Positions 1 through 64,000 of a stretch of DNA of 64,000 nucleotides are shown piece by piece; within the stretch, counting starts at the first letter, position 1; every line of letters starts with the position of its first letter. The notes below the pieces were generated by a model. The model was not told where the DNA came from. It worked only from the letters and a program-made list of their open reading frames with translations, and did no database searches. The position numbers and the translations under genes were made by a program. The DNA comes from Loxodes magnus (taxonomy: Eukaryota > Ciliophora > Karyorelictea > Loxodida > Loxodidae), in assembly GCA_946699065.1 (NCBI GenBank), contig CAMPDV010000237.1, positions 124,001 through 188,000 of the forward strand. Direction: 5' to 3'.

Positions 1-1980
1 GTTTATAATACTTCCTAGACAAAACTAATTAAAAAGGTATAGAGATATATCTGCCTTTCTTTATTTATGATTTTTTAACTATTTAGATCTATAAAATCAT
101 ATTGAATGTATCTAGGTGCTGCTAAGGAAAATAGTTAAAACCTTTTATTTCTATAAAAAGAGTTTAAATAGGTAAGCTTTTACTTTATATATGGAATAAG
201 TTGCTTAGATATATCTCTTGATATTGTAGCTTCCTTTGTTACTGTGATGCTTTCAATTCTAAGAAGCAAATTTTTTTTTGCAATTTCTAGTTAAAAATAT
301 TTGCCGCTTATAAAACTTTAAAGCTAGCATTTCGTAACCAAGTGTAAGGAATTAATTTGGATAAGCTTTTATTAATAAAATCCATAACCATAAAAAATGG
401 ACTGATAATTATAGGTTAAATTAAGCCAAGTAACGTTATAATCAGTAAGCTTAATAAAGGGATTTATTATAAAGCTATTTAATATTATGGAACTAAGAAG
501 CTTTTCTATCAATGATAACTTAGCTGCTTTAGTTTAGAACTAAATATCTAAGTTAAAATTATTTATTTTAATATAAGTAGATAGAAGGTTTTTTATTGTA
601 ATAGGTTTAGTTAATGATCATGAAAATTATGAAGTTAAAGAAAAAGTAGAAAAAGCAGTTAAGTTTTTCAGTCCAAATATTTAGTTATGCATATGATCAA
701 GTTCTGCTATTACTTTGTTTTATTATATTCAGAAATAGAAAAATAGGATAAATTGTACACTCTTAATTTAAGAGAAATGATAGAAATAAAATGTGCTATG
801 AAATGTAATTTTGGTATCAGGCTTACTCTATTAAAGAGTTTAATATCTATTAAGCTATTTCTTCATTCTTAGAAGTTAATTTGAAAATACCTAAATATAA
901 ATGTAAAATACTTTTAGTCTGCAAGTTTGACCTTCCTAATAAAAAAGTTAAATGATCTATATTAAAGAAATATCTTATAGATTTAATGAATTTTCGTTCA
1001 ACAAGAACCAAAAAGTCTAGGTGAATACTTTTTTCATTTTAGAGTAATTCTTTCTTTAATATTTTTTATTCATTTTTAATTTTTTAATCCTTTCTAAATA
1101 TGTTAAATTCACATACCCTTGTTCATAATTTAAATAACTAAGAAAAAATTAATTTCTCTGTCTGATTTTAATTTTTTAAGATTCCTATAAATTAGAAATG
1201 TCTGACTTTAAGTCTAGAATCGTAGTGGATTATTAAATAACATCATCTTATTAAAATGCTTGAAGTATTAAAGAACTATATCTCTTCACTAAATTCTATT
1301 ATTTTTATTTCGTATTTAATTCAAGGCTTTCAATCTAAACTTCTTTTTAGATCCTATTAATTTATTAAAATGATCTTGTTAAATTCTACGAAAGTAACTT
1401 TTCTATAATGATATAATTTACTCTGTAACTATCCCCTTATTTTTAAGCTATTACATTTTTTTATTTTTATCTTATCTAAGGAATTCTAAAAGAAGCAAAG
1501 TATTATCATTAGATGGTTATTAATTTATTAATTAATTTTTTACTATTTTTAGTCTTTTAATTTATAGAGTTAAATTTAGTTTCTTATCTTTATAAATAAT
1601 TTTCTACCTTTCTATTTATGTCTAATTTTAGTTTTAGAACTAAAAATGCGAAATTTTTAAAATTAAGCTTTAAAGTCTCATTTTTTTTATTTTGAAATGC
1701 AGGCTTATTTTTTAATCTAGCTCTAATCTATTTTAATGCTTTTATTTAGATAATTTTTTTTTATTTTATGAAAACAAATAAAAAATAGGTGATTTATTAT
1801 CTGTTTTGCACTCAGATTTCATAAACCAAATTTTCTTTTTTCTGTTATCCTTTTATCATAAATCTTTTTATTACGAATGGGTTATAGTTTTATAGCATTC
1901 AGTCATTTTTTATTTAAATTTATCTTCGATTACTTTTAAATGATTTTTTCCTATTTTTTAATCTTTTTATGAGATTTATT
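1..1980. other. Unresolved A+T-rich region with coding-like pieces
   Basis: With TAA/TAG read as Gln, the plus strand gives protein-like text at about 303-540 in one frame and 601-720 in another (for example VNDHENYEVKEKVEKAVKFF). No frame holds throughout and I cannot place introns. From about 1060 to 1980 the sequence is T-rich and I see nothing supportable. This may be the 5' part of the leucine-rich coding region described next, or a decayed copy of it. Confidence 0.25.
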
Positions 1981-1982
1981 TT

Positions 1983-3750
1983 TTGATTAAGCGAATAACT
2001 AACTTTGGCTTTAGTAAAATCCGCTTTAACATTTTCAAGGATTTCTTTAGATGCATTTTAACTTTAAAGGTTTAGTATCTTATTATATTAAGACTTAAAA
2101 TCATAATGCTAAGCTAATTATAATAGACCCCTTTGTTAAATTTTCTTTTTACTTGTATTAAAATAAGCCTAAGGCTATTTGAAGTTATGTAATACCTGAC
2201 TAAGAAATTAAAGTTGGATTAAAATTCTTAAAGCTTATTCAAAAATGCTGATTTGTTTGCAGTTAAGACCTAGACTTAAATTATAATAACAAGCAATTAA
2301 AGCTTCTATTTCTATTGCTAATCTTTCTACACCGATCTTCATACTTCTATATCTGAATAATAATTAGCTTCAGTTAATATTTTTGGTATACAATATCCAT
2401 CATTCTGACTTTCACTCTAGAATGGTTTGTTTTCATTCCTTTATAAAATAAAAATGATTTTAGATATAAACTAAAAATAGCATTTATAGTTTTCTAAGTT
2501 TATTAATAATATTTACTTTATAAACTTTAGATAGTCAGTTTAAGAAAGTAGCCCCTGATTTATTAGTGGAGTATCTTATAAAAAATCGGGCCGAAATTTT
2601 ATTTTTTAGAAGTGGAAAAAAATTAGGAATTTGAGTGTCTTTTAGATAAAAATTTTGGAAATTGGGATTAAAATTCTAAAGAAGTAGTTAATGATCATTC
2701 AAGTTTAAACTTAGTATTAAAGATTCTCTATATTAGGGATAAACTAGAATTAAGAATCAGTTTCAAGTCTAAACTTCTAATTCAATTAAAATTTCTCTCT
2801 AGGAAGATTCTTTAAAAGATAAAATCAGTAAGATCTTGTAAGTGCATTTGAAATAAAAATAATTTTAGCCTTTAACAAGTTTAGTTACCTGAGATGGATA
2901 AATAAAGGATAAAAGTTAGCTTCGTTATTAAGTGGTTTTAAATCAATTAGTTAGAAAAGAATGGCTGAGAATATGAAATTATTAATTGAGATATTTTAAT
3001 TTATTGAAAAGTAGGTATTGGATATAAAGACTTGCTTGCTTAATTAAAGTGGTAACATCAGTAAGATTAAACTTATCATTTAAAATTTATGCTTTCATTT
3101 ACTACTAACTCTGAGGTTTGTTAAAAACAAAGCCCTATCTATTAAAGTTAAAATTCTAATACTTTAAGAAAAAGAAAAATAAGTGGCAATAAAGATCATA
3201 GTTGAAGATAGTAAAACTGGTGAAATTAAAGCTAGTCAGTTGCATAATGTATTATTAGTTTGATTATTTGCACAAATAAATTTCTTAGCTAAGATAGAGA
3301 TGGCTTTAATTCGGAAATTAAAACTAAAGATATAGAAGAAAAAGTTTGGAGTTCGGTATAACTAAACCTTTTTCAATTTATTATAAATAAAGAATAAGCT
3401 TTAGCAATTTAATATTATTCGAATTGAAATCTAGTCCTCTCTTAAAGGTAATATGAAGTAATCTAGTTCTTGTAAAAGATAATTCTGTTTGGAGAGATAT
3501 AATAGGAAATATTTATTTAAAGGAATCTATTTGTATAATAACTAATATCTCTTATATAATAGTGCCAGAATTTTAATTTGATAGCGTTTTTTTATTTAAT
3601 AAACTAAGATTAGAAAACTTATCTTCGATTCTTTAAGTTTCTCCAGAATAATTTCTAAATTTAAGTTAGCTATTTAAGTTCAACTCTTTAATAATTAGTA
3701 AAGTTAATTTTTACATAACTCTTAGAAATTTTTAATAGAGTTTATAGATA
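1983..3750 (+). pseudogene. Leucine-rich coding region broken across three frames
   Basis: Protein-like sequence runs on the plus strand but changes frame repeatedly: about 1983-2280, 2521-2600, 2602-2820, 2823-3300, 3302-3540 and 3541-3740. Typical pieces are KNKALSIKVKILILQEKEK, IIVEDSKTGEIKASQLHN and NKLRLENLSSILQVSPEQF. The spacing of leucines suggests a repeat or solenoid protein, but I cannot name a family. The frame changes could be several short introns or frameshifts of a decaying gene; no set of GT-AG introns joined the pieces cleanly. The minus strand at 3300-3700 also reads as hydrophobic protein, so the strand is not certain. Confidence 0.3.
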
Positions 3751-3789
3751 TTTTATGTATACACCCCTAGATATATCCTTAAATAAAGT

Positions 3790-4680
3790 ACTTATTAAGG
3801 TAGAGGTATGAGAATTTTAAAGAAGAAGAGATTTGAACTTTTTTGATTTTTACATCTTTATGTCTTACTTTTTCCATAGCATTTAATTGATTTTTATATG
3901 ATAATTGTTTTTTAACTTTTTTCCAAAGCAAAAACAAATCTTTTTGAGACACACTTAAGCTAATGCTAAGCATAAATATTAAAATAGTAAACCTAGAAAT
4001 GGAATTAAATAATCTTCTCTTAATCAGATCTATTAATTTAAAGTTATTTAAACTAGCTGTTTTAAAATTTGTTTATCTACTAACTTGCGTTCCTTAGAGA
4101 AATATTAGAGATAAAGTTATAATAAGTATTTATTAAGGATGTACTTTAATTTTTAACTTGTTGCGTATATGAATTCTATTTTAGCTTTATTTAACTCAAT
4201 GTATTAAATAGTAATTGTTCGTGATATTTTTTTTATATAGATTAATAAAATTTTCGTCGCTCTTCAGCCATAAGTTTCTATCTACTTCTTGCTTTCTCTG
4301 TTTCCCAGTCATTTTTTTTGATAAAATTCATTTTTTTCTTGTTTCTTGTCTTACAGCTTCCACTTATAAAAAACGAGAGTTTTACTTAAAGTCCTTTCTT
4401 TCTTTTATCTTAGCAATTTAAGAATAATACATCATGTAAGGTATTTATTAATTACTTTATTCCCTTTCTTAATCAAATTAAAGATAAAAGAAATAATTAA
4501 TCTTATAGCTCTAAATTAATAACCTATTAGCTCTCGTTTTATTAAAAGCCTTCTATAAAAAAATATTTTCTACCTTGTTAATATTTTTTAGTCTCCCTTT
4601 TCCAGAACTATAAAGCTTTTAAAATTGCTTTTTCTAAAGACAGAAAAAGCGAGTTAATTACTTTCACCTGAGAAGGATTT
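3790..4680 (-). CDS. Possible unidentified protein, lysine/glutamine-rich
   Basis: Reading the minus strand with TAA/TAG as Gln gives convincing protein between about 4480 and 4200, for example KNDWETEKARSRQKLMAEER, and a second piece near 3970-3790 (KNQLNAMEKVRHKDVKIKK) in another frame. An intron or frameshift must lie between them around 3970-4020. Upstream of 4500 the same frame stays plausible to about 4680. It lies directly downstream of gene A on the same strand and could be a separate gene or an extension of it. I recognise no domain. Start, stop and exon structure are unresolved, so the coordinates only bracket the coding-like text. Confidence 0.35.
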
Positions 4681-4984
4681 TAAATCCTTAATTTTAAGAC
4701 AAATCAATTTATTATTTCATGCTAATAGAAAATTAATTTTGACTTAGTTATGCTTCTTGGCTTTAATCTTAATTAATTTTATCATTTTAAAAGTAACTAT
4801 CCCAAAATCTTATTTTCTTAGGCATCGATTTATATTAAAAATTTTTGATTTTAAGTTAATTAAATTTTTTTGCTAGTGAATACTAAGTTTTTTCCTTAAT
4901 GATTCATATAGAACTTTTTCGTTTAGATTATCGAGCAAAAAATACGTTTTTTTATCTTAAAAATATTTAACAAAATGTATCTAA

Positions 4985-7900
4985 TCAATCTTTTTCCTCT
5001 TCACTCAAATTTTCTTTTTTCTCTACAAAGAACTGTTCTAGCTTTATTAACTTAATTTGCTGATATACTTTTATAGCGAAATTTTCAAACAAATTTGTGA
5101 ACTAAAAAATTCTTTTATTTTCCAGGAGAAATTTTAGCTTATATGGAGGTATCAAATCTTATGATACTCCGTCGTAATTATTCTACAGAATAAAAGCCTT
5201 ACACTGTAAATAAATCTAGAGTTTCCTTAGTAAATGTCCTTCGCTATACTAACTTTGTCTATATTATACCTTCCAACATTCATGTATGTAAATAGCAAAA
5301 AGTACTACACGCAGCTTCCAAGCACGAGTAAATTTGTTGTATTCTCTTTCCCTGATTTTATCAACTTGCACTTGTCAGGCTAAAGACAGATTTATTTTAT
5401 AAATTACTTAGTGAAGATAAAAAATGAAATGATCATACTACATTATTTTCTGCATTAAAGCGTACCTGATTTATGAAGAAGTTATTTGCTAGGTTCTGCA
5501 TTTCTCGAAGTTAGTTGTAAACCACTAGAAAAATTAAGAGTCAAAATCATAAAGTATGAGCTAAATAAAGTAAAAGCATTCCAAAGGTAAATATTATATT
5601 CCATTTTCTAAGTTAGAAACAAACCTCTCTGATACCTGACATAGTAATTTAAGTTATTGTTGTTGCTCTGGCGTTAAGGTGTCACTAAGCTAATTTTATA
5701 AAAACTTGTTGTATGTTGAGAATATTTGATTCTAATCTTTCTAGTTTACTTCTTCAAACTATTTTTTGATATGCTATTATCAATCTTCTTAGAGTAATAT
5801 ACTGAACTAATACTTTTCATCGTTTATTATTTCTAAAAATAAATCCTGAGTATGCTTCATTATTCATTTTAAGCATCTATTTTTAACAAACTGGAAAGCT
5901 TATTTTATTTGTTCCTCTGTACCGTTTAGTAGTTGGATTACTTTTTGCAAATTCAGATTGCTTTGAAGGATTTCTTATTTATATTAGTTAACTTCTTTAT
6001 TGTTGTATACTTTTTTTTAGGATTTATATCAACTTTACCTTGCTTTTGTTTTTATCCAACCATCACTCTACTCGGAAAGTTCTTTATTTATTTAGTTAAG
6101 TTACTATATTTTTTAGAGAAATTAAAAATTTTTCTCCAAAAAGCTTATTTTTTTGGCTGGCTTTTATTCCTAATTTTTAATTTAAAAGGTTGGAGAAAAT
6201 AAATCTATATTTTCTTGAGTTTCTGAAGGAGGCAACTATTTACTTACTTTTATCTTCAAATTTATTCCGTTTTGCTTTTTATCTGAATCAGCTTCTTGAG
6301 TATTCTCATTTTTATTGGCTTAATTTGTATTTCCATTTTCACTTATACTCTTTCCTTAATCTTATTAGTCCCCTTATTCGTCAAGTTCACTATTATCATT
6401 TTTTTATAATAATGGAGTAAGGATCTGGTTGTTAAATGGCATTCTTTTAATTTATACGGTCATGTTAGATTTCTTAAATTGCCTTTTCTTTATAGGTTCA
6501 GTAGCAAAAATAGGGCTTTCATTTTTAGATACAGAAAGCTGATTTTCATCCTTTATATTTTTAACAATCTTTAGATTTACTAAAGTGTCCTCTTTTGATG
6601 GAGTTTCGTTAAATTGGGAAAACGAAGCTCTAACGTTATTTACTGGAAATGACTAATTCAACATAATTTCGATTTGGCTTCCTTCCTTTTCTTTTGTGTC
6701 TTATAGATCTTTTAAGCGTGCTTTGGATTTTTAACTATAATTCTTTACTTTTACTTTAGACTTTATAGGTTCACTCGTTTTTCTTGGATTAATTTGAAAT
6801 AAAATCGAATTTCTTTCCTCATCAAAATCAGGATTTTATTTCGGGTTTTCTATACTCAAATCTTTTTAATCTGCTGGTTTGAGTTCCTTATTTGAGGCAT
6901 AAATTGGTTTTCCCTTGTTGAATTATAATGCTGATGGGTTATCTTGGAACTTCCTTTAATTCTAGATTTTTTAGTTCATATTTATTTTGGATTTATTTTT
7001 AATGTTTTTAACCTAAGCTTTCTTTCGTTGCATTATAGAAAAGTTACAACTTTAGTTAAGTTTATTATTTTGTAAGCTGCTCTTATTTGCTTATTCTTAT
7101 TCACAATTTTCTTCCTCCGAGGATATAAATGCATTTTAATCTGATTCTGATGATTTTTCCTCTTTCTAAGTTGTTAGAATTTTCTATGGACTTTGCTTTT
7201 ATTGCCTTTAGCTACTGAATATGTTTTGCTTTGTAGGTTTTTAATCCAAAATCGATTTCTTAGAACTTTCTTCTTCTTTTTACTTTTAAAACTATAACCT
7301 TTCATGAGATTTAAACTCCTATATGACATCTTAATTCATACTCTACTAAAGAGCTTAGTTTGGAAACTAAATTTTTTATTTACTCTGCCTCTAATCATTA
7401 ATCTAATAATTCCTACTTAAATAACTATTTTCAATCTGATTATTTAAAACATGAGGACTACATAAAATCGAAACTAGTTCAGATTAACCTTTTTAGTGTA
7501 TATTGTTAGCACTTTGATATTTTTAAAGGCTTGACATATTTTAATTGAAGCTGGTATTTTCCTCTTTTATACTATCGAAGAAACCTATTGATTAGTTTTA
7601 GTTTTTCCTTTCGTTGCTTATAATATCTACGTTCTTTTTAATGTTTTGTTTTCCTTTTTATTCATTTGGTGCTAAGATTGAGTATCTAGCCTGTTTTGAT
7701 TAAAAGGCACTAATAAGTTCTATTTTTTCTAACTAAGCTTCTCTGCTATTTAGTTTGATTCTTTTATCATTGATATTCTTCAAGTCTTTGGTGTTTCTAC
7801 TAAGAGCAAGATCATTTTTAACGTACAGTCCAATCTCAAAATTATTCCCTACTTACTTTTTATTTTTCTCCAAAGGTTTACCAAGTTTAGACTTCATAGG

Positions 7901-8032
7901 CTTTTAAGCTGTAGGAGAGATAATAGTAGTAATCTCAGGTTAATTATACCGGTTGAAAATTTTTCTAGGTTTTCTAATATCAACAGGAGACAGCGAAAAG
8001 GTATTAAGTTAGGTATTAAATTGAGCATTCAT
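4985..8032 (-). CDS. Gene A: large unidentified protein with conserved C-terminal domain, paralog of gene B
   Basis: ATG at 8032 opens 1,015 codons ending at TGA 4985-4987 when TAA/TAG are Gln and four in-frame TGA codons are read through (6029-6031, 5864-5866, 5780-5782, 5375-5377). Residues 1 to about 650 are low-complexity, rich in Lys, Gln, Asn and Ser, and contain no TGA at all. Residues about 670-1010 are mostly helical in character and align along their length with gene B at 21743-24766. Shared blocks include NFEKCRT, MPLEC/LPLEC, FLLENKRI and LQNNYD. The TGA at 5780 faces TGG in gene B, the TGG at 5522-5524 faces TGA in gene B, and the TGA at 5864 is TGA in both. I do not recognise the family; a disordered N-terminus on a helical C-terminal domain would suit a scaffold or regulatory protein. 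The TGA at 6029 faces TGT in gene B and is the weakest of the four. An extension past 4985 with that TGA read as Trp cannot be excluded. Confidence 0.8.
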
Positions 8033-8148
8033 TTATAATACGATGCTTTATACTTATAAACTTAATTAAGTCAAATTAATACCTATTAACTTTTTAATGA
8101 TATCGATTGTCATTAAACTATTACCAAAAGTCAATTAAAAACACTCAG
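8033..8148. promoter_or_regulatory. Shared upstream region of two divergent genes
   Basis: These 116 bases separate the ATG of gene A (minus strand) from the ATG of the plus-strand gene at 8149. The spacer is A+T-rich like the rest and I see no distinctive box. If both starts are right, it must hold the promoters and 5' untranslated regions of both genes. Compact divergent pairs are common in ciliates. Confidence 0.35.
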
Positions 8149-9090
8149 ATGTATAAAAATAAATTTACACTTAGAATTTTATAATCCAGAGTGGTCTTCC
8201 TACATCAAACGTCTAATCTTATCTACTACGATTTTTAACTATTCTTGAAGGAATAAAAAGTAAATAGTTTAAAGGAATTAGTATATCTATGAAAATTTTA
8301 TTCACTTGAAGCTTTTGGTGATATCTGTAAATAAGTAATAGAAATAGTTGAGAGAAAACTCAGTATTTTGTATTAATTCTTATAACTTAATAAAGATTTA
8401 GTTTAAGTTTTGGAATTTATTGCATTCATTTTAGTAATAAACTAATAAAATTCCAGTGAAGCATTTTGACTTAAAACTAATTTTGTTTCGAGTTTGATTT
8501 TAATTTTATATTAAAAGTAGTGTAATAATATTAAGCTCCAGGAAAGAAAGATTTGTCTAGTAGAATGTGTGGAGAAAGATTTTTCAGGTTTTAGTTGTAA
8601 ATTTCGCAAGGTAAGAAATTTAGGTATTGGTGAATGAAAATTATGAAGCTTTTTATCATTTTCTTCAATATATGATATATATTAGGAATTTAATTAGGTT
8701 AAATCCACATTAAGGTAGAATTAGTTTAAATGTGTCAGTTAAGCAAGAGAATACAACTAAAGGGAATATCTTTTTTTACTTTAAGATTGCATATTATAAA
8801 TTAAGAGAGCCAGTTAATTTACCTGATTGGATAGAAAATATAAAACGAATCTTACTTAATAGACAGACGAAGAATCTCTACTAAAATTAATTAAATAAAT
8901 TTTCTGTATAAAATAATATTAAAATAGAAGTAGTAAAGGCGTCTATAAGCAACTTTAAAATAGTTACCGAAAATGCTTGCTTTTCTTAAAAAAGTAAAAT
9001 AATTATTAAATTTTAATAAAAATATAGCTTAATAATACATAGTTAGCTTGCTATACTTTTAAATAGAATTATGATTTAAATATAGTATGA
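8149..9090 (+). CDS. Unidentified 313-residue protein, divergent neighbour of gene A
   Basis: ATG 8149 to TGA 9088-9090 gives 313 residues with TAA/TAG = Gln and five internal TGA codons (8290, 8467, 8635, 8644, 8824). The text is protein-like throughout: KLQERKICLVECVEKDFSGF near residue 130 and FSSIYDIYQEFNQVKSTLRQ near 170. Cysteines are frequent in the middle third, but their spacing fits no metal-binding motif I know. The five TGA codons fall in contexts such as LxKFYSLEAF and GExKLx that suit Trp. No signal peptide or membrane helix is obvious. The reading rests on composition and frame continuity only, because no paralog lies in the window. A+T content rises sharply after 9090, which supports the end. 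Confidence 0.55.
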
Positions 9091-11479
9091 AGTGGTTTGA
9101 AAATAAAATAAGCATTTTATTATATTTAAGATTCTAAAATTTTATTTAAACTATAAACATTTTAATACACTAAGAGCCTTTATAATCATTAAACTCTTAT
9201 AAACTTTTATATTTTTAATTAAATTTTAAGGATATTAAAATCTTTAAATTTAGCAAGCTTCAAATCGAAATTATTAATATATAAAATTTAATTTTTTTTA
9301 TATTTTTTATATTTATAAGAGGAGTTTTTCAAGTTCTGCTACTTTTCTTCAAATATATTTCAAACGTAAAAGTATTAAATTTAGCTAGTATATATCAAAA
9401 ATATTAAATATGGTTTATCTCTAATTAAGTCATACTCATTAAAAACGATAGGAGTGGGTTTACTTTTTTGATTTATTTTCTAATTACAATTCTTAAAATT
9501 TTAAAATTTGTTTATTTTGCTAATTTTTCTATTTTAGTCAATTAATTTTTTTTATTGTCTTAAAATTAAGCGCTTTTTTCAATACATTAATTATATTATT
9601 AAAAAATAAAAAAAAAGTAATAATAATAGATTAATGTAGTACCACCTTTAATAAATTCACCACAAAAATGATGTTAATATTGTTAGATTTAATTCCATAC
9701 AGATTCCAATCTAGCTTGCTCTACATATAACTCTACTCTCTTTTCCAACACTTCTTCGATGAGATATAATAATTTAAAAATAGATCATATAAACAAAAAT
9801 CCAAAAATAAAAATGAAGAAACTTATTTTTATTAATGATTTTAAGATTGTACATTTATAAATAATTAATAATTAATAGTTCTATTTAAGATTATTTTCAA
9901 TTTATTTAACCTTTTTAGGTTTTTTTAAAAGCTAACTTCTTTACGATTGTTTGGGAAATCTTAATTTTTTGGATAAATAAATTCTAAAATTTTCTTTTTT
10001 TAAGCCTTATTATAAAAACTTTGACATATAATATGGGTAAATTAAAGTTAAGTATATTTTATTTTAAATTATTAAATTTAAGCATTAAAAAAGGAAATTG
10101 AAAAGCTAGAATCATAACTAATAAAAATCTATTTATTTTCATATTATTTTTTAAAATTCGAAAGTTTAACAGAAGGGCTAATAAAATAAAAGTAGCTAAT
10201 AGTTAAAATAATTTTTTAGTAATAAATAAATATTTATCTTAATTATAGAATCTGGGGTCTAAATTTTAATATATTGATAAAATTGTTTAATTCAAATTTT
10301 CAGCTTTTTTTATTATTTAGATATAAAATATTTAAAAATTTTTTAATTAAAAGAACTTAAAAATATCATATAATATGAAAATATAATAAAAATTAAATTA
10401 GTCTAATTTCAATTAGAAATTATCCTGTCAATTTTAAACATTTTTTATAGGCTCAAAGTTCATCTATATATAAATTAAAAATATTTTTAGTTTTATCTAA
10501 GATTAAAACTAGATGAAGCCAAAAGTTTTTTAATTATTTTTGTGTTTGCAAAGAAAAAAGGAAAAAGACTTATACTTATTAGATTCTGTACATCTTAAGA
10601 TTATAAAAAATTAAATTTACTAATATACAACTTATAATAGTGACCAATAACTTGCTTTTATATTTATTCTTTTAATTTTAAATCACTTTCAAATCATAGA
10701 GTCAAGAGTATTAATACTTTTATTTAGATCAGAAATATAAATTAATCTTATTCTAAGAATCTTCTAGTTTTTTTAATTTAAGGATTATTTTAAAAAAAAT
10801 CTCCTTCTATTATTTAATAAAAGTATTAACTATTATAATAAACGATTTTCGATAGCATTTTTGAACTATATGAAGTCCGCTTTTATTTTAAATTAGAGAC
10901 TTATAATTTTTAAATTAATTATATCTTTATCTTAATCTTAGTTTTTTAATAGGCTTTTTAAAATAATAAAGTTGTTTTTCTCTTGTCAACAATTATTAAA
11001 TTTCTCTTATTTTAATTACAATTTTTTAGTACATCCTTACCAAAAATTATAATAATGATTATTATTAACTTAAAATTATCATTATAATTTTAAGTGACTT
11101 ATGCAACTACTTATCTAAATGACTATGTAGTTACCTTACAAAAATACTTTTTTTATAAATTATTTATTTTTGACTGAAAACTAATTATTTCGATTTTTTT
11201 ATTTTTCCTTTAAATAATTTAAGATTTATTAGATTATTAGAGATGCCTTTTGTGTATTAAATTTCGACTTTTTTATCTTCTATTTACTTCTTTGTTGTAT
11301 TTTGATAGCATTTTAATTGCAGCAAACTGGCTTATCTTTTTATAATTATTGCAGAAAAAGATAAAACATATCAGCAACAAATTTTAATTATACATCCCTT
11401 TTATGTTTTCAATCTTTTTCAACTTTAATTAAATATAAAATGGTAAGTCTTTACTTAAATAACCCTTTCAGATATATAA
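9091..11479. other. A+T-rich intergenic region with one small coding-like remnant
   Basis: The stretch is mostly homopolymer-rich A/T and I see no gene over most of it. On the minus strand between about 9840 and 9640, one frame reads as a hydrophobic helix followed by a charged segment (LIEEVLEKRVELYVEQARLE) and HHFCGEFIKGGTT. This resembles a fragment of a membrane protein, but I cannot identify it and find no start. Imperfect palindromes such as the one at about 11045-11090 are expected at this base composition. Confidence 0.4.
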
Positions 11480-13753
11480 ATGATTTCTTAAATGAAGAAG
11501 ATTTGTCATAGTTAAACTTAAGCTACTAGTTACTTTCTTAATTAAAAACTTTAAAAGTTAACTTTATTTTGGACGGAAAACATTTTTAATCTTTTCTTAG
11601 ATATTTCATTTCCTCCTTTTAAAATAAATCCTTGAATACAAAATTATTTTTGTATCTAACTTTCTTGTTCGATCATAATATCCTATTTTATTTTACTAAG
11701 TTATATGACTTTAATACTTATATTTTTTACTTTTGTTCATAAAGTCTAATTTTTAAATCAAGCATCATATATAAAATAAACATACAACTTCTATGTAATT
11801 TAAGTGGAATAGTTATTCAAAGTTCGCATTCACAATTTTAAGATAAGATATATTACTTTTCTATTTTGAATTCTAATTTAATATTATAGCCATTTATCCT
11901 TAATTTATTCAAGCACTTTCAAATAAATTTTACCTTCATTAATTATTTCAAAACTATTTGCTAACCTTTTACCTATTTAAGATTCTTTTGTATGATCATA
12001 TCAAATGTTTATTTTGTAAATCTTCAACGTTAAAATTATCCTTACTTAGTTTCTAATAGCTTAGAAAATTAAAGCATCCTTATTTAAATAATTAATAATA
12101 AAGCCATCTAAATAAATCCTGTTTATTTAGAATATAAATACAATCCCCTTACGATTTTATCTTTTGGTTTAAGTTATCAATCTTAGTAAAAATTATTTTC
12201 CTAATTTGTGCTTTTTAAATTAAAAAAATCAAAAGATAAATAATTTTTTTAGCCTAAGATATAGCAATAGATATAAAAGGTCATTGTATAACTTAAAATT
12301 TATCATTAGAGTGAAGCTTTTTAGATTTAATAGTGATGCTAAACTTTATCTCACTTAATAAACAAAAAATTAAGTCAGTTCGCATAATAAAAAGCATTAT
12401 ATCATTTGCACTTTTACAGCCATTTCTTCTATTATTTTTATTTCTTAATTGTAAACTCAGGATTCATTGCAAAACTTAAGCAATATTCATGAAGTCAAAA
12501 AATTATAAAATAAGGAAGTATAATGAGAATAGCTTGTAGTAAAGGTTCAAAAATAATCTTTAAGTTTGAATAAGTTAAATAAAGGAGCTAGTGATCTAAA
12601 ATAAGAAATATAAAAAAAAGAAATGATATTATAAGATAGGCTCTCATTGATATGTAGGGTCTAATCAAAAATTTTGCTGAATGTATTTATAAGTAAATTA
12701 ATTTGAAAATTAGAATTCTAGATTATAAGCTAAATAAGAGATATTGAATCAATGGACTAATAGAATATATGATTTAACTATTTAGGATTTTAAAATTAAA
12801 AAAACTAGTTTTGGTAAAAAATGCTTGAGTGAAAAATAAGCAAAAGAGAATAATTATAGATAGTGTAATATAAATAATAAATTGCTGTTACTATGAAAAG
12901 TGACTAATATGAAGGAAAATTAATAAATGAAAATAAAATTTAAGAGATACGAAATAAAATTATGAAGCAATATTAGATGAACTTATATAAAAAGAGACTA
13001 AAGGGTTTCTTATATTAAAAAATATGAAATATTAATACTTTAGTAAAAATCTTGGTTCTAATTGAAGTTATTTTTAAATATTTGATAATTGATTAAGCTA
13101 AAAATGTAAAAAAGTTGTTATAATCCAGGAAGAAGAAATGGAAATTCGTTCTAGATATGAAGATATTATGAGAATAAAAAATTAAGAGTGTATAAGGTGT
13201 TATTTATATTAATATTCATGAAATTTTAGGAATTAAAAAAGTTACAAATAAGACTTATTCAAGGGCAACTTAAGAAAATTTAATTATCGTAGAAGGAAAG
13301 TACGATAAAATTAATATTTATTTAGAGATGATTAATAAAGTTAAAAGTAAGATGTAAATATTTTAAGAAAATATTAAAGAGTTGTTATATGCATTTTATT
13401 TAAGGCTTGCAATCAAGTTATTTTCAATGTATTAAGATTTAGATAATTTACTTAATTGTTCTTTATTGTTTTCTTTTTCATTCTTTGATAATTTTAATTA
13501 GCAGGTTAAATATTCCTCAGAAATTTGTTGTTTAACTCCATAGAATTTATTGGGTAATGACTGTTTAAGAAGAATTCTTAATAAATTCTTTTGCTGTTTA
13601 CTTTTTTTGTGTTTTATAAGAAAGATAAGAAAGTATTGCATTTATTTGATGAGTAAATTATAAAAATAGAATTATTTTCAGGTAAATAAAATAATTTTTT
13701 TATTAAAAATATTTGTGATATATAAGACATATTATAGAAACTAATGTAAATGA
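11480..13753 (+). CDS. Probable membrane protein with coiled-coil C-terminal half, unidentified
   Basis: ATG 11480 to TGA 13751-13753 stays in one frame for 757 residues with TAA/TAG = Gln and about nine internal TGA codons in Trp-like contexts. The first third is T-rich and encodes hydrophobic stretches (IIISYFILLSYMTLILIFF near residue 70) that could span a membrane. The middle is a likely coiled coil (ASDLKQEIQKKEMILQDRL). The C-terminal third contains SRATQENLIIVEGKYDKIN and ends in a Cys-rich hydrophobic segment near CLRRILNKFFCCLLFLCF. I recognise no family. The gene converges on alpha-tubulin, leaving an 89 bp gap. The N-terminal third is the least certain part, because T-rich noncoding DNA also translates as hydrophobic protein in this code. 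Confidence 0.5.
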
Positions 13754-13842
13754 TTACACTTTGCTATTTATTTTTATGAAATTTAAATAAAGAAAATATT
13801 TTTAATTTTGATATTTAAAATTTTTTTATAATTCTGAGGTTC

Positions 13843-15207
<1,365 letters not shown>

Positions 15208-16472
15208 TTTGTCTCTAGGGACGAATAAAAGAAAAAATGGATGAGGTATTTATACTAAATTTTCTTACCCAAACCTTCAACCCAAAAGAAAATTGTAAGT
15301 AAAAAAGTTTAGATTTGAATAAAAGATTTATCTAAAGGCTTTAATTGTTATCTGTTAAATTCTGATAAAAGACTAAATATGGAAAATAGAATACTAAAAA
15401 CTTAATTTAGAGTGTTCTAGAAAGTAACTATTTAATTTGTTCTTTCAAAAGTAATGAAAATATTTAATTTTTCACTCTATATTAAAAAATTATAATTGAA
15501 GGGTTAATATTTCCATAGCCATAAAAAAATCGATATGCTTAAGTAAAAAAAACAATTATATCTTCTATATTAATAAGGAAGGTTTAAAGAAAAAATGTAA
15601 GAATGAAATTTTTAAAGTTGAATAGTGAGATATTTTTTCACCTAAAAATTTATAGCTACAACAGATATATTGAAATGACTAAAGAGTTCAAGAAATATAA
15701 TGTAATAATATAAATCTATTTTAAAGCTTATAAAATAAATATCTGTTTTATATTAATAAAATTAAGAAGAAAGTAAGGGTAAAATAACTAAAGGAATTGG
15801 ATAATTAATAAAATTATTTTTTATTTCGTAAAAAACTAAAAACTGGTGATTTAAATTAATTTCAGCTGAAAATAATTAAATGATTTAGCTTTGAGAAATG
15901 TCTTGATTGTGTTCATACATCTAAATAGAAATTTATTTTAATTATTTTTTTAATAAAATTATTATAAAATTAATTAAAAGAAGAGAAAAGCTGAAAAAAA
16001 TCTTTTATTATTTAAAGAAAAAAAAATTTAGATTATAGAGAAAAAAGCATACAAAGAGTGTTTTTATTCCTTTAGAAACAAAAAAATTAAATTTAATCTT
16101 CATTTTATAAATTGATTCAACAAAACTAAATCAAATTTTTTCAAATTATTGATAAATTTGGTAAGATAGAAAAAATATCTAGGAGTTAAGGAAAAAGCTA
16201 AAAAAGATAAAAATTGCATATAATAAAATTTATATTATATTTTATGATTTTTTTAAGGTTTTTCATAAAAAGTTTAAAATGGATTGAAAACTAAGTCTGT
16301 CATCCAGTTATTTGGAAATGTGAAAATTTTAAATATCTGGACATTGCATTAAAGTCTGCCTATCTAGTTAATATAATTATCTCACTATTTATATTGCTAA
16401 GATTTTATATCTTAATTTATAAATTAAGTGAGTCAGTATAAATTTAAGTTCTTATATTAAAATTCAATAAAA
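15208..16472. other. Upstream flank of alpha-tubulin and spacer to tRNA
   Basis: A+T-rich spacer between two confident genes transcribed in the same direction. It must contain the tubulin promoter just above 15207, but I see no diagnostic promoter box. No coding frame stands out. Confidence 0.5.
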
Positions 16473-16545
16473 CGCCGACTAAGGGACTTGAACCCTTGAC
16501 CACCAGCTTAAAAGGCTGGCGCTCTACCGACTGAGCTAAACCGGC
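16473..16545 (-). tRNA. tRNA-Lys (anticodon UUU)
   Basis: A complete 73 nt cloverleaf on the minus strand. The acceptor stem pairs GCCGGUU with AGUCGGC and is followed by discriminator G. The D arm is GCUCAGUCGGUAGAGC, the anticodon stem CCAGC/GCUGG encloses CUUUUAA (anticodon UUU), and the T arm is AGGGUUCAAGUCCCU. There is no intron and no encoded CCA. Internal A and B boxes fit RNA polymerase III, and four T residues (16472-16469 on the minus strand) immediately follow as a terminator. It decodes AAA/AAG, which are abundant in this A+T-rich genome. Confidence 0.97.
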
Positions 16546-17148
16546 TTATTAAATATGCTTTAAAACTCATTAAATACTTCATTGATTCGAAATATTAATC
16601 ACTAGTTCTTAAAATTGTGATTATCTAATCTATTATCTCTCAAATATGAAACAAGCTTTTATTTTTATATCTAATTCTCCTTTCTTAATACTAAAATCCC
16701 TATATTCAATAAAATATTTAATATCTATATATTTTAATTTTCCTTTATGTCACGCAAAAATTTTAAGCATAAAGCTCAAAATCCAAAAATTATCCTTATT
16801 CTCAATTATTCTAAACATCTAGATAGTTAGCGAAACATCGTTATATTGGGAGATTTGACGCATTATTAGTAAAGCTTAACAATAGGTAGAACTAAAGTTA
16901 GTAGTCTATAGTTAGTTTTAGACTATTAGTAAGACTCTTAATCTACCTTCGCTAGTATTATTTTATGGTATATATACACTTTATTTAATTATGCCTATTT
17001 AATCCTATACTATTAAAATTTAGTTAGCAGCATCTATCTTATATAAATTAATTTAAGAATAAGATAACTATAAGAATTGTAGCCTATCTAAGTTTGTGAA
17101 AATAACTAAAGTTAGCTGAATAAAAAGTTTATAAGATTGAAAGTTTAA
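16546..17148. other. Intergenic spacer
   Basis: A+T-rich sequence between the tRNA gene and the plus-strand gene at 17149. I see no supportable feature beyond a few short imperfect inverted repeats. Confidence 0.4.
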
Positions 17149-18081
17149 ATGAATGAAGAAAATAAATTAGATTCAAAGTAAATTTTACTTTTGTCCTCAA
17201 TTAAAGAAGAGACTTATTAGCAGAAGTATAATATTAGCAGCATGCTTTTTAAGAAGTGGCATAAGCATAAAAAACGCAAATCTCTAGATTTGAACAAGGA
17301 AAGATATAATAAAATAGTATTTGAATTAAGAATTTAGTTTCTAACTTAAACAATAAAGTAGAGCCATCATAAAATAATTCTTAGAAAAATAGATAATCAA
17401 GTACATAAATTTCTATATTTCAAGTTAAATTAAATACAATTTCAAGAAAAATTTATCATTAACACTAGAACAAAATTCATAATGAGATTTAAGTAAATAA
17501 GGCATAGTTTTATTAAATAAAAAGACTTTAAAAAAGTCTGAAAATATATGTTTGAGCAGAACCTGAAACAATAAACCTTGTGATAAGGGCTTTATTCAAA
17601 ATTTAAGAATTGATATTAGGATAGCAGTACAAATAAAGTTATTGATAAAGATAAAAGTTTATTACTTTGAACTTGAAATTCAGCAAGAAGATAAATTATA
17701 AAAAAGCTATATCATAACAAAAAAGTTTTGCTCTAATATAATAAGTATATTTCAATACCTTCAATTTACTATATAAATTACACAAGATACATTTAACCAT
17801 TAATCGATATAAAAGAAAAATATTAAACCTCAACTCCTTATCGATTTAAAATGAACTGAAAAATAAGGAATAAAAATGTATAATAAGTTAAAATGTAGGT
17901 GAAAATGAAATATATTCCGATTTTTAAATAGACTAAACCCATTTTCAAAGACAAGAATAACAATTATGAAAGAGATTGGCAAATTTTTTCTCAATAATAA
18001 TATCTGAACAGCCTATCAGTTTAAAATAAATGATTATCAGAGTAATAAAGACTTAGAAAAAATTATTAGATTATTAAATGA
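17149..18081 (+). CDS. Unidentified basic, tryptophan-rich protein
   Basis: ATG 17149 opens a frame that reads as a strongly basic protein of about 310 residues (MNEENKLDSKQILLLSSIKE at the start, FKKWHKHKKRKSLDLNKERY near residue 35, KTKPIFKDKNNNYERDWQIF near 265). In-frame TGA codons at 17539, 17581, 17611, 17668, 17674, 17857 and 18031 lie where Trp is plausible (KVxKYMFEQN, NxYQDSS, LLxTxNSARR), beside ordinary TGG at two sites. The true stop is unclear: TGA at 18031, 18079 or 18247 would all serve, and I chose 18079-18081 because sequence quality falls afterwards. The Lys/Arg/Trp pattern suggests a nucleic-acid or membrane-associated protein, but no family is recognised. The frame stays open through the repeats and the GC-rich island downstream, probably by chance. 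Confidence 0.55.
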
Positions 18082-18137
18082 GATAAGGAAAATAATAAGT
18101 AGTATACTTCTTTATTCTTCACTCTAAAGATATACTT

Positions 18138-18184
18138 AAAGTAAATAATAAATAAATAAATAAATAAATAATAAATAAATAAAT
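18138..18184 (+). repeat. TAAA microsatellite
   Basis: About ten tandem units of AAATA/TAAA immediately downstream of the preceding gene. It probably lies in its 3' flank. Confidence 0.8.
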
Positions 18185-18235
18185 TTGATTATAGAGTGCG
18201 TAGCACTCTCGTTGGTGCGCAGCTCTTTAAAAAAA

Positions 18236-18375
18236 ATGTTTCATACTGACAAGAATGTTTGTTACTGATAAAATTATCAGATACTGATAAACCTTGTTCA
18301 ATACTGGTATAATTATTCAGTACTGATAAAAATGTTCAATACTGATATAATTTTAGAATACTCGTAATCTTTAAT
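18236..18375 (+). repeat. Degenerate tandem repeat, unit about 19-20 bp (core ATACTGATAAAA)
   Basis: Six to seven diverged units follow one another. Cores such as TACTGACAAGAATGTT, TACTGATAAAATTATCAG, ATACTGATAAACCTTGTTCA and ATACTGGTATAATTATTCAG recur every 18-21 bases. The array ends at the boundary of a GC-rich island. A small hairpin (GAGTGC/GCACTC) with GC-rich flanks precedes it at 18194-18212. Confidence 0.65.
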
Positions 18376-18530
18376 ACTTGCTGGAGGTCCAAGGACATGG
18401 CAGGATTGTGTCTCACTGCATCACCAAAGCAGAGGACGACATGTGTCAATTATGGGTACTTAACTTCCCCAACCTCTGATGAAGATGCCCTTGTTGTTCA
18501 CCTTCGAACAACTATGGCTGTTTTAAAGAA
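18376..18530. other. Isolated GC-rich island of unknown nature
   Basis: About 50% G+C in a region near 20%. The boundaries are sharp: A/T repeat on the left and ordinary A+T-rich DNA on the right. It contains GGAGGTCCAAGGACATGG, CCAAAGCAGAGGACGACATG and AACTTCCCCAACCTCTGATG. All three plus frames and at least one minus frame translate into protein-like text with few stops, so coding status cannot be settled. It does not resemble tRNA, 5S rRNA, spliceosomal RNA or telomerase RNA as I know them. Options are a transferred gene fragment, part of a mobile element, or a structured RNA. Confidence 0.5.
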
Positions 18531-18540
18531 ATATATAATA

Positions 18541-19613
18541 AATAAAATTTAAGAGTATTTTCCAAAGCTCTTAGCGAAATCATAAATTCGATAATCTTTT
18601 TTATAAGAATAATAATATAAAGCAAAACTAGTTCTTAGACAAAATAGAATGATAAATACAAATTCATAACCAAATAAGTATCTTAAAGATGTTTACTCCT
18701 AAGAATAATTAGAGCAAATAGACTGAAAGATAACATAGAAAAAATATCCTAAAAATTAAAAAATACAATTAATTTAATTCCTTAGAAGTTTGCTTACTTT
18801 ATAAATTAAATTATATATCTTCGATTTTGGCTTTCAAGTAATTTCTACTTACTAAGCTAAATTAAAAAGTAATAGCAAGGAATTAATTTACTATATAAGT
18901 TATAGAAAAAAATTTAGTTAGGTATTTTAATTTAAAAATTCTAGATTTTAGTTATTTGCTAAATTAAAAATAGCAAAGCTTAAGTTATAAAATACAAATT
19001 CCAAATTTTTGGAAATATAGTTGTATATTCAACTTACAATATCTAAATTTTTCTAAGTATATTATAATTTAAATTATTAGCATATGGCTTTCTAAACTTC
19101 TCAAAGGAAAAAATTTAGTAAGTTTGAAGCAACAAAAATTAGAATATTTTTATTAAGTCCTAAAATATTAAAATTCTCTTTCAGTTCAAATAAGTTAGCC
19201 ACAAATACTAAGCAAATGGCAATTCTTATACTTTAAATATTTACTATCAACATATTAAATATCTAGATATGCTATACTTAGATAAAGATATATATACTTT
19301 AATTAAATTTAAAATACTTAATTTAATGCTTTCTTTTAGAATTTTGTCTATTTCTAGTCTTTTAATAAATTTCTCCTTTACTATGTTTAAATTTTTTAAA
19401 AGTTAGTTTTTCTCTTTGAGCATGCTACTAGAAAAGGCCCTAATTTATTCAGATTAATTACACAAAATTAAAATTAAGAAAAACAGCTAAAAAATTAGAT
19501 GCTAATAATTGGATTAAAACTCTTAATTTCTCATTTATAAAATACCTTAAATATATAATTATTCTTTATTCTCAATAGTTGCGATATTTACTCAAGATTA
19601 GCTTCTTAATAAG
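18541..19613. other. Intergenic A+T-rich spacer
   Basis: No frame gives convincing protein and no RNA gene is visible. Confidence 0.4.
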
Positions 19614-21170
19614 ATGGAGTTAAGATAAGGTTTGAATGAGATAATTATAAAAATTTAAGTTGCTTTAAAGGATTAAAAGATAAGGGGAATATTAATATGA
19701 TAGGATACTGTTGCTAAATAGTTTATAGCTATGTATAAATAACAAGCTTTTTACTAGGATTAGATGATAGAAGAATAATAAGAGCTAAAATATAAATGAA
19801 ATATTTAACCTTTCAAAGTTTTAATTTATAATGTATAAGAGATTCTTTGATTAATGCTTATTTATACTTAGCTGTTTCCTTTTGTAAGGTATAATAACTT
19901 TATTTATTGAAATAGATATTAGGCTACATTTATACCTTAATGGTAATTTTAATTATTCTTAATTAAATTTATTTGCTTCAGTAAACAAAGCAATGTAAAT
20001 CAAATACCTAATTAAATGAGATAAGATTGTATAGAGAAATTAAAAATATTAATACCTATAGACTGAAAATATTACAGTAATATATCAATTTTACAACTAT
20101 ATAGCACTTAAAGTTGCTTTTAGTTAAACTTTATAAATTATTTTTCTTATTTTATATCATAAAGCTAGGCCTTTCGCCCCTATTTTGTTATATAGCGAAT
20201 AAGTGTTAATTTTACTATTTTATGAGTACAATTTAGGTATATAAATTTCTATGGCTTTATTAAATTTAAATATTAAGCAATATCAATTTATTTGACTACT
20301 TTGAATAGATTCTTTAGTGAATTTATCAATCCAAATATCTTATTAAGGATAATTAATTAATTAGAGGACTCTAGTTTATCGTTCATATAGAAGGAGCATA
20401 CTCAATTATATTAGTGATTATAGAATACTCTTTAGTATTAAAACCTCTTAGGGATTTTATTAAATCTATAATAAATTAAAGTAGAACTATTAAAAAGAAA
20501 GTCAATCTTCTATATGTTTTATTATAGCTATTTTGATATAATTAAGTGATTAAGATTGAAATCGTTTAATATCTATATTTCCTTATTTCATAAGTATAAA
20601 AAGCTTAGCAGCTAAATCTAAATATTCCAACAAGATGCTTTATTAGCTTATTTTATACAAGAGGAAAACGAGAAACATTTAACTTTTAATTTTTTAATAA
20701 TTAGACTGTTATTATAGTTAAGGGTTCAAACAAAAATTCTATTAAAACCAGAACTAAGCTAATATAAGCATTTCTATATTGGTTTATTAGTTATTGGATA
20801 TAGTTATAATTAAGCTAATATATCAATAGCCATACCAAATTCTAAGATTTAATCTTTAAATTCTATTTTTATTTTATTTTCTAAGGTCTAAATCGGACTA
20901 AAAGCTAGATTACTTATTTTCTTTAATTAAATCAATTATTTTTCTTCACTAGGCTTATAATACAATCTATAAAGGAAAGCGAAGGAATTAATAAAAACAC
21001 TTATATTTAAACAATAAAAAGTGATAAATATACCTTAAGATAAAAATCTGAAGATAATTCAAGGTTATTAGAGAAAAATAAAATTAAAATTGATTGGGTA
21101 GAAAAGAGCATTCCCAATTGAGAGCATACTAAGCTATTATGCAAGTTATTATGCAGAAAAAGGTAAATTA
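19614..21170 (+). CDS. Unidentified protein, leucine/isoleucine-rich, 3' end unresolved
   Basis: ATG 19614 starts MELRQGLNEIIIKIQVALKD and the frame stays protein-like for about 500 residues (LTTLNRFFSEFINPNILLRI near 230, QIFQQDALLAYFIQEENEKH near 330, KIQSLNSIFILFSKVQIGL near 410). Eight in-frame TGA codons fall before about 20550 in Trp-like contexts (GILIxQDTVAKQF, IPIDxKYYSN) and none after, so the stop could be TGA at about 20548 or lie beyond a missed intron. The frame runs open into gene B, which cannot be right. Frequent Leu/Ile at regular spacing suggests a helical or repeat protein. I do not recognise a family, and the end coordinate is only where the coding character fades. Confidence 0.4.
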
Positions 21171-21742
21171 ATTTTTTATCTCGATATTTATAATTTCTAA
21201 ATTATTAAATCACTTAAAATTATAATTCCTAGGAGTAAAACCATATAAAGCAATAGATTTAGCTCATAAAACTTAAAAGGATAAAGCATAAATAATAAAA
21301 ATAGTAGCAATCAATTAGTTATAATAAGCTGCTTCTATATAAACAACACACTTTTATATCCTGCTTAAGTTCTATTATTCTAGTCAATCAATTATTACCT
21401 AGTTATAATACTTTATTTATCTTTTAAAATTAAACCTTTATTTGTATATTATTACTATTTATAGCCTCTGTTGGCTTATTAAAGAAGTGCTTATGTATAA
21501 CTAATAAATGCAAGAATATTTATAACTTATAGATAATAAGATTAAAGCAGAAGCTTATTTGCAATATGTATTTAAATAATTAAGTGGAAAGAGTTAATTA
21601 AGAAGTACTAGTTCTTAATATAGATAAGGTAGTTGATAATACTTACTTAGAGATTAAATTAAAGAGTTAAAGCTTTTTATTTAAATTAAATAGGAATAAC
21701 TTTAAATTCTAGTTCACTTTTCAATTTATAAATATAGCTAAA

Positions 21743-24700
21743 TATGCTTTTATCATCAGTGGAATCTCAGGTATTAGATAAAACGAAAAAGAGAATTTAT
21801 GTGCCAGGAATATTAAATGATAATGATTCTGGGTTTAAGTTTGCCTATTCAAAAGGTGGTAGTTCTCAGTTTAGTAATTAGGGTGAAAAGTTAGGAAAAA
21901 ATAATTAGATTGTAGAAAAATGCCAAAGTAAAGAGATAGTTCCAAGCAAAAGTTAGGATAAGTAAAAGATTTATCAGGAAACAAAGCATGAGAGAGTTAG
22001 TTTTGAAATATAAAACAGCAAATCTGATACCTATATCAAAAGGTAAAACAGTGGAAAAATAAATTAAATCAGTTAAGCAAATAAAAACGATAAAAAATAA
22101 AACCTTAATAAAAGTTTAAATATCTATACTAGCGAATATAATAATAACAAATATAATTTTAAATTTTTAGCCAGCAAAAACGAGGAAAATACCAAAATCA
22201 AGGAAAATTTACAAGAGAATTCTTAAAAATAGCAAAATGAATTTAGTTAAGGCTTACAAAATCAGTTTCTAAAAGTCTCTAACTAAAATTAAAAAAACTC
22301 GGCTGTAAGTCAAGAAGAAAAAAATTTCTTAAATTTAAAGTTTACTTCCTGATGCGAAAAAGAAAGCGCAAAAATAAACTTATAAAGACATAGTGCGTAA
22401 TTAAATAATTAAGAAAATATTCAAAATAGCTAAAAAATTTAGATTCTTGAGAAAAGATTAAAGTCTGAGGAGGAAATTTAAAGCAGACTATTTTTCGTTA
22501 GAAAATTAGATATCTAGAATAAAAGCCTTAACAAGTTATAATCTATCATAAAATAAAATGAGGAGTCAGATTTGGAGTCATTTTCAATAACATCATCCGA
22601 AGAAGAATCGAATAGCTAAGAGTAGAATTTTATAAGCATTCTATAGTATAAATAATGGGATTAAAGCAAATAAAATACTTTTGTGTAGCGTAAAAGAAAT
22701 ATAATTAGAAATAATTAGGAAAAACCTTAAACTAGTATATAGAAAGACTTAAAATACTAATAAAACTTGAACTCTTCCTATAACAATTAGTTGGACAATG
22801 AGCTTCAAAATTCTCTAAGATTGCAAACATAAAAATAGCTCAGTAAAGAAGTTTACTTCTCAAATCCAACATAGAAAGTAAGCTTCCGCTCAAGTAGTTA
22901 AGCTCAAAGTAGAAAATAAGATATGGATTAGACTAATATTAGAAGAAAAGAAAAAGCAAAATTTGCCTGTAAAATTATTAGGCCATAGGTTGGTCTTGAA
23001 GAAGATTAAGCACCATAAAAAATAAAGGTAGACTAAATTGATGCTTTAAATTAATCTTTTCCCAACACTTATTCAAATAATTCCAAGTTGACTTAAACTA
23101 CTTTAACTAATAAAGAAAAAGAAAAATTATAACTTAAACCAAGAATTTTTATTAATAATAAAGAAAGTAGTACACTTATAAAAGATTAAAAGGAAAAAGC
23201 AGAGTTGGAACTTTCATATTTTAAGGTAAGAAGATAAAATAAAAAAAATACAATGAAAATATAAACAAAAAAGCCTAATTTACAAAAGTCAGCTTTGTAA
23301 AATCCTTTTACATTTTAACAGGAAAATTCAGCTTTGAGCAACTCAGAGAGCTAATCTTTTATTGATAATAGAGAGAAGTAAAGAAAATCGACTAATGCTT
23401 CAATTTAAAGTGGATTCAGTAATTAGATATTTAGAAACTTGTCAGGATCAAACTTAAGTTAAAGTGGAACAATCACAGAAGTATTAGCAGTAAGTGATAC
23501 ACATTTATCAACAAATGAGCTTTAAGAATATGATGAGTTAGTAACTCCAAGTTTTTAGATTAATGAAGCAGCAAATCAAGAAAAAGAACCTCACTTAAAA
23601 CTAAATGTTTTTGAATAAAAAATTGAATCTCTCTAAGAGATTCAGCAATTAAAAGAAAAGAAAAAAGACTTAAATAAAGTGAAAAAAAAAAAAATGGAGA
23701 ATAAAAAAGAGAAAGTTGTTACAGTACCTAAAAGAAAATATATACAGCTAATGAGATTCTTTTGTATAAAAAGGATATACTAAAGGTTAATAAAAACTTA
23801 CAAACAATAATTCAATTATTAAAAGAACCTTAGGAATAAATAAGAGAAGCTTGCTTCTTTGCACAGAAAAGATGCTTAAAGTGAATGATCAAGTAGAACT
23901 ACGAAGTACTTTCTGTGGTTATAAACTAGGATAAGTATTAATTCAAAATATTACTCGAGAAAAACTGGGAATAATACCAACTAAAGTAGTTCGCAGAAAT
24001 AAGCTTATTCTAATAGTAAAAAATATTATAAACTTATAATCAGTTTTAATAGAACTAGCTTAATGATTTTAAATCATAAGAGTAACTAAAGTAAGCGGAA
24101 ATAATAGGTGAAGTAATTGAGAAGTTGATTTAAAATTTCTAAGATAGGATCAGTTATATGCCATTGGAATGCCTTTATTTTTTAGATAAACTAATTTAAG
24201 ATTTTGACTCTCCTATTTTCAAGTGATTTAGTACTAATTTTGAGAAGTGTAGAACAGCATAATAGTCAGTCTTATTTATAAGGTAATTGATTACATAGAA
24301 AATAACAATGCATGGTCATATCATTCTTCATGCTATCTAAATTGCTTGTAAGAAAAATCTGTCTATAGCCTAGCAAGTGCAAACTGATAAAATCAATTTA
24401 AGAAAATAAACAAAATTTGTTGATTCTAGGAAGTTGCATACAATTTATTTTACTATTCACTTTTGCAAATGTTGGTAGAGAATAAATAGACTAGCAAAGT
24501 GTCGTAAAAGATATATTTTTAGGAAATACCAGATTCAGCTATAGTGTAAGTTTTTAAATTTATAGAATAACTATGACCAAGTTTCGTAATTTCTAATTCC
24601 TCCTTTTTTACTAGCATTCCTTCTAGAGAACAAAAGAATTCAATAATTCTCAAATTTATTCGAAGCTTTTGCCTTGAAAATACACAAGCAAATAAAGTTG

Positions 24701-24766
24701 ATAAAACTGGGACAGTTTACAGTTTCAGATATTGACTAGATATGTATAGAATAAAACTAAAATTGA
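21743..24766 (+). CDS. Gene B: large unidentified protein, paralog of gene A
   Basis: ATG 21743 (MLLSSVESQVLDKTKKRIYV) to TGA 24764-24766, about 990 residues. The first two thirds are low-complexity Ser/Gln/Asn/Lys-rich sequence with acidic runs (ITSSEEESNSQEQ) and no TGA in the coding frame. One frame change at the start is best explained by a 49 nt GT-AG intron (22339-22387). A second frame change coincides with a run of 13 A at 23682-23694. The C-terminal 340 residues align with gene A, including RCLKxxIK, YQFxILL, NFEKCRT, LQNNYDxVS and FLLENKRI. In that domain Trp is TGG at 23966-23968, where gene A has TGA, and TGA at 24224-24226, where gene A has TGG. TGA at 23882-23884 is shared by both. 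The function is unknown. Conservation of the C-terminal domain between diverged paralogs argues both are, or recently were, functional. Confidence 0.8.
22339..22387 (+). other. Probable 49 nt intron in gene B
   Basis: Begins GTTTACTTCC and ends TTTATAAAG. Removing it joins two protein-like frames (NFLNLK to HSAQLNNQ) and removes the only TGA in the N-terminal half of gene B. The length of 49 shifts the frame by one, as needed. Confidence 0.6.
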
Positions 24767-24807
24767 AAGATATTTTTATATATAATTTAACTATATTAGT
24801 TATACCT

Positions 24808-24840
24808 AAAAGATTATATTACCAATTAATATAATCTTTT
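24808..24840 (+). terminator. Perfect 14 bp hairpin just after gene B
   Basis: AAAAGATTATATTA, loop CCAAT, TAATATAATCTTTT, starting 42 bases after the gene B stop. The arms are exact reverse complements. A role in 3' end formation is inference; chance palindromes are frequent at this composition, but 14 exact pairs with a non-palindromic loop is notable. Confidence 0.4.
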
Positions 24841-25430
24841 TTAATATATATAGTGAGGGTATTATCTATAAGTATAGTTACTATTATTTATTAAGATTTA
24901 TATACATAATTTATCATGAGAGATGTAAAATTACAGTAAGTGAAGAAATAAAGAAATTACTAAACTATTAATTTCTAAAATAATAAGCCAAAGTGAAATG
25001 CTAATTACTATTTCTCTATAGATACTAATATAACTAATTAGCTTAATACTTATATTTATTCATTCTTTTTAAGCATTTATATTATAATCTCTTGAGTAAA
25101 ACTCATTTTGATTTAGAAGAAATAATAATCATAGTTTCTTAATTTACTTATACTATAACTAAGCATTTTAAATTTTTAATATTTAGTTAATTTAAAAAAA
25201 AAGAATATGATATTTAGAAAAAAAGCTAAAAAAGATGAAGAAAATAAATAATTTAAATATTAAAGGTATTTTTATACTTTAGATAGCTTTTATATCCTAA
25301 ATTTATAAAGGTTTAGCTTTCTTTAAAACAAAAGCAAAGAATAAATTAATAATTCAGAATTACTTTACAAGTTATTGAGTTTGATAGAAATAAAAATATA
25401 TCCTTTATGTAATAATAATAATAATAATAA
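24841..25430. other. A+T-rich spacer with AAT microsatellite
   Basis: No gene seen. A run of AAT triplets occupies about 25410-25440, immediately beside the end of the gag-like ORF. Confidence 0.4.
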
Positions 25431-25439
25431 TATAATAAT

Positions 25440-26258
25440 AATAATATACTTAAAGTTAGTAGAGTTTTGCATTATCTGGAATTGCAACCAGTTCCTGCGG
25501 ACAGTTTTTTTAACGTGGGTGTGATCCACGACCTTTTTATTAAGTGGAAGGTTACCACTGTAACCGTTCAAGTGGTCTTGCAAAAATCTTTTATTTGTAG
25601 ATCCCTGTTGGAGTTATTCATAGTTTATTGAGTTGTCTCCATGTTCTTTTCTGCTCTTATTTGTTTATTTTCTTTCATTATCAACAGTTTTTTAAAATAT
25701 GTTGATTTGATTTGCAACATCAACAAAATTTGTATTATTGTCTTTATTTCGTTCTTTTTTATGATAATTTATTTTCTATATTTTCTAATCTTTTAATGAA
25801 ACTTGAGCAATCATTTATTTTTCTGGATTCAATTCTGTTTTTAATTCTATTGGTATTTTTTCTATTTCCATTTTTGTGTCGTATTTAAAATTTTATTATG
25901 ATTAAGTTCAGAGTTATTCTTCCGTTATTAATTTACTACAAATAAGTTATCTTCTAAGTATTAGTAACCCGTTTTTCTAATCTTCTATGTTACTCATTAG
26001 TTCCCGTATTTTTTCGCCTAAGCTGTAAGTTGTTTCTTCATAATTTGAGATTACTTTTTACATTTGGTCTAATTAAATTTAAAGTTTTTGATTAGTTTCG
26101 TTTTTAGGTTAACTTATCTCTATTTATCCTACCATAACTTTACCTTCTGAAGAAGAGCTTGACTCCTCTTATTGTTATTATTTTTTCTAAATTTCTTTTG
26201 CCGCTTTTCTCTTTAGGTTTCTAAGTTAATTTTTTGAGAGTCGAAGAGATTAATCCAT
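25440..26258 (-). pseudogene. Gag-like retroelement ORF with CCHC zinc knuckle (decayed)
   Basis: Starts at ATG 26258 (MDQSLRLSKNQLRNLKRKAA) with a Gln/Ser run and a probable coiled coil (YSLGEKIRELMSNIEDQKNG). After a frame change near 25800, a C-x2-C-x4-H-x4-C knuckle follows at about 25745-25695 (second position TGA, then CCKSNQHILKNC). The last 120 bases (25470-25590) are unusually G+C-rich and read QDHLNGYSGNLPLNKK and TVRRNWLQFQIMQN. The layout matches the gag-like ORF at 59072-59929: basic N-terminus, coiled coil, MEIE-type segment, knuckle, short tail. Gag-like proteins bind element RNA during retrotransposition. At least one frameshift breaks this copy. Confidence 0.5.
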
Positions 26259-26269
26259 TTTTTTTCTCA

Positions 26270-26860
26270 ACTATTTTTTAATTGATTTATTTATTATTGA
26301 GTTAGATTAGGATGTTTGTTAAAAATAAATTCTTCCATGAATCAATGGATTTATTTTTATTTCTTAATTAAAATTCATTTAATTATTTTTTTAGGGTTTT
26401 TAATTTTCTTAGTATGTGAAAATATTTCTTTAGCATCTCCATTTTGAAGTAAAAATTTCTTTTTTGCTTTATTATTTTAAACTTTCACAAATTATACTTG
26501 AAGTCTTTCCAAATTTGTTTCGCTGCTTCATGAATATTAGCTACTTATTAGTTTATTCTTCCAGATATAATGTGTGCTTCTTTATATACTGAGTTAACCC
26601 TTTTAGACCTAAATATTTCTTAGTAAGATCTCGAGGAAATTTGTTATAACTTGAATCTGGAATAAAGGATTCTAATGTTTAATCAGCATTGTATTAGATG
26701 TTATTTTTGATAAATTCATATTAAACTTCAAGATTATCTTAAACTATCTAAAAGAATTCTAGATAAGTTTGCAGGAAATATTCTAAATATTTTTGACGAT
26801 CTATTGCCTCTTGTAACCTATTTTTTTTATATTTCCTCAAATTCTTGCACATCTTCAATT
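26270..26860 (-). pseudogene. Fragment of a LINE ORF2 (segment between endonuclease and reverse transcriptase)
   Basis: Diverged but clearly homologous on the same strand to 35215-35790 and its duplicate at 53330-53850. Matching blocks include the segment around GTCTTTCCAAATTTGTTTCG, the FIPDSNYNK peptide and IHEAAKQIWKDFKYNL. Like both fuller copies it carries TGA after FKYNL. Neither the endonuclease nor the RT core is present. It abuts the start of the gag-like ORF on the same strand, so two broken elements lie side by side. Confidence 0.75.
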
Positions 26861-28480
26861 AATCTCATATAAAATTAAGTTTGCTTTATAAATCAATTTG
26901 CAAGAAAAAATTTTATTTTTTAACTATAATATCATCTTATTACTGCTTATCTTATAAAAGAATTGTTTTTAAGAATTAAGTTTTTATCTTTAAATATCTA
27001 GCAATTTTTCAGCTTTTTTCAGACATTATAAATAAATATAATTACAATCTTTAAAATATCAATCGAATAGATAAATGAGCAATAAATAACGACTATTTAA
27101 TTAGAAAATGAATATGAAAACATTTTAATTTAATTTCTTGATGAGATATTTTAAATTTAAATAAGTGCCTAATCTTTTAAAAATCATATTTATTAAACCA
27201 CTTTAAATGTTTTTATGTTTATGAATATTTAGTATCTTAAATTAAAAAATACTATATTATATATTAAATCCAAACATTTATTAAAGGAATATTTAAATTA
27301 TAAATTATTATTTAGTTGTCTAATAATGTAGAATATAACAAAAAATGCTCATTATTAAGGTTATTTATGAAATTGTGGGCTTTATCATTATCGGCTTAGT
27401 AGAAACTTTGCTTTTTATTATGCTATATATGTTTCTTTTTATATTGTACTAAATATTTCTCATTTTTTATAGATATAATTGTAATAGTTATTAACTTACA
27501 CTTTGTATACTATTTTAATTAATACAAAAGATTAAAGCTTTTCTTTTAACCTTTTTTGATATAATGAAAACTATATTGATTTCTTAATTATTTACACTTT
27601 ACTTTTTTCTAATTCGTATTATTTAATATTAGAATATAATTTTATTCTTATTTTAGATGGAAGTATAGGATAATTTACAAGAAAGTGAAGATTTTTATAA
27701 TTTTGCATAAATTCAAATTATTTATATAGTTTACGAGCAAATGTTTTTATATGATAAATAATCAATCAATTTTTTAAAAAACTTTCAACTTTAATAAAAT
27801 AACTTCATTAGAAATAAGAATTTTTAGATTAATAAATAAAATCAATTTTCTATATACATAGTAGATATTCTTAAGTTGTTTATAATCAGAAAGCTTATCT
27901 TTAAAGCTATTCCTTTTAATATTACGAAATGAGATAAAATTTTGAAGAGAAAAAATACTTAATATAGCAATTTTTCTCTTCTAAATTAACATCTTTTCGC
28001 AAACTAAAAACAGATAGTTAGTCGTGTAAGCTCTTTTCAAAACTATTTTACTCATCTTTTCGATTTTTAATGTTTTTCTAATTATTATAATGAAGCAGAA
28101 TATTTTTAAACTTAATTAATAAATTTTTGTTTCTATATTTTATATAGTTAGGTTAGATATATTATTTAGATCCTTGTTTAATTACTTTTTTTAGATTCAT
28201 TGTAAATTGGCCTAAAATTTATTATTACAGATGTACTGTACCACATTTTTTCTATTTGATTGATCATATTTTTATAAAGAGATTTTTTAGCTCTTTTTAG
28301 ATTAGTTATTTTTAAAAATTCGCAATATCTATTAAAAAGGTAGTTTTAAGCCCTCTTATAGAAAATTTTTTTTTACTGATTTTGCTTCTTCCTAATATTG
28401 TCATTTATTTTTTATCTTTACTTCTTAAAATTCATTTAGAAAACTTTAAAAATCTTTAAAAATTTTATCTCTTTAAGAAA
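26861..28480. other. A+T-rich spacer without recognised genes
   Basis: No convincing frame or RNA gene. Several T-rich tracts occur near 28200-28480, leading into the repeat cluster. Confidence 0.4.
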
Positions 28481-28989
28481 AGGATTTATCCATCCCAAAA
28501 ATTTTTGTAGCGTATAACTCAGAGTTAAAAAAGGATAATTTTTTCACGATTTCATGGTTTATTTTATTATATCTCCTTTTTTCTTTAGATCCTTTTCATT
28601 TAAGTAATTTCTTATAGCATTTTAAATTTTATAATCGAATTTTTTCATTTACTCGAAAAGAAGTTCAAAATTAAAAATTGTATTTTTTTCAAAAGCATAA
28701 ACAATAATATTTTTTATAATTTCAAAAATAATTTACCTTATGAAAATATATTTTTAAATCCAAAAAAATAAATTTTGTTAAAAATTTTTTAAATAAAAAA
28801 ATTTTCCTAAAAACAAAAACATTTTTTTATTTTTACAAAATACCATTTCAACGACAAAAATTTCCAAATTATACTTTAATATAAATTTTTTTAAATTCCT
28901 ATTTTTTTCTCAAAAATCTTTTATATTTGGAATTTTTTCTTGAAATTTTATTCCTATTTAGGATTTTTTACCCCGAAATCAAAAAATTT

Positions 28990-29130
28990 ATTCCGTCCCA
29001 GAAATCTTTGGTAGTGTAAAACGCTTAGCAAAACAAATTTTTTTTTCATGAAATTTAAGTTCTAAAGTTGAAAAATAATGATAAATAAAAAACTTAATAT
29101 CAGAAAATTTTATTTTCCAATCGGAAACGA
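28990..29130 (+). repeat. Direct repeat, left copy (TCCCAGAAATCTTTGGTAG type)
   Basis: About 130 bases sharing TTCCGTCCCAGAAATCTTTG, GTAAAACGCTTAGCAAAACA, a poly-T tract and CCAATCGGAAACG with 30403-30535. A weaker relative lies at 28494-28557 (CCCAAAAATTTTTGTAGCGT) and a fragment at 29313-29340. Together with its partner it brackets a gag-like ORF, like a pair of short terminal repeats. Confidence 0.7.
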
Positions 29131-29430
29131 AATATATTAAACATAAAAATTAAAATTTATTATTGAATTTAAACACAAGAATAAACATATCTAAATAAAT
29201 AAATTAATATATAACTTAAAAAATTAAATTAGCATCCCAAAATTCAAAATTTTTTTGTTTTAAGTCTATTTAAAAAATTCCCTTTTTTACATATTAAAAA
29301 AAATGTATCCCATCCCAGAAATATTTATCATAAAAAAATATATAAAATGGCTTCTAAGAAATAACAGAACTTTGAACAAAACATTTAAACAGGAAAATTC
29401 TCTAAAAAATAAAAAAGCGAAATAATTACA

Positions 29431-30186
29431 ATGAGTGAAAGTGAGAAATATGATTGATATGACGAACATTAACCACTTGGAAATCCAGAAATAAAAAAAC
29501 TTCCGACACAAACTCAAATAGAAATATTATCTAAGTCATTAAAAGAGTTTATGTTTAAAAATAGATACCTCACTGATAAAGTAGAAAAATTAGAAAAACT
29601 AATAACGTCTTTACTTGAGAAACAATATTAATAATCATAAGAAATAGAAGACAAACTGGAACAAAGAATTCTTTAAATTTAATAATAATTTCAGGTTACG
29701 CCATTTTCAATTTAACAGAATTAATCAGATCCTATGGAAATAGAAAATGAAGCCTCAAATTAAAATAAACAGTAAACGTTTATTTAAAATAAGTAGTAAA
29801 TTTAAATTAAATAAGTGTTACAGGAATAATAGTTTAAAAGAAGAATAAAATGCTACGTGTGCAATAAATAGCACCAATGAAAATACTGCTACTAACTAAG
29901 CGAAATTTAAAGAAAGAATAAATAAGATATTTAACTATTTAGGATATATCCAACATAAAGCTGAAAAATTTATAGAAAATTTTTTTTAATTTAAATCTTA
30001 ATCCTTGGATAAATAATTAGGAACGCTAAGTGCAAGACCAAAACTATTCAGAATATTAAAGGATAGTGCACTAATGAAGTGCTACACCGCCTAACTAAGC
30101 CTAGTAGGAATTCAAGACAAACTAATAGAGACAAGCTGATAAAATAGGTCAGATGGCTGACTACTAAGGCTTTAACAAAGCTTTTT
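29431..30186 (+). pseudogene. Gag-like ORF with CCHC knuckle between direct repeats
   Basis: From ATG 29431 (MSESEKYD) the frame continues through a coiled coil (SLKEFMFKNRYLTDKVEKLE) and a PMEIENEASNQ segment to a knuckle C-x2-C-x3-H-x4-C at about 29851-29890 (KCYVCNKQHQ, TGA, KYC). A further piece in another frame at 30000-30186 (QDQNYSEYQRIVHQ, FKTNQQRQADKIGQM) looks like the C-terminal tail. TGA occurs twice near the start and once inside the knuckle, where Trp would fit. The order of parts matches the other gag-like ORFs in the window, but the sequence is diverged. No reverse transcriptase accompanies it between the repeats. Confidence 0.5.
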
Positions 30187-30402
30187 AACTTTTTTTTTAT
30201 CAAAAAAGTTTTCAAAAAATTCCTTAAAAAAAATTAAAAGATTTTTGAAATTAATTTCTAAATTAATTTCCAAAACGATTTTAGATAAATATTTTCAAAA
30301 TTATTTTAGAAATGTTTTTCTAAGAAATTTTAAAAACTTTTTTAAAAATTACATTCAAAACTTTATTCCTATTTTAAAATTTTTCATTCCGAAATCAAAA
30401 TT

Positions 30403-30535
30403 TATTCCGTCCCAAACATCTTTGGTAATGTAAAACGCTGACCAAAACAAATTTTTTATTTTTCAAGAAATTCATGCTTTAAAATAAATAAAAAAGCTTA
30501 CCATCAGAAAAATTAATTTTCCAATCGGAAACGAA
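30403..30535 (+). repeat. Direct repeat, right copy
   Basis: Partner of 28990-29130: ATTCCGTCCCAAACATCTTT, GTAAAACGCTGACCAAAACA and CCAATCGGAAACG are shared in the same order. Its right third (from about 30497) is also the outer end of the left WD40 arm, whose inverted partner ends at 51061 with CGTTTCCGATTGG-like sequence. Confidence 0.7.
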
Positions 30536-33035
30536 AAATATTAAAATTTTATAGTTAATAATTAATAATAATTAATAATTAATATTAAATATCAATCATA
30601 AAAAATAATTAATAAAAAACAAAATTTAATTTAAAATAAAATAAATAAAATACTTTATTACATTTTTTAATTAATAATCAAGATTATAAACTAACTTTAA
30701 CCTTATAAATAATATTTTAACTACTCAGCAAAAAAAATGAAAATTTATACTTAACTTGAAATTTTTACAAAATCTAAAAATAAATCTATAAAATTTTATA
30801 TCATAAATTTAAACTTAAGTTTACTTCTTCATTTACCAAAATTATATTTTTAATATTTTTAAATATTACCACTTTATATCACATACCTCATTAATTTCAA
30901 TAACCTATATTATTGTTTTTTTAAACCAATAATATTTAAGAATATAACAAATTTTAAATAAATATAAAGCAAACACTTCATAAAACGAAAAACATTATTA
31001 CCATTCAACATTCATTTAAATGAACAACCAATATCTTATATTTAATCGTAAAATTAAATTAAGTCAAATTATAAGTTACTCAACTCGAAATTCTCCACTT
31101 TCTAATCGTCTCGTCACTAGCTCCCGATATCAACCATCTGTTATCAACACTCAATGCTATAGAATTTATATACGATGTATGCCCTTATAAAGTCTATATA
31201 CAATCACCCTTATCAAAGTTCCATATCTTGATTGTTCTGTCACCAGAACAAGAAAAGATAACACTTGAATCAACACTTAACTGAATACTTGATACACCAT
31301 ATGCATGGTCTTAAAGAGTACGAATACACTAACCAGAAGATAAGTCCCATATCTTAATAGTACTGTCATAAGAACCCGATTGTATGTATCTATTATCCTT
31401 AGACACTATTACCGATAAAACATAACCTGAATGCCCAGTAAGAGTTCGCACAAGCTGTACAGTCTAGAAATCCCAAATCTTTAAAGTTTTATCACCAGAT
31501 CCCGATATAATATATCTAGAGTCATAGGAGATAACTACCGATCTAACTACATTAGTATGTCCAGACAAAGTTCTTTGAAGAGCACCATTGTGGAAATTTC
31601 AGATCTTTATAGTAGTGTCATCAGATCCTGATACTATATAGCTAGAGCCCGGGGAGATTACTACCTAGTTAACTGTAGAAGTATGTCCTGTTATAGTTCT
31701 TATGAGAGCACCAGTTTATAAATTCCAGATCTTTATAGTGCTATCGAATGATCCCGATATAATATAGCTAGAGTCTGAGGAGATTACTACCGAGTTAACA
31801 TAATCAGTATGTCCTGTTATAGTTCTTTGGAGAGTACCAGTCTATAAGTTTCAGACCTTTATCAAATTTTCAGGATATGCTGAACCTGATACAATTCAAT
31901 TCAGGTCACTTGATATAGCCACTGAAAACACAGCTGAAGAGTGACCAGTGAGGACTTAGTCTAAAAAATATTAAAGAAATACCTTTACTTTGGTCATAAC
32001 TGATCTTATTTATTAACTTTTAGTAACATAAGTTAGTCAGAATTTCATACTTAAAATGAAGTAGAGATATTTTTCCTAAAATGTGGCTTCTCGCTCTTAA
32101 GAGTTTTCTTAAAAAAATACTTTTAGTAAATTGCTTTTCTTTTTTCTCCATTTTAATTTTTATAACCTACCTCAATAACTATTTAATTAAAATAACTTCA
32201 CTTAATTTTACTAACTTAATTTCAATAAATTTAAACAATTAAATTATTTATTAAGCATACTTATAAGCATCTTATTTCTAAACCATTGATTTAAAAATTC
32301 TATTTTTGTCTTAAAACGAGACAAGATATTAAACTAATAATATACAAACTTTTAAAATTTTAATTATTTTATATTTTTTTACTTTTAAATAAAAAATTAT
32401 TATATAAAAAGTTTATAACGAAGAATTATATCCTTATTATAATAAATTTAATATACATCCATTAATTACTACTTATTTGTGCTTTAAATAAAAGACTCTT
32501 AATAAGAAAACCTTATTTCGTTGTAAACTAATTTAAATAATAAATAAAATGTTACAATTTTTTTAAATCTATTGTTATTAATTATTGTTTTTCTCTTACA
32601 TTTAATCAAAAAAAAAATCACTTTAAGCTATTTACTAATTAAAAAAAAACGAAATAAAATAAGTTTCTTATTAATTAGCTTAAATAAATATTAAAAAACA
32701 TCAAATTATTTAAAACAAAGCATTTTTAGAATTTATAAGATAAAATTTTTTATTTGCTCATTTTCTTACTACTATTTCATTAAAACTTTTTATTTATAAA
32801 GGTCTCTCTTAAAATAATAAACTAATATAATTTATTACTTTTAATGCTGATTCTAAGCAAAACATATAAACGTAATAAATAGAAGTAGTAGAAAGTAAAT
32901 ATTTAAACTAACTAGAAATGGTGTATCACTAATTTTATCTTACAATTATTAAATAGTAATATTTAATTTTATTATTAAAATAAGCTTTAATATGTTTAAT
33001 TATGTCTATTAAATACTTAATATTTTATCCTTTTA
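30497..33035. repeat. Left arm of a 2.5 kb inverted repeat carrying a WD40 gene
   Basis: Reverse complement of 48625-51061 at roughly 80-90% identity. The outer end is CCAATCGGAAACG (30517-30529; inverted at 51040-51052) and the inner end is CCTTTTAGCTTTTTTAG (33021) facing CTAATAAAGCTAAAAGG (48641-48657). The segment holds one WD40 gene plus about 1 kb of A+T-rich sequence (32000-33035) in which I see no further gene. The inner end lies directly next to the 3' end of LINE copy 1. Confidence 0.85.
31080..31997 (-). CDS. WD40 repeat protein (seven-bladed beta-propeller), left copy
   Basis: ATG 31997 ([20 protein letters not shown]) to TGA 31080-31082, 305 residues, almost exactly seven WD40 units with each GH...D...IWNF/WD pattern intact ([40 protein letters not shown]). 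WD40 propellers are protein-protein interaction platforms; nothing here points to a particular complex, and no other domain is attached. The conserved Trp is TGG in most repeats, but TGA at 31851-31853 and in the repeat near 31598; one more TGA replaces an aromatic in SSDLNxI. Where this copy has TGA at 31851 the right copy has TGG, and where it has TGG at 31725-31727 the right copy has TGA. This copy keeps the N-terminal frame that the right copy lost. Confidence 0.93.
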
Positions 33036-33091
33036 GCTTTTTTAGTTATTAATTTAAATTATATTTAAATTAATAACTTAAAGAGTTTTTT

Positions 33092-36000
33092 GACGTCTTT
33101 AATTGCTTCTTTCTATTCATCTTTAGCTTCTTCCTTTTTTGCTTTCTCCATTTCTAGAATCTCAAGTCTCCTTGTCATTAGCTTCTTATGAAATATTTTG
33201 ATCTATAAGTCTAAATACTCCAATTTAGACCTTGAAAATGAGTTTAGATATTCTTGATCGTATAGTATAAGGCGCCTTAAGTCATAATTTCCGATCTTTT
33301 CCGATAATCAATTCATTATATTAGAATAGCACACACATTTAAAGATATGCTCGAAAGTTTCATACTCTCCACACATACAATAGGGATTATCAATGGGGTA
33401 ATGACGATCTTAAAGATCCTTACGGAAATTATAAGTTTAGGTTCTAAGTCTATATATACTGATAATTTCTCGTCTATGCTATTTGTTTAATTTAGTATAA
33501 GTAATTTGTGGGAATTGTTAAAGATTACCAAATTATTCAGTATATACTTTAGCTGTTTTCATTCTCATACATTTTTTAGTAGCTACTTTGTAGAAATATT
33601 GTTGTATTTTTTCTCCTATATGTTTAGTAAAAGTTTTAAGATTGGTATTATTCTATTAATTCTGCAGATCGATACTATAAAGGTCTGATAATTGCTACAC
33701 TTAATCGTAGTATTGAAATCCTTTTTTTCCATATATTAATGAAAAGAGAGCCTATTGTTGATCTTGGAAAATCAATACTTTCTTATTTAATTTTATGGTA
33801 GAATCTGAAGAATTTTATAGCCATAATGTGCTTAAAGGGTAATCAATTCAGGTCTATATAACATGATTCATTAAATGTTGAAGTTGCTACTTAAAAAGCT
33901 TTTCTTGAAATTAATCTCATGCTTGATTCTATTCTGTTCAGAACTCCAATTACTCCTTTTTGAATACTTCATGGTACTAAGTCTCTTCCATATTCTGCTT
34001 TAGACAATGTAAAAGGTCTACATAAAGTTTTAAAATGTCAAGGAGTTACATTCTTATATCTCATCAGTTAAAAAACAGCTTTCTTCATTGCAGCTATATA
34101 TTTTAATGCAACTTCTTTGCAATGGGGATTCAAATTCTTCTTCTGATGTAGAATAACTCCTAAATATGTTACTTGTTCTTTTTAAGCAATTGGTTAATTT
34201 CCTAATCATAAATTTAAAATTTATTATTTCTGATTCTTCTTTAGAAATTAGATGCATTCAGATTTGGTAACATTGATCTTTAAATGCGTTTATATAAAAA
34301 TGCTTACTTCTTTCATTTATTAACTCCTACATCTACTTTGAAGTTTTGGAAAGAAGAATAATATCATCTGCCCATCCTCTACAAGCGAAGCTAATACTCC
34401 AGCCCTAGCATTTGAATCCCAATTAGTTACTTTTACTTTCCAGATATCTAATTACTACGTCATAATACAACAAGACTAAAACTGGTCCATGCGAACTTCC
34501 TTACATAACTCCATTGTTGTATTATAATGTTCTGGTGTTCTTTCCATCTATTTTAAATGAAGAATTTAGATTTTTGTAAAACAACTCTAAGGTTTTTATT
34601 AATTCAATTGGTAGTTTAGCTCTCTTAAATTGATCTAATAAAAGTCTTCTTTCTATTGAGTCAAACAATTTTCCAACATCTATCAGTATTGCTATCAATT
34701 TAGTCTTACTTTTAGCTCTTTTCCGATAGTTATCAATTATTTGTTATATTATTCAAATTTATTAAGTTGTTTATCTATTTTTCATAAATCCCATCTATGA
34801 AGGGTGAATCAAATTTCTCTAATAAATCAGATTATTTAGTCTTTTTGTTAAAGCTTTATCAATAGTTTTATAATAATATTAATAGGAGAAATAGTTAGTC
34901 AATTTTTCCAATCATCTTTATTTCCTTTTTTAAATATTGGAATTACCGCCAATGTATTTAATTCCTAAGGGATTCTTCCAAATCTTAACATATTATTCAG
35001 AAAAGAATGAAGAATTATTAACAAATATTATCCACCATATTTCAGAAATTCACCTTTTATTCAAGCTGAAACAGCTAATTTTCCATTTGTAATTTCTTTC
35101 ATAATTTCTTGTATTTCTTGTATGGTAAAAAGATAAAATCCTTACAAATACGAGAGTGGATAATCTTTAATTTCTTAAATATTATCGTATATTTTATCTA
35201 TTTATCAATTACTAAGATTTATCTATTCTTGAGTTAGATTAGAATGCTTGTTAAAAACACAATTTTCCCATGATTCAATGAATTTATTTTTGATTCCTTA
35301 ATTAAAGTTCATAGTATTTCTCTTCAAAGGATTTAGAATTTTCTTAACTTGTGAAAAAATTCCTTTAGCATCTCCATTAAGAAGTAGAAAATTCTTTTTG
35401 CTTTCTTTTTTTTTAAATTTTCATAGATTATACTTGAAGTCTTTCCAAAGTCGTTTTGCTGCCTCATGAAGATTAGTTACTTGCTAGTTTATTCTTCCAA
35501 ATTTTACGTGAGCTTCCTTATATTCTGAGTTAGCTCTTTTTGCCTCTATATATTTCTTTGTGAGAGCTCGAGGAAGTTTGTTATAATTTGAGTCTGGAAT
35601 AAACGAACCTAATGTTTGATCAGTATTGTCTTAAATATTACTTTTGATGCATTCATATTAATCTTCAAGATTATCTTAACCTATTTAAAAGAATTCTAGA
35701 TAAGTTTATAGGAAAGATTCTTAATATTTTTGCCTCTTTATTGCATCTTATAACCTATTTATTTTATATTTTCTCTGAGTTATCTTTTCCCAATATACTA
35801 TAGAATTATTGATAAAGTCGACAGTGATTGGAATATGATCAGAAAATAAACTATTATTATGAGCAGTGAAATTTGCAAACTAATTAACGTTCAAACGGTT
35901 GTTTATAATGATATAATCATTACAATACGTTTTTCCTGTTCCTTTGTGAATACATGTATTAGTGTTGCTATCATTCACTATCTCAAGATCGTTTTATAGT

Positions 36001-36475
36001 AAGAATTCTTATAGCCTAATAGTATTATCATAAGCATTTTCAGGATTAACACCGAAACCTTATAAAAGAGCATTGAAATCTCCCATTAGTATATGTGGAT
36101 TATCATTATATAAATTCAGCAATGTATTTAGTTGTTCATAAGCTAAATCTTTAACATCTTAACTTTTTCCATTATCAGGCATGTAACAAGACGTGATTAA
36201 ATATTATCCAGTTTAATTGTTATGATTCTATTTATTTCTTTTTCAACTTATATAAGTATTTCTGTACTATTAAATTCTTCTCCTACAATTAAGCATACAC
36301 CTCCTCCTTTTCCTAAGTTCTTAAAATATGTTTTAAATCCATTTATCAATATTGGAGGAAAGTCATCTTTTTATCAGGTTTCGTTTATTGATCAAATATC
36401 TATACTGCTATCTCTGATAAATTCTTCAATATTCAAGCACTTGCTCGCTATTCCATTAATATTTATATGTCCCAT
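33092..36475 (-). pseudogene. LINE ORF2 copy 1: APE-type endonuclease and reverse transcriptase, broken
   Basis: Same protein as 51187-54576. Endonuclease blocks are MGHININGIASK at the start, LMGDFNALL near 36070-36095, and LFSDHIPIT near 35825-35850. RT blocks are GVMQGSS and GWADDIILLS (about 34355-34390, the ADD catalytic pair), then the finger CMCGEYETFEHIFKC near 33330-33380. The first two modules nick target DNA and prime reverse transcription; the finger is typical of LINE ORF2 C-termini. A one-base deletion near 36200 shifts the frame, the segment before the palm domain is mutated, and the C-terminal deletion removes the stop. TGA codons shared with copy 2 occupy Trp-like sites. Confidence 0.9.
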
Positions 36476-37843
36476 CTTTATTTTTTAAATTTATTAGTCC
36501 TTTCTAATTTTTCCGATCCTGCAGGTAGACCACTTTCGTAAATGCAAATGCTTTTCTATCCTTGTTGGTTAATCTAAATATGTACTAATCTTTTTCCATA
36601 CTCAGGATGTTAATGAAAATATTGTATCAAAATATATATTACTTACGTCGTATACTTTTTAAGTAGCTTTCTATCTATGTCAATTTTACTTTTCACACTA
36701 TCACATGTACCTTATTCTAAATATTAAGTAACTGTGACATATCTACCCTATATATTTTACATTTGTACTATGGACGTCTTCAAGTTTCGGATTTAATAAA
36801 ATTTTAAAGTTATAGACTAGTCAGATTGAAATAACATATTATTTAATCGCACTCTTTTTTGTCATTATGTTTACTCATACATTTTGCTTGCGGAATTGTT
36901 TTATCTTCTTCTTCATGTTTCCTTTTAAGAATATTAAGATTAATATTGGAAGATAAGGTTTAATTCTGATAAATAGCATCGATCGAATCTGTTTAGTTTT
37001 ATTAATATTTTTTTCATCTTTTAGTAGAATAATTAAATATATCTGTTTTCAAATTTTAATTAAGTTTTTAAAGCTCTTCTATTTTTATCTCAAGTGTATA
37101 CATATTTTGGGTACTTTAAATGAATTTTAAGTTGAGTTAGTGATATTAATGCTATAGTAAAACAAAATCTTCATCTGGCAATTTAACTTGACAGTATTAG
37201 TTATTATGTTATGTTATAATAGTATTAGTTTATGCTTCCTATCAATTATTTTAAGTTTACATTAACTTGTCTTGCTTGATTATATTTGTTTGAGTAAATT
37301 TTTGACACAAAAAAGCTGTTTATTATTTATTTATATTATCTGTTTAGATAATACTATCTTTTGTTTAAATATTTCCATATAATGTCTAAGTTTATGCATC
37401 TACAAATTACTTCTTCTAAAATTACTACTAATTACTAAATTCTTTTGAATGTTAGATTTAATTCTAAAATAATTCTTGATACATTTGAATTTCCTTATTT
37501 TTTAATAGAATTTAATTTTGAAAAGCTATATTTATTTCATAGTTTTATTATCTTTACTTATCTAATTCGATTTTAAAAGTTAAAATTTCCATTTAAGCTT
37601 TCTATTCTTAATCTATAAATTACTTATTTTAGTTTTATAATTTTTAATATTAAGAATATAACTCTTGGAGTTAAATTTCGGTTATTATTTTTTATTAGGT
37701 AATTTGTTGAAGTAAATATTAGTTCTATTCTAATATAGTCTTCTGATATCCTTGCTAAGTTTTATTTAGAAAATTATCTATTTCAATTTAAGTAAAATTT
37801 CTAATTTTATTAAAGTTTTAGCATAGTGAATTATTTACTCCTA

Positions 37844-38653
37844 TCATTTAAGCTTAAGTAAAGCTTTAATTAGCATTGGCTTCAATTTGAATCTCTTAAT
37901 TAGATTATATTTCATCTTTTGAATTGACTTAATTCTCATAGTTTTTCTATTATATCTAAATTTCTTGAAATATACTAATTATTTCATCTGTTTAAACTAT
38001 TTAGTTACTGTAATAAGTGGAGAAATCTGTTTAAGTAATTTTATGAACTAGTTATTTTGATGGCATTTTTTTATGATATTGCTATATATCAGATTTGTTT
38101 GATTAAAAATTGTTCTATAATATATTTTGGATATTTCTTAGCTACTTATCAATGTTTCAATATCTCGTTCATATTTTACTTTTATATTAATTAGCATTTC
38201 ATTTAATTATTGGTTCTTATCTATTAGTCTTTATATATTATGTTTAAGTTCTTTTATTTCTAAGGTAAATAAGTTCTCATTAGACTAATTAATTATTTGA
38301 TTTTATATTACATTTCTTAAATCAGCAGTTTAATTTTAAGGTTGTTTGCTCTGAAGATCAGGTAAATAGTGATTATTTGAATTATCAGGATTAGTAGTAT
38401 TATTTTATTTCTGACTAATTTAGTTATTTGAAATTTAATAGAATTGTTAATTAGTATTATTCAAAAATTAATCTTAAGTTTATGTTATTTTTGACTACCA
38501 TAAAAGGATATCTTTATTTGAATTTTAATTAGGATTTGAAGGTATATCTTTAGAATTCTAACTATCTAAGATAATATCTTATTTTTGGAAAGATTTCTTA
38601 GGTAATCATTTCGTATCTTTCGCGGTATTATTTTAGGCTGTTAATCTGTTCAT
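37844..38653 (-). CDS. LINE ORF1 copy 1
   Basis: ATG 38653 (MNRLTAQNNTAKDTK) to TGA 37844-37846, 269 residues with one internal TGA at codon 16 in TKxLPKK. It is very rich in Gln and Asn, with a coiled coil in the middle (LEIKELKHNIQRLIDKNQQL) and a basic C-terminus (KMKYNLIKRFKLKPMLIKAL). This is the usual design of LINE ORF1 RNA-binding chaperones, though no RRM or knuckle is visible here. The duplicate at 55947-56756 has exactly the same length, so the frame has been kept in both. Between ORF1 and ORF2 (36480-37840) lies further coding-like sequence (for example ILKRKHEEEDKTIPQAKCMS near 36930) whose frame I could not join. Confidence 0.75.
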
Positions 38654-40020
38654 CTATTTATAGGTTGATTTCACTTTCAAAATACGCTACAATTAATATC
38701 CACGTTGAAGAGAGTCCCTAAGTAGTTTTAATGGGACGCGTATGAATTTGTTAATTAAATTATTATTTTATCAAAAAAGATTAATTTAAATTAGTCATCA
38801 AAAATATAAAAGGATTACAAGGGATTACACTAGTAATATTTAAAACTATAAACATTATTATTAAAAATCAATATAATCATTAAATCATTAGTCTATTATT
38901 CATTAACTACTTTAAGTCAAAATACTAACTAATCATTTTATCCTTTTTAATCAAATTCAATTATCATTTATTAAATAATGCTAATTTACTTTAAATATTC
39001 AAAAATTATCACTAAATCATATTCAATTTATTAAAAATCCTAATTTAAAACTTTCATAATAAAGGAATCCCTTTTAGAATATTTAACTATATATTAATCA
39101 AAGTATTTTAAATCTATTTTATTTATTAAACTTAAAGAACTAACTTTATATTATATTTTCAGTTTATTACATTTTAGCTAGTTTAGACTAAATAAAATAA
39201 TTATGTAGCATAAGAATTAATTATTTAATAATAATAAAACTTTAGAAATTCTTTTTTACTTAATAGATTCATTAATATCCTATAAATATTATCTCTTTTA
39301 GGTTCAACGTTTTACTATTAGAATTTATTAAATTTTAGATATCTTTATCACTCTATTTATTAAATTAAGATAACCTTTTAATTTTAGAATTGAAAGCCAA
39401 AATTTGCTAATAATAAGAATATTTATGTAATTTATAGTTTAAATATTTTAGTAATTGTATATTTATTTATCATTTTCTAAACGCTAAACTTTTCTTAAGA
39501 AAGGTTTATTTGTAATTGTCTTACGCATTTTATAAATTTTAAATTCTTTAATATATAATAAAAATATTTATTTAATTTTAGAAATAGTTCCTTAGTTTAT
39601 ATCAAAAATTAGCTTTTTAAAAAGAAAAAAAATTATAGAAATTTGTAGTTAAATATGTTTAAATTGTAATTCATTTTAGGGCTAAATTTTACTATTAATT
39701 TTTTCATCGTTAATTTAATAAAAAATTTTAAAATTTATGACTTTCTTTCTCTTTACTAACGATTATCTAGAAATATGATTACTAAAGAATCCTTTAAGAT
39801 TTCACTCTTTTTTTACTTCTAATATTTTTAGATTATAACATTGATTAAAATATCTTTTTATCTATTTTATTTTAAGAGGATCTAAATTAAAAAAATCAGT
39901 ATTGTCTGTTAATTGAATGAAGCTTTACTTTTTTAATTTTGTTTATTATAAATTCTAAAGTTTACCTTACATTTTATCTTTATAAATTTATTTAAAAAAT
40001 CAATTTCAGGATAAATAAAA

Positions 40021-40879
40021 ATGGAGTCTTAAAATCTTGTTCCCGGCTTTTTCTTGAGCAAAGAAGAGAAAAAAGCTCTAGAGAAAAAGCAGGCTTAAAA
40101 AAAGTATCAAGAGTCTTCTTCTCCTCACTTACAAAACTAATAAAGAACCTAATTACTATAATAAACACCTCCTAAAGTAATAAAAAGAAAGGAATCTAAT
40201 ATAATAACAGGAAAAGAACTTCCATCAAAGATAATTAAAAAGGAAATTAATATTTAACAGTTAGTATTTGAAATATCCAATCTCTAGGAAGAGATTAAAG
40301 TGCTTAAGTAGGAAAATTAAGAACTAAGAAATTTATTATCGCTTGGATAAGATAACTTAGAGATTAGAATTATTAATTAAGAAAGGGAAAGCCAAGCATA
40401 TTTGGAACATTTAAACTGAACATAGATAAGAAACAGCAAGGCTTGGAAATATCGTATAAAAACAAGAGTTGGAGTTTATTAAGCAAAAGAATATTAGCAC
40501 ATACATAACTAATTAGACAAATTAGATGGAGATAGAATAAAAAGAGGTTATAAATCGAAAACCAATCAGATAAGTAAGGAAGAAATGTTACTACTGTAAG
40601 AGTAAGTGACATTTGTACAAGAATTGCTAAAAATTTTAGAATTTCAAGAGAAAATTTTGGCGTAAAGAATAAGAAAAATACTAGAGGCTTTATTGTAACT
40701 AGCATGGAGATATTTACAGAAGAAAATGATGTGAAGTACCTTTTGAAATAATAAGAACAAGAAATCAAAGAAACTGAGAAGACCTTAGTGAAGATAATTT
40801 CATTAGAAAGTCAAGAATGATGAGAAGTGTTGCTGATTAAACAACTTATTTTAAACGGTGTCCAGATTGGCACTGTTGA
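40021..40879 (+). pseudogene. Gag-like zinc-knuckle ORF, copy 1 (one-base frameshift)
   Basis: Same protein as 59072-59929 but with one extra T near 40400 (CATATTTGG against CATATTGG), which breaks the frame after about residue 130. It starts MESQNLVPGFFLSKEEKKAL, followed by a coiled coil (LVFEISNLQEEIKVLKQENQ). The knuckle KCYYCKSK, TGA, HLYKNC lies at about 40588-40630. Upstream sequence TTTCAGGATAAATAAAA recurs before the second ORF at 40910. A retroelement origin is inferred from the knuckle and coiled coil. Confidence 0.7.
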
Positions 40880-40909
40880 ACATTTTAATTTCGTTATTAA
40901 AATAAATTT

Positions 40910-41450
40910 CAGGATTCAAACTAGGATTCTTCGCACCTCCTAAAAAGTAGGAGTTAACGACTTCCTAGAAGGGCTAGGACCACTAAAAGGGTAACAAAAA
41001 TTTCTCCCATCAGTATGAATCTCCCATCTCTGAAGAAAAGCCTAGGAAATAGACTAAGAATATTATGCGCTCGGAAGTCTCAAATCTCACCACATAATAG
41101 TAAATAAGCTATGATTATCTTATTAAAGTGGTGCTAGACCTCCAGGAAGAGGTCAAAAAATTAAAGAAAGACAATAAGAAGTTTATGGAAAAACTTGAAC
41201 TTGCCGAGGAAATAGAATCGAGACTCATGACCTAAGAAAGAGACCTTAACGAATTTTGAAATATATCAAAAGACTAGAGCAATTAATCTCAAAACTAACA
41301 AAAGAACCAGAAAGAACTGATCACCAGATTAGAAAAAATAGAAGAAAATCAGAACAAATTGCAGCTTTAAATGGAATTAAAAGAATAAAGGAATGATACG
41401 ATGATAATTGAAGGCGAAAATAACAAAGATTTAAGTCTAAACTTTTATTT
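40910..41450 (+). pseudogene. Second gag-like coiled-coil ORF in unit U, copy 1
   Basis: Open from about 40910: GFKLGFFAPPKKQELTTSQK, then QISYDYLIKVVLDLQEEVKK and a long coiled coil to about 41400 (ELITRLEKIEENQNKLQLQM). The GFF...KK motif and the following coiled coil mirror the ORF at 40021, so this looks like the 5' part of a related gag-like gene without a knuckle. One TGA (NEFxNISKD) interrupts it. No initiator ATG is visible; the preceding TTTCAG suggests an exon or a fusion point. The duplicate is at about 59960-60500. Confidence 0.5.
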
Positions 41451-41819
41451 TTATTATTTATAATTAGTTAAAATTTTTGTAGCATTTTAATTAAACAAAA
41501 AATTATTGTACTTGCAAGCAATTTTTAATCTTGATATAATATGAAAATGATAACTAATTACTAATTAAATTAAAATTTTTTTTTAATTATGAAAACATTA
41601 GATTTCTTTTTAAAACCTTAATTTTAATAATATTTTCAATTATAATTCTAATTTAAATTAAATTTTTTGATATATAATTAAAAAAATAAGTCAAAAATTA
41701 AAAATGGTTATTGTTTTGTCTTATATTGATTAAAATATATAATAATTAAAATTTATATGTGTTTACCATATTTCATATAGGTAATAAAAAATGTTTTGCA
41801 ACTTCCATCTCAATAATCT

Positions 41820-42140
41820 TGATTTAATTTTCTTCTTCGCATGCTCACTAGCCAAATTATTCCATTAACTCTTCCACTTGTTCGTTTTTCTCTAAAATTT
41901 AAATTCTTCTATGAATTAATTTTGAATGAAAGTATTTAATTCTTAAGTCCATTTGTTAAAGTTATCTTAGAGTATGGAAGTTAGGATTAATTTAATTTTT
42001 TTGTAAGTTATAAGTATAAGTAAATCATTCCTCCATTAAATCTTGCAGAGCTTCACATTAAGAAATATGTTAATAGGTTTCTTATTCTCCGCAAATGCAA
42101 ATTTCAGAGTGTTTTATTTAATAGTACCTATATTTAAAAT
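41820..42140 (-). pseudogene. 3' fragment of a different LINE (Cys/His finger), copy 1
   Basis: The minus strand reads HSEICICGEQETYQHISQCE, then TGA and a basic tail (LRIKYFHSKLIHRRIQILEK), homologous to the C-terminus of the full LINEs (CMCGEYETFEHIFKC...). It comes from a separate family because identity is only moderate. The RT core is not recognisable beside it. The duplicate is at about 60870-61190. Confidence 0.65.
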
Positions 42141-42930
42141 AATACTAAAAATTGTAACTAAAGGTCATTAATTTGAAAATTGATATTATTTCTCGAATCA
42201 TTGTCTTGTTTAATATTGTGTAAGTATAAGTTGGAAATTTCTATTATTCAATGTTATTATCTTAATCTTTAAAATAAAAGTGTGAAGTAGGCATCGCACT
42301 CAACCCTTCCTATTACATCTGAATAAAATTTTTATTGTATTTTATTTAAAACTTTGTTTAAAATTATTTGCTACTACTAGCATCTTAAAGTTCTATTTGA
42401 AAATGTTAAGTCATTTATTTAGAATTATTTAAATATTTAAGGTTACTATTCTTTGTAAAAAAGAAATGCTACATCAGAGTTGGGATCCGTTTAAGATTCA
42501 GTGTGAAGTTTTATATAGAATTTGAAATAATACATTGCAATGTAATTTCAAAAGGATAACCAATTCAAGACAATAAAGTAAGATTCATTAAAAGTAGATA
42601 TAAGACTTGTTTAAAGCACATTTTGCTACTTTTCTTTAGCTAGTGATTATATTATTTTATTTTTTGTCTCTGAAGAATAGTTCAAGGAATTAATTCTGAC
42701 CCATACCGAGTTTTTGGTAGTATAAATATTCTAAAAATCTATTATATATTAATTAACACTTTTTATTATCATTAAATTTACAGTCCCTGTACTTTTTATA
42801 TCTTATTAAGATTGCCTGTCTCCAATAATTAATTATTAAATACCATCTCATACTTACTGAGCTGCAGAGAGATAAAATTTATTGAGATAAAATGTAGGAT
42901 TTGAAATGCTTAACGATACCTTTAAAAATC

Positions 42931-43431
42931 ATGATGGAAAAACTGAAGCTGATGAGTAATTGATACTAGTTTTTTAATTACCAGAAACAGACGTAACATT
43001 ACAAACGGGAACTGTACCTGTTTGTATTTTAGAACAAATATTTGGGTCTAGATGAAGCGTGTAAATTAGCGAGGTGTTTTAGGATTATTACCTTACAGTA
43101 TAATTAATAATGCATTTTGGAGAGAGAAACTTCAAGAGAACTAAAACTGATTAATATTATTTTTCGTACATCTAAAGCCTGATGCATAGAATAAATTTTT
43201 AAGATCAGAAGGGAAATAAAAAATATATGCTTTGAAATGGTCTAGTCTTACCTAGCATGTATTTATTGTATTTTAATGGCTTTTTATAGATCAGGATAAG
43301 ACATATATTTAACCTATATATTGCTAAGATAAACACTTTATAAATAATTCTAAGACAATAATCCGTGAAAGTTCCCAACTCGGTAAGTTTTTAGTAGAAA
43401 TTGTAAGGAATATAACTATTGGAAAAACTGA
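42931..43431 (+). CDS. Unidentified 166-residue protein in unit U, copy 1
   Basis: ATG 42931 (MMEKLKLMSN, TGA, YQFFNYQK) gives 166 residues ending at three consecutive TGA codons (43429-43437). The central part, YLGLDEACKLARCFRIITLQ then QCILERETSRELKLINIIF, is strongly protein-like and faintly recalls an F-box-type helical motif, but I would not name it. Internal TGA codons at 42961, 43180 and 43366 fit Trp. The duplicate at 61981-62481 has the same length and stops. It is flanked by retroelement pieces, so it may be cargo or part of a mobile unit. Confidence 0.5.
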
Positions 43432-43811
43432 TGATGAAGAGAAATAGTTCTCTTGAAGCAGCTTTAAAATATAGAGGTTATAAAAATTTTCTTCGTCCTA
43501 TCTTATAAATATTTATATTCTAATAATATTGCAAGCTCTTATTAAAGCAATATTAAAAGCTAAAATAATTAAGATTATTTACTTTAACATATTTAATTTA
43601 AAATAAAATTTAATTTTCAAAGCTTAGAATAAAAATGTTTAAGATGCTTTCTTAAAAGAAATAATATTTAATAAGCTATTTGAAAACTAAATTTTATTTA
43701 AAAAGGTTAAATCTAATAATTAAATGATTTTAAATTATTAACTTCATAAAGTTTTAAGTTTTTTCTAGCTTGGATAATTATAAATTACATCAATTATATG
43801 TAATTAAAAAA

Positions 43812-44740
43812 ATGTCAAACATCCGATAGGGCTTCTTTTCCACTTCTTTAAAAGACAAAAAGGAAGAGAGGAAGCGAGATGCCATTCTTCTAACCTCACG
43901 TCTTTCCTTTAATTAGACCAACCTTTTTATCAACAAAAAAACTAATAATGGATCTAACGACTTCCAAAGCCGGGTAAACGACAGAAACAAACTTAGTTAA
44001 CTCCAAAGAAGAGAGGCCTCGAAGGCAGTAGGAGATGGTATTGCGTGACTAGAAACGATCTTTTGGCTTTAACTCGTGGCAATTTGATGTAGCGTAGTTT
44101 TTCCATTAAGGGTGTTGAGCTTTAATGAAGAGGTTTAAAAGTAGAAAAAGTTGAATGAAAAAATAATTTTCAAGCCACAAAGAAAAGAATTAAATGGACG
44201 GAAAATCGTATAGATGACTATGAACGCAAATGGATGCGTTCTTCAGCATCCAACACCATTAGGATAAAAATACAACTTAGCTTAGGGATTAAGTAGTGAA
44301 ATAAGAATAGGAAATTCAACTCCTAAAAGAATCAAGAATGGAATAGCTAAATACTGGATCGATCTGAATGATCGTCAAACCCTAAGCTTAACCTCAAATG
44401 AGACTAATTCCGATCACGAAGAGATGCTTTCGCTTCTAAAACCAATAAAAGCTATATCGGAATTGTAAGAAGTTTCAATATAAACAAAGGAATTTCTGAT
44501 AACCAAAGCGAACAGAAGCTATTGGACTGAACAAGATTTTTTGCACGAGAATGGAAGTACGAACAAGAGGAAGAAGATGGAGCTATAACCAAGTCCTAAG
44601 GGAATTATAAAGTAAAACTTATTAAAAAACCTGCGGATGGGAACGTGTAATCTTTCTGTTGCCCCAAGTATTTTAACGAACAGCGAAAAGCTTGAAGTGC
44701 TGTACTTCTGAGAGGGTAAAACTCCTTAATAATGGAGAAA
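43812..44740 (+). pseudogene. Coding-like region of unit U, two competing frames, copy 1
   Basis: Noticeably richer in G+C than its surroundings. From ATG 43812 one frame reads MSNIRQGFFSTSLKDKKEER, sharing the N-terminal GFF...KK motif with the gag-like ORFs. A second frame is more convincing downstream (KKRIKWTENRIDDYERKWMR near 44200, DNQSEQKLLDWTRFFAREWK near 44520, SFCCPKYFNEQRKAW near 44680), with seven TGA codons in Trp contexts. Differences from the copy at 62875-63800 do not favour either frame, and one of them is a one-base indel. I read it as a decayed gag-like gene whose intact frame is not preserved in either copy. Confidence 0.45.
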
Positions 44741-44950
44741 CAATTTTTTATAATAATAATTAAAAAACCTAATATTTATTGTTTTATCTAAAACTTTATA
44801 GTATCAAATGATTTAATTTTAAGTATGCTATTTCTTTACATTAATAAAATAGATATTTATTTTACTCCAAAAGTTAGAAGCTTTTATATAAAAAAGGATA
44901 TCGATACTACAAATGAAAAATTAAAATAATACTATTAAATAAACTATGAA

Positions 44951-47900
44951 TTTCATTTAAACTTAATCATTCGATTCTAGTTGAGAAAAAAGCTTTATCT
45001 GATACTGTGATAAATAAGATTTTAGTCAAATTTTTCTTGAATTAAAACAATTTAAGTAAGCAAAAAATAACTTTTCTAACTTTATTAACATCAGAGTAAT
45101 TTTTTAATAGAATATGACAATTTGAAATAACAAAATTTAAAAATATAGAAAAATAGATTAAGTTAATTTATTGGAAGATATTCGCTAGAATTAAATTAAT
45201 TGGAGCTTAAATTTTAAGTAATATAACTACGATATTAATAAGTTATTATGACAAGGATTTAACAAATATAAGATAATATTTAATCTAAAAGAATATGATA
45301 AATATTATAAATGACACAATTTAATAATAAAATTATAACATAGAAAAATGTATTGAAACAAATAAAAACTAAATATAAAATTTCACTATTAAAAATATTT
45401 AGAATCTAATAATAAAAATTATAAATAAATATGTATAAACAATAAAAATAGTAAGAAATGAAAATGCTATTAAATAAAGTTTGAAAACATTATATAAATT
45501 AAACTATTTGATTTATAATAATTATTAAAATAATAATATTTATTTCTATATATAACTTAAAATTATTTAAAACTATGCTTAAAATGTTTAGAAATAAAGA
45601 AAATTATTTTTTAAGCTATTTAAATATATTAAATAAGTTTAATTATATTTTTTAAATACGATACATAAATTTTATACTTTCTTTTATTCTATTTATATCT
45701 TAAAATAATATGATATTTTTATTACATTTTTAATCATTTTATAAATATAAAAGTATATTATTTTAATATATAATAAGAAATTAAAGATTTTTATAATAGA
45801 TAAAAAGAATCCATTCATGATATAAAATTGATTATTATTTTCTTTATTTACTTTATAATTTCTTTGTTTAAATTTACTATCTATAAAATACATTTTTTTA
45901 CAATGCAAAGGCTTTAAAATTCTAGTCTCACATTTTTTAATTTTTATATATATTTGAAAGTATGATAACCACTTGCTATAATATAATTAGAAAGAAATTC
46001 TCTTCGATAAAAATATAAATATTACTTATCAACTTGATAGAGTTTTTAATTTATTACAAAAGAGATTTTTATAATTAATTTCGTCGAAAATGTTTAAAAA
46101 ATTATTTTTAATAGAAAGGGATATTTTAAGCTAAAAATAAGAAGGGATTTATACTCTATTGATATAGTTTATTTTATAAATAAACTATTTTTTCTTATGT
46201 ACCTATTTTAAGTAAAAAAATAGCATTTTCCAATCTGTTAAACCTAGAATTTAAAAATTTGATTTTAACTAATAATTAGTAACTATAAATGAGTAAGTTT
46301 TTATAAAATTTAATAACCAGAAATATTTAAAATATTTAAATAATATTAAATTTTAAATAAGCAAGAATAATATTCAAATTTACTATCATTTATATTTTAT
46401 TTTCTTAATAGAAATTTATCAAAAAGTTTAATTTAATTTAATTTAATTTAATTTATTTATTGTTCTTAGACAATCTTTAACTCTCCTTTTAATAAAAAAT
46501 GCTCCTAATTTCATATTTTTTATTTATAAGATTATTTTAATCGGTAAAGTTAAAAAATAAATATACTTTTAATTCAAAATTTTAATTTATTTTGCTACTT
46601 TACTTAATATTTAAAGTTAAAATCTTAATATTGATATGAATTAAATTATTTTTAAAAACATTTTACGGGATTTCATATTAAGTTTATAAAAAGAATTAGA
46701 AAATAAAAAATTAAATTATTTATTCAAATATTTAAAAGTTTTCATTTAAGCAGAAGTAAATTTGAGATTAGTAAAATAATTAATACTTGTACCATATATG
46801 CATCCATAATCTATGAAAAATAGTAAAAATAAACTATCTTTGAATAGGCTGATTATAAAAATCTGAGAGTTAGAGAATTTTTTAGCATTTTTAACGTTTT
46901 TTATTTTTTTGAAATTGAAATTGAAATTGAAAATTTCTAAGAATATTAATTTTTTTGTTGAATTTCTTTATTTAAAAAGTCAATCGATGGTAGATTAATA
47001 AAATTTTAATTCTTTAATATTTATCTTAGACACAATTATTGTTAAATATAATTTAAAAATATAATTTTTTAAATTAATTAATTTATACTTTATTTTTTAA
47101 GTAATATTTTTAAATAATTTAATTTAAACTGATAGTGTCAATTAAATAATTAGTAAATTTTATATTAATTTTTTAATAAATATTTAATTTCTTAAGTTTT
47201 GCTTATAATTTTTAATTTAACTTTTAAAAATATTTTAGTACATTTCTAAGGTTAAAATCTAGATTACATAATCGATTATATGTTTCATCTAAACATTAAT
47301 AAAATATTTAAAATATTTATTTATAATATCATTTAGAATTATAATTTTCTTAATATTTTTTAAATTATATTTATCTAATTTTATTTTACATTTACTTTGT
47401 TTTTTATAAAATATTAATAGATTTTATATAAATTATTTTAAATTTTTATTAAACAAAGAAAAATATTAATTTCCTTATTTTAATTTAAAATATTATTCTT
47501 AATAAGAAATGCAATCACAGCTTTATTAAATATTTTATCTAGAGGATAAGAAAATTTTTTATTAGTCTCTAATTAAACCTATCTTTAACTAGTTAAAGTA
47601 TTTAGAATATTTGCAAGTAAAGTTACAGTAAAAAGGAATTTTCTTTTCAGTTTTTATAAATTAATATTACTAAATAAGTTAGTAAAGGAGGCTATAATAT
47701 ATGAAACACTTGATTTTAAGATAAATATAGGAATTTAGATATATGAATAATTGACTCTATTGAAGAGCTAGCTTTTCTTTATTTAATTATATAAAATAAT
47801 AATGTTTTCTCTATTTATTTTAGTACATATAATTACCTAAATGTTTTATAGAACTAGTATCATTAATACTTTAAATTTAATATATTCTTATACTCACTAA

Positions 47901-48624
47901 AATAAACTTAGATAAACTAAGACTAAATATTTTACAAAAGTACCTTTTTATCAGTTTTCCAAATAAAAAGGAATATATAAATATAATTTAAATTTATGAA
48001 AGTTATAAATAATCTAAAAATAAAACTTATTTTAATGCCTATGTTTCAAATAATTCTATAACTATCTATATCATCTTTTTATGTTTAAATCTTTTGTAAT
48101 AAGATTAATAAATGATGATGTCCTTTAAAGCAAAACATAGAGAATTGTTGATTTGGAACCGAAAGATATAGAATAATAGTAGACTAAAATAAAATGTATT
48201 AAGAGTAAATAATAATCTGTTAGATTAGTTTTAAATAACTTATACTAGCTAATCTAATACTTATATTATCTCATACTACAAAGAAACATATTGTGTTAAG
48301 TTTACTCTTTCTAATTATTCAGAAAATAATAATAGAATATATTAAAAATATGCTTACTTTATTAAAAGCTTATAATTTTATTAATAGCAAACAACTTATT
48401 TTAATAAAGAGAGTATTAATAGTGGTAAATATATTTTTTGGATAAGTATAGAATAATAGAATTAAGTTTTTATATTTAAATAATCTAGAATAATTTAGGT
48501 ATTATTAATTAGAAATAATAATTACATAAATAACATAAGTAATAAATATAATATTAGTTTGCTATAAAAGAGAAAGTTATCTAAATGTATTAATTATAAC
48601 TAATCTAATATCTTTATTAATTAA
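44951..48624. other. Single-copy, extremely A+T-rich region
   Basis: Separates the two large duplicated blocks. I see no protein frame or RNA gene. It contains short tandem repeats at about 46427-46451 (AATTT/TTTAA units) and 46908-46931 (TTGAAA units). The boundary with unit U cannot be set exactly, because copy 2 runs off the window. Confidence 0.5.
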
Positions 48625-51061
48625 AGAGAAATTAATTAATAACTAATAAAGCTAAAAGGATTAAATTTTAAGTATTTAATAGACATAATTAAACATATTA
48701 AAGCTTATTTTAATAATAAAATTAAATATTACTATTTAGTAATTGTAAGATAAACTAGTGATACACCATTTCTAGTTAGTTTAAATATTTACTTTCTACT
48801 ACTTATATTTATTACATTTATATAACCTATTTTGCTTAGAATCAACATTAAAATAAATTATATTAGTTTATTATTTTAAGAGAGATCTTTATAAGTAAAA
48901 AGTTTTAATGAAATAGTAGTAAGAAAGTGGATAATTAAAAGAGTTTATCTTATAAATTCTAAGAATACTTTTTTTTAAATAATTCGATGATTTTTAATAT
49001 TTATTCAAACTAATTAGTAAGAAACTTATTTTATTTCATTCTTTTAATTAGTAAAAAGCTTAAAGAAATATTTTTTTTGATTAAATGTAAGAGAAAAATA
49101 ATAATTAATAACAGTAGATTTAAAAGAATTGTAATATTTTATTTATCATTTAAAAGGTCTACAACGAAATAAGATTTTCTTATTAAGAGTCTTTGATTTA
49201 AAGCACAAATAAGTAGTAATTAATGGATGTATATTAAATTTATTATAATAAGGAAATAAATTCTTCGTTATAAAACTTTTGAATTAATTATTTATCCTTT
49301 TATTTAAAAGTAAAAAGATATAAAATAATTAAAATTGTAAAAGTATGTACGCTATTAGTTTTATATCTTGTCTTGTTTTAATACAAAAATAGAAAATCAA
49401 TGTATAAGAAATAAGATATTTATAAGTATGCTTAATAAATAATTTAATTTTTAATTTTATTGAAATTAAGTCAGTAAAATTAAGTGAAGTTATTTTAATT
49501 AAATAGATATAGAAGTAAGTTATAAAAATTAAAATGGAGAAAAAAGAAGTGGAGAAAAAAGAAAAGCAATTTACTAAAAGTATTTTTTTAAGAAAACTCT
49601 TAAGAGCGAAAAGCCACATTTTAGGGAAAATATCTCTACTTCATTTTAAGTATGAAATTCTACCCAACTTATGCTACTAAAAGTTAATAAATAAGATCAG
49701 TTATGACAAAAGTAAAGGTATTTCTTTAATACTTTAGACCAAGTCCTTACTGGTCACACTTCATATGTTAGATCGGTAGCTATATCAAGTGACCTGAATT
49801 GAATTATATCAGGTTCAGGATATCCTGAAAATTAGATAAAGATCTGGAATTTCCAGACAGGTACTCTTTTAAGAACTATAACGGGGCATACTTCTGCAGT
49901 TTGATCGGTAGTAATCTCCCCAGATTCTTGCTATATCGTGTCAGCATCTAGAGATACAACCATAAAGATCTGAAATTTGTAGACTGGCTCTCTCCTAAGA
50001 AATATAACGGGACATACTTCTGATGTTTTATCGGTAGTAATCTCCCCAAACTCTAGTTATATCGTATCAGGATCTTACGATAAAACCACAAAGATCTGAA
50101 ATTTCCACAATGGTGCTCTCCAAAGAACTATAACGGGTCATACTTCATATGTTAATTCGGTAGTAATCTCCTATGACTCTAGATATATTATATCAGGATC
50201 TTACGATAACACTATAAAGATCTGGGATTTCTAGACTGGTCAGCTTGTGCGAACTCTTACTGGGCATTCAGGTTCTGTTTTATCGGTAATAGTGTCTAAG
50301 GATAATAGGTATATGATATCAGGTTCTGGTGACAGTACAATTAAGATATGGGACTTCTCTTCTGGTTACTGTACTCGTACTCTTCAAGGTCACTCAAGTT
50401 CTGTATCAAGTATTCAGTTAAGTGTTGATTCAAGTGTTATATTTTCTGGTTCTGGCGACAGAACAATCAAGATTTGGAACTTTGATAAGGGTGAGTGCAT
50501 ATAGACTTTATAAGGGCATACAGATTATATATATTCTACAGCATTGAGTGTTGATAATAGATAGTTGGTATCGGGAGCGGATGACAAGACGATAAGAAAG
50601 TGGACAGTTTCGAGTTGAGTAACTTGCTATTTGACTTAATTAAATTTTACGATTAAAGATATAAGATATTGGTAATGTTTAAAAATATTAAAAATATAAT
50701 TTTGTTAAATGAAGACGTATAATAAATTTAAGTTTATTTTTATTCTATAAAACTTTATAGATTTATTTTTAGATTTTGTAAAAATTTAAAGTTGAGTATA
50801 AATTTTCATTTTTTTTGTGAAGTAGTTATTATTTATAAGGTTAAAGTTAGTTTATAATCTTGATTATAATTTAAAAAATTTTAATTAAGTATTTTATTTA
50901 TTTTATTTTAAATTAAATTTTGTTTTTTATTATTTATTTTTTATGATTGATATTTAATATTAATATTATTTATTTTTTATTATTAATTATTATAATTTAT
51001 TATTATTATAAAATTTTAAATTTTATGTTTCCGATTGGAAAATTAAATTTTCTGATAATAA
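48625..51061. repeat. Right arm of the WD40 inverted repeat
   Basis: Inverted partner of 30497-33035. Its WD40 gene reads on the plus strand and its outer end (CGTTTCCGATTGG-like, about 51040) faces the 3' end of LINE copy 2. Thus one arm meets its LINE by its inner end and the other by its outer end, although the LINEs have the same orientation. 48625-49700 is A+T-rich with no gene. Confidence 0.85.
49703..50618 (+). CDS. WD40 repeat protein, right copy (N-terminal two-base deletion)
   Basis: Seven WD40 units from about 49750 to TGA 50616-50618 ([55 protein letters not shown]). The ATG at 49703 aligns with that of the left copy, but two bases are missing near 49735 (AATACTTTAGAC against AATATTTTTTAGAC), so the first 12 residues are out of frame. 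The propeller itself is intact. TGA stands at the conserved WD Trp at 49971-49973 and 50097-50099. The first of these faces TGG in the left copy; TGG here in the first repeat faces TGA there. The best standard-code fragment (50247-50504) is only the TGA/TAG-free part of this gene. Confidence 0.88.
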
Positions 51062-51186
51062 GTTTAAATTAAATTAAATTTAAACTAAAATAGTTTTTTG
51101 ACGTCTTTAATTGCAAGAATTGCTTCTTTCAATTATAGACGTTAGTAAATGTTTTTAAATAGTTTTTTAATCTTGTTTACATCTCA

Positions 51187-54100
51187 TCAATTTTCTTTAA
51201 TTAGTTCTTCTTTCTATTCATCTTTAGCTTCTTCCTTTTTTGCTTTCTCCATTTCTAGAATCTCAAGTCTCCTTGTCATTAGCTTCTTATGAAATATTTT
51301 GATCTATAAGTCTAAATACTCCAATTTAGACCTTGAAAATGAGTTTAGATATTCTTGATCGTATAGTATAAGGCGCCTTAAGTCATAATTTCCGATATTT
51401 TCCGATAATCAATTCATTATATTAGAATAGTACACACATTTAAAGATATGCTCGAAAGTTTCATACTCTCCACACATACAATAGGGATTATCAATGGGGT
51501 AATGACGATCTTAAAGATCCTTACGGAAATTATAAGTTTAGGTTCTAAGTTTATATATACTGATAATTTCTCGTCTATACTATTTGTTTAATTTAGTATA
51601 AGTAATTTGTGGAAATTGTTAAAGATTACCAAATTATTCAGTATATACTCTAGCTGTTTTCATCCTCATAAATTTTTTAGTAGCTACTTTGTAGAAATAT
51701 TGTTGTATTTTTTCTCTTACATGTTTAGTAAAAGTTTTAAGATTGGTATTATTCTATTAATTCTGCAGATCGATATTATAAAGGTCTGATAATTGCTACA
51801 CTTAATCGTAGTATTGAAATCCTTTTTTCCATATATTAATGAAAAGAGAGCCTATTGTTGATCTTGGAAAATCAGTACTTTCTTATTTAATTTTATGGTA
51901 GAATCTGAAGAATTTTATAGCCATAATGTGCTTAAAGGGTAATCAATTCAGGTCTATATAACATGATTCATTAAATGTTGAAGTTGCTACTTAAAAAGCT
52001 TTTCTTGAAATTAATCTCATACTTGATTCTATTCTGTTCAGAACTCCAGTTACTCCTTTTTGAATACTTCATGGTACTAAGTCTCCTCCATATTCTGCTT
52101 TAGGTAATGTAAAAAGTCTACATAAAGTTTTAAAATGTCAAGGAGTTACATTCTTATATCTCATCAGTTAAAAAACAGCTTTCTTCATTGCAGCTATATA
52201 CTTGAATGCAGTTTCTTTGCAATGGGGATTTAAGTTCTTCTTCTAATGTAGAATAACTCCTAAATATGTTACTTGTTCTTTTTAAGCAATTGGCTAATTT
52301 CCTAATCATAAATTTAAAATTTATTATTTCTGATTCTTCTTTAGAAATTAGATGCATTCGGATTTGGTAACATTAATCTTTAAATGTGTTCATGCAAAAA
52401 CTTTATTTGCTTCATTTATTAAATTCTACATCTACTTTGCAGATTTGGAAAGAAGAATAAGATCATCTGCCCATCCTCTACAAGCGAAGCTAATACTTGA
52501 ATCCTGGCATTTAAATCCCAATTAGTTACTTTTACTTTCCAGATATCTAATTACTATGTCATAATACAATAATGCTAAAACTGGTCCATGAGAACTTCCT
52601 TACATAACTCCATTGTTGAATTATAAAGTTCTGGTGCTCTTACCATCTATGATAAATGAAGAATTTAGGTTTTTATAAAACGATTCTAAGGCTATTATTA
52701 TTCCAAGTGGTAGTTTAACTCTCTTAAGTTAATCAAACAAGAGTCTTCTTTCTATTGAGTCAAACATTTTTTCAACGTCTATCAGTGTTGCTATCAATTT
52801 AGTCTTACCTTTAGCACATTTCCGATAGTTATCAATTATTTGTTATATTATTCAAATTTATTAAGTTGTTTATCTGTTTTTCATAAATCCCATTTATGAA
52901 GGGTGAATCAAATTTCTCTAATAAATCAGATTGTATAATCTTTTTGTTAAAGCTTTATCATATAGTTTTAGAATAGTATTAATAAGAGAAATAGGTCGTC
53001 AGTTTTTCCAATCATCTTTATTTCCTTTTTTAAATATTGGAATTATCACCGATATATTTAATTCCTAAGGGATTCTTCCAAGTCTTAGCATATTATTCAG
53101 AAAAGAATGAAGAATTATTAATAAATATTATCCACCATATTTCAGAAGTTCGCCTTTTATTCCATCTGGACCAGCTGCTTTTCCATTCGGAATTTCTTTT
53201 ATAATTTCTTATATTTCTTTTATGGTAAAAAGATCAAATCCTTACAAATACGAGAGTGGATAATCTTTAATTTCTTAAATATTATCGTATATTTTATCTA
53301 TTTTTTAATTACTAAGATTTATCTATTCTTGAGTTAGATTATAATGCTTGTTAAAAACACAATTTTCCCATGATTCAATGAATTTATTTTTGATTTCTTA
53401 ATTAAAGTTCATAGTATTTCTCTTCAAAGGATTTAAAATTTTCTTAGCCTGTGAAAAAATTTCCCTAGAATCTCCATTAAGAAGTAGAAATTTCTTTTTT
53501 GCTTTGTTTTTTTTAAATTTTCATAGATTATACTTGAAGTCTTTCCAAAGTCGTTTTGCTTCCTCATGAAGATTAGTTACTTGCTAGTTTATTCTTCCAA
53601 ATCTTACGTGAGCTTCCTTATATTCTGAGTTAGTTCTTTTTGCCTCTATATATTTCTTTGTGAGAGCTCGAGGAAGTTTGTTATAATTTGAATCTGGAAT
53701 AAACGAACCTAATGTTTGATCAGCATTGTCTTAAATATTACTTTTGATGCATTCATATTAATCTTCAAGATTATCTTAATCTATTTAAAAGAATTCTAGA
53801 TAAGTTTGTAGGAAAGATTCTTAATATTTTTATCTATCTATTGCATCTTATAACCTATTTATTTTATATTTTCTCTGAGTTATCTTTTCCCAATATACTA
53901 TAGAATTATTGATAAAGTCGACAGTGATTGGAATATGATCAGAAAATAAACTATTATTATGAGCAGTGAAATTTGCAAACTAATTAACGTTCAAATGGTT
54001 GTTTATAATGATATAATCATTACAATACGTTTTTCCTGTTCCTTTGTGAATACATGTATTAATGTTGCTATCATTCACTATCTCAAGATCGTTTTATAGT

Positions 54101-54576
54101 AAGAATTCTTATAGTCTAATGTTATTATCATAAGCATTTTCAGGATTATCACCGAAGCCTTATAAAAGAGCATTGAAATCTCCCATTAGTATATGTGGAT
54201 TATCATTATATAAATTCAGCAATGTATTTAGTTGTTCATAAGCTAAATCTTTGACATCTTAACTTTTTCCATTATCAGGCATGTAACAAGACGTGATTAA
54301 AATATTATCCAGTTTAATTGTTATGAATCTATTTATTTCTTTTTCAACTTATATATGTATTTCTGTACTATTAAATTCTTCTCCTACAATTAAGCATACA
54401 CCTCCTCCTTTTCCTGAGTTCTTAAAATATGTTTTAAATCCATTTATCAATATTGGAGGAAAGTCATCTTTTTATCAGGTTTCGTTTATTGATAAAATAT
54501 CTATACTGTTATCTCTGATAAATTCTTCAATATTCAAGCACTTGCTCGCTATTCCATTAATATTTATATGTCCCAT
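51187..54576 (-). CDS. LINE ORF2 copy 2: endonuclease-reverse transcriptase, apparently full length
   Basis: 1,129 codons from ATG 54576 to a double stop TGA TGA (51189-51184). Endonuclease: MGHININGIASK; the NET-x motif at residues 31-34, where x is TGA (54475-54477) and APE endonucleases usually have W or H; MGDFNALL around 131-138; SDH at 212-214. Reverse transcriptase: GKAAGPDGIKGELL from about 465; KNxRPISLI with TGA at codon 526; LIDVEKMFDS; GVMQGSSHGPVL; GWADDLILLS with the catalytic ADD at 703-705; then VFAxTHLKINVTKSE with TGA at codon 729, where a Trp is commonly conserved; and QVTYLGVIL. A Cys/His finger begins at residue 1033. All motif residues needed for catalysis are visible. 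If TGA were always a stop the protein would end at residue 33, so function requires reading it as sense. Confidence 0.92.
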
Positions 54577-55946
54577 CTTTATTTTTTAAATTTATTAGTC
54601 CTTTCTAATTTTTTCCGAGCCTGCAGATAGACCACTTTCGTAAATGCAAATGCTTTTCTATCCTTATTGGTTAATCTAAATATGTACTAATCTTTTTCCA
54701 TACTCAGGATGTTAATGAAAATATTGTATCAAAATATATATTACTTACGTCGTATATTTTTTAAGTAGCTTTCTATCTATATCAATTTTACTTTTCACAC
54801 TATCACATGTACCTTATTCTAAATCTTAAGTAACTGTGACATATCTACCTTATATATTGTGCATTTCGTACTATGGACGTCTTCAAGTTTCGGATTTAAT
54901 AAACTTTTAAAGTTATAGACTAGTCAGATTGAAATAACATATTATTTAATCGCACTCTTTTTTATTATTATGTTTACTCATACGTTTTGCTGGCGGAATT
55001 GTTTTATCTTCTTCTTCATGTTTCCTTTTAAGAATATTAAGATTAATATTGGAAGATAAGGTTTAATTCTGATAAATAGCATCGATCGAATCTGTTTAGG
55101 TTTATTAATCTTTTTTTCATCTTTTAGTAGAATAATTAAATATATCTTTTTTCAAATTTTAATTAAGTTTTTAAAACTCTTCTATTTTTATCTCAAGTGT
55201 CTACATATTTTGGGTACTTTAAATGAATTTTAAGTTGAGTTAGTGATATTAATGCTATAGTAAAACAAAATCTTCATCTGGCAATTTTATTTGACAGTAT
55301 TAGTTATTATGTTATGTTATAATAGTATTAGTTTATGCTTCCTATTAATTATTTTAAGTTTACATTAACTTGTCTTGCTTGATTATATTTGTTTGAGTAA
55401 ATTTTTGACACAAAAAAGCTGTTTATTATTTATTTATATTATCTGTTTAGATAATACTATCCTTTGTTTAAATATTTCCATATAATGTCTAAGTTTATGC
55501 ATCTACAAATTACTTCTTCTAAAATTACTATTAATTACTGAATTCTTTTGTATGTTAGATTTAATTCTAAAATAATTCTTTATACATTTGAATTTCCTTA
55601 TTTTTTAATAGAATTTAATTTTGAAAAGCTATATTTATTTCATATTTTTATTATCTTTACTTATCTAATTCGATTTTAAAAGTTAAAATTTCCATTTAAG
55701 CTTTCTATTCTTAATCTATAAATTACTTATTTTAGTTTTATAATTTTTAATATTAAGAATATAACTCTTGGAGTTAAATTTCGTTTATTATTTTTTATTA
55801 GGTAATTTGTTGAAGTAAATATTAGTTCTATTCTAATATAGTCTATTGATATCCTTGTTAAGTTTTATTTAGAAAGTTATCTATTTCAATTTAAGTAAAA
55901 TTTATAATTTTATTAAAGTTTTAGCATAGTGAATTATTTACTCCTA

Positions 55947-56756
55947 TCATTTAAGCTTAAGTAAAGCTTTAATTAGCATTGGCTTCAATTTGAATCTCTT
56001 AATTAGATTATATTTCATCTTTTGAATTGACTTAATTCTCATAGTTTTTCTATTATATCTAAATTTCTTGAAATATACTAATTATTTCATCTGTTTAAAC
56101 TATTTAGTTGCTGTAATAAGTGGAGAAGTTTGTTTAAGTAATTTTATGAACTAGTTATTTTGATAGCATTTTTTTATGATATTGCTATATATCAGATTTG
56201 TTTGATTAAAAATTGTTCTATAATATATTTTGGATATTTCTTAGCTACTTATCAATGTTTCAATATCTCGTTCATATTTTACTTTTATATTAATTAGCAT
56301 TTCATTTAATTATTGGTTCTTATCTATTAGTCTTTATATATTATGTTTAAGTTCTTTTATTTCTAAGGTAAATAAGTTCTCATTAGACTAATTAATTATT
56401 TGATTTTATATTACATTTCTTAAATCAGCAGTTTAATTTTAAGGTTGTTTGCTCTGAAGATCAGGTAAATAGTGATTATTTGAATTATCAGGATTAGTAG
56501 TATTATTTTATTTCTGACTAATTTAGTTATTTGAAATTTAATAGAATTGTTAATTAGTATTATTCAAAAATTAATCTTAAGTTTATGTTATTTTTGACTA
56601 CCATAAAAGGATATCTTTATTTGAATTTTAATTAGGATTTGAAGGTATATCTTTAGAATTCTAACTATCTAAGATAATATCTTATTTTTGGAAAGATTTC
56701 TTAGGTAATCGTTTCGTATCTTTCGCGGTATTATTTTAGGCGGTTAATCTGTTCAT
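55947..56756 (-). CDS. LINE ORF1 copy 2
   Basis: 269 residues from ATG 56756 to TGA 55947-55949, identical in length to copy 1 (37844-38653) with a few substitutions. A Gln/Asn-rich N-terminal half is followed by a coiled coil and a basic C-terminus. It probably binds element RNA. The equal lengths of the two copies show that no indel has arisen in ORF1 since the duplication. Confidence 0.75.
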
Positions 56757-56782
56757 CTATTTATAGGTTGCTTTCACTTTCA

Positions 56783-57750
56783 TAATACGCTACAATAAAA
56801 TAGAAATTGATAATAAAGAGCACAATAACAACTTAATTTAATTCAGTAAATATGTATAGGCATAAATATAAAAGACATATTTTGAATTAGCTCTTTCAAG
56901 ATTCAGCAGAATGCCTACTGCATAAATATATACAGAACAATTTTAAAACCTAAGATAATTCCCCAAAATAACATACACGAAATTAAACAAAAAATATTTG
57001 AAAGAAATAATTTGCATCTATAAGATTAGAAGTTAGTCTTACGCATTTCGAAAGACTCTGAAAGATCGAAATTATATTATTGAAAACCCTTTTTGTATAT
57101 GCGGAGAATATGACACTCTCCAACATGTAATGGAATGTATATATTACATTGATATAAGAGAATGATTGATCTCCAAAATTGGTTAATGTGATATTTTGAA
57201 GCTAATAAGTTACGATTAACTATATATAAACTCTTTTCCTAAGAAAAAAATAGAAATGGTGGATGAATAAATAAAAATATTCATTCAAATGTTTATTAAA
57301 AGGAGGCGAGAAATTCTATAACAAGAGAAAGAAGAAGAGAAATACGAGAAATAATAAAAAGAAGCAAATCTAAGAATAGAAAATGTTAATGAAGAGAATG
57401 AAGAATAATAAAAACAAGAAAACAAAGAATAAGATGTCCAACAAAATTAGATGTAAAATGATGAGGAAGAAGAAGATTGGAACGAAGAGGAAAACGATAG
57501 CGAAGATGAAGAAGAAGAAGATTGACAACAGAAAATAGAAAAAAATGAAAATTAGCTTGAAAATGAACAAGAAAGGAAATACTTAGAAGAAAAAAAAAAA
57601 CCTAAACTAGAAAATTAGTTCTGAAGAGCAATAAACTTGATATATAATAACATTTAAAAACAATATAATACCTTCAATTGGAAGAACATATTCTGAAAAT
57701 TGAAGGTACCACAAATTTTTTTAGTTAAATTTAATTTAATACGCTACAAT
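56783..57750 (+). mobile_element. 940 bp 5'-truncated LINE insertion with 14 bp target-site duplication
   Basis: Copy 1 runs uninterrupted through AATACGCTACAATTAATATCC (38681), but copy 2 is split there by 940 bases (56797-57736). TAATACGCTACAAT occurs on both sides (56783-56796 and 57737-57750). The insert reads on the plus strand as a LINE ORF2 C-terminus: NPFCICGEYDTLQHVMECIY, TGA, LISKIGQCDI, then a long acidic/Gln tail (NDEEEEDWNEEENDSEDEEE near 57460-57520). It is related to, but distinct from, the host LINE. 5' truncation plus a target-site duplication is the signature of target-primed reverse transcription. Confidence 0.88.
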
Positions 57751-59071
57751 TAATATCCACGTTGAAGAGAGTCCCTAAGTAGTTTTAATGGGACGCGTAT
57801 GAATTTGTTAATTAAATTATTATTTTATCAAAAAAGATTAATTTAAATTAGTCATCAAAAATATAAAAGGATTACAAGGGATTACACTAGTAATATTTAA
57901 AACTATAAACATTATTATTAAAAATCAATATAATCATTAAATCATTAGTCTATTATTCATTAACTACTTTAAGTCAAAATACTAACTAATCATTTTATCC
58001 TTTTTAATCAAATTCAATTATCATTTATTAAATAATGCTAATTTACTTTAAATATTCAAAAATTATCACTAAATCATATTCAATTTATTAAAAATCCTAA
58101 TTTAAAACTTTCATAATAAAGGAATCCCTTTTAGAATATTTAACTATATATTAATCAAAGTATTTTTAAATCTATTTTATTTATTAAACTTAAAGAACTA
58201 ACTTTATATTATATTACAGTTTATTACATTTTAGCTAGTTTAAACTAAATAAAATAATTATGTAAGAATTAATTATTTAATAATAATAAAACTTTAGAAA
58301 TTCTTTTTTTCTTAATAGATTCATTAATATCCTATAATATTATCTCTTTTAGGTTCAACGTTTTACTATTAGAATTTATTAAATTTTAGATATCTTTATC
58401 ACTCTATTTATTAAATTAAGATAACCTTTTAATTTTAGAATTGAAAGCCAAAATTTGCTAATAATAAGAATATTTATGTAATTTATAGTTTAAATATTTT
58501 AGTAATTGTATATTTATTTATCATTTTCTAAACGCTAAACTTTTCTTAAGAAAGGTTTATTTGTAATTGTCTTACGCATTTTATAAATTTTAAATTCTTT
58601 AATATATAATAAAAATATTTATTTAATTTTAGAAATAGTTCCTTAGTTTATATCAAAAATTAGCTTTTTAAAAAGAAAAAAAATTATAGAAATTTGTAGT
58701 TAAATATGTTTAAATTGTAATTCATTTTAGGGCTAAATTTTACTATTAATTTTTTCATCGTTAATTTAATAAAAAATTTTAAAATTTATGACTTTCTTTC
58801 TCTTTACTAACGATTATCTAGAAATATGATTACTAAAGAATCCTTTAAGATTTCACTCTTTTTTTACTTCTAATATTTTTAGATTATAACATTGATTAAA
58901 ATATCTTTTTATCTATTTTATTTTAAGAGGATCTAAATTAAAAAAATCAGTATTGTCTGTTAATTGAATGAAGCTTTACTTTTTTAATTTTGTTTATTAT
59001 AAATTCTAAAGTTTACCTTACATTTTATCTTTATAAATTTATTTAAAAAATCAATTTCAGGATAAATAAAA

Positions 59072-59929
59072 ATGGAGTCTTAAAATCTTGTTCCCGGCTT
59101 TTTCTTGAGCAAAGAAGAGAAAAAAGCTCTAGAGAAAAAGCAGGCTTAAAAAAAGTATCAAGAGTCTTCTTCTCCTCACTTACAAAACTAATAAAGAACC
59201 TAATTACTATAATAAACACCTCCTAAAGTAATAAAAAGAAAGGAATCTAATATAATAACAGGAAAAGAACTTCCATCAAAGATAATTAAAAAGGAAATTA
59301 ATATTTAACAGTTAGTATTTGAAATATCCAATCTCTAGGAAGAGATTAAAGTGCTTAAGTAGGAAAATTAAGAACTAAGAAATTTATTATCGCTTGGATA
59401 AGATAACTTAGAGATTAGAATTATTAATTAAGAAAGGGAAAGCCAAGCATATTGGAACATTTAAACTGAACATAGATAAGAAACAGCAAGGCTTGGAAAA
59501 CTCGTATAAAAACAAGAGTTAGAGTTTATTAAGCAAAAGAATATTAGCACATACATAACTAATTAGACAAATTAGATGGAGATAGAATAAAAAGAGGTTA
59601 TAAATCGAAAACCAATCAGATAAGTAAGGAAGAAATGTTACTACTGTAAGAGTAAGTGACATTTGTACAAGAATTGCTAAAAATTTTAGAATTTCAAGAG
59701 AAAATTTTGGCGTAAAGAATAAGAAAAATACTAGAGGCTTTATTGTAACTAGCATGGAGATATTTACAGAAGAAAATGATGTGAAGTACCTTTTGAAATA
59801 ATAAGAACAAGAAATCAAAGAAACTGAGAAGACCTTAGTGAAGATAATTTCATTAGAAAGTCAAGAATGATGAGAAGTGTTGCTGATTAAACAACTTATT
59901 TTAAACGGTGTCCAGATTGGCACTGTTGA
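59072..59929 (+). CDS. Gag-like zinc-knuckle ORF, copy 2 (frame intact)
   Basis: ATG 59072 to TGA 59927-59929, 285 residues. MESQNLVPGFFLSKEEKKAL is followed by a Gln-rich stretch, a coiled coil at about 90-140 (NLQEEIKVLKQENQELRNLL), NQTNQMEIEQKEVINRKP, the knuckle C-x2-C-x4-H-x4-C (KCYYCKSK, TGA, HLYKNC) near 195-210, and a basic then acidic tail (NFIRKSRMMRSVADQTTYFK). Three internal TGA codons all sit where Trp is reasonable, one inside the knuckle. Gag-like proteins package retroelement RNA. No RT in the plus orientation follows in unit U, so either the partner ORF is lost or this is an independent domesticated or non-autonomous gene. The extra base that breaks copy 1 is absent here. Confidence 0.75.
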
Positions 59930-59959
59930 ACATTTTAATTTCGTTATTAAAATAAATTT

Positions 59960-60500
59960 CAGGATTCAAACTAGGATTCTTCGCACCTCCTAAAAAGTAG
60001 GAGTTAACGACTTCCTAGAAGGGCTAGGACCACTAAAAGGGTAACAAAAATTTCTCCCATCAGTATGAATCTCCCATCTCTGAAGAAAAGCCTAGGAAAT
60101 AGACTAAGAATATTATGCGCTCGGAAGTCTCAAATCTCACCACATAATAGTAAATAAGCTATGATTATCTTATTAAAGTGGTGCTAGACCTCCAGGAAGA
60201 GGTCAAAAAATTAAAGAAAGACAATAAGAAGTTTATGGAAAAACTTGAACTTGCCGAGGAAATAGAATCGAGACTCATGACCTAAGAAAGAGACCTTAAC
60301 GAATTTTGAAATATATCAAAAGACTAGAGCAATTAATCTCAAAACTAACAAAAGAACCAGAAAGAACTGATCACCAGATTAGAAAAAATAGAAGAAAATC
60401 AGAACAAATTGCAGCTTTAAATGGAATTAAAAGAATAAAGGAATGATACGATGATAATTGAAGGCGAAAATAACAAAGATTTAAGTCTAAACTTTTATTT
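59960..60500 (+). pseudogene. Second gag-like coiled-coil ORF, copy 2
   Basis: Essentially identical to 40910-41450: the GFFAPPKK N-terminal motif, then a coiled coil with one TGA. No initiator ATG or zinc knuckle is visible, so it is probably a gene fragment. Confidence 0.5.
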
Positions 60501-60869
60501 TTATTATTTATAATTAGTTAAAATTTTTGTAGCATTTTAATTAAACAAAAAATTATTGTACTTGCAAGCAATTTTTAATCTTGATATAATATGAAAATGA
60601 TAACTAATTACTAATTAAATTAAAATTTTTTTTTAATTATGAAAACATTAGATTTCTTTTTAAAACCTTAATTTTAATAATATTTTCAATTATAATTCTA
60701 ATTTAAATTAAATTTTTTGATATATAATTAAAAAAATAAGTCAAAAATTAAAAATGGTTATTGTTTTGTCTTATATTGATTAAAATATATAATAATTAAA
60801 ATTTATATGTGTTTACCATATTTCATATAGGTAATAAAAAATGTTTTGCAACTTCCATCTCAATAATCT

Positions 60870-61190
60870 TGATTTAATTTTCTTCTTCGCATGCTCACTA
60901 GCCAAATTATTCCATTAACTCTTCCACTTGTTCGTTTTTCTCTAAAATTTAAATTCTTCTATGAATTAATTTTGAATGAAAGTATTTAATTCTTAAGTCC
61001 ATTTGTTAAAGTTATCTTAGAGTATGGAAGTTAGGATTAATTTAATTTTTTTGTAAGTTATAAGTATAAGTAAATCATTCCTCCATTAAATCTTGCAGAG
61101 CTTCACATTAAGAAATATGTTAATAGGTTTCTTATTCTCCGCAAATGCAAATTTCAGAGTGTTTTATTTAATAGTACCTATATTTAAAAT
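60870..61190 (-). pseudogene. 3' fragment of a different LINE, copy 2
   Basis: Duplicate of 41820-42140 with the same CICGEQETYQHI finger and the same TGA ten residues after the last finger cysteine. No RT core is visible. Confidence 0.65.
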
Positions 61191-61980
61191 AATACTAAAA
61201 ATTGTAACTAAAGGTCATTAATTTGAAAATTGATATTATTTCTCGAATCATTGTCTTGTTTAATATTGTGTAAGTATAAGTTGGAAATTTCTATTATTCA
61301 ATGTTATTATCTTAATCTTTAAAATAAAAGTGTGAAGTAGGCATCGCACTCAACCCTTCCTATTACATCTGAATAAAATTTTTATTGTATTTTATTTAAA
61401 ACTTTGTTTAAAATTATTTGCTACTACTAGCATCTTAAAGTTCTATTTGAAAATGTTAAGTCATTTATTTAGAATTATTTAAATATTTAAGGTTACTATT
61501 CTTTGTAAAAAAGAAATGCTACATCAGAGTTGGGATCCGTTTAAGATTCAGTGTGAAGTTTTATATAGAATTTGAAATAATACATTGCAATGTAATTTCA
61601 AAAGGATAACCAATTCAAGACAATAAAGTAAGATTCATTAAAAGTAGATATAAGACTTGTTTAAAGCACATTTTGCTACTTTTCTTTAGCTAGTGATTAT
61701 ATTATTTTATTTTTTGTCTCTGAAGAATAGTTCAAGGAATTAATTCTGACCCATACCGAGTTTTTGGTAGTATAAATATTCTAAAAATCTATTATATATT
61801 AATTAACACTTTTTATTATCATTAAATTTACAGTCCCTGTACTTCTTATATCTTATTAAGATTACCTGTCTCCAATAATTAATTATTAAATACCATCTCA
61901 TACTTACTGAGCTGCAAAGAGATAAAATTTATTGAGATAAAATGTAGGATTTGAAATGCTTAACGATACCTTTAAAAATC

Positions 61981-62481
61981 ATGATGGAAAAACTGAAGCT
62001 GATGAGTAATTGATACTAGTTTTTTAATTACCAGAAACAGACGTAACATTACAAACGGGAACTGAACCTGTTTGTATTTTAGAACAAATATTTGGGTCTA
62101 GATGAAGCGTGTAAATTAGCGAGGTGTTTTAGGATTATTACCTTACAGTATAATTAATAATGCATTTTGGAGAGAGAAACTTCAAGAGAACTAAAACTGA
62201 TTAATATTATTTTTTGTACATCTAGAGCCTGATGCATAGAATAAATTTTTAAGATAAGAAGGGAAATAAAAAATATATGCTTTGAAATGGTCTAGTCTTA
62301 CCTAGCATGTATTTATTGTATTTTAATGGCTTTTTATAGATCAGGAGAAGACATATATTTAACCTATATATTGCTAAGATAAACACTTTATAAATAATTC
62401 TAAGACAATAATCCGTGAAAGTTCCCAACTCGGTAAGTTTTTAGTAGAAATTATAAGGAATATAACTATTGGAAAAACTGA
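61981..62481 (+). CDS. Unidentified 166-residue protein in unit U, copy 2
   Basis: Same length, start and triple TGA end (62479-62487) as 42931-43431. Differences include GTACCTG to GAACCTG near 62063, CATCTAAAG to CATCTAGAG near 62222, and GATCAG to GATAAG near 62254; none shifts the frame. The preserved frame in both copies is mild support for coding. The function is not recognised. Confidence 0.5.
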
Positions 62482-62874
62482 TGATGAAGAGAAATAGTTC
62501 TCTTGAAGCAGCTTTAAAATATAGAGGTTATAAAAATTTTCTTCGTCCTATCTTATAAATATTTATATTCTAATAATATTGCAAGCTCTTATTAAAGCAA
62601 TATTAAAAGCTAAAATAATTAAGATTATCTACTTTAACATATTTAATTTAATCATTTAATTTAAAATAAAATTTAATTTTCAAAGCTTAGAATAAAAATG
62701 TTTAAGATGCTTTCTTAAAAGAAATAATATTTAATAAGCTATTTGAAAACTAAATTTTATTTAAAAAGGTTAAATCTAATAATTAAATGATTTTAAATTA
62801 TTAACTTCATAAAATTTTAAGTTTTTTCTAGCTTGGATAATTATAAATTACATCAATTATATGTAATTAAAAAA

Positions 62875-63800
62875 ATGTCAAACTTCCGATAGGGCTTCTT
62901 TTCCACCTCTTTAAAAGACAAAAAGGAAGAGAGGAAGCGAGATGCCATTCTTCTAACCTCACGTCTTTCCTTTAATTAGACCAACCTTTTTATCAGCAAA
63001 AAAACTAATAATGGATCTAACGACTTCCAAAGCCGGGTAAACGACAGAAACAAACTTAGTTAACTCCAAAGAAGAGAGGTCTCGAAGGCAGTAGGAGATG
63101 GTATTGCGTGACTTGGAACGATCTTTTGGCTTTAACTCGTGGCAATTTGATGTAGCGTAGTTTTTCCATTAAGGGTGTTGAGCTTTAATGAAGAGGTTTA
63201 AAAGTAGAAAAAGTTGAATGAAAAAATAATTTTCAAGCCACAAAGAAAAGAATTAAATGGACGGGGATCGTATAGATGACTATGAACGCAAATGGATGCG
63301 TTCTTCAGCATCCAACACCATTAGGATAAAAATACAACTTAGCTTAGGGATTAAGTAGTGAAATAAGAATAGGAAATTCAACTCCTAAAAGAATCAAGAA
63401 TGGAATAGCTAAATACTGGATCGATCTGAATGATCGTCAAACCCTAAGCTTAACCTCAAATGAGACTAATTCCGATCACGAAGAGATGCTTTCGCTTCTT
63501 AAACCAATAAAAGCTATATCGGAACTATAAGAAGTTTCAATAGAAACAAAGGAATTTCTGATAACCAAAGCGAACAGAAGCTATTGGACTGAACAAGATT
63601 TTTTGCACGAGAATGGAAGTACGAACAAGAGGAAGAAGATGGAGCTATAACCAAGTCCTAAGGGAATTATAAAGTAAAACTTATTAAAAAACCTGCGGAT
63701 GGGAACGTGTAATCTTTCTGTTGCCCCAAGTATTTTAACGAACAGCGAAAAGCTTGAAGTGCTGTACTTCTGAGAGGGTAAAACTCCTTAATAATGGAGA
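62875..63800 (+). pseudogene. Coding-like region of unit U, copy 2
   Basis: Duplicate of 43812-44740. It differs by one missing base near 63264 (GGACGGGGATCG against GGACGGAAAATCG), which shifts whichever frame was used, and by several substitutions. It is G+C-richer than its surroundings. It is probably a broken gag-like gene. Confidence 0.45.
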
Positions 63801-64000
63801 AACAATTTTTTATAATAATAATTAAAAAACCTAATATTTATTGTTTTATCTAAAACTTTATAGTATCAAATGATTTAATTTTAAGTATGCTATTTCTTTA
63901 CATTAATAAAATAGATATTTATTTTACTCCAAAAGTTAGAAGCTTTTATATAAAAAAGGATATCGATAATACAAATGAAAAATTAAAATAATACTATTAA

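Follow-up and report, generated by a model that had tools for sequence, protein, structure and literature searches.

The window, by which we mean the whole 64,000-nucleotide stretch of DNA that was analyzed, very probably derives from a nuclear genome that uses the code of NCBI translation table 27, in which UAA and UAG specify Gln and UGA would act both as a Trp codon inside coding sequences and as the terminator at the ends of genes. A preliminary description had arrived at this reading of the three codons from two paralogous genes, A and B, and the reading is now backed by the Trp sites of a pair of WD40 genes, by a reading frame that is kept through internal TGAs, by TGAs common to two LINE copies, and by the Gln sites of an alpha-tubulin. 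As judged from these comparisons, internal TGA is shown to behave as Trp; a role for terminal TGA in ending the coding frame is supported by one gene pair and by alpha-tubulin. The ambiguous code is already known, and the present analysis indicates that such a stop/sense code is recognizable in the raw sequence of a single contig, with two gene pairs on hand in which UGA and UGG have been exchanged in both directions.

The window is about 77% AT and contains an alpha-tubulin gene, two WD40 genes, two LINE copies, a tRNA-Lys(TTT), and large duplications, in addition to genes A and B (Table 1). Six genes (A, B, tubulin, the two WD40 copies, and LINE) have 26 TGA and 27 TGG among 4629 sense codons, and about half of their Trp codons are therefore UGA. 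The tRNA-Lys(TTT) is the sole tRNA found, there being no tRNA-Trp in the window; no rRNA was found at Rfam gathering scores. Pfam scans in all six frames (1-4900, 8240-13100, and 16700-21650) and in the three plus-strand frames (38690-44938) gave nothing at E<=1e-4, and a tblastx comparison of the window with itself gave noise.

Table 1. Features of the window, with positions, strands, and remarks
Feature	Position	Strand	Remarks
Gene A, unknown family	4985..8032	-	terminal TGA 4985-4987, end taken from the preliminary description
Sense TGA of gene A, opposite TGG of B	5780..5782	-
TGG of gene A, opposite sense TGA of B	5522..5524	-
Sense TGA of gene A, common with B	5864..5866	-
TGA of gene A, opposite TAG (Gln) of B	5375..5377	-
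TGA of gene A, opposite Cys (TGT, 23717) of B	6029..6031	-	absent from the preliminary description
Alpha-tubulin gene	13843..15207	-	Trp codons 3 TGG, 0 TGA; terminal TGA
Gene B, N-terminal part	21744..23672	+	other frame; internal TGA at 22350; limits chosen for comparison
A13 run, vicinity of the frame change in gene B	23682..23694	+
Gene B, C-terminal domain	23690..24766	+	TGAs 23882, 24224; TGGs 23966, 24473; terminal TGA 24764-24766, end as in the preliminary description
WD40 gene, copy 1	31080..32151	-	exon 1 31983-32151, intron 31961-31982 (22 nt), exon 2 31080-31960
WD40 copy 1, codons	sense TGAs 31896, 31851, 31599	-	terminal TGA 31080-31082
Second LINE copy	33096..37460	-	part of a block with 96.4% identity; six 1-base indels in its frame when compared with the first copy
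WD40 beta-propeller gene, copy 2	49534..50618	+	exon 1 49534-49717, intron 49718-49737 (20 nt, GT..AG), exon 2 49738-50618
WD40 copy 2, codons	sense TGAs 49800, 49902, 49971, 50097	+	terminal TGA 50616-50618
First LINE copy (LINE-type non-LTR retrotransposon ORF)	51187..55557	-	single frame for endonuclease and reverse transcriptase; both ends uncertain, end chosen at TGA

UGA at the Tryptophan Sites of the WD40 Genes

The proteins encoded by the two WD40 copies are 82.2% identical, with dN of 0.120 and dS of 0.303 under code 27 (dN/dS 0.40). Each gene appears to be interrupted by a putative GT..AG intron, inferred from the frame; the lengths of the two introns (20 and 22 nt) leave different remainders on division by 3, and in either gene it is the intron of that copy that restores the WD40 frame. 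At the Trp sites that end the repeats, which amount to 14 in seven columns of the two copies, there are 4 TGA and 10 TGG codons and no others, the columns comprising one TGA/TGG, one TGG/TGA, one TGA/TGA, and four TGG/TGG. Outside these columns the copies have one more TGA pair in common, one TGA opposite Asn, and one TGG opposite TAG.

The identity of the residue was examined by substituting the 20 residues in turn for TGA over positions 49740-50636, the terminal TGA included, and scoring the products with Pfam. The score for PF00400 was 260.1 bits with Trp, 256.2 with Tyr, and 252.3 with Phe, and lay between 237.3 and 247.9 bits for the remaining 17 residues. It should be noted that 15 families were listed when TGA was read as Trp, and that Trp gave the best score in 7 of these and other residues did so in 8, examples being Met (PF24817 and PF25391), Glu (PF24814), Ala (PF25168), and Tyr (PF24105); these optima in the finer propeller models possibly reflect the summing of repeat matches. 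Four printed alignments with chain 2ymu_A, a solved WD40 protein, cover three of the four TGAs of copy 2, and in them the TGAs at 49971 and 50097 are opposite Trp in 4 of 4 cases and that at 49902 is opposite Trp in three and opposite Arg once.

Two other accounts of the internal TGAs were considered and rejected: selenocysteine, because TGA stands at Trp sites of the WD40 repeats, and introns that hide the TGAs, because homology is continuous across them in both the A/B and the WD40 pairs.

The duplicated block that carries the WD40 genes has undergone 14 indel events, of which 10 are in the 920 nt of upstream flank, one is an in-frame 15-nt indel in exon 1, and one is in the intron, but exon 2 (881 nt, spanning every internal TGA) has none. 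Mismatches in exon 2 number 40, 35, and 67 at the three codon positions, and 35, 33, and 62 past the first internal TGA, so that the third-position excess is kept. The lack of indels in exon 2 and the persistence of this excess beyond the first TGA together indicate that the frame stays under constraint across the internal TGAs. Past the terminal TGA there is a 2-nt indel at 39 nt, with one more event at the end of the compared stretch, and identity, which is 83.9% in exon 2, drops to 72.5% within the 80 aligned bases that follow. Frame constraint would thus stop at the terminal TGA, a conclusion for which one indel and the drop in identity are the basis, and it should be recognized that the 5' flank of the WD40 genes is, at 91.6%, more nearly identical than exon 2 itself.

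Exchange of UGA and UGG between Genes A and B

The preliminary description held that genes A and B share a C-terminal domain in which TGA and TGG replace each other reciprocally. Translation and alignment find both codons of the first exchange in their places, TGA 5780-5782 of A being opposite TGG 23966-23968 of B, and the alignment bears out the positions of the converse pair (TGG 5522-5524 of A and TGA 24224-24226 of B), of the TGA that is common to the two genes (5864-5866 and 23882-23884), and of the site at which TGA 5375 of A is opposite TAG 24371 of B. In addition to the TGA of A that is opposite Cys, two columns that the preliminary description lacked are TGG 5318 of A opposite Arg AGG 24428 of B and TGG 5273 of A opposite TGG 24473 of B. 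Within the 349 aligned codons, the TGA/TGG type accounts for 7 codons of A (4 TGA and 3 TGG) and for 4 of B (2 TGA and 2 TGG), and all four of those in B fall on TGA/TGG columns of A (hypergeometric P = 5.8e-8), with one exchange in each direction. When TGA is considered by itself, 2 of 4 in A are opposite TGA/TGG of B (P = 6e-4) and 2 of 2 in B are opposite TGA/TGG of A (P = 3e-4). The other three columns of A pair TGA with Cys TGT, TGA with Gln TAG, and TGG with Arg AGG. Evidence against Trp in this pair consists of the TGAs of A that are opposite Cys and Gln, once each, together with a TGA in the N-terminal part of B that is opposite Asn.

The shared C-terminal domain stands as described, with 47.6% identity over its 349 aligned codons, but the likeness is not confined to it, since the N-terminal parts also align, with 29% identity over 578 codons, owing in part to the richness of both in Gln, Asn, Ser, and Lys. 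In this weak alignment the single TGA of B (22350) is opposite an Asn codon of A (AAT), and the single TGG of B is opposite a Leu codon (CTT). Gene B had been described as a single frame from 21743 to 24766; this proved incorrect, as the N-terminal part (21744 to about 23672) and the C-terminal part (from 23690) are in different frames, the switch being near the A13 run. A sequencing error, a real mutation, or slippage may be responsible for the break. The aligned domain has no frame-breaking indel, and its dN of 0.383 and dS of 1.162 give a ratio of 0.33 under code 27.

Gene A, with 1015 sense codons that include 4 TGA and 4 TGG, matches no Pfam family at E<=0.1. When its residues 640-1015 were used as the query, none of 3264 candidates qualified as a homolog at E<=0.001, phage records provided no match, and solved structures provided a single match, with an E value of 0.51; AlphaFold2 applied to the two-row A/B alignment gave a mean pLDDT of 34.2.

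If TGA and TGG are synonymous, they will drift into each other, which accounts for the two-way exchange in both the A/B and the WD40 pairs. Such exchange between paralogs is thus an expected consequence of synonymy, although no report of it was found in the parts of the literature that were surveyed.

UGA Codons of the LINE Copies

The first LINE copy contains 12 internal TGA and 6 TGG codons, matches RVT_1 with an E value of 7.5e-30, and can be aligned without a break with human LINE-1 ORF2 over residues 330-1166. That its frame is open under table 27 is uninformative, because this table has no dedicated stop codon. The two copies have 11 TGA and 6 TGG codons in common, which supports the view that the common TGAs predate the divergence of the copies; the dN/dS of the pair, 0.47, indicates that this divergence was not all neutral. 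No codon shows a TGA/TGG exchange between the copies. The four TGAs private to the indel-bearing copy are opposite TAA, TAA, TTA, and GGA, and none is opposite TGG, and the three private to the first copy are opposite TAA, GGA, and TAA, although two of these lie among the last, badly aligned codons. Decay here consequently makes TGA from other codons, unlike the pattern in the A/B and WD40 pairs.

In a comparison of the LINE columns with 41 outside homologs, in which TGA was masked and 8 of the 12 TGA columns had at least 5 homologs, the scores were +4.4 for Tyr, +4.0 for Phe, -0.5 for Lys, and -1.2 for Trp. Codon 1029, the TGG column of highest conservation, has Tyr in 21, Phe in 8, and Trp in 4 of 35 homologs and is therefore rich in Tyr and Phe as well; with the remaining TGG columns being mixed, distant LINEs indicate aromatic sites without deciding which residue is present.

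These results bear on the proposal that UGA is a stop codon only, as in table 6 (Tetrahymena or Paramecium), and that A, B, the WD40 copies, and the LINEs represent pseudogenes, or else relics limited to the germline, in which TGA arose from TGG by G-to-A decay. The LINEs and large duplications of the window, the frame break in gene B, the presence of indels together with private TGAs in one LINE copy, and the lack of internal TGA in alpha-tubulin would all be in keeping with relics of this kind. However, the WD40 exons and the A/B domain have no frame-breaking indel and have dN/dS ratios of 0.40 and 0.33, and the indel-bearing LINE copy has gained TGA at TAA, TTA, and GGA rather than at TGG, with no TGA/TGG exchange at any codon of the LINE pair. 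Moreover, TGA occupies 4 of the 14 WD40 Trp sites, where no residue other than that of the Trp codons is found, and the WD40 scores, the exchanges in the A/B and WD40 pairs, and the conserved frame do not agree with a UGA that is stop only. On the basis of exon frame, dN/dS, and private LINE TGAs located away from TGG, pseudogene decay was rejected, and we regard the table 6 reading as very improbable.

Alpha-tubulin and the Ends of Genes

The two TAA codons and the one TAG codon of alpha-tubulin are all opposite conserved Gln residues of chain 6u0h_A, which we take to be that of Tetrahymena, and from this alignment UAA and UAG are read as Gln. The alpha-tubulin of the window gives similar scores against chains that presumably come from quite different eukaryotes and hence does not separate the groups; among the matches listed in a protein search, in which long proteins mainly took the first places, those of best identity (96-97%) are from a metagenome.

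Alpha-tubulin and both WD40 copies, the ends of which are fixed independently of TGA, all end at TGA. Because TGA served to define the ends of A, B, and LINE, these provide no test of the terminator, and the count of 6 TGA ends in 6 genes is partly circular. In the last 20 codons of the six genes, which are few codons in all (120), TGA occurs 0 times (0.69 expected), TAA twice, each time in B (5.62 expected), and TAG three times (2.5 expected). The 3' flanks are AT-rich, with 13-19% GC over 150 nt at the six gene ends.

A code of the Condylostoma type (table 28), in which all three stop codons are ambiguous and UAA and UAG also end genes, has sense meanings equal to those proposed here, since UAA and UAG are Gln and UGA is Trp in Condylostoma magnum (PMC4967479). 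Introns of heterotrichs are tiny too, but at 15-16 bp (PMC11441545) they are shorter than the 20 and 22 nt of the window, and UAA and UAG, which also terminate in Condylostoma magnum, were seen at none of the three independently fixed gene ends in the window, those of alpha-tubulin and both WD40 copies, which are at TGA; the ends of A, B, and LINE are not counted in this comparison. A table 28 code seems improbable, and table 27 remains the preferred reading.

With respect to mechanism, translation has been proposed as the default in Condylostoma, Parduczia, and Loxodes, with termination occurring near the poly(A) tail, and UGA, in Loxodes also UAA, is rare in the last codons before the stop (PMC4967479, PMC11441545), with which the small counts in the six genes are compatible. 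By analogy with this published work, a tRNA-Trp capable of reading UGA might prevail inside the message in the organism of the window, and the release factor eRF1 might prevail in the vicinity of the poly(A) tail.

The Base That Follows UGA

In the six genes, G follows sense TGA in 0 of 26 instances as compared with 10 of 27 for TGG (Fisher P = 0.0007), a pattern that was noticed post hoc in a set of genes of which some are related; when the WD40 genes are omitted, the counts are 0 of 19 and 6 of 16 (P = 0.005). The first base is G in 21.8% of codons, and the frequency of G is 26% after TAA, 22% after TTA, 26% after GGA, 14% after AGA, and 12% after TAG. Terminal TGA is followed by G in 3 of 6 genes, namely tubulin and the two related WD40 copies. 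The bases that flank sense stop codons in Condylostoma are held to be unconstrained (PMC4967479), and the context of UGA is described as only slightly different in Amoebophrya (PMC6394959). The absence of G after sense UGA may be a new observation. We consider it doubtful that the following base helps to decide the meaning of UGA and that UGA-G is never Trp in this organism, although an exclusion of this kind, if genome-wide, would be relevant to the unsolved problem of how sense and stop UGA are discriminated.

Comparison with Known Systems

The introns of Tetrahymena are longer than those of the window. The karyorelict code was reportedly described in detail by Seah and others in 2022. Passages from the Tetrahymena germline genome paper (PMC5182062) contain neither "UGA" nor "TGA". 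In Blastocrithidia UGA is likewise Trp, but UAR is Glu and UAA is also a terminator (PMC12153298), which differs from the window, where the TAR codons of tubulin are at Gln.

Instead of a karyorelict, the source of the code might be Amoebophrya sp. ex Karlodinium veneficum, which is a syndinian dinoflagellate, or one of its kin, as in this species UAR is Gln, UGA is Trp, and UGA is apparently the sole stop (PMC6394959), and alpha-tubulin does not separate the groups. This source is nevertheless unlikely: the Amoebophrya genome is 65.2% AT (PMC12005148) as opposed to about 77% in the window, and the dynein transcripts shown for this species, with 3' UTRs that run to hundreds of bases, favor UGG strongly over UGA (PMC6394959), in contrast to A and B, in which TGA equals TGG in number, and to LINE, in which TGA is twice as frequent as TGG. 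The introns of 20-22 nt fit Loxodes, and overall we rate the dinoflagellate as low in probability as the Condylostoma-type code.

Table 27 is the karyorelict nuclear code, assigned to Parduczia sp. and Loxodes magnus (PMC4967479, PMC11441545), and the karyorelicts that use it resemble the window in having UAA and UAG as Gln, UGA as Trp inside genes and as stop at their ends, and tiny introns; no feature that was tested excludes this table. Introns of Loxodes magnus have a mean length of 19.3 and a mode of 17 bp (PMC11441545), with which those of the window fit. LINEs that have Exo_endo_phos_2 and RVT_1 are abundant in Loxodes magnus (PMC11441545) and are present in the window as well, and the 18.6% GC of L. 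magnus 3' UTRs (PMC11441545) compares with the composition of the 3' flanks given above. The usage of UGA in Parduczia is 0.120% (PMC4967479), to be set beside the TGA count among the sense codons of the six genes. Depletion of UAA before the stop is weaker in the window, as measured in only 120 codons, than is described for Loxodes. Taken as a whole, the sequence of the window most likely comes from a karyorelict ciliate such as Loxodes.

Base after Tryptophan Codons

In the two paralogous genes A and B, the α-tubulin gene, both WD40 copies, and the LINE at 51187..55557, none of the 26 in-frame TGA codons read as Trp is directly followed by G, and G follows 10 of the 27 TGG codons.

Duplications within the Window

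Repeated segments identified by self-comparison of the window
Feature	Position	Matching segment	Identity
Duplication	33096-38693	51194-56796	96.4%
Duplication	38681-44938	57738-64000	99.2%
Duplication, inverted	31027-33076	48614-50673	87.0%
LINE fragment	26271-26838	parts of both LINE copies	83-84%

The 99.2% block is 6.3 kb in size, and a scan of its plus-strand frames gave no Pfam match at E ≤ 1e-4. When the WD40 gene at 49534..50618 is compared with its inverted copy, exon 2 (49738-50618) is 83.9% identical, whereas the 5′ flank (48614-49533) is 91.6% identical; the coding repeats have changed more than the flank, a pattern that resembles repeat shuffling or diversifying pressure.

α-Tubulin C-terminal Tail

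The tail of the α-tubulin encoded in the window contains a short tandem duplication (13843-13890). Comparison of its last 10 residues (not shown) with the end of the α-tubulin chain 6u0h_A (...EEEGY) indicates that the terminal Tyr present in 6u0h_A is missing from this protein.
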